From Demequina oxidasica (GTDB lineage: Bacteria; Actinomycetota; Actinomycetes; Actinomycetales; Demequinaceae): a stretch of DNA of 64,000 nucleotides. Location: the NCBI RefSeq assembly GCF_000975115.1, contig NZ_BBRE01000003.1, positions 124,001 through 188,000 on the forward strand. The letters are read 5' to 3'. The notes beneath the pieces were generated by a model, which did no database searches, was not told the origin of the DNA, and was given only the letters and a program-made list of their open reading frames with translations. Both the position numbers and the translations under genes were made by a program. Below, piece by piece: positions 1-64,000 of the stretch (its first letter is position 1; the number at the start of each line of letters is the position of its first letter).

Positions 1-226
1 TGGCGCGTCCGGACACGTCCAGGTTGTCCTCGTGCTCGTCATGAGAGAGCAACACGACGTCCACACGGCCGATGCTGTCGCTGGGTACGGCAGGTCCTTC
101 CAGCTTGACGAGATTCCCGTTGGGGCCGGGCGCGTCGAATGTGGGATCTGTGAGGAAGCGCAGCCCGGCATAGTCAAACGCGACCGTGGGGCCACCGATG
201 AGGGTGAAGGTCATGGGTTGAGTCAT
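1..226 (-). CDS. MBL-fold metal-dependent hydrolase, partial
   Basis: Only the first 75 codons are present; the rest lies beyond base 1. The protein begins MTQPMTFTLIGGPTVAFDY and continues to SHDEHEDNLD, which occupies the place of the HxHxDH metal-binding motif of the metallo-beta-lactamase fold. The order (short beta-strands, a TDPTFD segment, then the His-rich loop) fits UlaG-like cytosolic MBL hydrolases. The motif is the divergent SHDxHxDN form rather than the textbook HxHxDH form, so metal content and substrate cannot be inferred. The ATG at 224-226 is chosen; an in-frame ATG at 212-214 is an alternative. No signal peptide is visible. Confidence 0.7.
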   Translation of the reverse strand, partial: MTQPMTFTLIGGPTVAFDYAGLRFLTDPTFDAPGPNGNLVKLEGPAVPSDSIGRVDVVLLSHDEHEDNLDVSGRA

Positions 227-264
227 GAACCTATTGTCGCGCGCAACTTTGAAACACGACTCCG

Positions 265-615
265 CTAGCGAGCAAGCGCGTCGGTGACCAGGTAGATCAC
301 GCAGGCGAGGCCGAGTGCAAGAACTGCAAGTGTGAGAACCGCGGCGGGCGGACCCGAGGGCTGCAGGGACCCCGTTGCGACGAGTTCCGCGTGCGCACCG
401 CGATATCTACGTGCGGAGGCAACATAGGTTGCCACTGCGAGCGCCATGCCGATCACGCCTAGGGCGAGGATCACCACTCCGCCACGCCCCGAAAGCACCT
501 TGATGGATACCGCGCACGCGAGCCCAAAGGACAGCGCGGTGCGCCGCCACGCCAGCAGCGTCCGCTCGGGCTGCAGCCCCTCGTCGAACGGCTTGTCGAG
601 GTATCCCTCGGTCAT
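265..615 (-). CDS. DUF202 family small membrane protein
   Basis: A 116-residue protein with the DUF202 hallmark LQPERTLLAWRRTALSF at about residues 15-31, followed by three hydrophobic helices. DUF202 (YidH-type) proteins are integral membrane proteins of unknown biochemical role. It lies 42 bases downstream of a second DUF202 gene on the same strand, so the two are probably co-transcribed and may form a hetero-oligomer. The length is normal for the family. Confidence 0.85.
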   Translation of the reverse strand: MTEGYLDKPFDEGLQPERTLLAWRRTALSFGLACAVSIKVLSGRGGVVILALGVIGMALAVATYVASARRYRGAHAELVATGSLQPSGPPAAVLTLAVLALGLACVIYLVTDALAR

Positions 616-657
616 ACCGACTCCGCTAGGCGCGCGGCTGTCTGCGGGCGCCGCACG

Positions 658-1029
658 TCACCACAGCAGCCCGGCACCGATCAGCACGACGCCGATCGCG
701 ATGCCTATAGAGAGGACTGGCCCGGTCATCGGCCCCGGGAGCGCTCGCCCTTGGCGTAGCGATTGCTCGGTGCGCGCCCATCCGAACCAGGCCTGGGCCG
801 TGGCAAGGAGACCAAGGCCAACAAACAGGCTGGCGGCGACCAGGCGCAGCACGGGGTTGATCGGTACGGCGAGCGCCTCGAGCGCCACACCGGTGGCAAA
901 TAGAGCAAGGGCGGTGCGGGTCCACGCCAGGAACGTGCGTTCGTTGGCGAGGCTAAACCGAGGATCCGGCTCGTCGCCCTTCGAATACACGCGCAGAGGG
1001 AACCGCTTCCACCCGCGATCGTCGCTCAT
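658..1029 (-). CDS. DUF202 family membrane protein (YidH-like)
   Basis: A 123-residue protein beginning MSDDRGWKRFPLRVYSKGDE. The DUF202 core is ANERTFLAWTRTALALF, followed by three predicted transmembrane helices. An upstream in-frame extension to base 1326 exists but encodes low-complexity Arg/Thr-rich sequence overlapping the next gene, so the ATG at 1029 is preferred. The longer N-terminal soluble part and the conserved ERTFLAW motif match the YidH subtype, while the downstream neighbour is the shorter type. Function is unknown. Confidence 0.85.
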   Translation of the reverse strand: MSDDRGWKRFPLRVYSKGDEPDPRFSLANERTFLAWTRTALALFATGVALEALAVPINPVLRLVAASLFVGLGLLATAQAWFGWARTEQSLRQGRALPGPMTGPVLSIGIAIGVVLIGAGLLW

Positions 1030-1087
1030 GAGACCAGTGTGCCCTGCCCTGAGCCGTTGGCATAGCCTCGTGTCTTCCGCTGTTCGG

Positions 1088-1483
1088 CTATGAGTCGCCC
1101 GAGTCGACGGCGATGCGTGCGATTGGGTCTGCACACTGAACGGGCTGGGATTCCGCGCACTCGTTGACCCACACCTCGATGTGGTCGCCCACCGCCAGGT
1201 TATTCGGGTCCGCCGCGAGGCCGTCTGGGTCCTCGAGACCGCCCGCAGTCGCAAGGTCAAAGGTCGTGCCGTCAAAATACTCGTAGCCCTTGTCCGCCGC
1301 GAAGCCCACGGAGACGGTCGACGCATCCTTCGAGACAGAAGTCACGACGCCTACCGCATCTGCCGGCTCCTGATGGCGGATGTCGTTGCTTCCGCCCGCC
1401 TCTCCTGCGCAAGCAGCGACGAGTACGCACGCCGGGATCAGGGTAAGTGCCCACAACTTGCGGCGCGTTCGCTTCTTGGCCAT
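1088..1483 (-). CDS. small secreted lipoprotein, unknown function
   Basis: A 131-residue protein with a typical lipoprotein signal peptide: a basic start (MAKKRTRRKLW), a hydrophobic stretch and the lipobox VAAC, with the modified Cys at about residue 25. The mature part is acidic, begins GVVTSVSKDASTVSVGF, and contains two further Cys (NECAESQPVQC) that could form a disulfide. I do not recognise a domain. It should be anchored to the outer face of the cytoplasmic membrane. It stands 58 bases upstream of the DUF202 pair on the same strand. Confidence 0.7.
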   Translation of the reverse strand: MAKKRTRRKLWALTLIPACVLVAACAGEAGGSNDIRHQEPADAVGVVTSVSKDASTVSVGFAADKGYEYFDGTTFDLATAGGLEDPDGLAADPNNLAVGDHIEVWVNECAESQPVQCADPIARIAVDSGDS

Positions 1484-1605
1484 ACCTTCTCAACGCACGA
1501 TGCTGGCAAAGGGTTTCTATGTCACGCGACTTTGATACGAGTTTTGCGAGCGGTACCTCAAGGCAGCGCCAGCGGCCTCCGCTCACCCTGGTATTCTCGA
1601 CTGTC

Positions 1606-1698
1606 GCGGCAAGCCCGCGTCACGCCCTCGTAGCTCAGCGGATAGAGCACCGGTTTCCGGTACCGAAGGTCGCAGGTTCGACTCCTGTCGAGGGCACC
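1606..1698. repeat. 93-bp direct repeat, left copy (contains tRNA-Arg)
   Basis: These 93 bases recur at 13104-13196 with a single difference (T at 1655, C at 13153). The repeat contains a full tRNA gene, 18 bases of identical upstream sequence and 2 bases beyond the discriminator base, and the two copies lie 11,498 bases apart. Sequence identity stops sharply at both edges. The block between the copies carries a rhamnosidase, a TetR regulator, an ABC importer and a GH3 fusion. Confidence 0.9.
1624..1696 (+). tRNA. tRNA-Arg (anticodon CCG), copy 1
   Basis: A 73-base cloverleaf without encoded CCA. The acceptor arms GCCCTCG and CGAGGGC pair fully. The D arm is GCTC/GAGC, and the T arm GCAGG/CCTGT surrounds the TTCGACT loop. 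The anticodon loop reads TTCCGGT, giving anticodon CCG (reads CGG, Arg). The 27-43 pair is a C-A mismatch in both copies. This copy has T at loop position 32, where the second copy has C. Confidence 0.93.
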
Positions 1699-1711
1699 GT
1701 CCAGTCTTCCC

Positions 1712-4618
1712 CTACGAGCCGAGATCCCATTCCCCCGGGACCGACTCGAATCCTCGCGAGGCATTGAGACCGCCAAGGACCTGGGACAGCATCTCCCATT
1801 GATCGCGCTTGATCATCGGCAAGCCGTTGCGCAGCGTGAAGTCTGGGCGCCACCTTCCGCCATCGCTCCACCCGAGCCCGATGAAGTAACCTGTCTGCGC
1901 AAATGCGCCCATGAGCGCACCTGCCGCCGCGGGATCGTCAACCAGATCAGACAGGGGCGTGTCAAGAGTAATTCGCTCACTGTTGGACGGGACTGACAAC
2001 CACGCAACTTCGCGCCGATGAGTTCCGCTGCCCACAGACTCGGGCGTCATACCAGGTAGGTCGATCAATGACTCACCGTTGGCGGGAACCGTCATCACCA
2101 CGGATAGCACGTCTTCGGAAATCCTCCAGGTCACGTCGAAGCGGCCGATTGACGTGTCGAGGGATGCCGACGCGGAACTGAGGCCACCTCCCGGGCGTGG
2201 CGCGAATCGCACCCTCGCGATGCCGGCGTCCGAGCTCGCGTGCCAGGTGCGAGCCGCGTCGAGTCCAGCGATTTCGCGATGCATCCAATCTGCCACCGCG
2301 CCCAGCGCATAGTGATTGAACGAGGTCATCTCCCCCGGGTTTACTGACCCATCGGGCAGCAACGAGTCCCACCGCTCCCAAATGGTGGTCGCCCCCTGAG
2401 TAACGGGGTACAGCCATGAAGGGCAGTCAGTCTCAAGCAGGAGGCGGTAGGCGACGTCGCGATGACCGGTGGACGTGAGCGCATCGCAGATCACGGGCGT
2501 CCCGACAAACCCCGTGCGAATGCGGTAGGCATGGGACACGACGAGCTCGGCAAGGCGCGCGCCAGCGCTTTCACGACGCTCGTCGCCATCGAGGAGGCCA
2601 AAATCGATGGCGATCGCGTACGCGGTGTGAGCATCGGACGTCATCCGACCCGAGGCCGTGACGTAGGTAGCGACGAATGCCGACTTGGTCCGCTGGGCAA
2701 GCGACGCAAAACGGGCCTGGTCATCTTTCTCACCTAGCCGGCCGGCCGTCGCGGCCACGACTGTCAGCGAACGAAAGAGGTACGCCGACGCGACAATTTC
2801 CGGCTTGGTCTTGGCGTCGGCCGGATTGAAGTGAGGTGCGGTGGGGTCAAGCCAGTCGCCGAACTGGAAGCCGCCTTCCCACAGCCCAGCGTCATCGGCC
2901 TGGGCGAGAACAACCTCGACCCAGGAGACCATCGAGTCGTACGAACTCCGCAACACTGCGTCGTTGCCGAACATCCCAAAGAGCGCTGCGGGCACCAACG
3001 TTGCGGCATCCCCCCACGCCGCCGCCGGCAAGACGGGACCCGCGTCCACCGACATGGGGACAACCGACGGTACGACACCTTTGAACCGCTGTTGCTCGAG
3101 CGCCAAATCTTCGAGCCATGACTCGAGCATTGCGGACGAATCGTAGAGGTAGGTGGCCGTAGGGGCAAAGACCTGAACGTCGCCAGTCCAACCCAGGCGC
3201 TCGTCACGCTGGGGGCAATCAGTCGGGATGGACAGAAAGTTGCCGCGCATGCCCCAGACGACGTTTGAGTGCAACTGATTGAGGAGTGGGTCGCTCGACT
3301 CGAAGTGCCCGGTCCTAGTCATGTCGGTGTGCACCACGACAGCGGTGACTGAGCGCAACGCATCCTCGCTAGCCAGCCCCGAGATCTCTGCGTAGCGGAA
3401 GCCGTGAAAGGTGAAGCGGGGTGCAAAGTTGATTGTTCCCGCCGAGCCGGCAATAACGGAGTCAGTTGCCGAGGCGTGACGTAGTGGACGAGTGGCCAGT
3501 TCGCCTTCCTCGAGCACTTCCGCGTGGCGGATCGTGACGGTGGAGCCCTCTGGGACGATGGCAGACACGTCTAGCCACCCCACGAGGTTCTGACCAAAGT
3601 CAATTCGAGCAGTGCCATCGAGCCAGGTGACTTCGGCGACCTCAATGCGTTCGATTCGTCTCACCGGAGGAGCTGACGCAGGACGCAGAACCGATTGATC
3701 GGTCTCGACGACGCACGCGCTGGCGGCTGCCTCCAGAGCTGGCTTCCCGTCGCGAATGCTGCTCAGACCCTGATCGCATAGGCGATCATCTCGCTGCTCT
3801 CCCTGGTAGATGGAGGCCGACCTGGTCGGGCCCGACCAGGTCGCGGACCAGGTCTCATCGGTACCGATGCAAACGATTCGGCCGTCCTCGTATTCGAGCC
3901 GTAGTTGCATCCAGACAGACAGCGGCCCCTCATAACCCTTGGCAAACACACCGTCGAAGCCCATCCGCTCGCCAAACCAACCCTCGGCGACCTCGGCACC
4001 AACAACGTTGTCACCCTCATGCAGCAGTGATGTGACATCGGCTGTTTGGGTAAGCAGCCGGCGGCCATAAGCCGTCCACCCCGGAGCCAGCACTTCATCG
4101 GAGGCGGCGGCACCGTTGACCACTGCCTCGTAGACGCCGTGTGCCGTGGAGGTGAGTATTGCGCGCCGAAGGCCCTGCTGCACTCCGACTACTGTCGCGA
4201 CACGGAAAGTGGGTCGCGGATCCTTGAGGTCTGGACCGTCGGCGGGGGCGTCCTGCGCTGTGACAAACCTGGCCGCGAGCGAATGCGGTTGCAGAGCGGC
4301 AGTACGGACGGGAATCCACCTCGAGTACTCACTCGTCGATCCATCAACACCGATCACTCGCGCTCGTAGCCGCGCGTCCGCAAAATCATCGAGGGGCTCG
4401 AATGGCCAGGTGACGCCGGACGACCGAGGTGTTGACAACCTTTCCGAGATGGTCGCACCATCGCGCTCAAGTTCCATCTCGACCTCACCCTGGCGCCAGC
4501 CATCGACGTCTGCCTCAACCATCCACGACAGGATGGGGGTAGGCGTGGGCAGAAACTCTGGGCCTCCACGTGGCCCTACATGTACCTGATCGACGACCAC
4601 ATTCCGAGCCTGTGACAT
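1712..4618 (-). CDS. GH78 alpha-L-rhamnosidase, cytosolic
   Basis: A 968-residue protein that hydrolyses terminal alpha-L-rhamnose from glycosides by inversion. It has an N-terminal Ig-like domain, two beta-sandwich domains and an (alpha/alpha)6 catalytic barrel. The family signature DCPQRDERLGWTGD places the likely general acid at about E473. A second conserved Glu at about E748 in WERWD is the likely base. No signal peptide is present, so it should act on imported substrate. About 85 residues beyond the last beta-sandwich form a helical tail. The start is the ATG at 4618 with AAAGG upstream; a longer frame to 4771 would read through the promoter region. It lies 71 bases downstream of a tetR gene in the same direction. 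Confidence 0.93.
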   Translation of the reverse strand: MSQARNVVVDQVHVGPRGGPEFLPTPTPILSWMVEADVDGWRQGEVEMELERDGATISERLSTPRSSGVTWPFEPLDDFADARLRARVIGVDGSTSEYSRWIPVRTAALQPHSLAARFVTAQDAPADGPDLKDPRPTFRVATVVGVQQGLRRAILTSTAHGVYEAVVNGAAASDEVLAPGWTAYGRRLLTQTADVTSLLHEGDNVVGAEVAEGWFGERMGFDGVFAKGYEGPLSVWMQLRLEYEDGRIVCIGTDETWSATWSGPTRSASIYQGEQRDDRLCDQGLSSIRDGKPALEAAASACVVETDQSVLRPASAPPVRRIERIEVAEVTWLDGTARIDFGQNLVGWLDVSAIVPEGSTVTIRHAEVLEEGELATRPLRHASATDSVIAGSAGTINFAPRFTFHGFRYAEISGLASEDALRSVTAVVVHTDMTRTGHFESSDPLLNQLHSNVVWGMRGNFLSIPTDCPQRDERLGWTGDVQVFAPTATYLYDSSAMLESWLEDLALEQQRFKGVVPSVVPMSVDAGPVLPAAAWGDAATLVPAALFGMFGNDAVLRSSYDSMVSWVEVVLAQADDAGLWEGGFQFGDWLDPTAPHFNPADAKTKPEIVASAYLFRSLTVVAATAGRLGEKDDQARFASLAQRTKSAFVATYVTASGRMTSDAHTAYAIAIDFGLLDGDERRESAGARLAELVVSHAYRIRTGFVGTPVICDALTSTGHRDVAYRLLLETDCPSWLYPVTQGATTIWERWDSLLPDGSVNPGEMTSFNHYALGAVADWMHREIAGLDAARTWHASSDAGIARVRFAPRPGGGLSSASASLDTSIGRFDVTWRISEDVLSVVMTVPANGESLIDLPGMTPESVGSGTHRREVAWLSVPSNSERITLDTPLSDLVDDPAAAGALMGAFAQTGYFIGLGWSDGGRWRPDFTLRNGLPMIKRDQWEMLSQVLGGLNASRGFESVPGEWDLGS

Positions 4619-4630
4619 GGTTAACAACCT

Positions 4631-4644
4631 TTCAGTTTTTGTGC
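4631..4644. promoter_or_regulatory. candidate TetR operator upstream of the rhamnosidase gene
   Basis: The sequence TTCAGTTTTTGTGC matches TTCAGTTTCCGTGC at 5361-5374 at 12 of 14 positions, and the bases to the left (AACAACC against AACCACC) are also similar. A good -10 hexamer GATAAT for the rhamnosidase gene lies on the minus strand at 4658-4663, so the motif sits around the transcription start. Only these two promoters flanking the tetR gene carry it. The operator role is inferred. Confidence 0.5.
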
Positions 4645-4689
4645 GATTTCGCTGCCAATTATCAGCCAAGCACCGGAAAAGGAAGAGGC

Positions 4690-5295
4690 TTAAAGGGCGA
4701 CCGTGACGAGGGACTGAAGGTGTGTGCGCACGTCTGCCACCAGGTCGAACTTGGTCCGGCCATAGAGCCACTGCAACTGCAGTCCGTCAACAATCGCCAT
4801 CATTGAGCGCGCCGCGTGACCCGGCTCGACGCCAGGGCGAAGCGTGCCTTCTTCGCGCATCACGATAAAGGACTGGCGCGCCTGCGCCCCGATCCAGTCG
4901 TAGCGTCCCCGGAAATACTCATGGGCAGGGTGCTCTTCCGCCGTTCCCTCGGCAGCAAGGATCGCGTAAAGCTCTATCATCCCTGGTTCTTCACAGTTCA
5001 TGCGCACGACCTCGAGGAATCCACGAAGGGCCTCGATGCCGGGAGAGGTGACCGTGGCGAAGTACTCGCGGCTCCTCTCGTCCCGCAGATCGAGCACTGC
5101 CTGCAGCAGTCCGGTCTTGGATTTGAAGTGGAACAGAATACCCGCCTGGCTCAGCCCAACCCTGTCCGCGACGGTACGCAGTGAGCCGTTGGTATAGCCG
5201 CTCTCCGCGAACACCTCGAATGCAGCATCGAGGATGTCCCGGCGTCGATCTGCCGTCTTCGCGTAGCTTCCGCGGGTTGCCGTTGTGTCGCTCAT
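4690..5295 (-). CDS. TetR/AcrR-family transcriptional regulator
   Basis: A 201-residue protein with the TetR N-terminal helix-turn-helix at about residues 12-58 (RRDILDAAFEVFAESGY, then VGLSQAGILFHFKSK). The C-terminal half is the variable ligand-binding region and resembles TetR_C domains of actinobacterial regulators. The ATG at 5295 is chosen over an upstream start at 5328 because it begins the normal pre-HTH sequence MSDTTATRGSYAKTADRR. It lies between the rhamnosidase gene and the divergent importer operon. Both promoters share a 14-bp motif, so it likely represses both, with an imported glycoside as inducer (inferred). Confidence 0.9.
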   Translation of the reverse strand: MSDTTATRGSYAKTADRRRDILDAAFEVFAESGYTNGSLRTVADRVGLSQAGILFHFKSKTGLLQAVLDLRDERSREYFATVTSPGIEALRGFLEVVRMNCEEPGMIELYAILAAEGTAEEHPAHEYFRGRYDWIGAQARQSFIVMREEGTLRPGVEPGHAARSMMAIVDGLQLQWLYGRTKFDLVADVRTHLQSLVTVAL

Positions 5296-5360
5296 AATGC
5301 GCCACGTTAGCACCCCGAGGGCCCGCATTGGGGACGAGGTAATTGAAAACTAACCACCCC

Positions 5361-5380
5361 TTCAGTTTCCGTGCTACATT
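5361..5380 (+). promoter_or_regulatory. importer-operon promoter with candidate TetR operator
   Basis: An extended -10 element TGCTACATT occupies 5372-5380, 54 bases before the importer start codon. The shared motif TTCAGTTTCCGTGC (5361-5374) occupies the spacer between the -35 region and the -10, where a bound repressor would block RNA polymerase. No convincing -35 hexamer was found at 16-18 bases, in keeping with an extended -10 promoter. The same site lies upstream of the divergent tetR gene, allowing autoregulation. Confidence 0.5.
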
Positions 5381-5433
5381 TCCTAGGTCGCCGGTCGAAC
5401 TGTCCAGCGAACTCATACTGAGATTGGGGAACA

Positions 5434-6996
5434 ATGAAGTTTTCATATCGCGCCACGGCAGTCACTGCGGTCGGTGTTCTGGCCTTGGCGGCATGCTCGT
5501 CGTCCGACAACGACCCGGGCGCCGAGCCCTCGAGTTCCACAGCTTCCACCGAGACGGGCGCCGCAATGGCACCTCTGCTGAACCTCGGGGTAGTCGACTC
5601 TCCTGGCCAAGGTGGCTTCGTGGCGGCGGACATGTCCTTTGCCACCAAGGCCCCGTACGGCCAGGCGATTTACGACACTCTCGTGCGCGCCACGCCGGAC
5701 AATCTGCTGGAGCCTGCGCTTGCCTCGGACTGGGGATACGACTCGGGCAAGACCGAACTGACGTTGAAGCTTCGTGATGACGTGAAATTCACGGATGGCA
5801 CCGACTTCAACGCCGATGCTGCGGCGCAGAACATCCTGCGATTCCGCGATGGCTCGGCCGAGAACGCAAACTGGCTAGCGAATGTTTCCGACGCTGTCGC
5901 GAAGGATCCCCACACACTTGTCATCACCCTCAGCGCGCCGGACCCGGCACTGTTGCTCAACCTGTCGCGGGCTGCTGGCTATCAGCAGTCCCCAGCCTCG
6001 TTCGACACTGACACTCCCGTGGGATCTGGTCCGTACGTGCTGGACCAGGCCGCGTCAGTCGTGGACGCGTCGTACATCTTCGATGCGAACCCCGACTACT
6101 GGGCTTCCGACTACCAGCACTATGACGAGATCGCCATGACGGTATTCGACGACCCCGTCTCTATGCAGAACGCGCTCATGGGCGATCAGCTGGACGCGGC
6201 ACTTTTCACGGGTTACCAGGGGTTTGACCAGATTGAGGGCGCGGGTTACACCGCACACGAATACGCTCAGGACTGGGAAGGCCTGCTCCTGTTCGACCGC
6301 ACCGGTCAACTTTCCGAGCCCATGGGCGACGTACGAGTACGCCAGTCGATCAACTTTGCGATCGACAAAGAGGGCCTCCTCCAGGGACTGGCCGGCGGGC
6401 GTGGCGAGGTCACTACACAGGTCTTCGGTAAAGAAACGCCTGGATATGACGCCGAGCTCGAATACGCGTACCCGTATGACCCCGAGAAGGCCAAGTCACT
6501 GCTTGCGGAAGCTGGCTACGCCGACGGTTTCACCATCGACTTCCCCACCGTGAGCTTTGTCCCGCAGGCCACTTTCGACCTCGTGGGCCAGCAGCTTGCC
6601 GAGGTTGGCATCACTGCTAACTTCACCGACATCGCACCCCAGGACTACTTCCCCACCATGCTGGGAGGCAACGTTGCCCTGGCATCGTTCCGCCTCGAGC
6701 AGCCGGCTACTGCATGGGAGACCTACTCTCTCGAGCTGAGCCAGGGAGCACCCTGGAACTCGTTCCACACGCCTGACGACGCAGTCGCAGGCTATGGCGA
6801 GATCATTCAGACGGGAAGCGATGCAGATTCCGCAGCTGCGGCGGCCGAGTTGAACAAGTACATCGTCGACCAGGCGTGGTTTAACCCGTGGTACCGCACT
6901 ATCACCACGTTCTACACCGACGCCGAGACTGATGTCACGCCTCAGGTCGGAAACGTGTACCCCTACCTCTGGAACATCGTTCCGGTCACCAACTAG
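5434..6996 (+). CDS. ABC transporter substrate-binding lipoprotein, family 5 (Dpp/Opp type)
   Basis: A 520-residue protein. The signal peptide begins MKFSYRATAVTAVGVLALAAC with the lipobox LAAC, so the modified Cys is at residue 21. The mature part has the family 5 solute-binding signature region (YGQAIYDTLVRATPDN) and the large two-lobe fold. Family members bind peptides, but many in actinobacteria and Thermotoga bind oligosaccharides. Here the flanking rhamnosidase and GH3 enzyme favour a rhamnosylated glycoside (inferred). It is the first gene of an operon continuing with two permeases and two ATPases. A strong hairpin follows the stop codon. Confidence 0.88.
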   Translation: MKFSYRATAVTAVGVLALAACSSSDNDPGAEPSSSTASTETGAAMAPLLNLGVVDSPGQGGFVAADMSFATKAPYGQAIYDTLVRATPDNLLEPALASDWGYDSGKTELTLKLRDDVKFTDGTDFNADAAAQNILRFRDGSAENANWLANVSDAVAKDPHTLVITLSAPDPALLLNLSRAAGYQQSPASFDTDTPVGSGPYVLDQAASVVDASYIFDANPDYWASDYQHYDEIAMTVFDDPVSMQNALMGDQLDAALFTGYQGFDQIEGAGYTAHEYAQDWEGLLLFDRTGQLSEPMGDVRVRQSINFAIDKEGLLQGLAGGRGEVTTQVFGKETPGYDAELEYAYPYDPEKAKSLLAEAGYADGFTIDFPTVSFVPQATFDLVGQQLAEVGITANFTDIAPQDYFPTMLGGNVALASFRLEQPATAWETYSLELSQGAPWNSFHTPDDAVAGYGEIIQTGSDADSAAAAAELNKYIVDQAWFNPWYRTITTFYTDAETDVTPQVGNVYPYLWNIVPVTN

Positions 6997-7000
6997 AAGT

Positions 7001-7033
7001 CGTTTGGGGGGCGCGGGGTGTGCCCCCCAAACG
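7001..7033 (+). terminator. intra-operon hairpin after the binding-protein gene
   Basis: A perfect 12-bp stem (7001-7012 with 7022-7033, CGTTTGGGGGGC against its complement) encloses a 9-base loop. It is followed only by GTTTCTC, not a clean T-run. Placed 4 bases after the stop codon and 70 bases before the permease gene, it probably terminates part of the transcripts or protects the 3' end of the binding-protein mRNA, giving excess binding protein over membrane subunits. Confidence 0.75.
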
Positions 7034-7103
7034 GTTTCTCAACTACCCATGTGGGAGCTCACCTCAGTAGAGACTCCTACTCACCACCACACTGGAGACT
7101 GAC

Positions 7104-8045
7104 GTGGGACGCTTTATCGCGCGGCGCATACTGGCAGGAATCAGCCTGCTGTTCGTCATCACGAGTGCCGCCTATTTCCTGTTGTACTTGAGCGGCGGCG
7201 ACGTCGCTCGCAACCTCTTGGGGCCCACCGCGAGCGACGCACAGGTGGCCGCGAAGGCAACTGAACTCGGTCTCGACCAGCCGCTCCTCAATCGCTACTG
7301 GGACTGGCTCAGCGGCGCCCTCACCGGGGACTTTGGAACCTCGTGGGCATCCCGCGCTCCGGTGACTGAACTGCTCTCCGGCCGCGTAGCCGTCACCCTG
7401 ACCATCGTCGTCGCAGCCGTGATTGTGTCCGGAATAGGCGCCGTCGTACTCGGCTCGCTCGCCTCCTCACGAGGTGGCTGGGTGGACCGGACCATCCAAG
7501 TCGCATCGCTCGTCGGCGCAGCCGTGCCGGGATTCCTGATCGCCATGGTGCTGGTGCTGGTCGTCGCGATCAATCTCGGGTGGTTCGAGCCCACCGGCTA
7601 CATCAACCCTTCGACGTCGATCACCGGCTGGCTATCGACCGCCGTGCTCCCCATCACCGCGCTTGCCGTCGCTGGTGTTGCCGGAGTCACCCAACAGGTC
7701 CGTGGGTCCATGCTGGACGAGCGCCGCAAAGACTACGTTCGCACCCTCGAATGCCGTGGCCTCTCCTCCCGGACCATCACCTATCAGCACGTGCTGCGCA
7801 ACGCATCGGGGCCCGCCCTGAACGTATTGGCCCTGATGTTCGTAGCGATGTTAGGTGGAGCAGTCGTTGTCGAACAGGTGTTCTCAATTCCCGGCCTCGG
7901 CAAACTCACTGTTACTTCAACCCTGAGTAGCGACGTCCCCGTCATCATGGGCATTGTTGTGGTCACCGTCGTCCTCGTCGTCATTCTCAACCTGCTGATC
8001 GACCTATTGCAGGCTTGGCTCAACCCGAAGGTGCGCCTGTCATGA
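7104..8045 (+). CDS. ABC transporter permease, DppB type
   Basis: A 313-residue inner-membrane permease with about six transmembrane helices and the N-terminal BPD-permease segment (GRFIARRILAGISLLFVIT). The EAA-like loop lies near residues 210-235 (DYVRTLECRGLSSRTI, where DYVRTARAKGL is usual). The start codon is GTG with GGAG upstream. Its stop overlaps the start of the next gene by four bases (ATGA), so translation is coupled. It is the first of the two membrane subunits of the Dpp/Opp-type importer. Confidence 0.92.
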   Translation: MGRFIARRILAGISLLFVITSAAYFLLYLSGGDVARNLLGPTASDAQVAAKATELGLDQPLLNRYWDWLSGALTGDFGTSWASRAPVTELLSGRVAVTLTIVVAAVIVSGIGAVVLGSLASSRGGWVDRTIQVASLVGAAVPGFLIAMVLVLVVAINLGWFEPTGYINPSTSITGWLSTAVLPITALAVAGVAGVTQQVRGSMLDERRKDYVRTLECRGLSSRTITYQHVLRNASGPALNVLALMFVAMLGGAVVVEQVFSIPGLGKLTVTSTLSSDVPVIMGIVVVTVVLVVILNLLIDLLQAWLNPKVRLS

Positions 8046-9790
8046 CCGCTCCGCTTGCCCCAACCCCTCGCGTTGCCACACGCCGGCGCGCATCACTTCT
8101 ACGATCCGTTCTTCGCCAGCCACTCGGCGCCGTCGCTCTCGCAGTGATTGCATTGTTTGTCATCGTCGCGATCATTGGACCGTGGATTGTGCCCGGCGAC
8201 GCCTACACGGCACATCTGGACGCGATCCTTCTGCCGCCTGGGCCCGACCACATCTTGGGCACTGACCCCTCGGGGCGCGACGTCCTCAGCAGGCTCATCA
8301 TCGCCACTCGTTCCAGCATGCTCGGTGCTGCGATCGCCCTCGTGGTCGCAGCGGCCATCGGGATCTCGACTGGTTTGATTGCCGGCTATTACCGTGGCTG
8401 GTTCGAATCTGTCTTCAGCTACGGCGCGTCGCTCTTCCTTGCACTTCCGTCGATGGTCGTGCTGCTTGCAGCACGCTCGGTCATCGGACCCAACCTTTGG
8501 TGGGCGATGGTGATCTTCGGAGTGATCGTGTCACCAGCGTTCTACCGGCTAACCTTCGCCACTGTCGCAGGCGTCCGCCACGAGCTTTACGTTGACGCCG
8601 CACGCACGTCGGGATTGTCCGACGTCCGCATTGTCGGCCGACACATCCTCTCCGTGGTTCGCGCCCCCGTCATCATTCAGGCGGCTGGAATTGCCGGTGT
8701 CGCCATCGGCATTCAGGCTGGCCTCGAGTTCCTAGGAATGGGCGACGCCAAGCTCATCACCTGGGGAGGGATGCTGAACGACGGGTTCCAGGCGATTTAC
8801 CGGCAACCCTGGCTGCTGGCGTGGCCCACGCTCGCGCTAGTACTCATTTCTGTGGCCCTCACCCTCGTCGCCAACACCCTGCGTGACGTCCTGGAGCGGT
8901 CATCCAGTGCCCGCCGGTCTCGCTCCAGCGAGCAAGCGCCCGCGGTGTACACGATTCCGGCGGGGACAGCCCTGAGCGTGCGCGACCTTGAGGTCGCCTA
9001 CGGCGACGACAAGGCGAAGCAGGCTGTAGTCGTACGTAACGTCAGCTTCGATGTCGCACCTGGCGAGGTCCTTGGCCTCGTTGGCGAATCCGGCTCCGGC
9101 AAGACTCAGACAGCCTTCGCCATCCTCGATGTACTGCCTGGTGGTGGACGAATTACTGCGGGTTGCGTGGCGTTGGCCGGCAAGGTCACGACCCAGGCTG
9201 AGCGAGCACATGAACGCGGACGCTCTGTCGCGTACATCCCTCAGGAGCCGATGTCTAACCTCGATCCGTCTTACACAATCGGCGCCCAGCTCACCAAGCC
9301 GATGCGCAAGTGCGCGAAGATGACCAAGACCGAGGCCAACGCTAATGCGCTGCGACTCCTCAACCGGGTCGGTATCGCCAATCCCGAGCGCGTGATGGGG
9401 CTCTACCCTCACCAGGTGTCGGGAGGCATGGCACAGCGCGTACTCATCGCGGGCGCCATTGCGACCGAACCCGACGTCTTGATCGCGGACGAGCCGACAA
9501 CCGCACTGGACGTGACCGTGCAGGCCGAGGTTCTCGACCTGCTCAGGGACCTCCAGGCGGAGTTTGGTATGGCCATGGTGATCGTTACTCACAACTTTGG
9601 CGTCGTCGCGGATATTTGCGACCGAGTCGCGGTCATGCAGGACGGATCGATCGTCGAGACCGGAGACGTGGAGTCGGTCTTTGACCACCCGCAACACCCT
9701 TACACGCGCGAGTTGCTCGGCGCGATACTCGACGACGCCAGCGTCCGTGAGCTGCCTTCGCCCACGACTACGAATGGGGTGCTGTCATGA
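8042..9790 (+). CDS. fused ABC permease (DppC) and ATPase (DppD)
   Basis: A 582-residue protein. Residues 1 to about 290 are a DppC-type permease with a GTDPSGRDVLSRL motif after the first helix and an EAA-like loop (AARTSGLSDVRIVGRHIL). Residues about 300-582 are an ABC ATPase: Walker A GESGSGKT at about 348, signature SGGMAQR, Walker B VLIADEPTTALD, and the C-terminal HPYTRELL typical of Opp/Dpp ATPases. DppC and DppD are usually separate; the fusion is known in some actinobacteria and fixes their stoichiometry. The ATG at 8042 overlaps the upstream stop. It is followed by the partner ATPase with another ATGA overlap. Confidence 0.92.
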   Translation: MTAPLAPTPRVATRRRASLLRSVLRQPLGAVALAVIALFVIVAIIGPWIVPGDAYTAHLDAILLPPGPDHILGTDPSGRDVLSRLIIATRSSMLGAAIALVVAAAIGISTGLIAGYYRGWFESVFSYGASLFLALPSMVVLLAARSVIGPNLWWAMVIFGVIVSPAFYRLTFATVAGVRHELYVDAARTSGLSDVRIVGRHILSVVRAPVIIQAAGIAGVAIGIQAGLEFLGMGDAKLITWGGMLNDGFQAIYRQPWLLAWPTLALVLISVALTLVANTLRDVLERSSSARRSRSSEQAPAVYTIPAGTALSVRDLEVAYGDDKAKQAVVVRNVSFDVAPGEVLGLVGESGSGKTQTAFAILDVLPGGGRITAGCVALAGKVTTQAERAHERGRSVAYIPQEPMSNLDPSYTIGAQLTKPMRKCAKMTKTEANANALRLLNRVGIANPERVMGLYPHQVSGGMAQRVLIAGAIATEPDVLIADEPTTALDVTVQAEVLDLLRDLQAEFGMAMVIVTHNFGVVADICDRVAVMQDGSIVETGDVESVFDHPQHPYTRELLGAILDDASVRELPSPTTTNGVLS

Positions 9791-10644
9791 CCGAGCCATT
9801 GTTGGCAGTTGAAGACCTGCGTGTCGCCTATCCAGGGCGAGGCTTTCGCTCGCCTGACACGGAGATCCTGCACGGCGTCTCGCTCGACATCACCGCCGGC
9901 GAAACAGTCGGCCTCGTAGGCGAATCCGGGTCGGGCAAGACGACGCTCGGTCGCGCGCTTCTGGGCCTCGCGCCAGTGACCGGCGGACGCATCAAGTTCA
10001 AGGGTGAGGACATCACCCACGCCGACAAGGCCGCGCGCCGACGCCTCACACGCGACATTCAGGTGGTATTTCAGGACCCCTACACGTCCATGAATCCCAA
10101 CCTGACAATCGAGCAGACGCTCACCGAGCCTCTGCGAGCGAACGGAACGAGCAAACGGGATGCCCTCGACAAGGTAGCCGCGATGCTCGATGCCGTACAC
10201 CTGCCCACCGACTCATTGGGGCGCTATCCCAACGAGTTCTCCGGCGGACAGCGTCAGCGCATCGCGGTCGCACGCGCGCTCACTCTCGATCCCTCGCTGA
10301 TCGTTTGCGATGAGCCCGTGTCCGCCCTCGACCTCAGCAATCAGCGCCGTGTTCTCGACCTCTTTATCGAGATCCAGGAACGCACCGGCGTCGCATATCT
10401 CTTTGTGTCGCACGACCTGGCGGTAATCCGTCACCTCAGCCATCGTGTCGCTGTGCTCTACCAAGGCGACATCGTGGAGTGGGGCGGGTGCGACCAAGTG
10501 ACAGCGTGTCCGGAACACCCGTATACCCAGCGCCTCCTCATGGCAGCGCCAGTTCCCCACCCGATCAAGCAGGCACGGCATCGCGCGGATCGCCAGCGAG
10601 TCCTTGCGGCGCAACGCGAAGCCGAACTGCAGTCCGGCGCTTAA
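9787..10644 (+). CDS. ABC transporter ATPase, DppF type
   Basis: A 285-residue ATPase with Walker [10 protein letters not shown] at about residue 45, Q-loop QDPYTSMNP, signature FSGGQRQR, Walker [13 protein letters not shown], switch His in [10 protein letters not shown], and HPYTQRLL near the end. Residue order and length are those of DppF/OppF. It would pair with the ATPase half of the preceding fusion protein to power import. The coding region overlaps the fusion gene by four bases and is followed after 63 bases by the GH3 fusion gene. Confidence 0.93.
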
Positions 10645-10707
10645 CACCACTTTCGCTCGACCTCACGGCGGGCACCCACCCCCAGTCCCGCTGAAAGGAC
10701 AACCCCC

Positions 10708-13089
10708 ATGTCTCTACCAAGTGCCGCCATTTTCGACCTTGACGGCGTGATTGTCGACACCGCTCCCTTGCACTTCAATGCCTGGCGCCACACCGCGGCA
10801 GAGCTGGGATTCGAGCTCGACGCCGCCACGGGCGAGGGACTCAAGGGAGTCGGTCGTGGAGACGCGCTCGAGATCGTGCTTCGCTCCGGCGGCATCGACC
10901 CCTCCACGGTCGATGCGGGCAGGCTCGCGGACCAGAAGAACGACCGCTACGTGAAGTCACTGGAGTCCATCTCCACTGCAGATCTGCTTCCGGGCGCACT
11001 CCAATTGCTGACGGACCTGCGTGAAGCCGGCGTCCCCGTCGCATTGGCAAGCGCGAGCCGCAACGCCCTCACTATCTTGGAGCGGCTCGGCATCGTCGGA
11101 CTCTTCGACGCCATCGTCGACGGCAATCAGATTCTGCGCACCAAGCCCGACCCAGAGGTCTTCCTTCTTGCCGCCGAACTACTGGGAGTCGATGCCGCAA
11201 AGTGCGTCGTCTTCGAGGATGCCGATGCCGGGGTGGCTGCGGCGACCGCGGCAGGAATGAGGGTTGTCGGCATCGGTTTGCCGGGCACCCTTCTGGCGGC
11301 CGATGCTGTGGTGCCCGACCTTGCGCACGTCACTGAGACACCGGCGGCGCTCCTTCCCGACCTCAACGCGCTGCACGGGGTTCACCTTGACCGAGCACCA
11401 TTCCACCTCGACGACGAGGCTCAGCAGTGGGTTCGTTCCACTCTCGCATCCTTAAATGGGGACCGGCGCGTGGGTCAGCTCTTCTGCCTACTTGCCGACC
11501 CCGACACCACCACACAGGCAGACGCGGATTTCGCGGTGGCGGAGCCCGGCGGCTACATGCGGCGCCCCTCGATGTCTCACGACGTCGTTTCCTTCAACAC
11601 GTATCTCCAGAGCAAGGCCGACGTCCCGCTGCTCATCGCGGCTAACCTTGAAGCCGGCCCCCACGGCGTTGCCTTTGACCAGACATCCATGGGCTCTCCT
11701 CTCCAGGCAGCCGCTACGGGTGACGCAGAGAGTGCGCGCCGCATCGGCGAAGTCTGCGCCGTCCAGGGTCGCGCCATGGGAGTGAACTGGGCCTTCTCAC
11801 CCATCGTGGATATCCAACTCAACTGGCGCAACCCCATTGTCCTCACGCGGGGCTTTGGATCCAACGCGAGTGTCGTTGCCGACATGGGCGAGGCATTCGT
11901 CAAGGGACTGCAGGACAACGGCGTCGCCGCTTCGGTCAAACACTGGCCGGGCGATGGCGTAGACGATCGCGACCAACACCTGGTCACCACTGTTAATACG
12001 TTGTCGACCGACGAATGGGACTCATCGTTTGGTGCCGTCTACCGCCGCATGATCGAAGCAGATGCGCTGACCATCATGGCCGCCCACATCGCCCTTCCCA
12101 GCTACTCGAGGGCGCTGCGTCCGGGCATCGCCGACGACGACATTCTGCCCGCAAGCCTCGCTCCAGAGATCACCACCGAGCTGCTCCGTGACCGACTTGG
12201 CTTCGCCGGCGTCGTCGTGACAGACGCGTCGCTCATGGCTGGAATGCAGATGTCGATGCCCCGTGCTCAGGCAGTTCCGCAGTCCATAGCCGCGGGTTGC
12301 GACATGTTCCTCTTCACTGAGGACTACGCCACCGACCTCGAGCACCTACGTGCCGGAATCGCAGCGGGGATCGTCTCAACAGCGCGACTCAACGAGGCTG
12401 TGACCCGAGTTCTCGCGCTCAAGGCCGCTCTTGGGCTGCACCACGCCTCGACTCAGGCCGACCTCGTTCCTGACTCACTGGCCCAGGTCAATCGCGGTCA
12501 GCACGAGGGCTGGGCCGCTGAGCAGGCGGCTCGCGCCATCACGCTCGTGAAGAGTGAGGAAGGCCTACTGCCACTTTCCGTAAGTGAGCGTCCGCGCGTC
12601 CTGCTTTACTCACTTCGCGGCGGTCCTATGCCGTCAACAGGTCCCGCGGAGAAGTTCCGGGATGCCCTCAATGAGCGCGGATTTACTGCCACGTTGCACG
12701 TCGATCCGCCCCGCGAGGAAACAATGTTCCGCCCCGTGGGCCAGGCTGGTGCCGTCACGGGCGCCGAACTCTTCGAGGGCTACGACGCGGTGATCTACGT
12801 CGCCGACATTCAGCCGTCCTCGAATTTCCACACCGCTCGCCCAGATTGGACCTTCTGGACGGCGGCGAACCTGCCGCGCTTCACTCACTCGATTCCTACC
12901 CTGTTCGTGTCGCTCGGCAACCCGTACCACCTGCAGGATGTCCCTCGTGTCAAGACGTATGTCAACGCATACGCCGCCAATGATGCGACCGTGGAGGCTG
13001 TCGTCAATTGCCTCACCGGCGCGGCACCCTTCCTGGGAACCTCGCCCGTCGACCCGTTCTGTGACTATTGGGATGCGAGGCTGACCTAG
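10708..13089 (+). CDS. beta-phosphoglucomutase / GH3 glycosidase-phosphorylase fusion
   Basis: A 793-residue protein of two enzymes. Residues 1-220 are a HAD-family beta-phosphoglucomutase: FDLDGVIVD (nucleophile D10, acid/base D12), the cap motif LKGVGRGDALE, ALASASRN, and KPDPEVF. Residues about 235-793 are GH3. The (beta/alpha)8 barrel carries KHWPGDG at 411-417, the D422-Q-H424 dyad on the loop used as acid/base in NagZ-like GH3 enzymes, and the likely nucleophile D506 in VVTDASLM. A C-terminal Rossmann-like domain follows. GH3 enzymes with this dyad include true glycoside phosphorylases. A retaining beta-phosphorylase would make a beta-sugar-1-phosphate, the substrate class of beta-PGM. 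There is no signal peptide. Sugar specificity is unknown. Confidence 0.88.
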   Translation: MSLPSAAIFDLDGVIVDTAPLHFNAWRHTAAELGFELDAATGEGLKGVGRGDALEIVLRSGGIDPSTVDAGRLADQKNDRYVKSLESISTADLLPGALQLLTDLREAGVPVALASASRNALTILERLGIVGLFDAIVDGNQILRTKPDPEVFLLAAELLGVDAAKCVVFEDADAGVAAATAAGMRVVGIGLPGTLLAADAVVPDLAHVTETPAALLPDLNALHGVHLDRAPFHLDDEAQQWVRSTLASLNGDRRVGQLFCLLADPDTTTQADADFAVAEPGGYMRRPSMSHDVVSFNTYLQSKADVPLLIAANLEAGPHGVAFDQTSMGSPLQAAATGDAESARRIGEVCAVQGRAMGVNWAFSPIVDIQLNWRNPIVLTRGFGSNASVVADMGEAFVKGLQDNGVAASVKHWPGDGVDDRDQHLVTTVNTLSTDEWDSSFGAVYRRMIEADALTIMAAHIALPSYSRALRPGIADDDILPASLAPEITTELLRDRLGFAGVVVTDASLMAGMQMSMPRAQAVPQSIAAGCDMFLFTEDYATDLEHLRAGIAAGIVSTARLNEAVTRVLALKAALGLHHASTQADLVPDSLAQVNRGQHEGWAAEQAARAITLVKSEEGLLPLSVSERPRVLLYSLRGGPMPSTGPAEKFRDALNERGFTATLHVDPPREETMFRPVGQAGAVTGAELFEGYDAVIYVADIQPSSNFHTARPDWTFWTAANLPRFTHSIPTLFVSLGNPYHLQDVPRVKTYVNAYAANDATVEAVVNCLTGAAPFLGTSPVDPFCDYWDARLT

Positions 13090-13095
13090 GTCAGC
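13080..13095. repeat. 16-bp perfect palindrome over the stop codon
   Basis: GCTGACCTAGGTCAGC is its own reverse complement and spans the TAG stop at 13087-13089 of the fusion gene. As RNA it could form a 6-bp stem with a CTAG loop, a weak terminator without a T-run; as DNA it could be a dimeric protein-binding site. It lies 8 bases before the right copy of the tRNA-containing repeat. Confidence 0.5.
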
Positions 13096-13103
13096 TTCCT
13101 GGG

Positions 13104-13196
13104 GCGGCAAGCCCGCGTCACGCCCTCGTAGCTCAGCGGATAGAGCACCGGTCTCCGGTACCGAAGGTCGCAGGTTCGACTCCTGTCGAGGGCACC
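13104..13196. repeat. 93-bp direct repeat, right copy (contains tRNA-Arg)
   Basis: The partner of 1606-1698, with 92 of 93 bases identical. It ends 2 bases past the tRNA discriminator base and directly abuts the stop codon of the LacI-family gene at 13197. Homologous recombination between the copies would delete the 11.5-kb rhamnosidase/importer block and leave one intact tRNA gene. Confidence 0.9.
13122..13194 (+). tRNA. tRNA-Arg (anticodon CCG), copy 2
   Basis: The same 73-base cloverleaf as the tRNA at 1624-1696, with full acceptor pairing and the anticodon loop CTCCGGT, again giving CCG. The only change is C at loop position 32. The identical 18-base 5' flank shows that the copies arose by duplication of a segment larger than the gene. 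Confidence 0.93.
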
Positions 13197-14219
13197 CTAT
13201 GTTGCGGCTGCGGCCGTTGACTCGCGCACCACGAGCTCCGGCTGAAACACCACCTGCTGACTGTCGCGCTCCTCACCAATATCTCCGAGCAAAAGTTCGA
13301 CCGCCGTCGAACCGATGAGCTCGCGAGGCTGGCGCACGGACGTGACGGGAACCACTGCGGCGGCCGCAAAGCTGATGTCGTCGTAGCCGACCAGCGCCAC
13401 GTCGCGGGGAATGCTCAGCGGCTCCGGGCCGCTCAGGAGGGCCTGTTGCACACCGAGAGCGACCAAATCGTTCGCGGCAAAGATGGCATCGAAGCGGCCG
13501 GTGCGCACTCCCGCTCCGACGCGGGCGCCGGCAGTCTGACCTGCGGCGAGAGTCAGGGCGCTCGTCTCGATGTACTCGACGCTGCCGCGGCCAGCGGCCT
13601 CGACCGCATCGCAGGCTCCGCGATACCGATCCGCCACCTGCCTGATTCTGAGCGGGCCGCCTACGAAGGCGATCTTGGTGCGGCCGATGGCGATCAGGTG
13701 CTCCGTCGCAATACGGCCTCCCGCAACATCGTCTACCGATACCGAAGGGAAGTCGCTGTCGGTGGCTCCACGGTCGACGAGCACCACGGGAATGCCTCGC
13801 GCACGCAGCCGGTGCAGTCGCGGCAGGTCGTCGCTCACGGGCGAGATCAGCACGCCGGCAACCCGCTGCGTCTCGAACAAGTCCAGGTACCGGTCCTCGC
13901 GCTCGGAGGACTCATCACTGTTGGCCAGTAGCACGCTCAGTCCCACGTCAGCGGCGGCGCGTTCCGCTCCCTTTGCGAGGTCCGTAAAGAACGGGTTGCC
14001 GACATCGAGGACGATCAGTCCGAGAGACGTGCTCTGACCTGCGCGCAGTTGGCGCGCTGCCGCGTTGGGGACGTAGCCAAGGTCGGCGATGGCACGGTTG
14101 ACGCGCTCGACAGTGGCCGCCTTGACGCGGTCAGGTCGGTTGAGCACGTTTGAGACAGTGCCCGAGGACACCCCGGCGCGCACCGCCACGTCCTTGAGGC
14201 TGATTGTCACGTTATCCAC
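13197..14219 (-). CDS. LacI-family transcriptional regulator of the rhamnose operon
   Basis: A 340-residue repressor. The N-terminal LacI HTH is SLKDVAVRAGVSSGTVSNVLNR split into its two helices, followed by the hinge AARQLRAGQS and a periplasmic-binding-protein-like sugar domain (GLIVLDVGNPFF to the C-terminus). The start is GTG at 14219 or GTG at 14210; LacI proteins often begin at the second (MTISLKD). It is divergent from the rhamnose mutarotase and importer genes, whose promoters hold AACGATTC-type sites, so it probably represses them with rhamnose or a pathway intermediate as inducer (inferred). Confidence 0.9.
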   Translation of the reverse strand: MDNVTISLKDVAVRAGVSSGTVSNVLNRPDRVKAATVERVNRAIADLGYVPNAAARQLRAGQSTSLGLIVLDVGNPFFTDLAKGAERAAADVGLSVLLANSDESSEREDRYLDLFETQRVAGVLISPVSDDLPRLHRLRARGIPVVLVDRGATDSDFPSVSVDDVAGGRIATEHLIAIGRTKIAFVGGPLRIRQVADRYRGACDAVEAAGRGSVEYIETSALTLAAGQTAGARVGAGVRTGRFDAIFAANDLVALGVQQALLSGPEPLSIPRDVALVGYDDISFAAAAVVPVTSVRQPRELIGSTAVELLLGDIGEERDSQQVVFQPELVVRESTAAAAT

Positions 14220-14266
14220 GCTCCACTGTGTTGTGTTCCTTCACACTCTAATGGATGGTTCGAGAA

Positions 14267-14288
14267 TTGACGACGATTCATTTATACT
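14267..14288 (+). promoter_or_regulatory. rhaM promoter with LacI-type operator
   Basis: A -10 hexamer TATACT is at 14283-14288. Immediately upstream, TTGACGACGATTCA (14267-14280) resembles the operator TTGAAACGATTCAA at 14778-14791 (11 of 14 positions). A repressor bound here would cover the -35 to -10 region of rhaM and sit upstream of the divergent lacI-type gene. Confidence 0.5.
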
Positions 14289-14311
14289 GCTGCGAGCGTA
14301 GGGTGTTGACC

Positions 14312-14659
14312 ATGACGCGCATCTGCTTCCAACTCCAGGTCCGGCCCGAGCTGATCGACGAGTATGTCGAACTCCATCGGGCTGTATGGCCCCCAATGTT
14401 GCGTGCGATCGAGGATTCTGGTCGCACCAACTACTCCCTGTTCCTACGCGAGGACGGGTTGCTGGTGGGCTATTACGAGACCAATGACGATGTCGAATCA
14501 GCGCGCCGCCTTGCGGAAGATCCACGTACCGAGGAGTGGGAAGAACAGGCACAACGCTTCTTCGTGGCCTTGGAGGGAAGCCGGGCCGACCAGAGCGCCC
14601 CCTTGCTTCGCGAAGTATTCAATCTCGAGGAACAGGTCGCGACCTTAGACACCCAGTAG
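14312..14659 (+). CDS. rhaM: L-rhamnose mutarotase
   Basis: A 115-residue protein that interconverts alpha and beta anomers of L-rhamnose, supplying the isomerase with its preferred anomer. It matches the RhaM family in length (about 105-115) and in motifs: CFQLQVRPELIDEYVELH near the start, VWPPMLRAIEDSGRTNYS (the His and Trp/Pro region of the active site), and YYETNDD. The start ATG at 14312 is preferred over 14255, because the added residues would span the promoter. It is the first gene transcribed away from the LacI-type regulator. Confidence 0.93.
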   Translation: MTRICFQLQVRPELIDEYVELHRAVWPPMLRAIEDSGRTNYSLFLREDGLLVGYYETNDDVESARRLAEDPRTEEWEEQAQRFFVALEGSRADQSAPLLREVFNLEEQVATLDTQ

Positions 14660-14718
14660 CCGCCGCCCACCACCCCATCTTCAACGCCTCAATTGGATTG
14701 CGCATGCAGCGGTATTAC

Positions 14719-14791
14719 GGAATCGTTACCCGGCTCGGCTTGACGCATAGCCGACTGACACCTAAAGTTCTAACAAGTTGAAACGATTCAA
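14719..14791 (+). promoter_or_regulatory. rhamnose importer promoter with two operator candidates
   Basis: A -35 TTGACG (14740-14745) is separated by exactly 17 bases from a -10 TAAAGT (14763-14768). A near-palindrome TTGAAACGATTCAA at 14778-14791 lies over the expected transcription start. A second, inverted half-match GGAATCGTTACC lies at 14719-14730, upstream of the -35. The shared core AACGATTC is also near the mutarotase promoter, which suggests cooperative binding by the LacI-family repressor encoded next door. Confidence 0.6.
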
Positions 14792-14812
14792 TTTGAGACA
14801 AAAGGACCGTCA

Positions 14813-16339
14813 ATGTCGACAACCTCTGAGCCTGGCTCCGCCCAAGGCCCCGCGCTACGCCTCGACGGCGTCGCCAAGTCCTTTGGGCCCGTCGTTGCCC
14901 TCAAATTCGCCTCGCTGGACATGCTGCCGGGCAGCATCCACGCGCTGATCGGCGAGAACGGCGCAGGCAAGTCCACCCTCGTCAAAATCATCGCGGGTCT
15001 CTACCAGCGCGACAGCGGCGTCTTTGAGTACCAGGGCGACGTCGTCGATTTCTCCAACACCGCACAATCCAAGGACGCCGGCATCGCCGTGATTTACCAG
15101 GAGCCCACCCTGTTCCCTGACCTGTCGGTCACTGAGAACATCTTCATGGGGCGTCAGCCCACTGGCTCGCTAGGTCGGATTGACCGCAAGGCCATGCGTG
15201 CCACTGTTAAGGACCTTTTCACGCAGCTCGGGGTCAACATCGACCCCGACCGCCCCACGCGCGGGCTGTCGATCGCGGATCAGCAGATCATCGAGATCGC
15301 CAAGGCCATCTCGCTCGATGCTCGCGTACTGATCATGGACGAGCCCACCGCCGCACTGAGTGGCGTCGAGGTCGACCGCCTCTTCAAGGTGGCCCGCGGC
15401 CTCCGCGACGAGGGACGCGCGCTGCTATTCATTTCACACCGCTTCGACGAGGTCTTCGCGCTCTGCGACACCGTCACCGTCATGCGCGACGGAGAGTACG
15501 TCGCCACTTCCGCGATCGCCGAGACCACTGTCGAGGAAATGGTGCACCAGATGGTGGGCCGCGAGGTTGCCACCCTGTTCCCCAAGGAGCCCGCCGAGAT
15601 CGGCGACGAGGTGCTCAAGGTGGAGAACCTGACGGAACCTGGCGTCTTCCACGACGTCTCATTCTCCGTGCGTTCCGGGGAGATCGTTGCGCTTGCGGGC
15701 CTGGTAGGCGCCGGGCGCAGCGAGATCGCTCAGGCGATCTTCGGCGTCGACGACTACGAGTCCGGCACTGTCACGATCAACGGTAAGTCCGTGCGCAAGC
15801 ACGACCCCGCGAAAGCCATGGACCTAGGCATCGCGCTGGTTCCGGAGGATCGCCGCAAGCAGGGCGTCGTCCTCGACACCTCCGTGTCGCGCAACATCAC
15901 ACTCGCCATTCGCAAGACGCTCACCAAGGCCGGGCTGCTGTGGCCCACCGCAGAGAACCGTGCCGCGAGCCACTGGGCAGGACGTCTCGAGGTTAAGACA
16001 AACGCCCTCGACACCACCGTCGGTACCCTGAGCGGCGGCAACCAGCAGAAGGTGGTGCTCGCCAAGTGGCTGGCCACCAACCCCAGCCTGCTGATCGTCG
16101 ACGAGCCCACCCGCGGCATCGACATCGGCACCAAGTCAGAAGTTCACCGCGACCTGTCGCGACTAGCCGGACAGGGGCTCGCCATCATCATGATTTCCTC
16201 CGAACTGCCCGAGGTGCTCGGCATGGCCGACCGCGTCCTGGTGGTCCACGAGGGGCGCATTACGGCCGAGATTGATCGCGCCGATGCAACGCCTGAGTCA
16301 GTCATGTTCGCCGCCACCCACTCGAAGGCGGTTGCGTAA
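14813..16339 (+). CDS. rhamnose ABC importer, tandem ATPase
   Basis: A 508-residue protein with two ABC modules, as in RbsA/RhaT of carbohydrate uptake family 2. Module 1 has GENGAGKS at 47-54 and Walker [12 protein letters not shown], but a degenerate signature [14 protein letters not shown]. Module 2 has GLVGAGRS in place of Walker A (the usual CUT2 degeneracy), signature [15 protein letters not shown] and [14 protein letters not shown]. It energises import by the two permeases encoded next. AAAGGA lies 7 bases before the ATG. The stop overlaps the next start (TAATG). Confidence 0.93.
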
Positions 16340-17397
16340 TGAGCATCTCCTCCACCTCAATCCTCGCCGAGTCGAACATCCTCGCCAAGCTCGGCCGCAT
16401 CGGCAAGGCCCGCGAGCTCGGCATCTTCCTGGCCTTCGTCCTGGTGGTGGCAGTCACCACCATCCAGAACCCGAACTTCCTGTTCTCCTCCGATGGCTTT
16501 CGCGACCTGCTCGTGACGCCCTCGATCCTGATGATCGTGGCCGTCGGCCAGGCCATCGTGATCATCACCCGCAACGTTGACTTGTCGGTGGGCTCCGTCG
16601 TGGGCCTCAGCGCCTACCTCACCGGCCGTGTCTTCATCGACTACCCGCAGCTTCCGTGGCCCACCGTGTTCGTCATCGGCCTCGTGTTCGGCGCGCTGCT
16701 GGGCCTGATCAATGGTGCGCTGGTGGCGTTCGCGAAGGTTCCGTCGCTCGTGATCACCTTGGGAACGCTCTACGCCTTCCGCGGCATCAACGTGCTGTGG
16801 ACCGGTAGCGACCGTATCAACGCCTCCGACATGCCCTCAAGCTTCCTCGCACTCGGCACGAGTTCGTGGTGGAAGATCCCCGTGATCACCATCATCGCGC
16901 TCATCGTGTTAGCGATCGCAGGCTTCTACATGTATACCCAGCGCGGCGGCCGTGAGCTGTACGCCATCGGATCCGACCCCGATGCCGCCAACCTATACGG
17001 CCTCAAGGTCAAGAAGCGCATCCTCGCGGCCTTCATTATGTCCGGTGCCCTCGCGGGCCTGGCGGGAGTGCTGTACGCCGCCCGCTACGGAACCGTGAAC
17101 TCGCAGGTGGGCTCAGGTCTCGAGCTCGAGGCCGTGGGTGCCGCCGTGATCGGTGGCGTGGCTATCTTCGGAGGCTCGGGCAGCGTGTTTGGCGCCGCGA
17201 TCGGCGCGTTCTTACTTCTCACCATCAACCGGGCACTCCCCGTCCTGGGCGTCCAGGACTTCTGGCAACGCGCCGTGGTTGGCGCCCTCATCATCGGCGC
17301 AATCGTGCTCGACAAGCTCGCCGCGAACAGACAGGAACGAAAACTCGTGGAACTGCGAGATACCGAGGCTGAGCAGAAGGAGGCGCAAAATGTCTAA
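16339..17397 (+). CDS. rhamnose ABC importer, permease 1
   Basis: A 352-residue membrane protein of the BPD_transp_2 (RbsC-like) family with about eight to ten helices. It carries the CUT2 markers GQAIVIITRNVDLSVGS and YAIGSDPDAANLYGLKV, and the late motif GAAVIGGVAIFGGSG. It resembles RhaP of rhizobial rhamnose transporters. It overlaps the ATPase gene by one base at its start and the second permease gene by 8 bases at its end, so the subunits are translationally coupled. Confidence 0.92.
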   Translation: MSISSTSILAESNILAKLGRIGKARELGIFLAFVLVVAVTTIQNPNFLFSSDGFRDLLVTPSILMIVAVGQAIVIITRNVDLSVGSVVGLSAYLTGRVFIDYPQLPWPTVFVIGLVFGALLGLINGALVAFAKVPSLVITLGTLYAFRGINVLWTGSDRINASDMPSSFLALGTSSWWKIPVITIIALIVLAIAGFYMYTQRGGRELYAIGSDPDAANLYGLKVKKRILAAFIMSGALAGLAGVLYAARYGTVNSQVGSGLELEAVGAAVIGGVAIFGGSGSVFGAAIGAFLLLTINRALPVLGVQDFWQRAVVGALIIGAIVLDKLAANRQERKLVELRDTEAEQKEAQNV

Positions 17398-18496
17398 CGC
17401 CACCATCGAAAAGACCGCGCCTCGCACGTACAACGACTACGCGCAGCCACTGTGGCGCCGCGTGCTCCTCACCCGCGAGATGGCCGTCGTGGCCGCACTC
17501 ATCGCGGTCTACATCGTCGCGGCCATCATGGTCCCCAACTTCTCCGCCCCCATCACCATCACGTACCTGCTGCTCGACGTCGCGGCGATCCTATTCATCG
17601 CGCTGCCAATGACCATGATCATCATCACCGGTGAGATCGACTTGTCAGTGGCGAGCGTCGTGGGCCTGTCGAGCGTGATGTTTGGCATCACCTACCAGGC
17701 GGGGATTCCCATTCCCTTCTGCATCCTGATCAGCCTCGTGGTCGGCGCCATCGCCGGCTTCATCAACGGCTTCCTGATCACTGTGGTGGGACTGCCCTCG
17801 CTGGCCGTCACCATCGGTACCTTGGCCCTATTCCGCGGCCTCGCGGTCGGCTTCCTCGGCACTACCGCGGTCACGGGTTTCCCGGAGACCTGGTCCGACC
17901 TCGCGACCTCGACCATCCCCGGCACTCCCATCCCGTCGATCATGGTGATCTTCGTGGTGCTGCTGGCGCTGTTCGCCCTACTCCTCCACGCCACCCCGTT
18001 CGGTCGCGGCGTATTCGCAATCGGCCAGTCGTCAGAGGCCGCACGGTTCTCCGGCGTGCGCGTCGAGCGCACCAAGATGAAGCTCTTCATCCTGAGTGGC
18101 ATCCTCGCGGCGCTCGCCGGCGTCTACTACACGCTTCGCTACGGCAGCGCCCGCGGCGACAACGCCACCGGCATGGAGCTTGGAGTTATCGCCGCGGTTC
18201 TCCTCGGAGGCGTTTCCATCTTTGGCGGCCGGGGAGCACTCCACGGCGTCATCGCCGGCGTGCTGCTGATCGGCACACTTGCCAGCGCACTTCGCCTTGC
18301 CAACGTGACGTCTGACGTCATCAACATCATCACGGGAACACTGCTCGTGTTCTCCGTGGTGTCGCCAAGTTTCTTCGCTTGGGCGCGCTCCAAATGGGCT
18401 CGCTCACGAGGGAAGAGGGGGTCCGGCTCTGCATCCCAGGCTGCCGAGCCGCCCGCCATCACCCAACCCGATGACACCCCATCGAACAACAAGTAA
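17390..18496 (+). CDS. rhamnose ABC importer, permease 2
   Basis: A 368-residue RbsC-like permease (RhaQ-like) with the same CUT2 markers as its neighbour: ITGEIDLSVASVVGLSS and GVIAAVLLGGVSIFGGRG. The start is the ATG at 17390 preceded by AGAAGGAGG; a longer frame from 17153 only overlaps the upstream permease. A hydrophilic C-terminal tail of about 35 residues rich in Ser, Pro and Ala follows the last helix. Two different permeases suggest a heterodimeric channel. Confidence 0.92.
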   Translation: MSNATIEKTAPRTYNDYAQPLWRRVLLTREMAVVAALIAVYIVAAIMVPNFSAPITITYLLLDVAAILFIALPMTMIIITGEIDLSVASVVGLSSVMFGITYQAGIPIPFCILISLVVGAIAGFINGFLITVVGLPSLAVTIGTLALFRGLAVGFLGTTAVTGFPETWSDLATSTIPGTPIPSIMVIFVVLLALFALLLHATPFGRGVFAIGQSSEAARFSGVRVERTKMKLFILSGILAALAGVYYTLRYGSARGDNATGMELGVIAAVLLGGVSIFGGRGALHGVIAGVLLIGTLASALRLANVTSDVINIITGTLLVFSVVSPSFFAWARSKWARSRGKRGSGSASQAAEPPAITQPDDTPSNNK

Positions 18497-18505
18497 GGGA
18501 TCACA

Positions 18506-19588
18506 ATGATGTTTTCTATGCAGTCCAAGAAGGGTGCCTTTGCCGCTCTCGCGGTCACGGCGGCCCTCGTCATGGCCGGCTGCTCCAGCAGCTCTGACGA
18601 CACCACCGAGTCCCCCGACGCCGGCACCAGCCCCGCGGCTTCCAGCAGCAGTGACGACGCGATGACCAGCGACGCCAACCTCGCGATCACATTCCTACCC
18701 AAGAACCTCGGCAACGCCTACTTCGACACGTCCGATGCTGGTGGCGAGGAGGCCATCAACGAGTTCGGCGGCACTTACGCCGAGGTCGGGCCCGCCGAGG
18801 CGTCGCCCGATGCTCAGGTCAGCTACATCAACACGCTCACCCAGCAGGGTGTTGGCGGCATCGCGGTCTCCGCAAACGACCCCGAGGCGATTTGCTCGGC
18901 TCTGAACGATGCACGTGACGCTGGCGTCAAGGTTGTCACGTTCGACTCTGATACCAACCCCGACTGCCGCGACTTGTTCATCAACCAGGCGACGTCAGAC
19001 GGCATTGCTCAAGTTCAGGTCGACATGATCGCCGAGCAGATTGGCGACGAGGGCCAGATTGCAATTCTGTCCGCCACCGCCAACGCGACCAACCAGAACG
19101 CCTGGATCGAGACCATGAAGACGATCCTCGCTGCTGACCACCCGAACATCGAGCTCGTGGACGTTGTCTACGGCGACGATGACGACCAGACCTCGTTCGA
19201 CAAGACGGCAGCACTGCTGCAGACCTACCCCGAGCTCAAGGGCATCGTTTCGCCCACCACTGTCGGTATCACCGCTGCTGCTCGTTACCTCTCCACGTCT
19301 GAGTCAAAGGGCAAGGTCGCGATCACCGGACTCGGTACCCCAAACCAGATGCGTTCGTACGTTGAGGACGGCACCTGCACCGCATTCGCACTGTGGAACC
19401 CGGCCGACCTCGGCTACCTCGCTGCCTACGCCAACAAGGCGCTCATCGAGGGCACCATCACCGGCGCCGAAGGCGACTCCTTCGAGGCCGGCAAGCTCGG
19501 CTCGTACACCGTTGACGCAGACGGCACCGTGCTGCTCGGCACCCCGTACGTGTTCAACGCAGACAACATCGGCGACTTCGACTTCTAG
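18506..19588 (+). CDS. rhaS: rhamnose ABC importer, substrate-binding lipoprotein
   Basis: A 360-residue type 1 periplasmic-binding-like protein. The signal peptide ends in the lipobox MAGC with the modified Cys at about residue 26, followed by a Ser/Asp-rich linker. The mature domain has the sugar-binding order AITFLPKNLGNAYF, AISVSANDPEAI-like residues and FINQATSDGIAQ, as in RhaS of Rhizobium. Operon position after two CUT2 permeases and before the isomerase gene supports rhamnose as substrate. A hairpin follows the stop. Confidence 0.9.
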   Translation: MMFSMQSKKGAFAALAVTAALVMAGCSSSSDDTTESPDAGTSPAASSSSDDAMTSDANLAITFLPKNLGNAYFDTSDAGGEEAINEFGGTYAEVGPAEASPDAQVSYINTLTQQGVGGIAVSANDPEAICSALNDARDAGVKVVTFDSDTNPDCRDLFINQATSDGIAQVQVDMIAEQIGDEGQIAILSATANATNQNAWIETMKTILAADHPNIELVDVVYGDDDDQTSFDKTAALLQTYPELKGIVSPTTVGITAAARYLSTSESKGKVAITGLGTPNQMRSYVEDGTCTAFALWNPADLGYLAAYANKALIEGTITGAEGDSFEAGKLGSYTVDADGTVLLGTPYVFNADNIGDFDF

Positions 19589-19597
19589 TCGCCGCCT

Positions 19598-19654
19598 CGC
19601 ATGCCCGGCTGGCCCCTCCCCTGGTTGCCGGTCGGGCATGCGCCCCTCGGGGCG
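19598..19654 (+). terminator. intra-operon hairpins after the rhamnose-binding protein gene
   Basis: A 10-bp stem CGCATGCCCG (19598-19607) pairs with CGGGCATGCG (19633-19642). A second possible hairpin, CGCCCC-TC-GGGGCG (19641-19654), overlaps the right arm by two bases, so the structures compete. No T-run follows. Like the hairpin at 7001-7033, it probably raises binding-protein mRNA relative to downstream genes rather than ending the operon. Confidence 0.6.
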
Positions 19655-19689
19655 CTCCACCACTCTTACTTCTTTAGACAGGAAATACC

Positions 19690-20856
19690 GTGACTAGCTT
19701 CGACTCGATCGCCTCCAGGCTTGACGAGCAGGCCATCGAACTGCCCTCCTGGGCCTTCGGTAACTCCGGAACCCGCTTCAAAGTATTCACCCAGCCGGGT
19801 GGCCCGCGCGATCCTTTCGAGAAGATCTCCGACGCCGCGCAGGTACACAAGCACACGGGCCTGTCCCCCTCAGTCGCGCTGCACATCCCTTGGGACAAGG
19901 TCGATGACTACGCCGCCCTGTCGAACCACGCGCAGGGACTCGGGGTCGCGCTGGGCACCATTAACTCGAACACCTTCCAGGATGACGACTACAAGCTGGG
20001 CTCGCTGACCCATTCCGATTCAGCGATCCGCCAAAAGGCGATCGACCACCACTTCGAGTGCATCGATGTCATGGACAAGACCGGTTCGCGCGACCTGAAG
20101 ATCTGGCTCGCCGACGGCACCAACTACCCTGGCCAGGACGACATGCGCGGCCGCCAGGACCGCCTCGCCGACTCGCTGCAGCAGATCTACGCGCGCATCG
20201 GAGACGACCAGCGCCTGGTCCTCGAGTACAAGATCTTTGAGCCCGCGTTCTATCACATGGACGTTCCCGACTGGGGAACCAGCCTGGTGCAGTGCCTCGC
20301 CCTGGGCGACCGCGCATCGGTCTGCCTTGACACCGGCCACCACGCCCCCAGCACCAACATCGAGTTCATCGTGATGCAGCTGCTGCGCCTGGGCAAGCTC
20401 GGCTCGTTCGACTTCAACTCGCGCTTCTACGCCGACGACGACCTGATCGTCGGCGCCGCCGACCCATTTCAACTGTTCCGCATCATCTTCGAGGTGATCC
20501 GCGGCGGCGGCTACGGCTCCGAGGGCGACACCGCCTTCATGCTCGACCAGTGTCACAACATCGAGGACAAGATCCCCGGCCAGATCCGCAGCGTTCTCAA
20601 CGTCCAGGAGATGACGGCGCGCGCACTACTCGTGGACCGCGAGGCGCTCGACGCCGCGCAGCGCTCCGGCGACGTGCTCGCCGCCAACTCGCTCATGATG
20701 GACGCCTTCTACACCGACGTTCGTGGCCCGCTTGCTGAGTACCGCGAGTCTCGCGGCCTTCCCGGCGACCCGATGGCCGCCTACCTGGCCAGCGGCTACG
20801 GCCAGCAGATCGCCGAGGACCGCGTAGGCGGAGTCCAGGCCAGCTGGGGCGCGTAA
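19690..20856 (+). CDS. rhaI: L-rhamnose isomerase, RhaI type
   Basis: A 388-residue cytosolic enzyme that converts L-rhamnose to L-rhamnulose. It is the metal-dependent xylose-isomerase-like form found in Pseudomonas and actinobacteria, not the E. coli RhaA form. Likely metal ligands lie in VLEYKIFEPAFYHMD, CLDTGHHAPSTNIEF and FDFNSRFYADDD. The start is GTG at 19690 with AGGAAA upstream. Kinase, aldolase and mutarotase genes of the same pathway surround it. Confidence 0.93.
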   Translation: MTSFDSIASRLDEQAIELPSWAFGNSGTRFKVFTQPGGPRDPFEKISDAAQVHKHTGLSPSVALHIPWDKVDDYAALSNHAQGLGVALGTINSNTFQDDDYKLGSLTHSDSAIRQKAIDHHFECIDVMDKTGSRDLKIWLADGTNYPGQDDMRGRQDRLADSLQQIYARIGDDQRLVLEYKIFEPAFYHMDVPDWGTSLVQCLALGDRASVCLDTGHHAPSTNIEFIVMQLLRLGKLGSFDFNSRFYADDDLIVGAADPFQLFRIIFEVIRGGGYGSEGDTAFMLDQCHNIEDKIPGQIRSVLNVQEMTARALLVDREALDAAQRSGDVLAANSLMMDAFYTDVRGPLAEYRESRGLPGDPMAAYLASGYGQQIAEDRVGGVQASWGA

Positions 20857-20902
20857 GCACCCACTCGCAATCTTCTTACAACACACAACTAAGGAATCCT
20901 CC

Positions 20903-22939
20903 GTGACTTCAAGCACCGCAGCAGACCTCATCGCCCGCTCCAACCGCCTGGGCGCCGACCCCAAGAACACGAACTACGCGGGCGGCAACACCTCCGCGAA
21001 GGGCACCGAGACGGATCCCGTCACGGGCGAACAGGTAGAGCTCATGTGGGTCAAGGGCTCTGGTGGAGACCTCGGCACGCTCAAGGAGGCCGGCCTCGCC
21101 GTCCTTCGTCTTGACCGCCTGCGTGCGCTCGTGGGCGTCTACCCCGGCGTCGACCGCGAGGACGAGATGGTCGCGGCCTTTGACTATTGCGCCCACGGCA
21201 AGGGTGGCGCCGCGCCGTCCATCGACACCGCCATGCACGGCCTGGTCGATGCTGCGCACGTGGACCACCTCCACCCCGACTCTGGCATCGCGATCGCGAC
21301 CTCCGCCGACGGTGAGGCCCTGACTGCGAAGATCTTTGGCGACTCCGTGGTGTGGGTGCCCTGGCGCCGCCCCGGCTTCCAGCTGGGCCTCGACATCGCC
21401 GAGATCAAGGAAGCCAACCCGCAGGCCATCGGCTGCATCCTTGGTGGCCACGGCATCACCGCGTGGGGCGATACGTCCGACGAGGCCGAGTCCAATTCGC
21501 TGCGCATCATCGACACGGCTGCCGCCTACATCGCGGAGAACGGCAAGGCGGATCCCTTCGGTGAGGCACTGGACGGCTACGCCGCCCTCGACGCCGATGC
21601 TCGCACGGCCAAGGCTGCCGCGCTCGCCCCCACCATTCGCGGGCTCGCGTCTGTCGACCGTCCCATGGTCGGCCACTTCACGGACGCCCCCGAGGTCCTC
21701 GACTTCCTCGCATCGTCCGAGCACCCGCGCCTCGCTGCCCTCGGCACCAGTTGCCCCGACCACTTCCTGCGCACCAAGGTCAAGCCGATGGTGCTGGATC
21801 TGCCATCCGACGCATCGGTCGAGGATTCGATTACCCGCCTCAAGGAGCTCCACACCGACTACCGTGCGGACTACCAGGCCTACTACGACGCGCATGCCAC
21901 GGACTCATCCCCCGCCATCCGAGGTGCTGACCCGCTCATCGTCCTTATTCCGGGCGTCGGCATGTTTAGCTTTGGCGCGAACAAGCAGACCGCCCGTGTT
22001 GCAGGCGAGTTCTACATCAACGCCATCAACGTGATGCGCGGCGCCGAATCGTTGTCGACCTACTCCCCCATTGGCGACGACGAGAAGTTCAACATCGAGT
22101 ACTGGGCCCTCGAAGAGGCCAAGCTGCAGCGCATGCCCAAGCCCAAGTCACACGCCACGCGAGTGGCATTGGTCACCGGTGCGGCATCGGGAATTGGCAA
22201 GGCGATCGCCACTCGCCTGGCCGCCGAGGGTGCCTGCGTCGTCATCGCCGATCTTGACCTTGAGAAGGCCAAGGAGGCCGCGGCGGAACTCGGCAACACT
22301 GACGTCGCGATCGGCGTCCAGATCAACGTCGCGGACGGCGAGGCCGTCACCCGTGCCATGAACGAGGCCATCCTTGCCTTCGGCGGTGTGGACCTGGTGG
22401 TCAACAACGCTGGGTTGTCCCTCAGCAAACCGCTGCTCGACACCACCGAGGCAGACTGGGATCTGCAGCACAACGTGATGGCCAAGGGCTCGTTCCTGGT
22501 CTCGCAAGCAGCCGCACGCGCCATGATCGACCAGGACATGGGCGGCGATATCATCTACATCGCGTCCAAAAACGCCGTCTTCGCCGGCCCCAACAACGTC
22601 GCGTACTCGGCAACCAAGGCCGACCAGGCTCACCAGGTACGCCTGCTTGCCGTCGAGCTGGGGGCGTTCGGCATCAAGGTCAATGGCATCAACCCCGATG
22701 GCGTGGTCCGCGGTTCCGGAATCTTCAGCTCGGGTTGGGGTGCCAACCGCGCCAAGACCTACGGCATCGAAGAGGAGAACCTGGGCGAGTTCTACGCGCA
22801 GCGCACCATCCTCAAGCGCGAGGTTCTCCCCGAGCACGTCGCGAATGCAGCCGCCGTGCTGACTGGCCCAGACATGTCGCACACCACGGGCCTGCACATC
22901 CCCGTGGACGCCGGTGTCGCCGCGGCCTTCTTGCGATGA
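20903..22939 (+). CDS. rhaD: bifunctional rhamnulose-1-phosphate aldolase / L-lactaldehyde dehydrogenase
   Basis: A 678-residue fusion. The N-terminal part (about 1-400) is a class II zinc aldolase that splits rhamnulose-1-phosphate into DHAP and L-lactaldehyde; likely zinc ligands are in DHLHPDSG and GGHGITAWG. The C-terminal part (about 420-678) is a short-chain dehydrogenase with the cofactor motif TGAASGIG near 424 and catalytic Y568 and K572 (YSATK). In B. subtilis YuxG-like enzymes this domain oxidises lactaldehyde to lactate. The start is GTG with AAGGA upstream. It overlaps the kinase gene by four bases. Confidence 0.93.
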   Translation: MTSSTAADLIARSNRLGADPKNTNYAGGNTSAKGTETDPVTGEQVELMWVKGSGGDLGTLKEAGLAVLRLDRLRALVGVYPGVDREDEMVAAFDYCAHGKGGAAPSIDTAMHGLVDAAHVDHLHPDSGIAIATSADGEALTAKIFGDSVVWVPWRRPGFQLGLDIAEIKEANPQAIGCILGGHGITAWGDTSDEAESNSLRIIDTAAAYIAENGKADPFGEALDGYAALDADARTAKAAALAPTIRGLASVDRPMVGHFTDAPEVLDFLASSEHPRLAALGTSCPDHFLRTKVKPMVLDLPSDASVEDSITRLKELHTDYRADYQAYYDAHATDSSPAIRGADPLIVLIPGVGMFSFGANKQTARVAGEFYINAINVMRGAESLSTYSPIGDDEKFNIEYWALEEAKLQRMPKPKSHATRVALVTGAASGIGKAIATRLAAEGACVVIADLDLEKAKEAAAELGNTDVAIGVQINVADGEAVTRAMNEAILAFGGVDLVVNNAGLSLSKPLLDTTEADWDLQHNVMAKGSFLVSQAAARAMIDQDMGGDIIYIASKNAVFAGPNNVAYSATKADQAHQVRLLAVELGAFGIKVNGINPDGVVRGSGIFSSGWGANRAKTYGIEEENLGEFYAQRTILKREVLPEHVANAAAVLTGPDMSHTTGLHIPVDAGVAAAFLR

Positions 22940-24378
22940 CACCGCATGCGATGACCCACTCCGTCGCCGCCGTCGACCTGGGAGCCACCAGCGGGCGCGT
23001 CATGGTGGGCCACGTGGGCCCAAACGAGTTGCGACTCGAGGCCGTCTCTCGTTTCGCCAACGGCGGCACGATGCTCGCCGATGGCCTGCACTGGAATGTC
23101 TCGGGGCTCTTCGAGCACGCCGTAGCGGGGCTCACCGAGGCAGCGAGCCGAGTGCCGGGCATCGCCAGCATCGGCGTCGACTCGTGGGCGGTTGACTACG
23201 CGCTCCTTGATGGCGACCGCATGCTCTGCGAGCCGTTTCACTACCGGGACGATCGTACGGCCGTGGGCGTCGAGCGCGTCCATGCGCGAGTCACTCCCGC
23301 AGACCTGTACGCACGCAATGGGCTGCAGTTCCTGCCGTTCAACACCGTGTACCAGCTCGCGGCCGAGCTGAGGGGTCCGGGCCTATCCGGGGCAGACTCG
23401 ATGCTGCTCGTGCCAGACCTGCTCAACTACTGGATGACCGGCAACAAGCGCGCAGAGCGCACCAACGCGTCCACCACCGGGCTCCTCCCCGTGGGTGGTA
23501 ACGAGTGGGACCTGGATCTGATGCACCGCGTCGGGCTTCCGAGCGGGATCCTTCCCACACTGATCAACGCTGGTGACGAGGTGGGCCCACTACTGTCGCA
23601 CCTCGTCACCGCGACCGGTCTGGGCCCGTCCACCAAGGTGATCGCGGTGGGTTCGCACGACACGGCATCGGCCGTCGTGGCGGCACCCATGCAGGGAGAC
23701 GATGCCGCGTACATCTCGTGCGGCACGTGGGGCCTGGTCGGCCTCGAGTTGGATAGCCCCGTCGTCACCGAACGCGCACGCGAGGCGAACTTCACCAACG
23801 AGCGGGGCGTCGATGGCACCACCCGCTTCCTCCACAACGTCATGGGCCTGTGGCTCCTGAGCGAGACCATGCGCGAGTGGGAGGCCGCAGGAAGCGCGCC
23901 ACCATTGACGACCGTCTTGGCGCAGGCAGCTGACGTCACTCGCTCCGTTCCGGTTTTTGACGCCAACGACCCGCGCTTCCTCGCGCCTGGACCCATGACA
24001 CCCCGGATCATCCAGTGGTGCGCAGAGAACCACGTGGCGCCGCCGGCGTCCCAGCCGGAGTTTGTGCGGAGCATCATCGAGAGCCTTGCGGATGCCTTCG
24101 CGTTGGCGATCGCTCAGGCCAGCGAGCTTGCGGGTCGCCCGGTTCGCACCGTGCACATCGTGGGCGGCGGCTCGCTCAACGAACTCCTGTGCCAGCGCAC
24201 CGCGGATCGCCTTGGCCTGACGGTCGTCGCCGGCCCCGTCGAGGCCACGGCCATCGGCAACGTGCTGATTCAGGCGCGGGCGCTAGGGGCTGTAGATGGC
24301 ACACTGGAGGGAATGCGCGAACTAGTGCGCAAGACTTTCGCAGTGAAGCGATACACGCCAAAGGAGCCCACGCGGTGA
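22936..24378 (+). CDS. rhaB: rhamnulokinase
   Basis: A 480-residue FGGY-family sugar kinase that phosphorylates L-rhamnulose at C1 using ATP. The phosphate-binding motif [16 protein letters not shown] lies near residue 10-25. [15 protein letters not shown] and [13 protein letters not shown] are typical of RhaB, and the adenosine motif [15 protein letters not shown] follows. The start is the ATG at 22936 (ATGA overlap with the aldolase gene), with an in-frame ATG at 22951 as an alternative that gives the more usual RhaB N-terminus. The stop overlaps the next start codon (GTGA). Confidence 0.93.
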
Positions 24379-25733
24379 AACTGGAACGTCATCTTCCCCG
24401 GCCGCGTGAGCTCGCGCAGTTGATGCACTTCAAGCGTTTTGAGACCGATGGGCGTGCGCGTCGGTTGGCGAAGGCTCACACGATTGCGGATCTGCGGGCG
24501 ATTGCTAAGCGCCGCACTCCCAAGGGTGCGTTTGACTACGCCGATGGTGCGGCCGAGGCCGAGTTGTCGTTAGCTCGTGCCCGTCAAGCCTTTAGGGATA
24601 TTGAGTTCCATCCCGCGATCCTGCGCGACGTATCCGCCATGGACACCTCGGTAGAGATCTTTGGCGAGCGCTCTGCACTTCCCTTTGGCATCGCCCCCAC
24701 CGGCTTTACTCGCATGATGCAGTCCGAGGGCGAACGTGCCGGAGCTTGCGCCGCAGGTGCCGCCGGCATCCCGTTCTCCCTGTCCACCGTGGGCACCACG
24801 TCTCCCGAAGGTGTGCATGAAGCCAACCCTCACGGTCGCAACTGGTTCCAGCTCTACATGCAAAAAGACCGCGACAAGTCGATGTCGCTGGTGCAACGCG
24901 CCGCCGACTCCGGCTTCGACACGTTGCTGGTCACCGTGGACGTCCCCGTCGCCGGTGCACGCCTGCGAGACAACCGCAACGGCTTCACCATCCCCCCACA
25001 GCTCACCCCCTCCACGGTGCTCAACGCGATTCCCCGCCCCGAGTGGTGGATCAACTTCCTGACCACCGAACCGTTGACCTTCGCCTCACTGAGCGAATGG
25101 GACGGCACCATCGGTGAACTCCTCAATGAACTCTTCGACCCCACCATCACGTTCGAGGACCTCGCGTGGATTCGCGACCAGTGGCCCGGAAAGGTTGCCG
25201 TGAAAGGCATCCAAACCATCGCCGATGCCCGCAAGGTCGCAGACATGGGCGTGGACGGCATCGTGCTGTCCAACCACGGCGGACGCCAACTAGACCGCGC
25301 CCCCATCCCCTTCCACCTACTGCCCGCCGTGCGTGCCGAACTCGGCGACGACTTCGAGATCGTCCTCGACACCGGCATCATGTCCGGCGCCGACATTGTT
25401 GCCAGCCTCGCGATGGGAGCCAACTTCACCCTCATCGGCCGCGCCTACCTCTACGGACTCATGGCCGGCGGACGCGAAGGCGTAGACCGCACCATCGAGA
25501 TCCTCACCTCCGAAACCGTCCGCACCATGAAACTCCTCGGCGTGTCCTCCATCGACGAACTCAACCCCGCACACGTCACGCAACTTCAACGGCTCACATC
25601 CATTGCGCGCGAACCGGGTCAGGTATCACAGCCGCAAAATACTGTGAAGACCAACACCGTCACGCAAAAGCGAGCCGCCGCAGCATCGGCCGCGGTGTCG
25701 AGCCACGCCAATCCGCGACGGCCCAAGCCATAA
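24375..25733 (+). CDS. lldD: FMN-dependent L-lactate dehydrogenase (LldD family)
   Basis: A 452-residue alpha-hydroxy-acid dehydrogenase with the FMN-binding TIM barrel. Motifs are [39 protein letters not shown], and the active-site His/Arg in SNHGGRQLD, with [10 protein letters not shown] for phosphate binding. It would oxidise the L-lactate made from rhamnose-derived lactaldehyde to pyruvate. Glycolate or other hydroxyacids cannot be excluded, but operon position as the last gene favours lactate. The GTG start overlaps the kinase stop. The C-terminal 40 residues are an Ala/Ser-rich tail not typical of the family. Confidence 0.9.
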
Positions 25734-25745
25734 CGGCCCGTCCAC

Positions 25746-26615
25746 CTACGTGCTCAGCACCTCGCTGAGTTCGCGCACTTCAGCCGCAGTCAGTTCCAGA
25801 TCCACGGACTTGGCCGAGTCCTGAATCGACTGCGGCCGCGAGGCGCCAGGAATAGGGATAACCACGGGCGACAGCGCCAGGTGCCAGGCGATGGTCACCT
25901 GCTGGGGGCTCACGCCGTGAGCCTTGCCGATGCGCGCGAACTCTGCATGCTTCTGGCCTACCTGCGCGGCGTTACGGATACCCCCCAAGGGACTCCACGG
26001 CAGGAACGCAATGCCCATATCCGCGCAGAGCTCGAGCTCCGGATAGCTCGACACGAAGGCCGGCGAGAACTGGTTCTGAACAGAGACGAGGCGCCCACCC
26101 AGCACCTTGTTGGCGACGCGAATCTGGTCGACGTTGGCGTTGGAAATTCCCGCCATGCGGATGACCCCCTCTTCGAGGAGTTCCGCGAGTGCGCCCACAG
26201 AGTCTTCGTACGGCACGGACGGGTCGGGGCGGTGGAACTGGTGGAGGCCAATTGCCTCGACGCCCAGCCGTGCCGCTGAAGCCTTGGCCGCCTGCTTGAG
26301 GTAGTCGGGCCTACCGTTCACCGTCCACGAGCCATCGCCTGGGCGCAGGTGTCCGGACTTGGTGGCCACTAACACGTTGTCCGTGTCACCGTCATACTGG
26401 CGCAACGCCTTGGCAATCAGGGCCTCGTTGTGCCCTACCTCGGGCGCATAGCGATGGTAGGCATCCGCCGTGTCGATCAGCGTGACGCCGGCGTCGAGCG
26501 CCGCGTGAATGGTCGCGAGTGCTTGGTCCTCGTCGGGACGACCCTCAATCGACATAGGCATGCCGCCCAGTCCGACCGCACTGACGTGTAGGTTGCCGAT
26601 GTTCCGCTGCTCCAT
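25746..26615 (-). CDS. aldo/keto reductase
   Basis: A 289-residue NADP-dependent oxidoreductase of the AKR fold. The tetrad is visible: Asp and Tyr in DTADAYHRY, Lys in VATKSGH, His in LHQFHRPD. Cofactor contacts are in VIPIPGASRPQSIQ. GGAGG lies before the ATG at 26615; a longer frame to 26681 has no support. The gene converges on lldD with only 12 bases between stops. A role in reducing lactaldehyde to propanediol is possible but only inferred from position. Confidence 0.9.
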   Translation of the reverse strand: MEQRNIGNLHVSAVGLGGMPMSIEGRPDEDQALATIHAALDAGVTLIDTADAYHRYAPEVGHNEALIAKALRQYDGDTDNVLVATKSGHLRPGDGSWTVNGRPDYLKQAAKASAARLGVEAIGLHQFHRPDPSVPYEDSVGALAELLEEGVIRMAGISNANVDQIRVANKVLGGRLVSVQNQFSPAFVSSYPELELCADMGIAFLPWSPLGGIRNAAQVGQKHAEFARIGKAHGVSPQQVTIAWHLALSPVVIPIPGASRPQSIQDSAKSVDLELTAAEVRELSEVLST

Positions 26616-26771
26616 GTATTTCCTCCATGAGTAATAGGTGGTGCGGGGGCCTTTCTCCTCAGCCCCGCGGGCTCTCGGCAAGACTACGGCGCATCACCGA
26701 CAGACGCGACTGGGCAGGCAGATACCGCGCATACCTCGCAATTCCCTCGCGAGGACTCTACGATGTGAGAC

Positions 26772-27767
26772 ATGATCAGGCATGACGACCTTCGCTACGA
26801 GCCGCACCTAGCCCTCGCGCTAGGCGGCGGCGGGGCGCTTGGCGCCGCCCACGTCGGAGTGCTGCAGGTGCTACGCGAACGGGGCATCACGCCCTCCATC
26901 GTGGTCGGCACATCCATCGGCTCCGTGATGGGGGCCGCATACGCCGCCGAGATCGACCCTTATGAGCTCGAGGAGCTGGTACTCAACGCCGAGTGGGGCG
27001 ACTTTGGCACCTTCTCGATTGCCCCCAGCCTCGGGCTGCTCAACACCGACGGCCTGCGCAAGAGCATCGAGAACGTCGTGGGCGAGGAACTCATCGAGAA
27101 CTTGCCAATTCGCTTTGGCGCCATCGCGTCGGACCTGGCCGAAGGCAAGTCAGTCCTGATGGACCGTGGCCCTCTCTACCCTGCAGTCGCGGCCTCGATC
27201 GCCGTTCCCGGAATCTTCGCCCCGACAAAGTTGGACGGCCACCTGCTACTGGACGGCGGGATCTACGAGAACCTGCCACTCGAGGCCGCGTTCGAGATGG
27301 GCGCTCGCCACGTGATCGGCGTCCGCCTCGCTCCCGAATGGGACGCGATCCCTAGCCAGTACACGTCCGTCAAGGTCCACGAGCTCGAGATTCGTACGGA
27401 CGTCACGTTGATCACTCCTAAGCTCCAGCACCGTTCACAGTGGGTCAAGAAGGATCTGCCCGGGCTAGTGCTCGACGGCCGCCAGGCGGCGGAGCGCGCA
27501 CTGATCGAGTACGCAATCGTGACACCGCGCCCGGCGACCGTGGTTGCGGTGCCCGACGGCATGCCTCTCGCCGAGGCGGTCAGCCTGGACGCCGACTCGG
27601 ATGCGCCCGTCACACCTGAGGCGAACCCGGAGACCGACTTCATCGACTACGGCCAGAACCCGGAGGCCGAGGCCACTGGCGCTGAGAACCCGGACCTCGC
27701 GGCTAGCGACGCCGAGGCGGACGAGGCCCAGCACCGGGGTCTCGCTGCCTTCTTCCGGCGGCGCTAG
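26772..27767 (+). CDS. patatin-like phospholipase (RssA/YchK-like)
   Basis: A 331-residue serine hydrolase. The oxyanion-hole motif GGGGALGAAHVGVL is at about 17-30, the nucleophile elbow GTSIG at about residues 46-50, and the catalytic Asp in DGGIYENLP. This order (G-rich loop, GxSxG, DGG) is that of bacterial patatin-like proteins acting on lipid esters. After about residue 250 an acidic, Glu/Ala/Asn-rich low-complexity tail replaces any domain. No signal peptide is present. It stands alone between two convergent or unrelated genes. Confidence 0.9.
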   Translation: MIRHDDLRYEPHLALALGGGGALGAAHVGVLQVLRERGITPSIVVGTSIGSVMGAAYAAEIDPYELEELVLNAEWGDFGTFSIAPSLGLLNTDGLRKSIENVVGEELIENLPIRFGAIASDLAEGKSVLMDRGPLYPAVAASIAVPGIFAPTKLDGHLLLDGGIYENLPLEAAFEMGARHVIGVRLAPEWDAIPSQYTSVKVHELEIRTDVTLITPKLQHRSQWVKKDLPGLVLDGRQAAERALIEYAIVTPRPATVVAVPDGMPLAEAVSLDADSDAPVTPEANPETDFIDYGQNPEAEATGAENPDLAASDAEADEAQHRGLAAFFRRR

Positions 27768-27779
27768 GCCCCGCTGGCA

Positions 27780-28859
27780 TCAAGCCAGGTCGGGAAACGC
27801 CCTCGCAACTACCGGGTGGACCACACGCCCACCTGCCACATTGAGCCCGGCGGCAAGTGCGGCATCGGCTGCTATGGCACTATCAACGCCGCCCACGAGC
27901 GCCTTGATGTAGGGCAGCGTGACGTGCGTGAGCGCGGCCGTCGAGGTCGCGCCGACTGCGCCCGGCATGTTCGCGACACAATAGAACACCGAGTGCTCCA
28001 CCACATAGACGGGATCGTCGTGCGTCGTAGGGCGCGAGTCTTCGAAGCAGCCCCCTTGGTCGATCGCGATGTCGACCAAAACGGAGCCTTGGCGCATGCG
28101 CGACACTTGCTCATGGCTGACCAACTTGGGGGCCGTGTGCCCCGGCACGAGCACCGCGCCCACCACCAGGTCGGCTTCGGTTACCGCGGCATCAACGGCC
28201 TCTGGTGTCGAGACCACAGTCGTGACACCCGGCAGGTTCTCGGCATCGATGCGACGCAGGCGCTCCTCAGACAAATCAAGCACGGTCACGCCCGCACCCA
28301 TGGCGGAAAGCAATTGCACGGCGTTGGTACCCGCGACCCCGGCGCCAATCACCACAGTTGCCGCGCGTGGCACTCCCGGAATTCCCCCCATAAGGATGCC
28401 GGGCCCTCCCTCGGAACTCAGCAGGTGGTAGCCGCCTGCTAGCGCTGCCAGTCGACCTGCGACAGCGCTCATGGGCGCGAGCAAAGGCAGCGAACCATCA
28501 GCGAGCTGGACGGTATCCAAGGATAGAGCCGTGGTGCCGGCGCTCGTAAGCGCGTCGGCGAGCGGTCGATTTGCCGCCAGGTGCAAGAAGGTGAATAGCG
28601 TCTGGGTTCCCAACCGCCCATACTCCTCTGGGACGGGCTCCTTGACTTTCAGTACTAGTTCCGCACCCCAGGCCTCGTCGACGCTGCCAATGCGCGCGCC
28701 CGCGTCGACATAGTCCTGGTCAGGAATCATGGATCCGACACCCGCCCCTGCCTGGATCACAACATCGTGACCAAGGGCAACGAGTTCACTCGCACCGCTG
28801 GGCGTGAGAGCCACTCTGGTTTCGCGGTTCTTCACCTCGGCCGGTATTCCTACGAGCAT
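27780..28859 (-). CDS. ald: alanine dehydrogenase
   Basis: A 359-residue NAD-dependent enzyme catalysing L-alanine to pyruvate and ammonia, reversible. The N-terminal motif MLVGIPAEVKNRETRVALTP, the catalytic Lys/His region (LVLKVKEPVPEEY, LFTFLHLAANR), and the Rossmann motif VVIGAGVAGTNAVQ are all typical of Ald. The ATG at 28859 with GAGGAG upstream is preferred over a longer frame to 28985. The 3' end faces the patatin gene with 12 bases between stops. Confidence 0.93.
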   Translation of the reverse strand: MLVGIPAEVKNRETRVALTPSGASELVALGHDVVIQAGAGVGSMIPDQDYVDAGARIGSVDEAWGAELVLKVKEPVPEEYGRLGTQTLFTFLHLAANRPLADALTSAGTTALSLDTVQLADGSLPLLAPMSAVAGRLAALAGGYHLLSSEGGPGILMGGIPGVPRAATVVIGAGVAGTNAVQLLSAMGAGVTVLDLSEERLRRIDAENLPGVTTVVSTPEAVDAAVTEADLVVGAVLVPGHTAPKLVSHEQVSRMRQGSVLVDIAIDQGGCFEDSRPTTHDDPVYVVEHSVFYCVANMPGAVGATSTAALTHVTLPYIKALVGGVDSAIAADAALAAGLNVAGGRVVHPVVARAFPDLA

Positions 28860-29015
28860 GGGCGTCTCCTCAGCAGTTAACCGTCGCGCGGGCGGCGGAT
28901 GTGCCGGGCGTCGACTGAGGGTCCTCCACGATGAGGCGAATCCCCTGACACCAGCGTGTCCCTCTGACGCTACGAATGCAACCACTCGCGTAGTGCGTGT
29001 TGCTCTGCGGAGGAA

Positions 29016-29828
29016 CTATTCCTGAACGTCGTAGTACGCCGAGGTTCCGGCGATGAACTCCCAGTGCCAGGGCTCATACTTGGATCCCTTGGCCCAACGC
29101 GGGTTGGCCCAACCGTAAATTCCGGCATTCTCGTCGAGCCATGCGCGCGCTGTGCCACTGGAGTCAGACGAGCAGAGGTCAATCGCAATAGCCCAACCGT
29201 GCATCGACGTTCCGGGAGGTGCAGCAAAGTATCCACGCGACGCCTTCAGCGAGTACTGACGGCTCAACGTGCGGTAGGAGTCCGACAGGCACAGGTCCCT
29301 ACCAAAGGAGGACTTAAAGTGCTCGTTCAGGGCGATCAACGACAGCGCCGCGTCACCTCTCAGCGACTGACCGGCCGCGAACGGGAGGTCGCACAGACTC
29401 GACAGGGCTAGTCGGCCGTTAGATCCGTTGGCGGTTGACGCCCCCGAGCACTCTCCGCTGTCAACGATCGAGCCCGCCCCGCCTGAGGTCAAAATCGCGG
29501 ACGCCTGCTCGTCGATGGATGGCAGGGGAAGGTCGGAGGACAGCAACTGCGGGCCGCCACCAAGAATGGCGCGTGCCGTGGAGGGGGCGATAGCGCCCTC
29601 CTGAACGTCGGGCAGGGCCTCGGCTGCGTTGCCATAAGGAGTGATGGTGCCCATGACGGGGTAGACGACCATCGCGAGCGCGAATCCCGCAAGCACACCC
29701 ATCCGAGTCAGCACCTTACGGCGGCGGTGGGTAGTACGAACCTGGATCTCCGCGGTTCGCTCTATGCGAGTGTGCTTACGTGAACGGTGTCCCGAGGAGG
29801 CGTCCTCGGCACGCACACGCGTACTCAC
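29016..29828 (-). CDS. D-alanyl-D-alanine carboxypeptidase, VanY/M15 family
   Basis: A 270-residue cell-wall peptidase. One transmembrane helix lies at about residues 45-62 (MGVLAGFALAMVVYPVMG), making it a type II membrane protein facing outward. The M15 zinc site is visible as SMHGWAIAIDL (His and Asp ligands) and EPWHWEF (catalytic Glu and His ligand). Two Cys pairs may form disulfides. The GTG at 29828 is chosen because GGAGG stands 5 bases before it; the ATG at 29861 has no ribosome site. A candidate MtrA box lies in its promoter. Confidence 0.9.
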   Translation of the reverse strand: MSTRVRAEDASSGHRSRKHTRIERTAEIQVRTTHRRRKVLTRMGVLAGFALAMVVYPVMGTITPYGNAAEALPDVQEGAIAPSTARAILGGGPQLLSSDLPLPSIDEQASAILTSGGAGSIVDSGECSGASTANGSNGRLALSSLCDLPFAAGQSLRGDAALSLIALNEHFKSSFGRDLCLSDSYRTLSRQYSLKASRGYFAAPPGTSMHGWAIAIDLCSSDSSGTARAWLDENAGIYGWANPRWAKGSKYEPWHWEFIAGTSAYYDVQE

Positions 29829-29892
29829 ATTCGCCTCCAAACTTGTCGTTGCCCTCAGCATCAGGTGCTACCCGAAACCGACTGTGCTCCTC

Positions 29893-29939
29893 AGTGCCCC
29901 CAGAATGGGGGGCACTACCAATAGTAACCAAATGGTAAC
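29893..29939 (-). promoter_or_regulatory. vanY-type gene promoter: candidate MtrA box and leader hairpin
   Basis: A direct repeat GTAAC-N6-GTAAC at 29924-29939 overlaps a minus-strand -10 candidate TACTAT (plus-strand 29921-29926). This arrangement resembles MtrA/GlnR-class sites. A 9-bp hairpin (AGTGCCCCC 29893-29901 with 29908-29916) lies just downstream in the transcribed leader, without a T-run. The system's own response regulator MtrA is encoded at 56218-56901. Confidence 0.45.
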
Positions 29940-29991
29940 GGAGATGGCTAGACGGGTCGCTGTCGAATCCGTCACACCGTCTCTACGAGGA

Positions 29992-31023
29992 CTAATCCTC
30001 GCGCGCCATAGAATCCCTTACCTCGCCCACGAGTTCCTCGATAATGTCTTCGAGAAAGACAATGCCGACGGCAACGCCATCACGGCTCACCGACGCCACG
30101 TGTGCGCCAGACCCACGCATCAGCGCCATGACGCTTTCAATCTCGTCGTCCTCAGCCACTGCAGGTAGGTCTCTTACCCTCCAACGCTGAATGGGCTCCT
30201 CACGTTCCCCGGGACGCGCATATAGTCCATCCTTGATGTGCAAGTACCCCACGAAGGTTTCGTTCTCACGCACGGGGAACCGCGAGAACCCGGTGTCGGT
30301 CACCGCCCTCTCGAGCCCTTCCACGGTGACGCCCATCTCGACGCCGCGCACGTCGGGTAGGGCGACCATGACATCGGCCGCCTTGTAATCCGAGAACTCG
30401 ATCGCGCCTGTGAGAAGGCCGTCGGGGTCCGACAGTGTTCCCTCCGCGCTCGAGCGCTCCACGATCGACTGCACCTCGTCTGCGGTAAAGGCCGACGTCA
30501 CCTCGTCTCGGGGCTCGAACCCCATGGCCCTCACCAGGTGGTTTGCAACCCAGTTCAGCGCGACGATGATGGGGCGAACGAATCGAGCGATTGCTACCAG
30601 CGGCGGGCCAAAAATCATAGCGGCGCGGTCGGGGCTGGATACCGCTGCATTCTTAGGGACCATCTCGCCGATGACGACGTGCAGTCCGACGATGATCATG
30701 AGGGCGATGACGACCGCCACCACGTGCGCCGCCGACTCCGACAGTCCCAGCGAATGCATCGCTGGCTCAAGTGCGTGCGCAAGCGCTGGCTCCGCAACGA
30801 CGCCAAGCGACACCGAACACACCGTGATTCCGAGCTGCGCACATGCAAGCATCAGGGAGACATTCTCCATCGCCCACAGCACGGTCTTCGCCGACTTGGA
30901 TCCCGCCTCCGCGCGCGGTTCAATCGAACTGCGGCGCGCAGAGATCACGGCAAACTCGGCGCCCACAAAGAACGCATTCGCCAAGAGAAGGCCAATCACC
31001 AGTAACGTCATGCCGAGGCTCAC
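29992..31023 (-). CDS. CNNM/HlyC-CorC family membrane protein
   Basis: A 343-residue protein with an N-terminal DUF21/CNNM transmembrane domain (about 1-190, beginning MSLGMTLLVIGLLLANAFFVGAEF without long gaps, and containing GEMVPKNAAVS) and a CBS pair at about 215-335. No full CorC/HlyC C-terminal domain is present; the protein ends soon after the second CBS. Relatives transport or sense Mg2+ or Co2+. It overlaps the longer paralogue by four bases, so the two are co-translated and may form a heterodimer. Confidence 0.9.
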   Translation of the reverse strand: MSLGMTLLVIGLLLANAFFVGAEFAVISARRSSIEPRAEAGSKSAKTVLWAMENVSLMLACAQLGITVCSVSLGVVAEPALAHALEPAMHSLGLSESAAHVVAVVIALMIIVGLHVVIGEMVPKNAAVSSPDRAAMIFGPPLVAIARFVRPIIVALNWVANHLVRAMGFEPRDEVTSAFTADEVQSIVERSSAEGTLSDPDGLLTGAIEFSDYKAADVMVALPDVRGVEMGVTVEGLERAVTDTGFSRFPVRENETFVGYLHIKDGLYARPGEREEPIQRWRVRDLPAVAEDDEIESVMALMRGSGAHVASVSRDGVAVGIVFLEDIIEELVGEVRDSMARED

Positions 31024-32333
31024 TTGTCGCCGTCCCCATCTGCGTCGGGGTCTGGGGCGATGGCCTCCAGACGCACGCGATCTATCCGGCGCCCATCCAT
31101 CCGCTCCACCTTGACGCGAACGTCGCCAGTGGCTGCCTGATCGCCTACCTCGGCAACACGTCCCAGTTGGGCCATGACGAATCCGCCCACGGTCTCGTAG
31201 GCGGGCGACTCGGGAATCTCAAGCTCAGTGCGTTCGTGCACCTCGTCGGGGCGCAGGGTGCCCGGAACAATCCAAGCCCCACCGGCAGTCCGGTGAATCG
31301 GAGCCCGGCGACGGTCATGCTCATCCGCCACCTCTCCCACGAGTTCTTCAACCACGTCCTCGAGGGTGACTAACCCTGCGGTACCGCCGTACTCGTCGAC
31401 CACAACAGCGCACTGGTGCCCCAGCCCCCGTAGTTCCACCAGCAAGGGCAGCATACGCATGGTTTCGGGAATGCGGGGCGCGTTCACCATCAGGGTGCCA
31501 ATGCGGATTTCGTCGCGTTCGTGAGAGGGCACGGCCACGGCCTGGCGTAGGTGGACGAGGCCCACGATGTCGTCGGGCCCGTCACCCACCACCGGAAAAC
31601 GTGAGTGGCCCGTCGCACGGGCGAGCGACAAGACGTCCGCCGCCACAGCATCGGCGCCAAGGGTTTGCAACCGGGTGCGATCCGTCATGACATCGATCGC
31701 GGTCAGGTTGTCGAGTTCGATGGTGTTCTTCAGCAAGAGAGCGGTGGAGGGGGCGAGAGTGCCGGCCTCTGCAGAGCGGCGCACCAGTGCGGCGAGTTCC
31801 TGGCGCGACCGGCCACCTGACAGCTCCTCTTTGGGCTCGATCCCGAGCAGACGCAGAATCGCATTGGCCAGACCATTGAGCACCGCGATCAGCGGGCGCA
31901 GCGCGACAGTGAACCCCATATTGAGGGGCGCCACCACCTTCGCCGTGCGCATGGGTGCGGACAGCGCAGCGTTCTTAGGCACGAGTTCGCCGATGATCAT
32001 CGAGAACGCATTGACAAGGATCAGCGACAGCGTCCCCGCGAGCCCTGCGACCGCTGCCCGGCTCAACGGCGTCGACGATAGTGGAATGCCTAGTAACTCA
32101 ACCAATGCCGGCTGTGCCGTATAGCCCAGCAGGATGGTGGTGAGGGTGATGCCAACCTGGGCGCCAGACAGTTGCGTGGACAGGTGCTTGAGCGCACGTC
32201 GCACTCGGTTCCCGCGCACGTCGTCGTCGACGTGGGCTGGGTCCAGAGCGACCAGCGAGAACTCCGCGGCGACAAAGACAGCGGTTCCTAGCGTCAGGAC
32301 GATCCCAAGTCCGAGCAAGATCCAAGCGGTCAT
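31020..32333 (-). CDS. CNNM/HlyC-CorC family membrane protein
   Basis: A 437-residue protein: CNNM transmembrane domain at about 1-195 with GELVPKNAALS, a CBS pair at about 215-335 (ending VVVDEYGGTAGLVTLEDVVE), and a CorC_HlyC domain to the C-terminus (TAGGAWIVPGTLRPDEV). The ATG at 32333 begins the first helix; the frame to 32516 adds a Cys-rich, non-hydrophobic stretch that is unlikely to be translated. The family acts in divalent-cation homeostasis. It is the first gene of the pair. Confidence 0.92.
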   Translation of the reverse strand: MTAWILLGLGIVLTLGTAVFVAAEFSLVALDPAHVDDDVRGNRVRRALKHLSTQLSGAQVGITLTTILLGYTAQPALVELLGIPLSSTPLSRAAVAGLAGTLSLILVNAFSMIIGELVPKNAALSAPMRTAKVVAPLNMGFTVALRPLIAVLNGLANAILRLLGIEPKEELSGGRSRQELAALVRRSAEAGTLAPSTALLLKNTIELDNLTAIDVMTDRTRLQTLGADAVAADVLSLARATGHSRFPVVGDGPDDIVGLVHLRQAVAVPSHERDEIRIGTLMVNAPRIPETMRMLPLLVELRGLGHQCAVVVDEYGGTAGLVTLEDVVEELVGEVADEHDRRRAPIHRTAGGAWIVPGTLRPDEVHERTELEIPESPAYETVGGFVMAQLGRVAEVGDQAATGDVRVKVERMDGRRIDRVRLEAIAPDPDADGDGDK

Positions 32334-32603
32334 GCGAGCTCGTGGCCTTCCGGCCCGCAAGCAGGTTTGGACGTGTGTCTGTCCCCAACATTCATTGGGC
32401 AAGCATACCGATGCGGTCACGACTTCGTCATAGTCCCAAGGGCACACCAAGCAAGGTTCTCTCCTTGGCGTTGTGCCCCCCATATTCCGTAACAATTTCT
32501 CAAAAACGGGTGACACCAGGCCCTGCTGGAGCGTTTAGGCTGGAGGATAGACAAAACACCGCAATGTAGACGCATACACGCCTAAGAAAGTGAGCGGCCT
32601 CAA

Positions 32604-35600
32604 GTGTCCACCGACACCAGCGCGCCAGACACCGAACGAACGACCGTCACACGCGCCGCGAGCGCACCGTCGGTCGCCTCCCTCATACTGGGTTCGAACG
32701 GTGACCACCACTCCCCGGAAGCGGAGCCAGCTCAAGCGAAGCCCGCATTTGTGATCAAGCCGGCGCCGGGCACCACCCCTGGCAAGGCGGCGCCTAAGCA
32801 AGCTGCGCCCGCGGATCTGTCAGAGCCCGCACCCGTCGCGGTAGCGACCGCGGCGAACGAGCCCAAGGACGTCGGCCCCAAGAACGAGGCGTCCGTCGAG
32901 TCTCCGGCGAGCACGCCAAAGGAGGCTGCCGATGCGAAGGCTTCGCGCCCCGACATCTCGCAACCTGAGACGGTGGCCACTCCCGTGGTGACGCCCACCT
33001 CGGCCGGAGACTCGAGCGACAGCCACCAAGGCGACGACCAGACGGTGACCCAACCGATCGCCACCGCTCAGGCACCCACCGCGGCATACCTGCAAAACCA
33101 CGACCACGCCGAGCGCGCCACCAAGGACGTGCACCAAGGCGTCACTCGCCTGCGCGGCCCTGCGGCGCGCGTCGTGACCAACATGGAGGCCAGCCTCGAG
33201 GTACCCACGGCGACCTCAGTGCGCACCATCCCTGCCAAGCTACTCATGGACAACCGCGTCGTCCTCAACAACCACATGGCGCGCACCCGCGGCGGCAAGG
33301 TGAGCTTCACCCACCTGATCGGCTTCGCGATCGTCGAGGCGCTCGCCGAGTTCCCCGCCATGAATGTGGCCTATGGACTCGAAGACGGCAAGCCCGCGAT
33401 GATCACGCCGGCGCACGTCAACTTTGGCTTGGCAATCGACATGGCGAAGCCCGATGGCACGCGTCAGCTGCTGGTGCCCAGCATTAAGTCCGCGAACGAC
33501 ATGGACTTTGTGCAGTTCTGGAGCGCGTACGACGACATCGTCAAGAAGGCCCGCACCAACACGTTGCAGGCGTCCGACTTCCAGGGCACCACCATCACGC
33601 TGACTAACCCGGGCACGCTCGGCACAGTTCACTCCGTCCCGCGCCTGATGGGTGGACAGGGAACGATCATCGGCGTGGGAGCCATGGACTACCCCGCCGA
33701 GTACCAAGGCGCCTCCGAGGAGATCATCTCTCGCATGGGCATCTCCAAGGTGATGACCTTGACGTCGACGTACGACCACCGCGTGATCCAGGGCGCCCAG
33801 TCCGGCGAGTTCCTTGCTCTGGTCCACAAGAAGCTGCTCGGCCTCGACGGCTTCTATGATCGCGTCTTTGTGTCGCTGCGCATCCCATACGAGCCCGTGC
33901 GCTGGGTGCAGGATGCAGCCACCACCGAGGAAGCCGAGGCCGCCAAGCCCGCATCCATCGCGGAACTCATTCACTCGTACCGCTCGCGCGGTCACCTCAT
34001 GGCGGACGTTGACCCGCTGAGTTCTCGCCCACGCAAGCACTCGGATCTTGATGTTCAGACCCACGGCCTCACGCTATGGGATCTAGACCGCGTGTACTCC
34101 ACCGGCGGCTTTGGCGGCCGCGAGCGCTGGAAGATGCGCGAGGTCCTCGGACGCCTACGTGACGCATATTGCCGCACCATCGGCCTCGAGTACATGCACA
34201 TCTCGGACCGCGCGCAGCGTACCTGGTTCCAGTCGCGCCTCGAGCAGGGATACACCAAGCCGGCACGCGAGGAGCACCTGCGAGTACTGAATCGCCTCAA
34301 CGCCGCCGAGGCCTTCGAGGCGTTCCTGCAGACCAAGTACGTGGGCCAGAAGCGCTTTTCGCTCGAGGGTGGAGAGTCGCTCATCCCGCTGCTCGACGCC
34401 GTCATGTCCTCCGCTGCGGTTTCCGGCATTCAGGAAGTCTGCATCGGAATGGCCCACCGTGGCCGCCTCAACGTTCTCGCGAACCTTGCGGGCAAGAAGT
34501 ACGGCCAGATCTTCTCCGAGTTCGACGGCACTGCCGCTCCCGGCTCGGTCCAGGGCTCCGGCGACGTGAAGTACCACCTCGGCACTGAGGGCACCTTCAC
34601 CGCTGAGTCCGGCGAGACCACGCGTGTGTACCTCGCCGCCAACCCCTCACACCTAGAGGCCGCCAACCCGGTCCTCGAGGGCATCGTCCGTGCCAAGCTC
34701 GACGCCCTGGGCGCCGACCCCACCACTGATGGCTACCCCGTGCTCCCTGTGCTGGTGCACGGCGATGCGGCCTTCGCTGGCCAGGGCGTAGTCATGGAAA
34801 CGCTGAACCTTTCCGCACTCAAGGGCTACAAGACCGGCGGCACTGTTCACGTCATCATCAACAATCAGGTGGGCTTCACGACCGGTCCCGAGAACTCGCG
34901 CTCGACGCGTTACTCGACCGACATCGCCAAGGGCTTCCAGATCCCCATCTTCCACGTGAACGGCGACGACCCCGAGGCTTGCGTGCGCGCCGCCCGGCTC
35001 GCCTTTGAGTACCGCGAGGAGTTTGGCCGCGACGTGATCGTAGACATGGTCTGCTACCGCCGCCGTGGGCACAACGAGGGCGACGACCCCTCGATGACCC
35101 AGCCGCGCATGTACGACCTGATCGAGGCCAAGCGCTCCGTGCGTCACCTCTACACCGAGGCGCTCATCCGTCGTGGCGACATCACCACCGAAGAGGCCGA
35201 GTCGGTCTCCAAGGACTACCTGTCGCAGCTGGAGCGCGTGTTCCTGGAGACTCGCGAGGGCTTCAAGCCTGGACCCGACACCGAATCGATTTCCGGCCTC
35301 GAGGTCCCCACCTCGCAGTCCTCGGATGCCGGCATGATGGTCGGCTGGAAGACCGCCGTGAGCGCTGGGCAGATCGAGCGCATTGGCCGCGCTCACGTGC
35401 GTCCCCCCGAGGGCTTCACGGTGCACTCCAAACTCGAGAAATTGCTGGAGCGCCGCGAGGTCATGAGCCGCGAGGGTGGCATCGATTGGGGCTACGGCGA
35501 GATCCTTGCGTTCGGCACTCTGCTCCAGGAGGGCGTACCCGTGCGTATGGCGGGTCAGGACAGCCGCCGCGGCACATTCGTCCAGCGTCACGCCGTGTAC

Positions 35601-36494
35601 CACGACCGCAAGAATGGCTCCGAGTGGACCCCGCTGCTGTACCTCAGCGCGGACCAGGCCCGGCTCCACATCTACGACTCCTCGCTGAGCGAGTACGCGT
35701 GCCTCGGCTTCGAGTACGGCTACTCCGTCGAGCGGCCCGATGCACTGGTGCTGTGGGAGGCGCAGTTCGGCGACTTCGTCAACGGCGCTCAGACGGTCAT
35801 CGACGAGTTCATCTCCTCCGCAGAGCAGAAGTGGGGGCAGTCGTCCTCCGTCGTATTGCTGCTGCCGCACGGCTACGAAGGTCAGGGTCCGGACCATTCG
35901 TCCGCGCGCCCGGAGCGGTTCCTGCAGATGTGCGCCGAGGACAACATGGTGGTTGCGGCGCCGTCGACGCCCGCGAGCTACTTCCACCTGCTGCGACGTC
36001 AGGCGTACACGCACCCGCGCAAGCCGATGATCGTGTTCACGCCCAAGTCGATGCTTCGGCTCAAGGCGGCACAGTCCGGGGTGGCGGAGTTCACCGAGGG
36101 GACCTTCCGTGAGGTCATCACGGACCCCATCGATCCGGCGAACGTCACGCGGGTGCTGATGTGCACCGGTAAGGTCTACTACGACCTGCTGGCTGCGCGC
36201 GAGAAGGCCGGCGACACCACCACCGCCATCGTGCGATTCGAGCAGCTTTACCCGCTCGTTCCCGAGGCAATCAGCGAGGCGCTCGCTCCGTTCGGCGATG
36301 CCGAATTGATGTGGGTCCAGGAGGAGCCAAGCAACCAGGGCGCCTGGTCGCACATCTCCATGTCGCTGCCGCAGATCATCGAACGCCCGCTCAAGGTGGC
36401 CTCGCGCAAGGCGTCGGCTTCACCCGCATCGGGCATGAGTTCACGCCACGCAGCCGAGCAGGCCGAGCTTGTAGAGAAGGCCTTCCGCCGATGA
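32604..36494 (+). CDS. kgd: multifunctional 2-oxoglutarate metabolism enzyme (Kgd/OdhA)
   Basis: A 1296-residue fusion of an E2-like succinyltransferase domain and a thiamine-diphosphate E1 domain, as in actinobacterial OdhA/Kgd, feeding 2-oxoglutarate into the TCA cycle. The E2-like domain (about 190-435) ends with the catalytic STYDHRVIQGAQSG. The E1 part has SYRSRGHLMADVDPL, VCIGMAHRGRLNVLANL and HVIINNQVGFTT. The usual N-terminal FGxNEWLVEE element of about 40 residues is absent; a Pro/Ala/Glu-rich linker of about 170 residues starts directly after the GTG. No such element is encoded in any frame of the 270 bases upstream. The stop overlaps the next gene. Confidence 0.94.
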   Translation: MSTDTSAPDTERTTVTRAASAPSVASLILGSNGDHHSPEAEPAQAKPAFVIKPAPGTTPGKAAPKQAAPADLSEPAPVAVATAANEPKDVGPKNEASVESPASTPKEAADAKASRPDISQPETVATPVVTPTSAGDSSDSHQGDDQTVTQPIATAQAPTAAYLQNHDHAERATKDVHQGVTRLRGPAARVVTNMEASLEVPTATSVRTIPAKLLMDNRVVLNNHMARTRGGKVSFTHLIGFAIVEALAEFPAMNVAYGLEDGKPAMITPAHVNFGLAIDMAKPDGTRQLLVPSIKSANDMDFVQFWSAYDDIVKKARTNTLQASDFQGTTITLTNPGTLGTVHSVPRLMGGQGTIIGVGAMDYPAEYQGASEEIISRMGISKVMTLTSTYDHRVIQGAQSGEFLALVHKKLLGLDGFYDRVFVSLRIPYEPVRWVQDAATTEEAEAAKPASIAELIHSYRSRGHLMADVDPLSSRPRKHSDLDVQTHGLTLWDLDRVYSTGGFGGRERWKMREVLGRLRDAYCRTIGLEYMHISDRAQRTWFQSRLEQGYTKPAREEHLRVLNRLNAAEAFEAFLQTKYVGQKRFSLEGGESLIPLLDAVMSSAAVSGIQEVCIGMAHRGRLNVLANLAGKKYGQIFSEFDGTAAPGSVQGSGDVKYHLGTEGTFTAESGETTRVYLAANPSHLEAANPVLEGIVRAKLDALGADPTTDGYPVLPVLVHGDAAFAGQGVVMETLNLSALKGYKTGGTVHVIINNQVGFTTGPENSRSTRYSTDIAKGFQIPIFHVNGDDPEACVRAARLAFEYREEFGRDVIVDMVCYRRRGHNEGDDPSMTQPRMYDLIEAKRSVRHLYTEALIRRGDITTEEAESVSKDYLSQLERVFLETREGFKPGPDTESISGLEVPTSQSSDAGMMVGWKTAVSAGQIERIGRAHVRPPEGFTVHSKLEKLLERREVMSREGGIDWGYGEILAFGTLLQEGVPVRMAGQDSRRGTFVQRHAVYHDRKNGSEWTPLLYLSADQARLHIYDSSLSEYACLGFEYGYSVERPDALVLWEAQFGDFVNGAQTVIDEFISSAEQKWGQSSSVVLLLPHGYEGQGPDHSSARPERFLQMCAEDNMVVAAPSTPASYFHLLRRQAYTHPRKPMIVFTPKSMLRLKAAQSGVAEFTEGTFREVITDPIDPANVTRVLMCTGKVYYDLLAAREKAGDTTTAIVRFEQLYPLVPEAISEALAPFGDAELMWVQEEPSNQGAWSHISMSLPQIIERPLKVASRKASASPASGMSSRHAAEQAELVEKAFRR

Positions 36495-37105
36495 GAAACG
36501 TGTTCTTCGTGGGCGACGAGTTAGTCGCCGGCCACGGCGACCCGAAGGCACTTGGTTGGACCGGACGCGTGGCGGCACGCACTCTCCCTCACGCCACGGA
36601 TCTTGCGTTCCATACGCTCGCCGTACCCGGTGAGACCACAGGAGAGATGACTAGCCGCTGGGACGAGGAGGCGCTGCGTCGAATCGCGCGTCCCGAGGCC
36701 GCCGACGAGCCTCGTTACGCGCTGTTTGCTGTAGGTCGTGGCGACGTCACAAGGTCGGTCTCCCCCACCATGACCAGGCTCAATCTCGCCAACGCGCTTG
36801 ACCGCGCATCCGCACTGGGATTCGCGACGCTCCTGGTGGGCCCGCCCCCCGGACGCAAGGATGAGAACCAGCGGATCGCGGAGCTCGCTGCGGTATGCGA
36901 GGAGTCCGCGGCACGTCGCAGCGTGCCGTATGTCGACATGTACGGTCCCTTGGCACGCCACGATCAGTGGGCTGCAGACATGGACACCGGCCACGACGCG
37001 CTGCCGCTACAGGCGGGCTACGGGCTCATGGCCTGGCTCGTGCTCCACTCGCGCTGGCACGCGTGGCTGGGCATCAACGATGCCGAGGCGCTCAACAACT
37101 CCTAG
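36491..37105 (+). CDS. SGNH/GDSL-type hydrolase
   Basis: A 204-residue protein with the SGNH order: block I FFVGDELVAGHG (Asp-Glu in place of the usual GDS, so the nucleophile Ser is not in its standard place), block III-like GRGDVTR, and a C-terminal DTGHDALPLQAGY with the Asp-x-x-His pair. The missing Ser in block I raises doubt about esterase activity. The start ATG overlaps the kgd stop (ATGA), so the two are co-translated. No signal peptide is seen. Confidence 0.75.
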   Translation: MRNVFFVGDELVAGHGDPKALGWTGRVAARTLPHATDLAFHTLAVPGETTGEMTSRWDEEALRRIARPEAADEPRYALFAVGRGDVTRSVSPTMTRLNLANALDRASALGFATLLVGPPPGRKDENQRIAELAAVCEESAARRSVPYVDMYGPLARHDQWAADMDTGHDALPLQAGYGLMAWLVLHSRWHAWLGINDAEALNNS

Positions 37106-37227
37106 GTACTCGCTGCGGACCTCAAATCCGACTGAGCGCCCCGCCACAAAGCGGCAACCACAAGACTCCACTCGATTCTTAGGCGCGGCAAACTACGCAC
37201 TCGCGTGTCGTCTGGCGTAGTAACTAC

Positions 37228-38316
37228 CTAACTGATGACTCCTGCGTTGCGCAGCGACACAGACAGGTCGTGCGGACGCGACGCGATTGCCACGGCATCG
37301 TCGAAGTCGACTGCGCCCTCGCTGACCAACTGGAAAAGGTGCTGGTCGAAGGTCTGCATCTTGTAGTACTCGCCCTCCGCGATCAGGTCCACGATGGGCG
37401 GCTGACTTTGCGGGTCCACGATGGCCTCGGCGGTGCGGCCAGTGTTGACCATCACCTCTGCCACAAGGGTGCGACCCTTACCGTCACTCTGACGGACCAG
37501 TCGCTGCGACACAATTCCCTTGAGCGTCTGCGATAGGGTCGCGCGCACCTGCCCCTGCTCGTGTGGCGTGAAGAAGTCGACGATGCGGTTAATGGTGTCC
37601 TGTGCGTCCACCGTGTGCAGAGTCGCGAGCACTAGGTGACCAGTCTCGGCCGCCGAAAGTGCTGCGCGCACGGTCTCGATGTCACGCATCTCGCCAACCA
37701 TAATGACGTCGGGGTCCTGACGCATCGCGCCACGTAGCGCGTTGTTGAAGTCGAGAGTGTCCGAACGCACCTCACGCTGCGAGATGATCGCCTTCTTGTC
37801 GTGGTGAAGGACTTCGATGGGATCCTCGATGGTGATGATGTTGACTTCACGGTACGAGTTAATGAGGTCGACCATCGATGCAAGAGTGGTGGTCTTTCCG
37901 GAACCGGTGGGGCCGGTAACGAGCACCAGACCACGCGGCTCGAGCGCCAGGTCCGCAATGACAGGAGGCAGGCCGAGCTCGTCAAAGCTCTGGGCGCCCA
38001 CGGCGACGTGGCGGAAGACCAAGGAGTCGGTGCCACGCGCGACGTACGCGTTAACGCGGAACCGTCCCACGCCGGACAGCGAGAACGCGAAGTCCGCCTC
38101 GTGGGTGTCCCGGAACTGCGCGACGAGGTCCTCGGGGAGTACCTGCGCCACCATGTTGCGAGTGTCCTCAGGGCGCAGCGGGGGAACCTGCAGCTTTCTG
38201 AGGCGCCCATCGACACGGATGCGCGGCGCTGATCCCACCTTGCAGTGGAGGTCGGAGCCGCCCGTGCTCGCTAGGGCGTGCAGGAACGGGATGACGGAAA
38301 CTGGCTGGTCGCTCAC
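37228..38316 (-). CDS. pilT: PilT-like twitching motility ATPase
   Basis: A 362-residue hexameric secretion ATPase of the PilT/GspE family. It has the N-terminal PAS-like domain, Walker A GPTGSGKTTTLASM, Asp box ITIEDPIEVLHHDKK, Walker B DPDVIMVGEMRDIETVR, and the His box ATLHTVDAQDT. The AIRNLIRE tail motif of classical PilT is not visible. PilT drives pilus retraction. No pilin, PilB, PilC or PilM gene is in this window. The start is GTG at 38316 with GGAG upstream. Confidence 0.88.
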   Translation of the reverse strand: MSDQPVSVIPFLHALASTGGSDLHCKVGSAPRIRVDGRLRKLQVPPLRPEDTRNMVAQVLPEDLVAQFRDTHEADFAFSLSGVGRFRVNAYVARGTDSLVFRHVAVGAQSFDELGLPPVIADLALEPRGLVLVTGPTGSGKTTTLASMVDLINSYREVNIITIEDPIEVLHHDKKAIISQREVRSDTLDFNNALRGAMRQDPDVIMVGEMRDIETVRAALSAAETGHLVLATLHTVDAQDTINRIVDFFTPHEQGQVRATLSQTLKGIVSQRLVRQSDGKGRTLVAEVMVNTGRTAEAIVDPQSQPPIVDLIAEGEYYKMQTFDQHLFQLVSEGAVDFDDAVAIASRPHDLSVSLRNAGVIS

Positions 38317-38441
38317 GGATTCTCCATCGGCAGTTATGGGTGTTGCCTTGAGAGGCTACCGGCCGCGGCGCGCTATGCATACACAGTGTGGGAAGATAGA
38401 TAGTCGAGTTTTGAACTTCCCGCGTTAAGAAAGGGGGACCC

Positions 38442-38516
38442 ATGAGCAAGCGAGGCCGCAAGCGCAAGGCGCGTGCCAAGGGCGGAGCCAACCATGGCAA
38501 GCGCCCCAACGCATAG
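38442..38516 (+). CDS. 50S ribosomal protein bL37 (24 residues)
   Basis: A 24-residue basic peptide, MSKRGRKRKARAKGGANHGK followed by RPNA. It matches the actinobacterial bL37 pattern (basic KRGRK start, ANHGKRPNA end) known from mycobacterial ribosomes. It is preceded by GAAAGGGGGACC and followed after 26 bases by a strong rho-independent terminator, so it is a stand-alone transcription unit. It falls below normal gene-calling length limits and is often missed. Confidence 0.9.
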   Translation: MSKRGRKRKARAKGGANHGKRPNA

Positions 38517-38542
38517 TTAGCACCGGTAACAACCGGAAACAG

Positions 38543-38578
38543 AAAGGCCGCATCGGGCATTGACCGATGCGGCCTTTT
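38543..38578 (+). terminator. rho-independent terminator of the bL37 gene
   Basis: A 14-bp perfect stem, AAAGGCCGCATCGG (38543-38556) pairing with 38564-38577, with a 7-base loop and a TTTT tail. On the minus strand the same structure ends in a run of T after the complement of AGAAA, so it could also stop transcription from the right; the rsrA gene ends at 38636. Confidence 0.93.
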
Positions 38579-38635
38579 GCTTGCCCGCGCGCCCTCAAGG
38601 GCGGCGGCAGGCAGTCGCTGAGCGACGTGAGACTT

Positions 38636-38878
38636 TTAGGAGTCGGCGCGCGCAGACTTGATGGTGGCGAGCACACGCGAACGCAACTCGTCTGGCGCGA
38701 CCTCGTCGCCGCAGTTGCCCACCAAGTTCTTGATCTTCTCGTTGATGCGGTGCTCGGCCTCGCAGGGCGGGCAATCCTTGAGGTGGTCGCCGATGTGGCG
38801 CAACTCCTCATCGGGCAACTCGTGGTCGATGTATTCAAAAATCTGATCGAGCGCCTGCTCGCAGTCGTTATTAGGCAT
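38636..38878 (-). CDS. rsrA: anti-sigma factor RsrA, zinc-binding
   Basis: An 80-residue ZAS-family anti-sigma factor. The redox zinc site is visible: Cys in NDCEQAL, then [12 protein letters not shown] with His and two Cys in HxxxCxxC. A further Cys in LVGNCGDE is present. Under thiol oxidation this type of protein forms a disulfide, loses zinc and releases SigR. It overlaps the 3' end of sigR by 8 bases, as expected for coupled sigma/anti-sigma pairs. Confidence 0.93.
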
Positions 38879-39500
38879 CCGATGCCTCCCCGGAATCCGT
38901 GTTCGCCTTGTTGGCGACGGGACGCTTGTCATAAAAACCGCGCTCCGCGCCGTACTCGCGCAGGTTCTCGCGAAGCAGCTTGCGTCCGCGGTGAAGGCGC
39001 GACATCACGGTGCCTACAGGCGTATCCATAATCTCGGCAATCTCCTTGTACGCGAAGCCCTCGACGTCACTCAGGTAGACCGCCATACGGAAGTCGTCCG
39101 GCAAGTCGGCGAGTGCCTGCTTGATGTCACCATCGCCCATTTGGTCAAGGGCGTTATCTTCCGCCGAGGCCAGGCCGGTGGACGTGTGTTCCGCCGCTGC
39201 TGACAGCTGCCAGTCCTCGATAGTGTCCGCGTCCGAGCGCTTCGGTTGGCGCTGCTTTTTGCGGTAGGTGTTGATGAACGCGTTGGTCTGGATGCGGTAC
39301 AGCCACGCCTTGAGGTTGGTCCCCATCGTGAACTTATCTTGCGCCGCAAACGCCTTAGCGAACGTCTCTTGAACCAGATCCTCAGCATCGGCCCCATTGC
39401 GCGTCATGCGCAGGGCAGCAGCGTAGAGCTGATCCATGTAGGACAGCGCCTCGACCTCGAAGGTCATTTCCTGGGTGTCATTCATTGCCGTGTCATTCAT
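38871..39500 (-). CDS. sigR: ECF sigma factor SigR
   Basis: A 209-residue sigma-70 family group IV factor for the thiol-oxidative stress response. Region 2 (about 18-85) contains [13 protein letters not shown], and region 4 (about 130-180) has [22 protein letters not shown]. The start used is the ATG at 39500. An in-frame ATG at 39584 would add 28 residues; it lies about 10 bases after a consensus SigR promoter, so a longer isoform comparable to Streptomyces SigR' is plausible. The gene overlaps rsrA. Confidence 0.93.
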
Positions 39501-39593
39501 CACTGCGTAGCCTACTCTGCCGCGAGTGCGACGAGGTGGCGTGCGGCGGGACCGAGCCGTAGTGCGTTCCAGGGTGGCTGTCATGCTTAGGGG

Positions 39594-39620
39594 AACCAAC
39601 GGTCCCACTAGTTCATTCCC
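39594..39620 (-). promoter_or_regulatory. SigR-type autoregulatory promoter
   Basis: Read on the minus strand, GGGAAT (39620-39615) is followed by exactly 18 bases and GTT (39596-39594). This matches the published GGAAT-N18-GTT consensus recognised by SigR. The predicted transcript would start about 39588, a few bases before the alternative ATG at 39584, so the mRNA would be nearly leaderless for the long isoform. Confidence 0.8.
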
Positions 39621-39688
39621 GATGCGGCAGCGACAGCTTAGAGAACCCGCGATACACAGTCTCCAGTCAACATTGGTAGCGTAGGAGT

Positions 39689-40213
39689 ATGTTCTTTCGC
39701 GCGATAGCCCGCCCATTGCTCGCCTCCTGGTTCATCTACGGAGGCATCGAGTCCGTTCTTACTCCCGAACGCCGCGCCGAACGCGCGGAACCCGTGGTCA
39801 AGCCGCTGCTGATCGAGGCGGGGCTTGAGGACGTCAAGATCACCGACATGGTCAAGGTGCACGGCGCTGCGACCATCGCTGCGGCCTCGATCCTCGCTCT
39901 GTCCCGCACTCCCAAGACCGCAGGATTCGCGCTCGCCGGGCTCGCGGCCGTCACGGTGGCAGCGGGCCGGCCGTTCTGGCGCGAGGACGACGAGGAGGTG
40001 CGCCTACGCGAGCGCGAGCGGTTCATGATGAATCTGTCGCTGTTCGGCGCTACCGTGATCGCAGCCACCGCCGGACACGGCTCCAAGCACAAGGATCGCG
40101 CCAAGGCTAAGAAGATCAAGGCGAAGGACAAGGCCTTGGCAGCCAAGGTGTCCAAGAACGAACAGAAGATCTCACGCAACCAGAAGGCACTCGGCAAGAA
40201 GCGGGGCAAGTGA
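39689..40213 (+). CDS. DoxX-family membrane protein
   Basis: A 174-residue membrane protein with three to four helices. Features typical of actinobacterial DoxX proteins are [17 protein letters not shown] and the amphipathic loop [19 protein letters not shown]. The last 45 residues are soluble and Lys-rich ([21 protein letters not shown]), unusual for the family and probably cytosolic. It is divergent from sigR and overlaps aroA by four bases (GTGA). Function is unknown. Confidence 0.85.
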
Positions 40214-41532
40214 GCGGCTCATTCCCGGCCGGCGTAGGAGTCGGCGAGGTATGGGACGCTCCCACCGCCGATGGCCCGCTTGACGCCACTGTCGACGTTC
40301 CTGGGTCCAAGTCACTTACCAATCGCTTTCTCGTACTTGCGGCTCTCGCCGACGCCCCCGTGCGCATCAAGGGCGGCCTGAAGTCCTCGGATTCTGACCA
40401 CATGATTGGTGCGTTGCGCGCGCTCGGCATTGACGTCGACGACTCAGGCGACGAGTGGCTGGTCACGCCGGGGACGGTGCGCGGCGGTGTGGAGATTAAC
40501 TGCGGACTCGCAGGCACAGTCATGCGCTTCGTGCCTCCCATGGCGCTCCTCGCGAATCCTGCCGATGGCCCCATCACCTTTGACGCGGCGGCCAGCGCAA
40601 AGGGGCGTCCCATGGCCCCGCTGCTCGATGCCCTTCGCTCCCTCGGCGCGACCGTCACCAGCATCGGCGAACAGACGTTCCCGTTCACGGTGACTCCCCC
40701 GGTGTCCGTGCCGTCGAGTGTCGAGGTCGACGCTAGTGACTCGTCACAATTCGTGACCGGGCTGCTGCTGACGGCGCCGCGACTTCCTCAGGGACTCACC
40801 ATCCGGCATACCGGGGCGAAGCTTCCCAGCCTGCCGCACATTGACATGACGTGCGAGACGCTGCGCGACGCGGGCATCCAGGTGGAACAGCCTGATGAGC
40901 GTACGTGGGTGGTTCACCCCGGCGCCATGACCTTGGAAAACATCCGAGTAGAGCCTGATCTTTCCAACGCGGGCCCCTTTATGGCCGCAGCCATCGTGGC
41001 GGGTGGCACCGTGCGTATCCCGGGCTGGCCCACGCACACCACACAACCTGGCGCGTACTACCCGCAGGTGTTTGAGCAGATGGGTGCGACCTGCGAGTTC
41101 GAAGATGGGGTCATGTCCGTCACCGGACCCACCGACGGTATCTTTGGCATCGAGGCGGACCTGGGACCGGCCGGCGAGATCACCCCCACCGTTGCCGCGC
41201 TGTGTGCCCTGGCTAAGCAACCGTCGCTACTGACCGGAATCGGCCACCTACGCGGCCACGAGACCGACCGCCTCAAGGCGATCGCAACTGAAGTGAACCG
41301 CGTGGGCGGGCGCTGCACCGACGGGGACGACTCGCTCGAGTTTGCGGGACTACCCGCCTCCGGGTTGACCGGCGCCGTGATGGAGAGCTATCACGACCAC
41401 CGCATGGCCACATTCGCCGCCATCATCGGCCTCGCTGTCCCTGGCGTGCAGGTACTCAACGTCGGTACCACGTCCAAAACCATGCCCGACTTCCCGCACC
41501 TGTGGCAGGCCATGCTCGGCTTGCCGGACTAG
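40210..41532 (+). CDS. aroA: 3-phosphoshikimate 1-carboxyvinyltransferase (EPSP synthase)
   Basis: A 440-residue enzyme of the shikimate pathway that joins shikimate-3-phosphate and PEP. The substrate motifs PGSKSLTNRFLVLAAL, NCGLAGTVMRF, GRPMAPLLDAL and DASDSSQFVTGLLL are clear, and ESYHDHRMA is near the end. It starts with GTG, overlapping the DoxX gene, and is followed by rsgA and hisN, the common actinobacterial order. Confidence 0.95.
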   Translation: MSGSFPAGVGVGEVWDAPTADGPLDATVDVPGSKSLTNRFLVLAALADAPVRIKGGLKSSDSDHMIGALRALGIDVDDSGDEWLVTPGTVRGGVEINCGLAGTVMRFVPPMALLANPADGPITFDAAASAKGRPMAPLLDALRSLGATVTSIGEQTFPFTVTPPVSVPSSVEVDASDSSQFVTGLLLTAPRLPQGLTIRHTGAKLPSLPHIDMTCETLRDAGIQVEQPDERTWVVHPGAMTLENIRVEPDLSNAGPFMAAAIVAGGTVRIPGWPTHTTQPGAYYPQVFEQMGATCEFEDGVMSVTGPTDGIFGIEADLGPAGEITPTVAALCALAKQPSLLTGIGHLRGHETDRLKAIATEVNRVGGRCTDGDDSLEFAGLPASGLTGAVMESYHDHRMATFAAIIGLAVPGVQVLNVGTTSKTMPDFPHLWQAMLGLPD

Positions 41533-41540
41533 GCAAACGC

Positions 41541-42581
41541 ATGCGCGAATACGACGAGTCCGACGCGAAGGTGAGGCCACCCAAGCGAGGCTCGCGGCCG
41601 CGCTCCAAGCTTCGCCCCGCACACGAGGACGCCGTCCCCGGCACCGTCGTGGGAGTGGACCGGGGCCGGTTCACCGTATGGAAGTCAGATACTGACACCA
41701 CGGTGATCGCAGTCAAGGCGCGCGAGCTGGGGCGCCGCGGGCTCGTGATCGGCGACATCGTCGGCATGGTCGGCGACTCGACGGGCGACAAGGGAACACT
41801 GGCACGCATTGTGCGGCGCGAACCTCGCGCGACCGAGTTGCGGCGCACCGCCGACGATACCGACCCCACCGAGCGGGTGATCGTCGCCAACGCGAATCAG
41901 CTCGCGATTGTCACCGCACTCGCTGACCCGGATCCCAACCCGCGCATGATCGACCGCTGCCTGGTGGCTGCCTTCGCGGCCGGCATGGACGCGGTGCTGG
42001 TCCTCACCAAGGCCGACCTGGGCTCAGGCGCCGAACTGCGCGCCACCTACGAGCCGCTTGGCGTCAAGGTGCTCGAGACCACGGTGCGCCACGACACCGA
42101 CGTCCTCAAGTCCCACGACGGCACTCCCGACGAGCAGGCCGGAATGGAGGCACTCCGCACGCAGGTCGCGGACGTCTCTACCGTCTTTGTGGGTTACTCA
42201 GGCGTCGGCAAGTCCACGCTCGTCAATGTGTTGGTGCCTGGCGCCGGCCGTGTCACCGGAATAGTCAACGACGTCACCGGTCGTGGTCGACACACGTCCA
42301 CGTCGGCAGTAGCACTTGAACTTCCAGCCGGCGGATGGATCATCGACACCCCCGGTATCCGTAGCTTTGGTCTCGCGCACGTCGACATCGAGAACTTCAT
42401 TTCGGTGTTCCCCGACATCGCCGATGCCGCGGCCGAGTTCTGCCCGCGCGGTTGCGGCCACGCATCGGCCGAGGATGGCTGCGCACTCGACGAGTGGGCC
42501 CAGACGGCGGACCAGCAAGCGCGCGTCGACTCGATCCGCCGCCTGCTCGCTACGCGGGCCGACAACGACTCCTGGCAGTAG
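41541..42581 (+). CDS. rsgA: ribosome small-subunit GTPase RsgA
   Basis: A 346-residue circularly permuted GTPase that checks late 30S maturation. An N-terminal OB domain (about 35-95) precedes the permuted GTPase domain, with the G4 motif TKAD, then G1 GYSGVGKSTLVN, G2 (RGRHTST) and G3 DTPG. The C-terminal zinc domain has CPRGCGHASAEDGC. The ATG at 41541 is 8 bases after the aroA stop; translation is probably coupled. Confidence 0.95.
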   Translation: MREYDESDAKVRPPKRGSRPRSKLRPAHEDAVPGTVVGVDRGRFTVWKSDTDTTVIAVKARELGRRGLVIGDIVGMVGDSTGDKGTLARIVRREPRATELRRTADDTDPTERVIVANANQLAIVTALADPDPNPRMIDRCLVAAFAAGMDAVLVLTKADLGSGAELRATYEPLGVKVLETTVRHDTDVLKSHDGTPDEQAGMEALRTQVADVSTVFVGYSGVGKSTLVNVLVPGAGRVTGIVNDVTGRGRHTSTSAVALELPAGGWIIDTPGIRSFGLAHVDIENFISVFPDIADAAAEFCPRGCGHASAEDGCALDEWAQTADQQARVDSIRRLLATRADNDSWQ

Positions 42582-42649
42582 AACTCGCGCCCGCACGGGA
42601 CCACCCCCGGCTTTTGAGGACGCGCCCGCCGCGCCAGTAGGCTGAGCGC

Positions 42650-43447
42650 ATGAATCCCACTGGTGAGTACGCCGCCGACCTGACGCTCGCACTGTCCATC
42701 GCGGACCAGGTGGACGCGCTGACGATGCGCAACGCAGACCCCGCTGACCTGACGGTGGAACTCAAGCCGGACGACTCCCCTGTCACCGCCGTGGACCGGG
42801 CGGCGGAACACCTCATCCGTAACGCACTTACGCGCGACCGGCCCGCTGACTCGATCCTGGGCGAGGAGTACGGCACCTCAGGCGACGCTACCCGGCAGTG
42901 GATCATCGACCCGATTGACGGTACGAAGAACTTCATCAGGGGCGTACCCGTGTGGGCGACTCTGATTGCGCTCTTCGACGGCGACAAGCCCGCAGTCGGC
43001 GTGGTGAGCGCGCCCGCCTTGGGCCGGCGCTGGTTCGCCGCCGCGGGTGACGGTGCGTGGGAGGGTCGCGATGCATCGGCCGCTCGCAAGCTGGGCGTCT
43101 CCGAGGTAGCCACGCTGCCGGAGGCAAGCCTTTCGTATTCGTCGCTCACGGGGTGGGAGGAGCTCGGCCGCCTCGACGCGCTGCTCGCCCTCTCACGGAC
43201 GGTATGGCGCACGCGTGCATACGGTGACTTTTGGAGTTACATGCTGGTGGCGGAGGGTGCCGTGGACGCCGCAGCAGAGCCAGAACTCGAGACTTACGAC
43301 ATGGCGGCGCTGGTGCCCATCGTGCTCGAGGCCGGCGGGCGTTTCACGTCACTCGACGGAGTTGATGGTCCTTATGGGGGCAACGCGATCGCAAGCAATG
43401 GCAGGCTGCACAGCGCCGTAGTGGCCGCGCTCGCAGCAGGTGCTTAG
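42650..43447 (+). CDS. hisN: histidinol-phosphatase, inositol-monophosphatase family
   Basis: A 265-residue Mg2+-dependent phosphatase. The metal-binding motif IDPIDGTKNFIRG (WIIDPIDGTKNF) and GEEYG occur in the N-terminal half, and YDMAALVPIVLEAGG in the C-terminal half. The family includes inositol monophosphatases; the aroA-rsgA neighbourhood and residue pattern match the HisN type used by actinobacteria for histidine synthesis. It is the last gene of this run. Confidence 0.9.
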   Translation: MNPTGEYAADLTLALSIADQVDALTMRNADPADLTVELKPDDSPVTAVDRAAEHLIRNALTRDRPADSILGEEYGTSGDATRQWIIDPIDGTKNFIRGVPVWATLIALFDGDKPAVGVVSAPALGRRWFAAAGDGAWEGRDASAARKLGVSEVATLPEASLSYSSLTGWEELGRLDALLALSRTVWRTRAYGDFWSYMLVAEGAVDAAAEPELETYDMAALVPIVLEAGGRFTSLDGVDGPYGGNAIASNGRLHSAVVAALAAGA

Positions 43448-43482
43448 CCTTCACAACAGTGAGTGTGCGCGACGGCACCTGG

Positions 43483-43923
43483 CTAGGGGCGCGGGATCGA
43501 CGCGAGTTCCGTGACGTCGTACCACAGTAGGTCGTGATCTTCGAGCCTCTCCAAGGCATCGGGTCCGCCCGCGAGTGCCTGCTTTGCGTCCTCAAACGCC
43601 GCGAGGTCGTCTACGAAGGCGCATGCGACGGCATCAGCCGGCACGCGTCCGGTGAGCGCGACGGCCGCCGGGTGCGCGTCCGGAACTGCACTGACGTCAC
43701 CGCGCGAGTAGTCGGCCACGATGACCACGCGAAGTTGTGAACCGAACTCCACCACGGACTCGATCGCCGCGGCATCGCGCGCCTGCTCTGCCAATTCCTC
43801 GTCCTCATCGAAGGAGGAGATCTCCATCAGCCTCTCGGTGACGGCGAAGCCCATGTCGGGCTCCCACTTGCCGGAGGTGCAGGAGTCGAGGTCGCCCAAA
43901 GTGGCCGGGATGTACACGCGCAT
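43483..43923 (-). CDS. conserved actinobacterial protein (DUF6912-like)
   Basis: A 146-residue soluble, acidic protein starting MRVYIPATLGDLDSCTSG. A central block (FGSQLRVVIVADYSRGDV) and the end (DLLWYDVTEL) resemble proteins grouped as DUF6912 in actinobacteria. No catalytic motif is evident. It stops 35 bases from hisN (convergent) and its start lies 4 bases from the stop of the CpaE-like gene, so it is the last gene of that operon. Confidence 0.7.
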   Translation of the reverse strand: MRVYIPATLGDLDSCTSGKWEPDMGFAVTERLMEISSFDEDEELAEQARDAAAIESVVEFGSQLRVVIVADYSRGDVSAVPDAHPAAVALTGRVPADAVACAFVDDLAAFEDAKQALAGGPDALERLEDHDLLWYDVTELASIPRP

Positions 43924-43927
43924 GGTC

Positions 43928-45193
43928 TCAGTCTGTCAGGGTAGCCGCGACGGCGCGCGGGGACTCACTCATGGGAGCCATTTCCGCGCGAGACTCCTGG
44001 GCTGTTACCAGTGCCGCAGCGGCAACGACTGCGATCGCCCGCCGTGCGGGTGAGCGAGGTACGCGTTCGCGTAGTGACTGGCCCGCGAGTGTCGCCGCGT
44101 CACAGGATTTGCCGTCCGCGGGGACCATCCAGACCTTCTCCACGCCGCTGTAGCGGGCCAAGGCATCCGCGATCGCCTCTTCAGGGTGGCGACCTGCGAC
44201 GGAAGAGCGCACTCGGTTCGCTACCACCAGGCGCGGGCACATGAGCTCGGCCACCTCGTCGAGCTCCGCAAGCGCCTGCACAAGGCGCTGGATGCCAAGT
44301 GGCTCGGCAGACCCCACGACGACCACGGCATCGGCGGCGGCGAGCGCACTCAGTGTCGCGCCGTTGCGTTGCGGTGCGCGCGTGTCATACAGCGCCTCCT
44401 CGTCCTGTGCGACCGAGAAACCGCAGTCCACGACGGTGACAGGGCTGTAGCGGCGCAGCAAGGGCCAGACCCCATCGAGGGCGCTGCGCGACAACTCGGG
44501 CCAGCGGTCCGCGCGGGAAATTCCTGATAGCACCTTCAACCCCTCGCCTACTGCCAGCAGATGCCGCCACAGCACATCGTCGGTCAGCGTGCCATGGAGG
44601 GAGGCGCGCGCGAGCGCCGCAACTCCAGGCGCCTCGTCGAGCAAGCCCAATGCCTGAGCGACAGCTCCTCCATAAGTATCGACGTCGACCACGATCGCCT
44701 CGCCGTCACCCACCGCGCACTCCGAGGCGATGTTCACGGCCAGCGTGGTGCGCCCAGGTGCGCCGGTGGGCCCCCAGACTGCGATCACGACCCCGTCTCC
44801 AGCCGGTATGGCCGGGACACTCTCGAGAGCGGCCGGAACCGGATTGACGGTATGAGCAACTACTGCAGCACGATCGGCGATCGTGTCGGGCTCCGCACCA
44901 GCGTCCATCACATGCTCGATGCCCAATGCTTGCAGTTCACGGCTCGCGGAGCCGGCGGAGGGTACGGCGACCAGCGCGACCCCCGCGGCGGCAAACTCGC
45001 CAAGCACGGCCCTGTTCAAGCGTGGCTGGTCTGATAGGACCACCACACCCACCATCCCCGCTTGGGCGAGGGCGAGTGCCTCGGCGAGGTCGGCGCAGCG
45101 GCGAATCAGAGCCAGTTGCGGGTGCGCTTCGATGGCACCCGCGACCGAGCTCTCACCGTCTCCCATGATGGCGACCGCGACGGCTGTGCTCAT
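43928..45193 (-). CDS. CpaE/MinD-like ATPase-fold protein with altered P-loop
   Basis: A 421-residue protein. Residues 1-120 resemble a receiver-like domain, as in CpaE. Residues about 135-370 form a MinD/ParA-type domain with GPTGAPGRTTLAVNIA. In this P-loop the Walker A Lys before TT is Arg, and the deviant Lys is also absent, so ATP hydrolysis is doubtful. The switch motif VVDVDTYGG and VVDCGFS follow. CpaE proteins localise pilus-assembly or septum-site machinery. The gene overlaps the SAF-domain gene by four bases. Confidence 0.8.
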   Translation of the reverse strand: MSTAVAVAIMGDGESSVAGAIEAHPQLALIRRCADLAEALALAQAGMVGVVVLSDQPRLNRAVLGEFAAAGVALVAVPSAGSASRELQALGIEHVMDAGAEPDTIADRAAVVAHTVNPVPAALESVPAIPAGDGVVIAVWGPTGAPGRTTLAVNIASECAVGDGEAIVVDVDTYGGAVAQALGLLDEAPGVAALARASLHGTLTDDVLWRHLLAVGEGLKVLSGISRADRWPELSRSALDGVWPLLRRYSPVTVVDCGFSVAQDEEALYDTRAPQRNGATLSALAAADAVVVVGSAEPLGIQRLVQALAELDEVAELMCPRLVVANRVRSSVAGRHPEEAIADALARYSGVEKVWMVPADGKSCDAATLAGQSLRERVPRSPARRAIAVVAAAALVTAQESRAEMAPMSESPRAVAATLTD

Positions 45194-45822
45194 CCTTCTC
45201 CACCCGCCGCTCGGCCGACTATCGAGATCTCGCCCTCCGTGGCCACCGCACCGAGGAAATCGCTCATCGAGTCTTGCGGCACCAAGACGTAAACCGTTTG
45301 CGCAGCGCCTACTGTAAAGGCGGAGTCCTCTTGCTCCACCTGACTGACAATCAGCCCCTCCGCAACTGGAGTCGACACCGGACTACCGTCGTTGCCCGTT
45401 GTCAGCCACACATCTACCACGCTGCCTGACTCAATGTCCTGAGCCAAAGGGTTCTGAGTACGGACTGCCACCGCCCGCACGTCGACTTCCGAAGCCCCCG
45501 TCACGGCATCGGTAGGCAGTAGCTCACCTTCTCCGATCACTCGGGTGACGACCTGCCCCCAGGGTGGGTCGCCCTGAGCGGAGACGTACACGTCAGGTGC
45601 CACTCTCACTCTGGTGACGGCAACATCAGACTCGGAGACCTCCGTGCCAGGAGTCAGCACCTTAATAGCCGTGTAATACGGCTCCGTAGAATCGGACGCC
45701 CGAATGGAAGCCGATACCGCCACGACTGCGACGGCGATAAGCACCAGGCCGATGAGTAGACGCGGGTCGCGCCAAGACGGCCGTTTCAGTCGCCCCGCCA
45801 CGGGACCGGAAGTGCCACTCAT
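45190..45822 (-). CDS. SAF-domain protein, CpaB/RcpC-like
   Basis: A 210-residue protein with one N-terminal helix (LLIGLVLIAVAVVAVSASI, about residues 22-40) and an SAF domain beginning at about 50 (VLTPGTEVSESDVAVTRVRV). A C-terminal beta-rich half contains SGSVVDVWLTTG. CpaB/RcpC proteins shape the Flp pilus channel in Gram-negatives; in actinobacteria such proteins are found with CpaE-like genes, their role untested. The ATG at 45822 follows GGGAG. The stop overlaps the CpaE-like gene. Confidence 0.8.
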   Translation of the reverse strand: MSGTSGPVAGRLKRPSWRDPRLLIGLVLIAVAVVAVSASIRASDSTEPYYTAIKVLTPGTEVSESDVAVTRVRVAPDVYVSAQGDPPWGQVVTRVIGEGELLPTDAVTGASEVDVRAVAVRTQNPLAQDIESGSVVDVWLTTGNDGSPVSTPVAEGLIVSQVEQEDSAFTVGAAQTVYVLVPQDSMSDFLGAVATEGEISIVGRAAGGEG

Positions 45823-45929
45823 GAGATCTCCCTTGACTCGGTTGCCCACCATCTTGCCGGTTTTGTGCGCAAGCGCCAACCGGTTGTGGAAAACGTTGGC
45901 TTGTCTCACCGCCGTGCCACAATGAAGTC

Positions 45930-46136
45930 ATGACGCCACGCTTCCTCCTCCTGACCGATGTACAGGAGATCCTCAACATCAGTTCGCCCCAGGCGTACGC
46001 ACTCGTGCGATCGGGGGACCTCCCCGCGATCCAGGTGGGTGGCCGCGGCCAATGGCGCGTCGAGGCTACCGAGTTAGAGAGCTACATCCAGCGTCAGTAC
46101 GAGGCCGCAAGGTCGCGCATCCCCACCGAGAAGTAG
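45930..46136 (+). CDS. BldC-like MerR/excisionase-family DNA-binding protein
   Basis: A 68-residue single-domain winged helix protein: FLLLTDVQEILNISSPQAYA (first helices), LVRSGDLPAIQVGGRGQWRV (wing) and ELESYIQRQYE. The size and order match BldC/excisionase-type regulators of actinobacteria. It is divergent from the SAF gene with 107 bases between starts, so it may regulate that operon. No phage genes are near, so the excisionase label refers only to fold. Confidence 0.85.
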   Translation: MTPRFLLLTDVQEILNISSPQAYALVRSGDLPAIQVGGRGQWRVEATELESYIQRQYEAARSRIPTEK

Positions 46137-46165
46137 GGCCGACGCAAGCCACATCGCTACGTTCT

Positions 46166-46693
46166 TCACTCGCCCGCGAAGCCTACCGATGTCACCCGCA
46201 CTATCGTGCCGAAAGGGACTACCGTAGTGGTCCGCGCCTTGAGGTTGCCGATCTCGACGTAGTCCGCGCCCACCTGGGCGATCACACCCGGCCAGGTCCC
46301 CGACGTCGTAACAATCACTACCTGCGCTCGGTCCCGCGAGAGCGCCCGCAGCGCGTGGCCCATGGTAAGTCCGCGGGCCACCGCGGAGAGGTCAGCGGCA
46401 CGAACCTTAAGCCCCACCACGGCCACGATCGCGCGAGTCGGAATCCACGACTGGCGACGCTCCTCATTTACTAGGATCCAGGTTGCTGCGACCTCCGTCA
46501 GGAGTCCGGACACCTTCTCGCCATCAGCAAGTGTCACCATCACGGCACACCCGACTCCCGCGGCCAAGCGCGACGCGAAGGGTATTGCGGCACGCTCTCC
46601 ACGGGTGCGTTCTGCCACGTCCGTGGCGAACTGGGCATCCACACCCGCACCCAGTTGGCCCTCGAGGTCGGCAAAGAGGTCATTCCAGCGCAT
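46166..46693 (-). CDS. hypothetical protein, unknown function
   Basis: A 175-residue soluble protein with no recognised domain. It begins MRWNDLFADLEGQLGAGVDA and has mostly beta-rich, well-composed sequence (VMVTLADGEKVSGLLTEVA and VPFGTIVRVTSVGFAGE), which suggests two small beta-barrel modules. Codon use and amino-acid composition are normal for the region. It ends 29 bases from the BldC-like gene (convergent). Confidence 0.75.
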   Translation of the reverse strand: MRWNDLFADLEGQLGAGVDAQFATDVAERTRGERAAIPFASRLAAGVGCAVMVTLADGEKVSGLLTEVAATWILVNEERRQSWIPTRAIVAVVGLKVRAADLSAVARGLTMGHALRALSRDRAQVVIVTTSGTWPGVIAQVGADYVEIGNLKARTTTVVPFGTIVRVTSVGFAGE

Positions 46694-46813
46694 AGGAACA
46701 CGCTACGCCGCCAGCCGTTTCCACAGCCGCATGCCCCACCGATGGACACGCAAAGCATATTAAGGTACATCTAGTAATACCAAAAGACATCAAACGCGAT
46801 GTAAGGACACGAA

Positions 46814-47605
46814 ATGTACCTCTCAGAGAATGACGCCCCCTCCCGCGGTTACACCTGGGCTGCCCGGCTCCTACTTCTCCTCACCTGGCCCGCCGCGTGG
46901 TGGCTCGCCGTGGCAACGCTGGACTCCTGGCGAGCCGTCACCGCACAGCCCCTTGAGGTTGATTCGGCGATGGGAACCGTGGTGACGGCCTTCGGTGCGG
47001 TCACCGCTGCATACCTGGCGTTGAGTTCGGTTCCCCTCCTACTGGCGCGGCGGCGCGGCGCTCATGGGATTCCCCGCTGGCTCGGTCGGTGCACCCCACA
47101 CCTGTGGCGCAAGGTCGTCGGCGTGGCTGTGGGCGGGGCAATTGGCGCATCGATGGCCACCGCGTCCTTCGCCACCGCCACCGATATCACTGATGCGGAG
47201 CCCGATGCCGGGGCAGCCTTCGCGGTCACTTCAGCAGGCTGGGTGGACAGCCCTGGCGCCTCCTCAACCGAGCTTGCGTCCCCGCTGAGCACTGCTAAGG
47301 GAACCCATGCCACGGCAACCTTCTCGACAACGATGCAGCGACTTCAGGACGAGCCGCACGCCAAATCCAACTCCAACTCCAACTCCACGACAAAATCGAA
47401 GCCAACGGTCAAAACCGTCAAGGTACGGCGCGGCGACTCCTTGTGGCTGATCTGCGAAGGACTGCTCCCCGACTCCGCGTCTGAGGCCGACATCGCGCAC
47501 GCGTGGCCATTGTTGTATCGCGCGAACAAGCGGGCGATTGGGGACAACCCCTCGCTCATCTACGCGGGCCAGACTCTCGACGTCCCAGCGGAGTTGCTGT
47601 CATGA
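46814..47605 (+). CDS. membrane protein with C-terminal LysM domain
   Basis: A 263-residue protein with about three hydrophobic segments (near 17-40, 57-78 and 97-120), a Ser/Asn-rich spacer with SNSNSNS, and a LysM-type domain at about 198-260 (VKVRRGDSLWLICEGLL to YAGQTLDVPAELL). LysM binds peptidoglycan, so the domain should face the cell wall. AAGGA precedes the ATG. It overlaps the next gene by four bases. Confidence 0.85.
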   Translation: MYLSENDAPSRGYTWAARLLLLLTWPAAWWLAVATLDSWRAVTAQPLEVDSAMGTVVTAFGAVTAAYLALSSVPLLLARRRGAHGIPRWLGRCTPHLWRKVVGVAVGGAIGASMATASFATATDITDAEPDAGAAFAVTSAGWVDSPGASSTELASPLSTAKGTHATATFSTTMQRLQDEPHAKSNSNSNSTTKSKPTVKTVKVRRGDSLWLICEGLLPDSASEADIAHAWPLLYRANKRAIGDNPSLIYAGQTLDVPAELLS

Positions 47606-48068
47606 CAGCGATGCGCGCCACAGTTGAGCCCGCACAGCCGGCGACCCCCCGTTCGTCGACTGCGACGAGGGCAATTGCGCCTGTTCGGACACCTGCACAG
47701 GGCGACACGGTCAGACGGGCGGACCTTTACGCACGGCGCCGCAAACCATTGGGGGATCCAGCTCCGCTGGCGTGCACAGTGGCGAAAGCCGCTCTCGAGA
47801 CCGTCTTGGGCGCCAGCACCATCGAGTCACTGGTGCGTTGGCTCAGTCCCGAGGTCCGGGAGAGCCTCGCTCAGCAACACTCTCTCGCACGGCGCGCCGG
47901 TAGAATCTCTTCTCCTCCGGTCGCGATCAAACGCGCGCGGGTATGCCGGGTCAGCGCCCGCGCGGCCGAGGTCAGCATCGTCGCCTACTGCGACGGCCGC
48001 GCCCGAGCAATCGCAATGCGATTGGAGGACGCGGCCGGGCGGTGGCTCGTGACGACGATTGAAGTGGG

Positions 48069-48072
<4 letters not shown>
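47602..48072 (+). CDS. Rv3235-family protein (DUF6459-like)
   Basis: A 156-residue protein with an Ala/Pro/Arg/Thr-rich N-terminus (about 1-55) and a conserved C-terminal half ([67 protein letters not shown]). This layout and the location next to secA fit the Rv3235 family of mycobacteria, of unknown function. ATG at 47602 overlaps the LysM gene; an ATG three codons later is also possible. It meets secA tail to tail, overlapping by four bases. Confidence 0.75.
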
Positions 48073-50918
<2,846 letters not shown>

Positions 50919-51047
50919 GAATACTCCAGTCAGGGCGTACGGTTCCGTCAACCATCGTAGGCGCTTCTACAGGTTTCAAGGTGTCGTCTCGCTCACGGCG
51001 TACGCGTTGCCGCCTATGCCGGCCAGATAGACCGCCGGCGCACACGA

Positions 51048-51083
51048 AAGGGCGCATCTCCCCCGCGGGGAAGATGCGCCCTT
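51048..51083 (-). terminator. rho-independent-like terminator after hpf
   Basis: A 12-bp stem, AAGGGCGCATCT (51048-51059) with 51072-51083. The central CCCCGCGGGG also pairs, giving an extended hairpin. It lies 23 bases past the hpf stop on the minus strand and is followed by TTTCG, a short T-run. It separates hpf from secA, so secA probably has its own promoter in the 50919-51047 interval. Confidence 0.8.
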
Positions 51084-51105
51084 GTCGTTACAGGAGGAAC
51101 TGTCG

Positions 51106-51810
51106 TTAGGCGCTCTCGCGCTGGCCATCCTCGACTTTGTCACGCTCAATGGACGTGGGCTCTGCGACCGTGGATTCAAGGTGAATCACGCCGTACGTCC
51201 AGCCTCGTCGACGGTAGACCGCTGACGCGAGTCCGGACTCAATGTCGTGGAACAGGAAGAAGTCGTGTCCCACTAGCTCCATCTGGTCGATCGCGTCGGC
51301 AACCGACATCGGGGCGCCTTCATGGGTTTTTGATCGAATCACGATGGGCGTGCCATCGATCGGCACCTCGCGAGTGTTGCCCTCGGGAGCACCTTCCCAT
51401 GACTCCACGCTGGCCACCTGCTCGTCGGCCTTCGGCTCCTTTGCCGGCATATCAAGTGTCGCTTCGATGTCCGCGATGGGCACGGCGTGCAGCGGCGGCG
51501 TGTTGTTGTGACGGTGCGCCTTGCGCTCGTGTTGCCTGCGTAGTCGCTCGGTCAATCGCGCAACCGCGGCGTCGAGCGCTACCAGGCGATCGTCGGCGGC
51601 GGCCTCGACGCGAACCACCCCGTGGTCGTAGAGAGTGATCTCTATTCGCTCGCGATCAGATGACAGCCGTGGGTTCCGCTCGTGCACCACGTGGACCTCG
51701 GCCCTCGTCGCCTTGGGGGCGAGAGTGTCTACCTTGTCCAACTTATCGAGAATCTTCTGGCGTACGTCTTCAGAAACCTTGGTGTGACGTCCAACAATCG
51801 CGATGTCCAT
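51106..51810 (-). CDS. hpf: long-form ribosome hibernation promoting factor
   Basis: A 234-residue protein. The N-terminal domain (about 1-105, MDIAIVGRHTKVSEDVRQKI) binds the 30S decoding centre, and the C-terminal domain (about 175-225, DQMELVGHDFFLFHDIESG) dimerises to make 100S ribosomes. The two are joined by a His/Arg- and acid-rich linker. The domain order is that of long HPF. It stands between comF and secA as in mycobacteria. Confidence 0.95.
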   Translation of the reverse strand: MDIAIVGRHTKVSEDVRQKILDKLDKVDTLAPKATRAEVHVVHERNPRLSSDRERIEITLYDHGVVRVEAAADDRLVALDAAVARLTERLRRQHERKAHRHNNTPPLHAVPIADIEATLDMPAKEPKADEQVASVESWEGAPEGNTREVPIDGTPIVIRSKTHEGAPMSVADAIDQMELVGHDFFLFHDIESGLASAVYRRRGWTYGVIHLESTVAEPTSIERDKVEDGQRESA

Positions 51811-51883
51811 GTTCGGGTACTCCTTCGTCGATATGAGCGGCTAGCGCTCAGGGCATGATGTCAGCGGCGCGTTCAGCGCCTGC

Positions 51884-52681
51884 TCAATCACCCCCTCTAC
51901 CATCGAAGGTGTCCGACAATTCGTCGGCCTCTGACTCCCACCCTAACCCCACCGAGGGACTCTTGCCTCGCATTGGCGCCGTGGCGAGAGTGAGTCCCGC
52001 ACACACCACTGCTCCGGCAGCCTCGAGTCTGTCTCGAGCCGCCGCCAGCGTCGCGCCCGTGGTCATCACGTCATCGACCAGCACCACCGCTCTGGTGCCA
52101 TCTACCGGGCGGCTCAGTCGCATGGACTGCTGCGCGCCCCGCCACCGTTCACGGGCCGACAGACCCCGCGACTCCGCCCTCCGCATCGTCAAGGCGGGCA
52201 CCGCCACCGCATCGGATCCTGCGGCGCGCCACCGCTGTGCGCAAGCAGTCGCGAGCATGGCGGGCAGATCCACTCCCCGTCGTCGCGTAGATGACCGTCG
52301 CGCAGGCAATGCGATCACTGCGATTCTTTTGGCCGTGGTGATCTCAGCGGCGACGCTGCCGGCTGCGCGCGCCATCGCCTCCTTGAAGAACGAGTCCAGG
52401 TCGCGCCGCTGAGAGTCCTTCCACGCCTCAATCATCAACTGCGGAGAGCCCTCCAGTTCCGCGATCGACCAGACCGCGATCGGCACCTCCCCTAGTCGAT
52501 GCAGCCGCGGCGCATTCTCCTCACTGCGATACGGGTCCTCCCACCATGGCGCCTCGCATTCGTCGCACCACCGCACGTCGTCGCGGCCGCACCCGGGGCA
52601 GCACACCGGCACGATGAGGCGGGCCAGTTCCCGGGCGCCGGTCATTGCGACACTCGATGCGTTGGCGAGGAGGCGGCTCAT
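51884..52681 (-). CDS. comF: ComF-family phosphoribosyltransferase-like protein
   Basis: A 265-residue protein with an N-terminal zinc ribbon (CCPGCG at 27-32, WCDEC) and a C-terminal type I phosphoribosyltransferase fold. The PRPP loop VVLVDDVMTTGAT is complete. ComF proteins act in DNA uptake in competent bacteria; in actinobacteria the gene is conserved next to hpf and lpqB, its role unproven. Positions between lpqB and hpf match the mycobacterial order. Confidence 0.9.
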   Translation of the reverse strand: MSRLLANASSVAMTGARELARLIVPVCCPGCGRDDVRWCDECEAPWWEDPYRSEENAPRLHRLGEVPIAVWSIAELEGSPQLMIEAWKDSQRRDLDSFFKEAMARAAGSVAAEITTAKRIAVIALPARRSSTRRRGVDLPAMLATACAQRWRAAGSDAVAVPALTMRRAESRGLSARERWRGAQQSMRLSRPVDGTRAVVLVDDVMTTGATLAAARDRLEAAGAVVCAGLTLATAPMRGKSPSVGLGWESEADELSDTFDGRGGD

Positions 52682-52797
52682 GCTCCCACTGTGTCAGGCT
52701 GACATCGATGGCTGCCCGTCCGCACCGCTAGCCGCTGGGTGTCTGAGATGCCCCAGGGCCTGTGCACCACGGCTGGTGCGTCGGCCCAGTCTGACCG

Positions 52798-54573
52798 TCA
52801 GCCCGCGTACTCAAGATCCGTGACCTCGATCAGGATTTCTTCCCAGCCTGTTCCGACGCGGGTGCGCACCGAACCGTCCTCTCCCACCGTGGTGAGTGAG
52901 CTCTCTCCCTGGCGCGCCGTAACTGATTTGGCGCCCACGGTGGCGGACTCGAGTACGGTCTCGCCACCAACCGTGGCAATCCAGAGCGATGAGGGCACTT
53001 CCTCCTGCGCCTCACCCAGAATCGCAAAGCTCAGGTCATTGATCCATTGCGCGTCGACGGCGGTCGTGACATCCACTCCAACAGACAGCGGCGAACCGAG
53101 CGTCAGGGGCACGCCTCCCTCGGTCCTCACTACGGCGGCGACCTCCGCGAGTTGCTGGCCGCCTTCGCGCGACAGCACCACCACCCGCGTACCGTCGCGG
53201 GACACCGCGACCGCCTGCACGGTGCGGCCCTCGAGCCACCTCGCGTCAATGTCCGCCTGGTCTCCGCTGGGGCGCACCGCGACAAGCTGCCCCTGGTTCG
53301 CGTTTTCTGCAGTCCACACCCAGCCCTGGCGGTCGTACGACGGCCCAACGAGACGGTTACCGCTGTAAAGCGTCGTATAGTCCATCGCGTTCTCGGGGGG
53401 CGCCAGTTCGGGCGTCATCGGTTCCAGGCTCTCGACGCCACCTCGGAGTGCAGGCGATGCTGCCAGGACAGAGTTGTTCACGAGGAAGGCCGCCATGGCG
53501 CCCCCAAATGAGCGAGCCACATGGCTCGCATTGGCGGGCAGGGACCCTTCAGAGTCCGGCGCCACCCACATCTGAGTGCCGTCCCACGTTCCTAGGCGGG
53601 CGGCCACGATCACCGCCGCATCATTGTCTGGAATCGGAGCGGGGCTGAGCTCGACGCTGCCGTCCCCTCCGAGCGCGACACCACCGGCCGTGACGGTGAC
53701 GGCAACGACGCCGGGCAACGTGGTGAGAGTTCGCGTCAATTGCTCCTGGGCAAGCGCGCGCTGGCCAGGGGTGCCCGCGGACTCGGTATTGAGCTGCACG
53801 GCGGCGATTCCATCCGTCACTACTACGGAGTCGAGCTCAAGCGCGGCACCCGCGGGAAAACCAGTCTTGACCGCACTCGCGAGCCATGGAGACGGCCCGG
53901 CAATCAGTTCCCGCGTCGCCCACGTTGGCCCATTGTTCTGGGGCAGCCAACGCAAGTCAGGCACGATGGTGGTCGAATCCATCGACGCGAAGGCGAGCGG
54001 TACCGGCAAGAAGAGGTGGTCAAAGTTGGCCTGCGCAATGACGGCGCCGTTGTCGAGTTCCGAGATTCGGTATTCGCCATAGGTGTTCTGAACTACTTGG
54101 AAGGTGATCGGCTCACGCGTGCCGTCGGTGGACTCGACCAGCACTCCCGCGCTGTCAACCTCGGCGGCAACAGGAACCGAGTATTGAATGGCGTTGGTGG
54201 CCTCGTCCCAGTCGGGAGTCAACGCGCCGGAGTCAAAAACCAGCACTCGCGTGGAGGGATCCCACTCGTTGCTTGCCTCCGGCGTGAGGTATTCGCGGGC
54301 CACGGAAAAATTCGAGGCGAAGCCCGCGGCCGATGCGGTGAGGAACCCGCTGACGATGGCGATCGGGCTGTCGCCCACCTGGGGCCCCTCGGCGAACGGC
54401 AAGACCGGGTTGGTATCCGGCACCTGGCCGTCGCCCTCTTCGACGGGTCCCGCATCGGGAATGGAAACGCAGCCCGCGAGCGCCAGCGTCGCCGCGGCGA
54501 TTGCTGCCGCCAGGCGTCCCCAGGTGCGGCGCGGACCAAACCGGCGCGCGTCCTCAGTGGTGCGAGCGGTCAT
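52798..54573 (-). CDS. lpqB: lipoprotein LpqB
   Basis: A 591-residue lipoprotein that modulates the MtrAB two-component system at the cell surface. The signal peptide ends with the lipobox LAGC (Cys at about residue 35). A GerMN-type domain lies at about 195-310 (TTLPGVVAVTVTAGGVALGG), followed by a C-terminal beta-propeller-like region. The start overlaps the mtrB stop by four bases, so translation is coupled. Confidence 0.95.
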   Translation of the reverse strand: MTARTTEDARRFGPRRTWGRLAAAIAAATLALAGCVSIPDAGPVEEGDGQVPDTNPVLPFAEGPQVGDSPIAIVSGFLTASAAGFASNFSVAREYLTPEASNEWDPSTRVLVFDSGALTPDWDEATNAIQYSVPVAAEVDSAGVLVESTDGTREPITFQVVQNTYGEYRISELDNGAVIAQANFDHLFLPVPLAFASMDSTTIVPDLRWLPQNNGPTWATRELIAGPSPWLASAVKTGFPAGAALELDSVVVTDGIAAVQLNTESAGTPGQRALAQEQLTRTLTTLPGVVAVTVTAGGVALGGDGSVELSPAPIPDNDAAVIVAARLGTWDGTQMWVAPDSEGSLPANASHVARSFGGAMAAFLVNNSVLAASPALRGGVESLEPMTPELAPPENAMDYTTLYSGNRLVGPSYDRQGWVWTAENANQGQLVAVRPSGDQADIDARWLEGRTVQAVAVSRDGTRVVVLSREGGQQLAEVAAVVRTEGGVPLTLGSPLSVGVDVTTAVDAQWINDLSFAILGEAQEEVPSSLWIATVGGETVLESATVGAKSVTARQGESSLTTVGEDGSVRTRVGTGWEEILIEVTDLEYAG

Positions 54574-56204
54574 GGTTTTACCCCCTCGGCGAAATCAGTG
54601 GACAGCGGCACTCGCTCCCCCACTGTCCCAAACTCTGCCTCACGCAAGACGAGCGGCATCACGGGTTGCTGGCCGAGCCCACGTGAAGTGCGCGGCAACA
54701 TCAGCCTAAAACTAGCGCCGTTGCCGGGCGAACCCCAGGCCTCGAGTTTGCCGTCGTGCAAGGTGGCGTCTTCGCGTGCGATGGAGAGCCCCAGACCGGT
54801 GCCACCCATGGTTCGCGCCCGCGCGGCATCGGCTCGCCAGAATCGATCGAAGACGCGTTCAGCTTGCTGAGGCGTGAGGCCAACGCCGTAGTCACGCACG
54901 ACCAGCCCGACGCCACGCTTGCCCGCCACGACCGCTACGTCGATGGGCTTTCGCTCAGCGTGCTCGACGGCGTTGGACAGCAGGTTACGCACAATTCGGC
55001 TGACGCGAGGGCGATCCATCGAGGCCATGTGCGTCCCCGGCGACATCCATAGCCGAATCTTGACGCCATGGTCCTTGATCGCCGGCAGGATGGCCTCAAT
55101 CTCCTCGCGGACTACGTCGCCAAGGTCGATGCGGTCAAACTCGAGCCTGGCAGCACCAGCGTCGATTCGCGAAATCTCCAGGAGGTCCGCGAGAAGGGTC
55201 TCGAAGCGGTCGAGCTGATTGTTAAGCAGCTCCGCGGACCGCGAGACGTCGGGCGGGAACGTGTCCCGTGCGTCGTACAGGATGTCCGATGCCATGCGGA
55301 CGGTCGTGAGTGGTGTCCGCAGTTCGTGGGAGACGTCGGACACGAACCTACGCTGCAGGCGCGACAACCCCTCCATGCGGGTGATCTGGCGTTGAAGTGA
55401 CTCCGCCATCTCGTTGAAGGTACGCGCGAGCGTCGCCATCTCATCGTTTCCCCGTACCGGCATGCGTTCACTGAGCCGCCCGTCCGCAAGCCGGGATGCC
55501 ACACGGGCCGCCGCGCGCACCGGCCGCACCGCCTGCAGAGTCACCATAAACGCCATGAACACCACCAATGCGACCAGCGCACCTGCACCAAACGCCAGCA
55601 CCTGCTGAATCAGGCTCAGTGTCTCTTGCTCGTCCTCAAGCGAGTAGACAAAATAGAGCTCGTACTCGCCTGCAGACCGGATCTCGAGCGACGAACCCAC
55701 CACCACGCCAGGGACCTCGGTGCCGGGGATCTCAACGAATTGCCACGGCTGAGCAGAGCCTGCCTCGACAGCCTCGCGCATCTCGGGACTCACGACGGTA
55801 GGCGAACTCGAGGTCAGGGTATTCAGAACCAGGTTTGAACTGTTGCCCGGATCCGGCAGCAGCACTAGCCCACGGCCGTCGCCTCCGAGCACCTGGAGCG
55901 CATCGATGGTGTCGTACACCAGAAGTTGCAGTTCTCCCGGTGTCTCCGCAGTGGCGGCATTCATCTGCGCCTGCGCGGCGGTGGAGTCCCGTGCACTCTC
56001 GGCAAGAATCCGCTCCACGCGAGTGTCGACAAGTCCGTCGCGAATCTGACTTGTCAGGTATGCACCAAGCAGTGCCACTGCGCCCAAGCCCACCACGAGC
56101 GTGGTAACCACAAGCCGGAGCATCATTGACCGGCTCCACCTGCGCCACACCCTGCGGGGAGGTCCGACGATGGTCGCCCGGACCGCGCGCGCGGTGACCT
56201 TCAT
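54570..56204 (-). CDS. mtrB: sensor histidine kinase MtrB
   Basis: A 544-residue membrane kinase. Two transmembrane helices (about 25-50 and 200-220) flank an extracellular sensor domain. HAMP at about 220-275 is followed by HisKA with the phosphorylated His in SHELRTPLTTV and by HATPase (NAVEHAERKP, GVGLVVRDYGVGL, GTGLGLSIA). It controls cell-wall homeostasis and division through MtrA. It starts 13 bases after the mtrA stop and overlaps lpqB. Confidence 0.96.
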   Translation of the reverse strand: MKVTARAVRATIVGPPRRVWRRWSRSMMLRLVVTTLVVGLGAVALLGAYLTSQIRDGLVDTRVERILAESARDSTAAQAQMNAATAETPGELQLLVYDTIDALQVLGGDGRGLVLLPDPGNSSNLVLNTLTSSSPTVVSPEMREAVEAGSAQPWQFVEIPGTEVPGVVVGSSLEIRSAGEYELYFVYSLEDEQETLSLIQQVLAFGAGALVALVVFMAFMVTLQAVRPVRAAARVASRLADGRLSERMPVRGNDEMATLARTFNEMAESLQRQITRMEGLSRLQRRFVSDVSHELRTPLTTVRMASDILYDARDTFPPDVSRSAELLNNQLDRFETLLADLLEISRIDAGAARLEFDRIDLGDVVREEIEAILPAIKDHGVKIRLWMSPGTHMASMDRPRVSRIVRNLLSNAVEHAERKPIDVAVVAGKRGVGLVVRDYGVGLTPQQAERVFDRFWRADAARARTMGGTGLGLSIAREDATLHDGKLEAWGSPGNGASFRLMLPRTSRGLGQQPVMPLVLREAEFGTVGERVPLSTDFAEGVKP

Positions 56205-56217
56205 GGCGCGCAGCCAA

Positions 56218-56901
56218 TCAAGAGGTGGGGCCGCCGGCCTTGTATCCCACTCCGCGGATGGTCAGCACGATCTTAGGGTTTTCCGGGTCGAGCTCGACCT
56301 TGGCGCGCAGCCGCTGAATGTGGACGTTGACGAGGCGCGTATCCGCGGCGTGGCGGTAGCCCCAGACGTCCTCGAGCAGCACCTCACGCGTGAATACCTG
56401 GCCCGGCGAACGCGCGAGGGTGACTAACACGTCGAACTCGAGCGGCGTCAGCGGGATCATCTCGCCGTCACGCGTCACGCGGTGACCGGTCACGTCGATT
56501 TCGAGGTCGCCAACCCGCACGATTCCTGGCGCCGCGTTGTCATTGCGGCGCAAGCGCGCACGCACGCGGGCTATCAACTCACGCGGCTTGAATGGCTTGG
56601 GAACGTAGTCATCGGCACCTGACTCAAGACCAAGGACCACGTCCACTGTGTCGGACTTCGCGGTGAGCATGATGATGGGCACACCCGACTCGGCCCGAAT
56701 TTCGCGGCAGATGTCGATTCCGCTCTTGCCCGGCAGCATGAGGTCGAGCAGGACCACATCGGGTTCTTCGGCGCGAAAGATCCCAAGCGCCCGGTCACCG
56801 TGGTCACAAAATACCGTGTCGAAACCGTCGGCTCGCAGCACAATGCCGATCATTTCCGCGACTGCAGGGTCATCGTCGACCACTAAGATTCGAGACGTCA
56901 T
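56218..56901 (-). CDS. mtrA: response regulator MtrA
   Basis: A 227-residue OmpR/PhoB-type regulator. The receiver has acidic DDDP residues, the phospho-acceptor Asp in VVLLDLMLPGKSG, and KPFKPRELIARV. The winged helix C-terminal domain follows (GEMIPLTPLEFDVLV to TIRGVGYKAG). In relatives it governs peptidoglycan-hydrolase genes and DNA replication control. First gene of the mtrA-mtrB-lpqB operon; divergent from the membrane gene at 56999. Confidence 0.97.
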   Translation of the reverse strand: MTSRILVVDDDPAVAEMIGIVLRADGFDTVFCDHGDRALGIFRAEEPDVVLLDLMLPGKSGIDICREIRAESGVPIIMLTAKSDTVDVVLGLESGADDYVPKPFKPRELIARVRARLRRNDNAAPGIVRVGDLEIDVTGHRVTRDGEMIPLTPLEFDVLVTLARSPGQVFTREVLLEDVWGYRHAADTRLVNVHIQRLRAKVELDPENPKIVLTIRGVGYKAGGPTS

Positions 56902-56998
56902 ACAGCCATTATGCCGTCAGAATCGCGGCAGTCCACAGCCACCTGCGTGTTTGTCCCGGCGCCATGGCAAGATAGTCGACGTCAGGGAGGACGTACGA

Positions 56999-58186
56999 GT
57001 GGACGAAGACAACAAATCTGAACCCGAGGCATCAGGCGCACCCTCGTGGCACCAGAATGCTCCCCAGTGGGCGCCGCCAACGGTAGAAGCGCCCTCCACC
57101 ACGCACGCAAAGGCGCCAGATCCGACGCCTTCAGTTGCTCCGCCGATGCCGGGGCAGCCTTCCCAGTACGCGGCGCCGCAGCAGGGGGCACCGTCGCAGG
57201 CTTACGGCCAGTATGGCGTCGCCACCGCGCCCGCCCCGCTGCCGACTTTCCGCTCGTGGCAGCCAGGAATCGTCGCGCTACGACCCCTGTCGTTCGGGGA
57301 CTTCTTGTCCGCGCCGTTCAAGGCCATGCGATTCAATCGCAGCGTGGTGCTCGGCGGCCCGCTGCTATTCACGCTGCTAGCCACCGCGTTATCGGTTACC
57401 GCTTTGTGGCTACTGTTCAACGATCCTCAACTGGGCCTCACAAGCGTCACTAGCGTCGGCACTAGCATTCAGGCCTCGACGGTCATTGTCGGACTCCTCG
57501 CGATGGTTTCCACGTTGCTCGCCAGCGTTCTGTCGAGCGCCATTGTCGCGCCGGGCGTGGCGCGCGCCGTCCTGGGCGAGCGCATCACGCTTCGTACCGC
57601 ATGGGATCAGGTGCGCGCTAAGTTCGGGCACATCCTGCTGCTCTACGTCGTCACCACAGTGGCGCTCGGCGTCGTGATAGTGCTCGCCGCCATCCCCCTA
57701 TTTTATGGAATTGGCTCTAATGAGGCCGTGTGGATGGTGCTCGGCATTGTCCTCGTGCTGGTGATTCTGGGCCCCGCCACCTTCGTTGTCGCGATGATCA
57801 TGGGCCTCGCGCAACCCATCATCGTGCTCGAGCAGATTGGCGCGTTCGCTGCGCTGGGGCGAGCGTGGCGCCTCGTCAAGGGCCGGTTCTGGTGGTCGGT
57901 TCTCATCGTGTTTGTCTCGAGCACGCTGATCTATATTGCTACTGCAATGCTGCAAGGCGGTGGACAGATGTTCGCCATGCTGGGCTTAGCAGTCGCACCA
58001 GAGGGTAGCGCCATCCAGTTGATCGTTTTCTTTGTAATCTATGGACTCGCCATTGTCGTCGCACTCGTGGTGACCTACGCGTACATGGGATCGCTATTCA
58101 CGTTGCTCTACACGGACATGCGCATGCGCCACGAGGGCTTCGACCTCGACCTCGCGCGCGCTGCCGAGGCGCGGAGCCGACGCTAA
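56999..58186 (+). CDS. polytopic membrane protein, GDPD membrane-domain-like
   Basis: A 395-residue protein. The first 90 residues are Pro/Ala/Gln-rich and soluble; from about residue 100 six hydrophobic segments follow, with DFLSAPFKAMRFN before the first one. The pattern matches the membrane domain annotated next to glycerophosphoryl diester phosphodiesterase in actinobacteria; the catalytic domain is not present. GTG at 56999 has GGGAGG at a normal distance. It heads the DUF4129-DUF4350-MoxR-DUF58 operon. Confidence 0.8.
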   Translation: MDEDNKSEPEASGAPSWHQNAPQWAPPTVEAPSTTHAKAPDPTPSVAPPMPGQPSQYAAPQQGAPSQAYGQYGVATAPAPLPTFRSWQPGIVALRPLSFGDFLSAPFKAMRFNRSVVLGGPLLFTLLATALSVTALWLLFNDPQLGLTSVTSVGTSIQASTVIVGLLAMVSTLLASVLSSAIVAPGVARAVLGERITLRTAWDQVRAKFGHILLLYVVTTVALGVVIVLAAIPLFYGIGSNEAVWMVLGIVLVLVILGPATFVVAMIMGLAQPIIVLEQIGAFAALGRAWRLVKGRFWWSVLIVFVSSTLIYIATAMLQGGGQMFAMLGLAVAPEGSAIQLIVFFVIYGLAIVVALVVTYAYMGSLFTLLYTDMRMRHEGFDLDLARAAEARSRR

Positions 58187-58828
58187 GTGGTCTGGGCCTC
58201 TATCCCGGTGGATCCGGATGCCGATACTGCGCGCGAATGGGCGATCAACGAGCTCGCGAAGAGTGAATACACCCGAGCAGGCTCGAACTGGCTCGAGGCC
58301 TTCTGGCAATGGCTCATGGACCTTTTCGAGGGCGTTGGTCGCGTGGGAGGGAATATTGGCTCTCTCGGGGTACCCGGAATGCTCCTCTTCGTGGTGCTCG
58401 GAATCGCCCTAGTAGCGGTAGTCGTGTGGATCGTGGTGGGCCCGTTGCGTCGATCGCGTCGATCACGCTCGGATGCCGAAGTCTTTGGGGGTGACGAGCG
58501 TGACTCGTCAGCACTCGCGAGCGCCGCGGACGAGGCAGCCGCTGCGGGAGACTGGACCACAGCCCTGGTCCACCTCTACCGAGCGATGGTGCGCCATCTG
58601 GACGAACGCGGCAGCATCGACATTTACGCAGGCATGACCGCGCACGAGGCCGCCGTCCTGGCCAGCCGCGCCCTCCCCCGGGTCGCGGACGGGATCGCTA
58701 CAGATGCCGACGCATTCGACGATGCACGCTACGGCAGGCGGGCCACCACCGAGGACGATTTCCGGCATGCCGTGAGCACCTTCGCGGCGATTCGTTCCGC
58801 GGCTAAGCGACGGGTGGTCAGCACATGA
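58187..58828 (+). CDS. DUF4129 membrane protein
   Basis: A 213-residue protein with one transmembrane helix at about 65-85 (GMLLFVVLGIALVAVVVWIV) and a soluble C-terminal DUF4129 domain (ALVHLYRAMVRHLDERGSI). The N-terminal PVDPDADTAREWAINELAKS is typical of actinobacterial members. The start is GTG, directly after the previous stop. Its stop overlaps the next start by four bases. The gene is part of the conserved cluster with MoxR, but no function is proven. Confidence 0.85.
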   Translation: MVWASIPVDPDADTAREWAINELAKSEYTRAGSNWLEAFWQWLMDLFEGVGRVGGNIGSLGVPGMLLFVVLGIALVAVVVWIVVGPLRRSRRSRSDAEVFGGDERDSSALASAADEAAAAGDWTTALVHLYRAMVRHLDERGSIDIYAGMTAHEAAVLASRALPRVADGIATDADAFDDARYGRRATTEDDFRHAVSTFAAIRSAAKRRVVST

Positions 58829-60035
58829 GCATCGACGCTGGACAGCGTGACTATGTGAGTGCCACGGCGGGCCCCACCATCACCGCCCGCGCCCGCCGTT
58901 CACCTCTGCTGTTTGTGGGCCTTGCGATCTTCGCAATCATCATCACCATCCTTGTCACCCAGTCGCGTCCCGCCGACAACCAGGATTTGTCGATCGACAA
59001 CACCGCTCCGAACGGAGCACACGCGGTCGCTCAGATACTCCGTGATCAGGGCGTGGGCGTACGCCAGGTCAACCTGCTCAGCGACGCGCGCATCGAGGAT
59101 CCGAAGCACACCACGCTCGTCATCGTCGCGAGCTCGACCTTCCTCTCCAGTGCTCAATCGGACTCAATCGCGGGTTACCCAGGTGACATCGTGTACTTGG
59201 GGCTCACCCCAGATGCGCTCGAGGCCGCTGGCCCCGACCTCTACTACGAATATGCCGAACCGGGAGCGACCGTCGTCGCTCAATGCGCGGACCCGGACGC
59301 CGTCGCGGCGGAGGAAACCAGAACCGGCGAGGACTCCATCTCCATAGGCGGATTGGCCCCTCATGATGCCGAATTGTGCTTCCCCGATGCCGAGGGCGGA
59401 TATGCCTACGCACGGGTAGAGACCGACCTCGGTGCACGCATCTTCCTCGCCAATCCCCACATCGCGACCAACGACAAGCTCGACGAACTCGGCAATGCAG
59501 CGCTCACGTTGCGCGCCATGGGGCGCCACGAGTCCGTAACCTGGTACGTGGGTAGTTACGCGGATACGACCACTCTGACCTGGGGCGATGATGGGTTGGC
59601 TCCCGACAAGATCACGACAAACCCAAATTTCCTCCCGCCGGGCACCGCAGACGCGCTCTTCGCGCTCGGCCTCGCGGCGCTCATCGCGGCCTTCTGGCGA
59701 GCGCGACGGTTTGGGCCGTTGGTCACGGAGCCGCTGCCCGTCGTAGTGCGATCCTCAGAGGCGACGCGCGGCCGTGCCCGCCTGTATCGCCGAGCAAGGG
59801 CCACCGGCCGATCCACAGCCGCGATTCGTGGGCTCGTCGCGCTCAGAATCGGCCAACGATTAGGGGTACCCCGCGCAGCGGGTAAGGCCGGACTGCTCGA
59901 GGCGATCACGCGCACCACCGGGCGCAACAGCGGCGACGTGGACGCACTTCTCTACGGTCCACCGCCCGCAAATGAGACTGCCATGATGCAACTAGTTGAA
60001 AGACTCGACCAACTCGAAAGTGAGGTTCACCAACC

Positions 60036-60039
<4 letters not shown>
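58825..60039 (+). CDS. DUF4350 domain membrane protein
   Basis: A 404-residue protein with an N-terminal helix (LLFVGLAIFAIIITILVT, about 29-46) and a second near 270-290. Between them lies an extracellular DUF4350 domain (NTAPNGAHAVAQILRDQGV, DIVYLGLTPDALEA). The cytosolic C-terminus is basic and Arg-rich. It overlaps both neighbours by four bases. DUF4350 proteins accompany MoxR/DUF58 pairs in many actinobacteria. Confidence 0.87.
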
Positions 60040-61163
<1,124 letters not shown>

Positions 61164-61171
61164 GGACTCGT

Positions 61172-62464
61172 ATGTACATCACGGGGTGGACGGTGCTACT
61201 CGCGGCGCTCGGTGCCGTGCCCGCCATCATCACCCAGGACCGTGGAGTGACCTGGCTGTGGATGATTGCCGTGGTCGCGCTAGCGGTCATCGATGCCGGC
61301 CTGGCTCCTAAGCCATCGACACTTGGCGTACGGCGGACCGTTCCCGGCTCGGTGCGACTCACGGAGTCAACCTCGGGATCTGTCACCGTGGTCAACAACG
61401 GTCAGCGTCGCGTCCGGGGCGCCGTGCGCGATGCCTGGCAACCTTCCGCGGGTGCGAGCAACACTCGGCATCGGCTGAACTTGGCCAGCGGTGTTCGAGC
61501 GACATTCGATACCCACTTTCGTCCTACCCGACGCGGCGACAGGCACGCAGACCGCATCACGTTGCGATTGCAGGGGCCGTTGCGACTTGGCGGGCGTCAG
61601 CAGTCAGTCGTCGTGAGCGACACATTGCGCGTGCTCCCCGAATTCGCCTCCCGGCGACACCTGCCCTCGCGTCTGCAGCGCCTTCGTGAGATTGACGGTC
61701 AGAGTGCAGTTCAGTTGAAGGGCGCTGGATCAGAGTTCGATTCGCTACGTGAATACGTCATTGGTGACGACGTGCGCTCAATCGACTGGCGCGCCACCGC
61801 CCGCCGAGCCGATGTAGTGGTGCGCACGTACCGTCCCGAGCGCGACCGGCGCGTGTTCATTGCCCTCGACACTTCGCGCCTGTCAGCAGCGCGTGTGGGA
61901 GACGCGCCCCGCCTCGATGCGTCGATTGAGGCGACGCTTCTCCTGACCGCGCTGGCAACCCGCGCCGGGGACCGTGTTCAGGTCACCGCGTACGACCGAG
62001 TCGAGCGCGCTCGTGCCCTCGGCACCACGGGCGCCGGCGTCATGCCGCAGTTGGCCTCCGCGCTGGCTGGGGTTGAGCCGGAACTGCTGGAGCCCGACTG
62101 GCCTGGAGTCGTGCGACTGGTTCAGAGCCGCCTGTCTCAGCGCTCATTAGTCGTGCTGCTCACCACCATCGACACCTCTACCGCGGACAGCGGCCTACTG
62201 GAAGCGGTGGCTGCGCTCTCGCAGTCGCACGTGGTGATGGTGGCCTCCGTCAACGATCCCGAGGTGGAGCAGATGCTCAAGGGACGCGAAGACTCGCACG
62301 AGCTCTATGCCGCCGGCGCTGCAGCTCGGGGCGCTCTCGAGCGAGACACCGTCTCTACCCGACTACGCCAGCTCACTGCGGAGGTCGTGACGGCCTCTCC
62401 CGACGATCTAGCGCCCGCTGTCGCGGATCGCTACCTCGCACTCAAGGCCGCGGGCCGGCTCTAG
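61172..62464 (+). CDS. DUF58 domain protein
   Basis: A 430-residue protein. Two N-terminal helices (about 5-40) are followed by a beta-rich stretch and the DUF58 core SEFDSLREYVIGDDVRSIDW with RATARRADVVVRTY. The C-terminal half resembles a von Willebrand A domain, with a partial MIDAS (ALDTSRLSA). It begins 8 bases after the moxR stop, and the ATG at 61172 is the start of the first helix; a frame from 60995 only overlaps moxR. MoxR-DUF58 pairs occur in envelope and metal-insertion systems. Confidence 0.9.
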   Translation: MYITGWTVLLAALGAVPAIITQDRGVTWLWMIAVVALAVIDAGLAPKPSTLGVRRTVPGSVRLTESTSGSVTVVNNGQRRVRGAVRDAWQPSAGASNTRHRLNLASGVRATFDTHFRPTRRGDRHADRITLRLQGPLRLGGRQQSVVVSDTLRVLPEFASRRHLPSRLQRLREIDGQSAVQLKGAGSEFDSLREYVIGDDVRSIDWRATARRADVVVRTYRPERDRRVFIALDTSRLSAARVGDAPRLDASIEATLLLTALATRAGDRVQVTAYDRVERARALGTTGAGVMPQLASALAGVEPELLEPDWPGVVRLVQSRLSQRSLVVLLTTIDTSTADSGLLEAVAALSQSHVVMVASVNDPEVEQMLKGREDSHELYAAGAAARGALERDTVSTRLRQLTAEVVTASPDDLAPAVADRYLALKAAGRL

Positions 62465-62562
62465 TCAGTCGCCACCGCATCTGTCACGGGCAGTGTGGTG
62501 CCAACTTCGTCACATGTCCCGGCCATTGCCGGCCACGGCATCGGCCGCGGGTGTGCTTGTCG

Positions 62563-63558
62563 CTACCCGGCCACCGCTACGGTGTCGACCGCGAAGTCTC
62601 CCTCGGTGTCTCCCGTCATGCCGTGTTGGGTCGCGATCCGGCCGATCACGAAGATGTAGAGCCAGAATGCGACGAAGGCGACGGCACCGATGGCAATCTT
62701 CACTCCCCAAGGCAACGTTGATCCGGTGATGTATCCCTCGATGAGGCCGGAGACGAACAGCGTCACCGCGAGGCCGATGGCGACCGCGAAGGCCGTGCGA
62801 CCCTCCTCGGCCAGCGCCTGACCGCGCGTGCGCGCACCCGGAGACAGCATCACCCAAAACAGCCGCAGACCAGTTCCCGCCGCAACAAAGACCGCGCTGA
62901 GTTCCAGTAACCCGTGCGGGATGATCAACTGGAAGAACACGTCGAGGCGGCCCGCCTCGGTCATCACCGCGGCCGCAACTCCAAGTTGGAGCACCGTGTT
63001 GTACATGAGGATCAGCGGATATATGCCGGTTAACCCGAACGCGATGCACTGGAACGCGAGGAAGCCGTTGTTGGTCCAGACGGTCGCGGCAAAGGACGTC
63101 GAGTCGTAGTCCGTGTAATAGCTCGCGAACTCGTGGTCGGCAATTTGCGCGCGATCCGCGGCAGTGCCAATGAGGGCGAGAGAGTCGGGATGCGTCACCG
63201 TCCACCAGGCGCTGAGCGCACCTAGCAGCACCACGGCCGCTGAGACGGCCACCCCCCACCAGCGCACGCGGTACATCGCCGCAGCGACACCGTAGGTGGC
63301 GAAGCGGCGCAACTCGTGGGTAGACACCTGGTGTGCGCCCGTGAGCCACACCCGCGCGCTGGCGAGCGTCATCGACAGCCGCGACACCAGCGAAGGCTCG
63401 GGTGCCGCCGAGCGAATCGCGGAGAGGTCACCGGCAGTCGACTGATACAGGCGAGTCAGCTCGTCTGCCTCGGCGCCGGTAAGACGCCGCGCGCCCGCGA
63501 GTTCCTTTAGCCGGTTCCACCGCGGCTCACGCACAGCCTGGAACGAATCAATGTCCAC
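62563..63558 (-). CDS. SpoIIM/DUF95 family membrane protein
   Basis: A 331-residue protein with an N-terminal soluble domain (about 1-75, FQAVREPRWNRLKELAG) and about six helices, ending in a cytosolic acidic tail. The middle has the stage II sporulation protein M pattern (TNNGFLAFQCIAFGLTG, IIPHGLLELSAVFVAAGTGL). The start is GTG at 63558; a longer frame to 63606 would use TTG and overlap the next promoter. No sporulation genes are here. It is divergent from the RDD gene with 41 bases between. Confidence 0.88.
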   Translation of the reverse strand: MDIDSFQAVREPRWNRLKELAGARRLTGAEADELTRLYQSTAGDLSAIRSAAPEPSLVSRLSMTLASARVWLTGAHQVSTHELRRFATYGVAAAMYRVRWWGVAVSAAVVLLGALSAWWTVTHPDSLALIGTAADRAQIADHEFASYYTDYDSTSFAATVWTNNGFLAFQCIAFGLTGIYPLILMYNTVLQLGVAAAVMTEAGRLDVFFQLIIPHGLLELSAVFVAAGTGLRLFWVMLSPGARTRGQALAEEGRTAFAVAIGLAVTLFVSGLIEGYITGSTLPWGVKIAIGAVAFVAFWLYIFVIGRIATQHGMTGDTEGDFAVDTVAVAG

Positions 63559-63599
63559 CCCGCTACGATGCCATATCAGGAGCGAAAAAGGGGGCAGTC

Positions 63600-64000
63600 G
63601 TGACAATCATCGAAGATGAGTTGCTCATTGGCGAAGGAGTAGTGCTGGACGCAGGCGCCGCTCCCGTCACAATGCGCATGCTTTCCGGAGCGATTGATGT
63701 CCTCACCTACGGCATCGGGTTTCTGGTCTCTATGGGTTTCATCCTGCGCGCATCGAGCCAGTTGAACGATGCCGCCGTACGTGCGATCGGGATCGGTTGG
63801 CTGGTCATCGTGCTCGTTTTGCTACCGGCTGGCGTCGAAACGCTCACACGGGGTAAGTCACTGGGGCGCCTGGCCGCGGGGCTGCGCATAGTCCGGGACG
63901 ATGGCGGCCCCATCTCCTTCCGCTTTGCCCTTGCCCGGTCCACCGCGGCGCTGCTGGAGGAGTACCTCACGCTGGGCCTGATTGCGGTCACCACCTCGAT
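63600..64000 (+). CDS. RDD-family membrane protein, partial
   Basis: The gene starts with GTG at 63600 (VTIIEDELLIGEGVV...) and continues past base 64000; 133 codons are visible. After an N-terminal 25-residue segment there are two helices (MLSGAIDVLTYGIGFLVSMG; IGIGWLVIVLVLLPAGVE), then the RDD signature region GKSLGRLAAGLRIVRDDGG. RDD proteins are small membrane proteins, some implicated in Na+/H+ exchange. The SpoIIM/RDD divergence is conserved in actinobacteria. Confidence 0.9.
   Translation, partial: MTIIEDELLIGEGVVLDAGAAPVTMRMLSGAIDVLTYGIGFLVSMGFILRASSQLNDAAVRAIGIGWLVIVLVLLPAGVETLTRGKSLGRLAAGLRIVRDDGGPISFRFALARSTAALLEEYLTLGLIAVTTS

Follow-up and report, generated by a model that had tools for sequence, protein, structure and literature searches.

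The beta-phosphoglucomutase (bPGM) of Lactococcus lactis is a free-standing protein and is known to cooperate with a maltose phosphorylase of family GH65. Phosphorylases of glycoside hydrolase family 3 (GH3) have rarely been characterized: only two are listed in the accessible part of a 2022 review, among them the beta-glucoside phosphorylase BglP (PMC8950772). BglP (5VQD/5VQE, AUG44408.1) is metagenome-derived, its source organism being uncultured, and its solved chain of 573 residues is devoid of a mutase domain. Nag3 of Cellulomonas fimi, compared here by description only, is likewise a GH3 enzyme with a histidine acid/base and a reported phosphorylase; its preferred substrate is GlcNAc-anhydro-MurNAc, and the accessible part of the review mentions no fusion to bPGM (PMC8950772). 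Whether GH3 enzymes bearing the Asp/His dyad act as phosphorylases or hydrolases is disputed in the accessible text of two reports (PMC6572805, PMC6987092): the dyad-type N-acetylglucosaminidases LpqI (PMC6572805) and RmNag3 (PMC6987092) are described there as hydrolases that respond weakly or not at all to phosphate.

The stretch of Demequina oxidasica DNA analyzed as a whole (64,000 nucleotides, hereafter the window) contains both kinds of domain, as predicted, in a single open reading frame at 10708-13089 (+), which starts with ATG downstream of an AAAGGA motif, is free of internal stops and encodes a bPGM joined to a BglP-type GH3 enzyme (793 aa). The bPGM half comprises residues 1-212 (10708-11343, +), the linker residues 211-223 (11338-11376, +) and the GH3 half residues 224-793 (11377-13086, +), the latter being BglP-like over its full length according to sequence, fold and tree. 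The putative acid/base dyad D422-Q423-H424 (11971-11979, +) and the putative nucleophile D506 (12223-12225, +) are numbered correctly (DRDQH begins at residue 420, VTDASLM at residue 504). Since the full-length fused frame recurs in 8/58 other genomes examined (61-90% identity) and both halves are split neighbors in a ninth (G025), the joint is no assembly error. The coding sequences suggest purifying selection on both halves, with dN/dS values of 0.06-0.28 for the window gene versus L009 and L010 at a dS of approximately 1, i.e. near saturation. The AlphaFold2 model of the whole fusion reached a pLDDT of 91.6 and a pTM of 0.75; confidence in the linker was low (residues 211-223 below 50), and the modeled orientation of the two domains relative to each other is unsure.

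Residues 6-190 scored 215.8 bits against the bPGM equivalog model TIGR01990 (cut-off 189.4), in agreement with the N-terminal beta-PGM recognized in a preliminary description of this DNA. The nearest solved structure of the mutase half was the L. lactis enzyme (1LVH; E 2.4e-47, 164.7 bits over residues 6-209), the catalytic residues of which are retained. The assignment rests on sequence, the structure-comparison matches listed (50 shown by Foldseek) being GH3 proteins only. In an alignment of the window's HAD domain with 39 of the 58 GH3-linked HADs described below, the catalytic residues D10, D12, T18, H22, R50, K77, S115, S117, N119, K146, E170 and D171 were invariant (40/40), and all 40 matched TIGR01990 at E<=1e-20, which is an E threshold and not the curated cut-off. 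The catalytic roles of the D10/D12 pair, the cap residue R50 and the K146/E170/D171 set are presumed to be those of the L. lactis enzyme. The mutase half is very probably active on beta-glucose-1-phosphate (beta-Glc1P). A profile search of the genome revealed no second protein above the TIGR01990 cut-off.

The remainder of the protein had been described as GH3 with a D422-Q-H424 dyad and the nucleophile D506, and it bears out that description: residues 300-570 matched PF00933 with 198 bits (cut-off 27), and both motifs were found at exactly these positions. Nag3 had been put forward as the enzyme for comparison; by sequence, fold and tree, the proper relative is instead BglP (5VQD). It was the top PDB sequence match of the GH3 half, aligned over the full length from its own residue 8 (429 bits; runner-up 131), and in the comparison based on the AlphaFold2 model it led the matches listed (VIA Z 58.8, rmsd 1.6 over 545 residues) ahead of Bacillus subtilis YbbD/NagZ (Z 50.4, rmsd 3.0); Foldseek gave a concordant result. 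The two proteins share the dyad, the nucleophile and the PGDG..D.RDQH loop, the BglP counterparts of D422/H424 being D204/H206 as counted in the 5VQD chain; K411, H412, D416, D419, D422, H424 and D506 were identical in all 91 aligned GH3 rows including BglP. In a quick maximum-likelihood tree of these 91 rows, BglP and the window GH3 fell into one clade of 78 rows (SH-aLRT 98), outside of which the lower-identity set L098-L107 was placed. The BglP branch is long (1.29) and lies near the base of this clade, and identity between the GH3 half and BglP is only approximately 41%.

The association of the two enzymes extends beyond the fusion. Among the GH3 loci of the best 80 of 529 confirmed relatives, 58 carried a bPGM-like HAD, in every case (58/58) on the GH3 strand: four were fused, 34 were situated within 200 bp and 20 farther off; three of the 58 HAD matches (L040, L043, L063) were weak, of short length or truncated where a contig ends. 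Within the same best 80 of 529, the 22 loci lacking a bPGM comprised 12/70 of the main clade and all ten of L098-L107; four of the main-clade misses (L038, L057, L077, L094) had approximately 6 kb available on both sides, and several others lay on truncated contigs. The control was drawn from 20 linkage-bearing genomes with 128 PF00933 matches: 60 non-BglP-like GH3 loci from 18 genomes were taken with up to 6 kb per side, six of these stretches being shortened by contig ends. The selection excluded BglP-like matches and a single NagZ-like gene (G467:C242:49778) that lies near a BglP-like one, and G456 and G457 did not contribute, their one PF00933 match each being BglP-like. None of the 60 control loci contained a bPGM-like HAD, compared with 58/80 (best 80 of 529; Fisher p 2e-21), and the top scorer among them reached 155 bits and 27% identity to the window GH3. 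The linkage in 20/20 of the control genomes is no result, because these genomes were chosen for having it. Linked loci among the best 80 of 529 relatives originated from Actinomycetota, Bacillota, Chloroflexota, Spirochaetota and Mycoplasmatota; for Verrucomicrobiota and Pseudomonadota in this set, linkage was indicated by weak, cut matches only. At five loci (L076, L079, L083, L084, L089), a bPGM gene has a BglP-like GH3 gene on either side (GH3-bPGM-GH3), as if one mutase were supplied from two substrates.

The neighboring genes offer an indication of the substrate. Upstream and divergent from the fusion lies a GH78 alpha-L-rhamnosidase gene (1712-4618, -; PF17389 405 bits; start MSQARN assigned by eye), the genome's only PF17389 match, for which no signal peptide was seen by eye, followed by a TetR-family regulator gene (4690-5328, -; profile matches) that is conserved in the cassette. 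Co-oriented with the fusion are genes for a family-5 solute-binding protein (PF00496 profile match; 5434-6996, +; lipobox seen by eye) and an Opp/Dpp-type ABC importer recognized by profile matches: a DppB-like permease (7104-8045, +), a DppC-DppD-like permease-ATPase fusion (8042-9790, +) and a DppF-like ATPase (9787-10644, +), likewise part of the cassette. The DppC-like permease and the DppD-like ATPase thereby share one frame. Downstream, a LacI-family regulator gene (13197-14219, -; profile matches) precedes an operon for rhamnose uptake and catabolism (14255-24378, +; profile matches) with RhaM, a sugar ABC ATPase, two permeases, RhaS, RhaI, the aldolase-dehydrogenase RhaD and a rhamnulokinase-like FGGY kinase. 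RhaS, RhaI and RhaD (NCBIfam) and RhaM (Pfam) exceeded their cut-offs; the top match of the kinase was rhamnulokinase, under cut-off, and the ATPase and permeases resembled importers of monosaccharides but stayed below every cut-off listed. Peptides are the cargo for which Dpp-type importers are mainly known, a point against the pathway preferred below.

GH78, TetR and binding-protein genes were found 5' of the fusion in 8/8 other Demequina fusion regions (some GH78 genes being cut by the region end); Dpp permease matches were absent from two Demequina regions (L110, L112), and a GH78 match was absent at the usual place in the split region of Demequina phytophila (L117). Within the best 80 of 529 relatives, 22/80 loci contained a GH78 gene, compared with 3/60 control loci (Fisher p 6e-4), and in 12 of the 22 (L045, L047, L050, L055, L058, L061, L062, L069, L074, L075, L078, L088) it was positioned between GH3 and bPGM. 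The GH78-like protein in this position is short (approximately 490 aa) in L047, L050, L055, L058, L061, L075 and L088; those of L047 and L088, the two that were run, matched Glyco_hydro_78_N and Bac_rhamnosid6H. A GH1 gene lies between DppF and bPGM in the Demequina clusters L113, L114, L115 and L117 and also occurs in L031 (PF00232 180 bits for L113; the other four by sequence likeness). The Chloroflexota locus L035 shows the order GH78, esterase-like gene, GH1-like gene, bPGM, GH3.

The preliminary description had deduced a phosphorylase from the dyad, and this argument has to be divided. The phosphorylase itself gains support from the kinship with BglP and from the bPGM partner gene; the dyad alone is no proof, as it is also present in LpqI and RmNag3, GH3 enzymes reported as hydrolases, and as a proof it was rejected. 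That beta-Glc1P as the product would feed the beta-PGM, the logic of the same description, is in line with the bPGM domain and the bPGM-GH3 gene linkage. If the GH3 half were an ordinary hydrolase with glucose as its product, beta-Glc1P for the bPGM half would have to come from elsewhere, and gene order would have given rise to the fusion as a by-product. In favor of such an enzyme are the reported hydrolases with the same dyad (as described in the accessible text of PMC6572805 and PMC6987092) and the 12/70 main-clade loci (best 80 of 529 relatives) with no bPGM in the available stretch. However, GH65 as the alternative source was rejected, a profile search having revealed no GH65 match in the genome; because a second bPGM above cut-off was also missing, these searches recognized no beta-Glc1P route other than the fusion. 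Moreover, the linkage in 58/80 loci (best 80 of 529) as opposed to 0/60 other GH3 loci and the phosphorylase activity listed for BglP, the nearest enzyme of known activity (accessible part of PMC8950772), render an ordinary hydrolase quite unlikely. Phosphorolysis is favored on the grounds of the BglP kinship and the bPGM partner gene, and the GH3 half is, as far as can be read from the sequences, likely to work in this way with considerable confidence. The substrate might still be an N-acetylglucosaminide, i.e. peptidoglycan or chitin pieces, from which the GH3 half would produce GlcNAc-1-P and the HAD would move or remove the phosphate. Opp-type importers are able to carry muropeptides, and GlcNAc-1-P activity is listed for both Nag3 and BglP in the accessible part of the review (PMC8950772). 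This is nevertheless very improbable: the NagZ model PRK05337 gave 106.1 bits, below its cut-off of 207, so that a NagZ beta-N-acetylhexosaminidase was rejected; the loop reads PGHG in YbbD/NagZ versus PGDG in the window and in 91/91 rows of the clade alignment, the HAD exceeds the bPGM cut-off, and the neighbors are rhamnose genes.

With phosphorolysis of a beta-glucoside as the preferred reaction, the same chemistry could act on a fragment of a bacterial polysaccharide, e.g. gellan-derived Glc-beta-Rha-Glc, in place of a plant glycoside. The gellan route requires a beta-glucosidase and a GH78 rhamnosidase, and genes of both kinds (GH3, GH78) are present here; it also needs GH88/105, for which a profile search of the genome gave no match (PF07470). 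Gellan pieces are less likely for this reason, and the route was rejected; the esterase and GH1 partners in other loci also suit acylated plant glycosides better, so that a polysaccharide fragment appears unlikely. The flanking GH78 gene, ABC importer and rhamnose operon rather suggest rhamnosyl-beta-glucosides of plants as the likely food, in line with the rutinose-type (rhamnosyl) substrate envisaged in the preliminary description; we regard a rhamnosyl-glucoside as somewhat the better bet. Substrates other than rhamnosides may apply at some loci, because no GH78 was found in 58/80 loci (best 80 of 529), part of which contained esterases, GH1 or a sulfatase.

The reading that we prefer, at a probability of roughly three in four, is that of a bifunctional enzyme in a rhamnosyl-beta-glucoside pathway which would convert R-beta-Glc and phosphate via beta-Glc1P to glucose-6-phosphate (Glc6P) in one chain. 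The lipoprotein and the Dpp-type ABC importer would take up a rhamnosyl-beta-glucoside of the flavonoid diglycoside type, the GH78 enzyme would strip off the rhamnose, and the rhamnose operon would burn it. In the fusion protein, which we infer to be cytosolic, the GH3 half would operate as a BglP-clade phosphorylase that cleaves beta-glucosides with retention: D506 would attack the anomeric carbon, the leaving aglycone would be protonated by H424, which D422 holds in place, and inorganic phosphate instead of water would release the glucosyl enzyme as beta-Glc1P, which the bPGM half would convert to Glc6P by means of D10 and D12. The remaining beta-glucoside would thus enter metabolism as Glc6P without expenditure of ATP; any benefit that the fusion may add is equally conjectural.

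No fusion outside Demequina was found among the loci of the best 80 of 529 relatives, and in 396 evenly drawn Actinomycetota genomes the window's own genome was the sole match at E<=1e-60; the best 80 of 529 relatives did, however, include single Actinotalea and Propionibacteriaceae records with an unfused relative. In Demequina phytophila (L017/L032), bPGM and GH3 are separate genes with an ATGA overlap after GAGGAGGAG. A corresponding GGAGGAGACCATG, i.e. an in-frame ribosome site plus ATG, is retained at the joint (codon 231 or 235) in 6/10 fused genes examined, the linker being the place of this relic internal start in the six relatives; it is lacking in the window gene, L009, L010 and L011. 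According to the quick tree, the fused genes form one clade in which D. phytophila and the truncated record L033 are nested, and this topology would take marginally fewer steps with one fusion and one later split than with three fusions. As far as gene sequences tell, the Demequina fusion is best explained by descent from neighboring bPGM and GH3 genes that were translationally coupled. Demequina gelatinilytica (G020; L111:9134-11421) possesses, in the vicinity of GH78 and LacI genes, a further BglP-like GH3 that is not fused, together with a bPGM-like HAD (35% identity); this GH3 is most like that of Actinotalea, with which it groups in the tree.

The cassette from GH78 to the fusion is bracketed by two 93-bp direct repeats (1606-1698, + and 13104-13196, +) that are identical at 92/93 positions, the left one just outside the cassette. 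Each contains a complete tRNA-Arg(CCG) (1624-1698 and 13122-13196), and the copies differ by one base in the anticodon loop (tRNA position 32; T at 1655 versus C at 13153). The full repeat occurs twice in G036; the close matches listed for other genomes were 89-96% identical and mostly single, with two in G027. The repeats may indicate that the cassette was inserted at a tRNA gene; in an empty-site comparison, the tRNA loci of relatives matched the repeat flanks only partly.

The fusion had been held to be new, which needs qualification: GH3 and bPGM are often operon partners, and a bPGM-family HAD was found N-terminal to GH65 in related genomes, in 3/3 long ORFs inspected (L214, L215, L216; G037 and G042). 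Proteins in which a bPGM-family HAD is joined to an enzyme of the phosphorylase type are therefore already known. The GH65 fusions resemble the window protein in the N-terminal position of the HAD and differ from it in that the glycoside enzyme is GH65, not GH3; no GH65 family was reported for the window protein by profile search at E<=0.001, and their HADs exceed the TIGR02009 cut-off but, for TIGR01990, either fall below the cut-off or are missing from the matches listed at E<=1e-30. A literature search, with most subscription papers outside its scope, found no report of a GH3-bPGM fusion or operon. In a wider and decidedly tentative interpretation, for which we see less than an even chance, BglP-clade GH3 and bPGM might constitute a route, widespread in several phyla and so far undescribed, by which plant (rhamnosyl) beta-glucosides are used at a saving of ATP and which Demequina would have combined in one channeling enzyme, several species also producing free phosphorylase via the internal ribosome site. 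The fusion could serve as a tool, i.e. as a one-protein readout of beta-glucoside phosphorolysis in the form of Glc6P. A dedicated bPGM partner, fused in one genus and linked by operons in several phyla, would set one GH3 clade apart as genuine phosphorylases of beta-glucosides; BglP would gain a physiological role, and the phosphorylase/hydrolase dispute in GH3 would become testable gene by gene.
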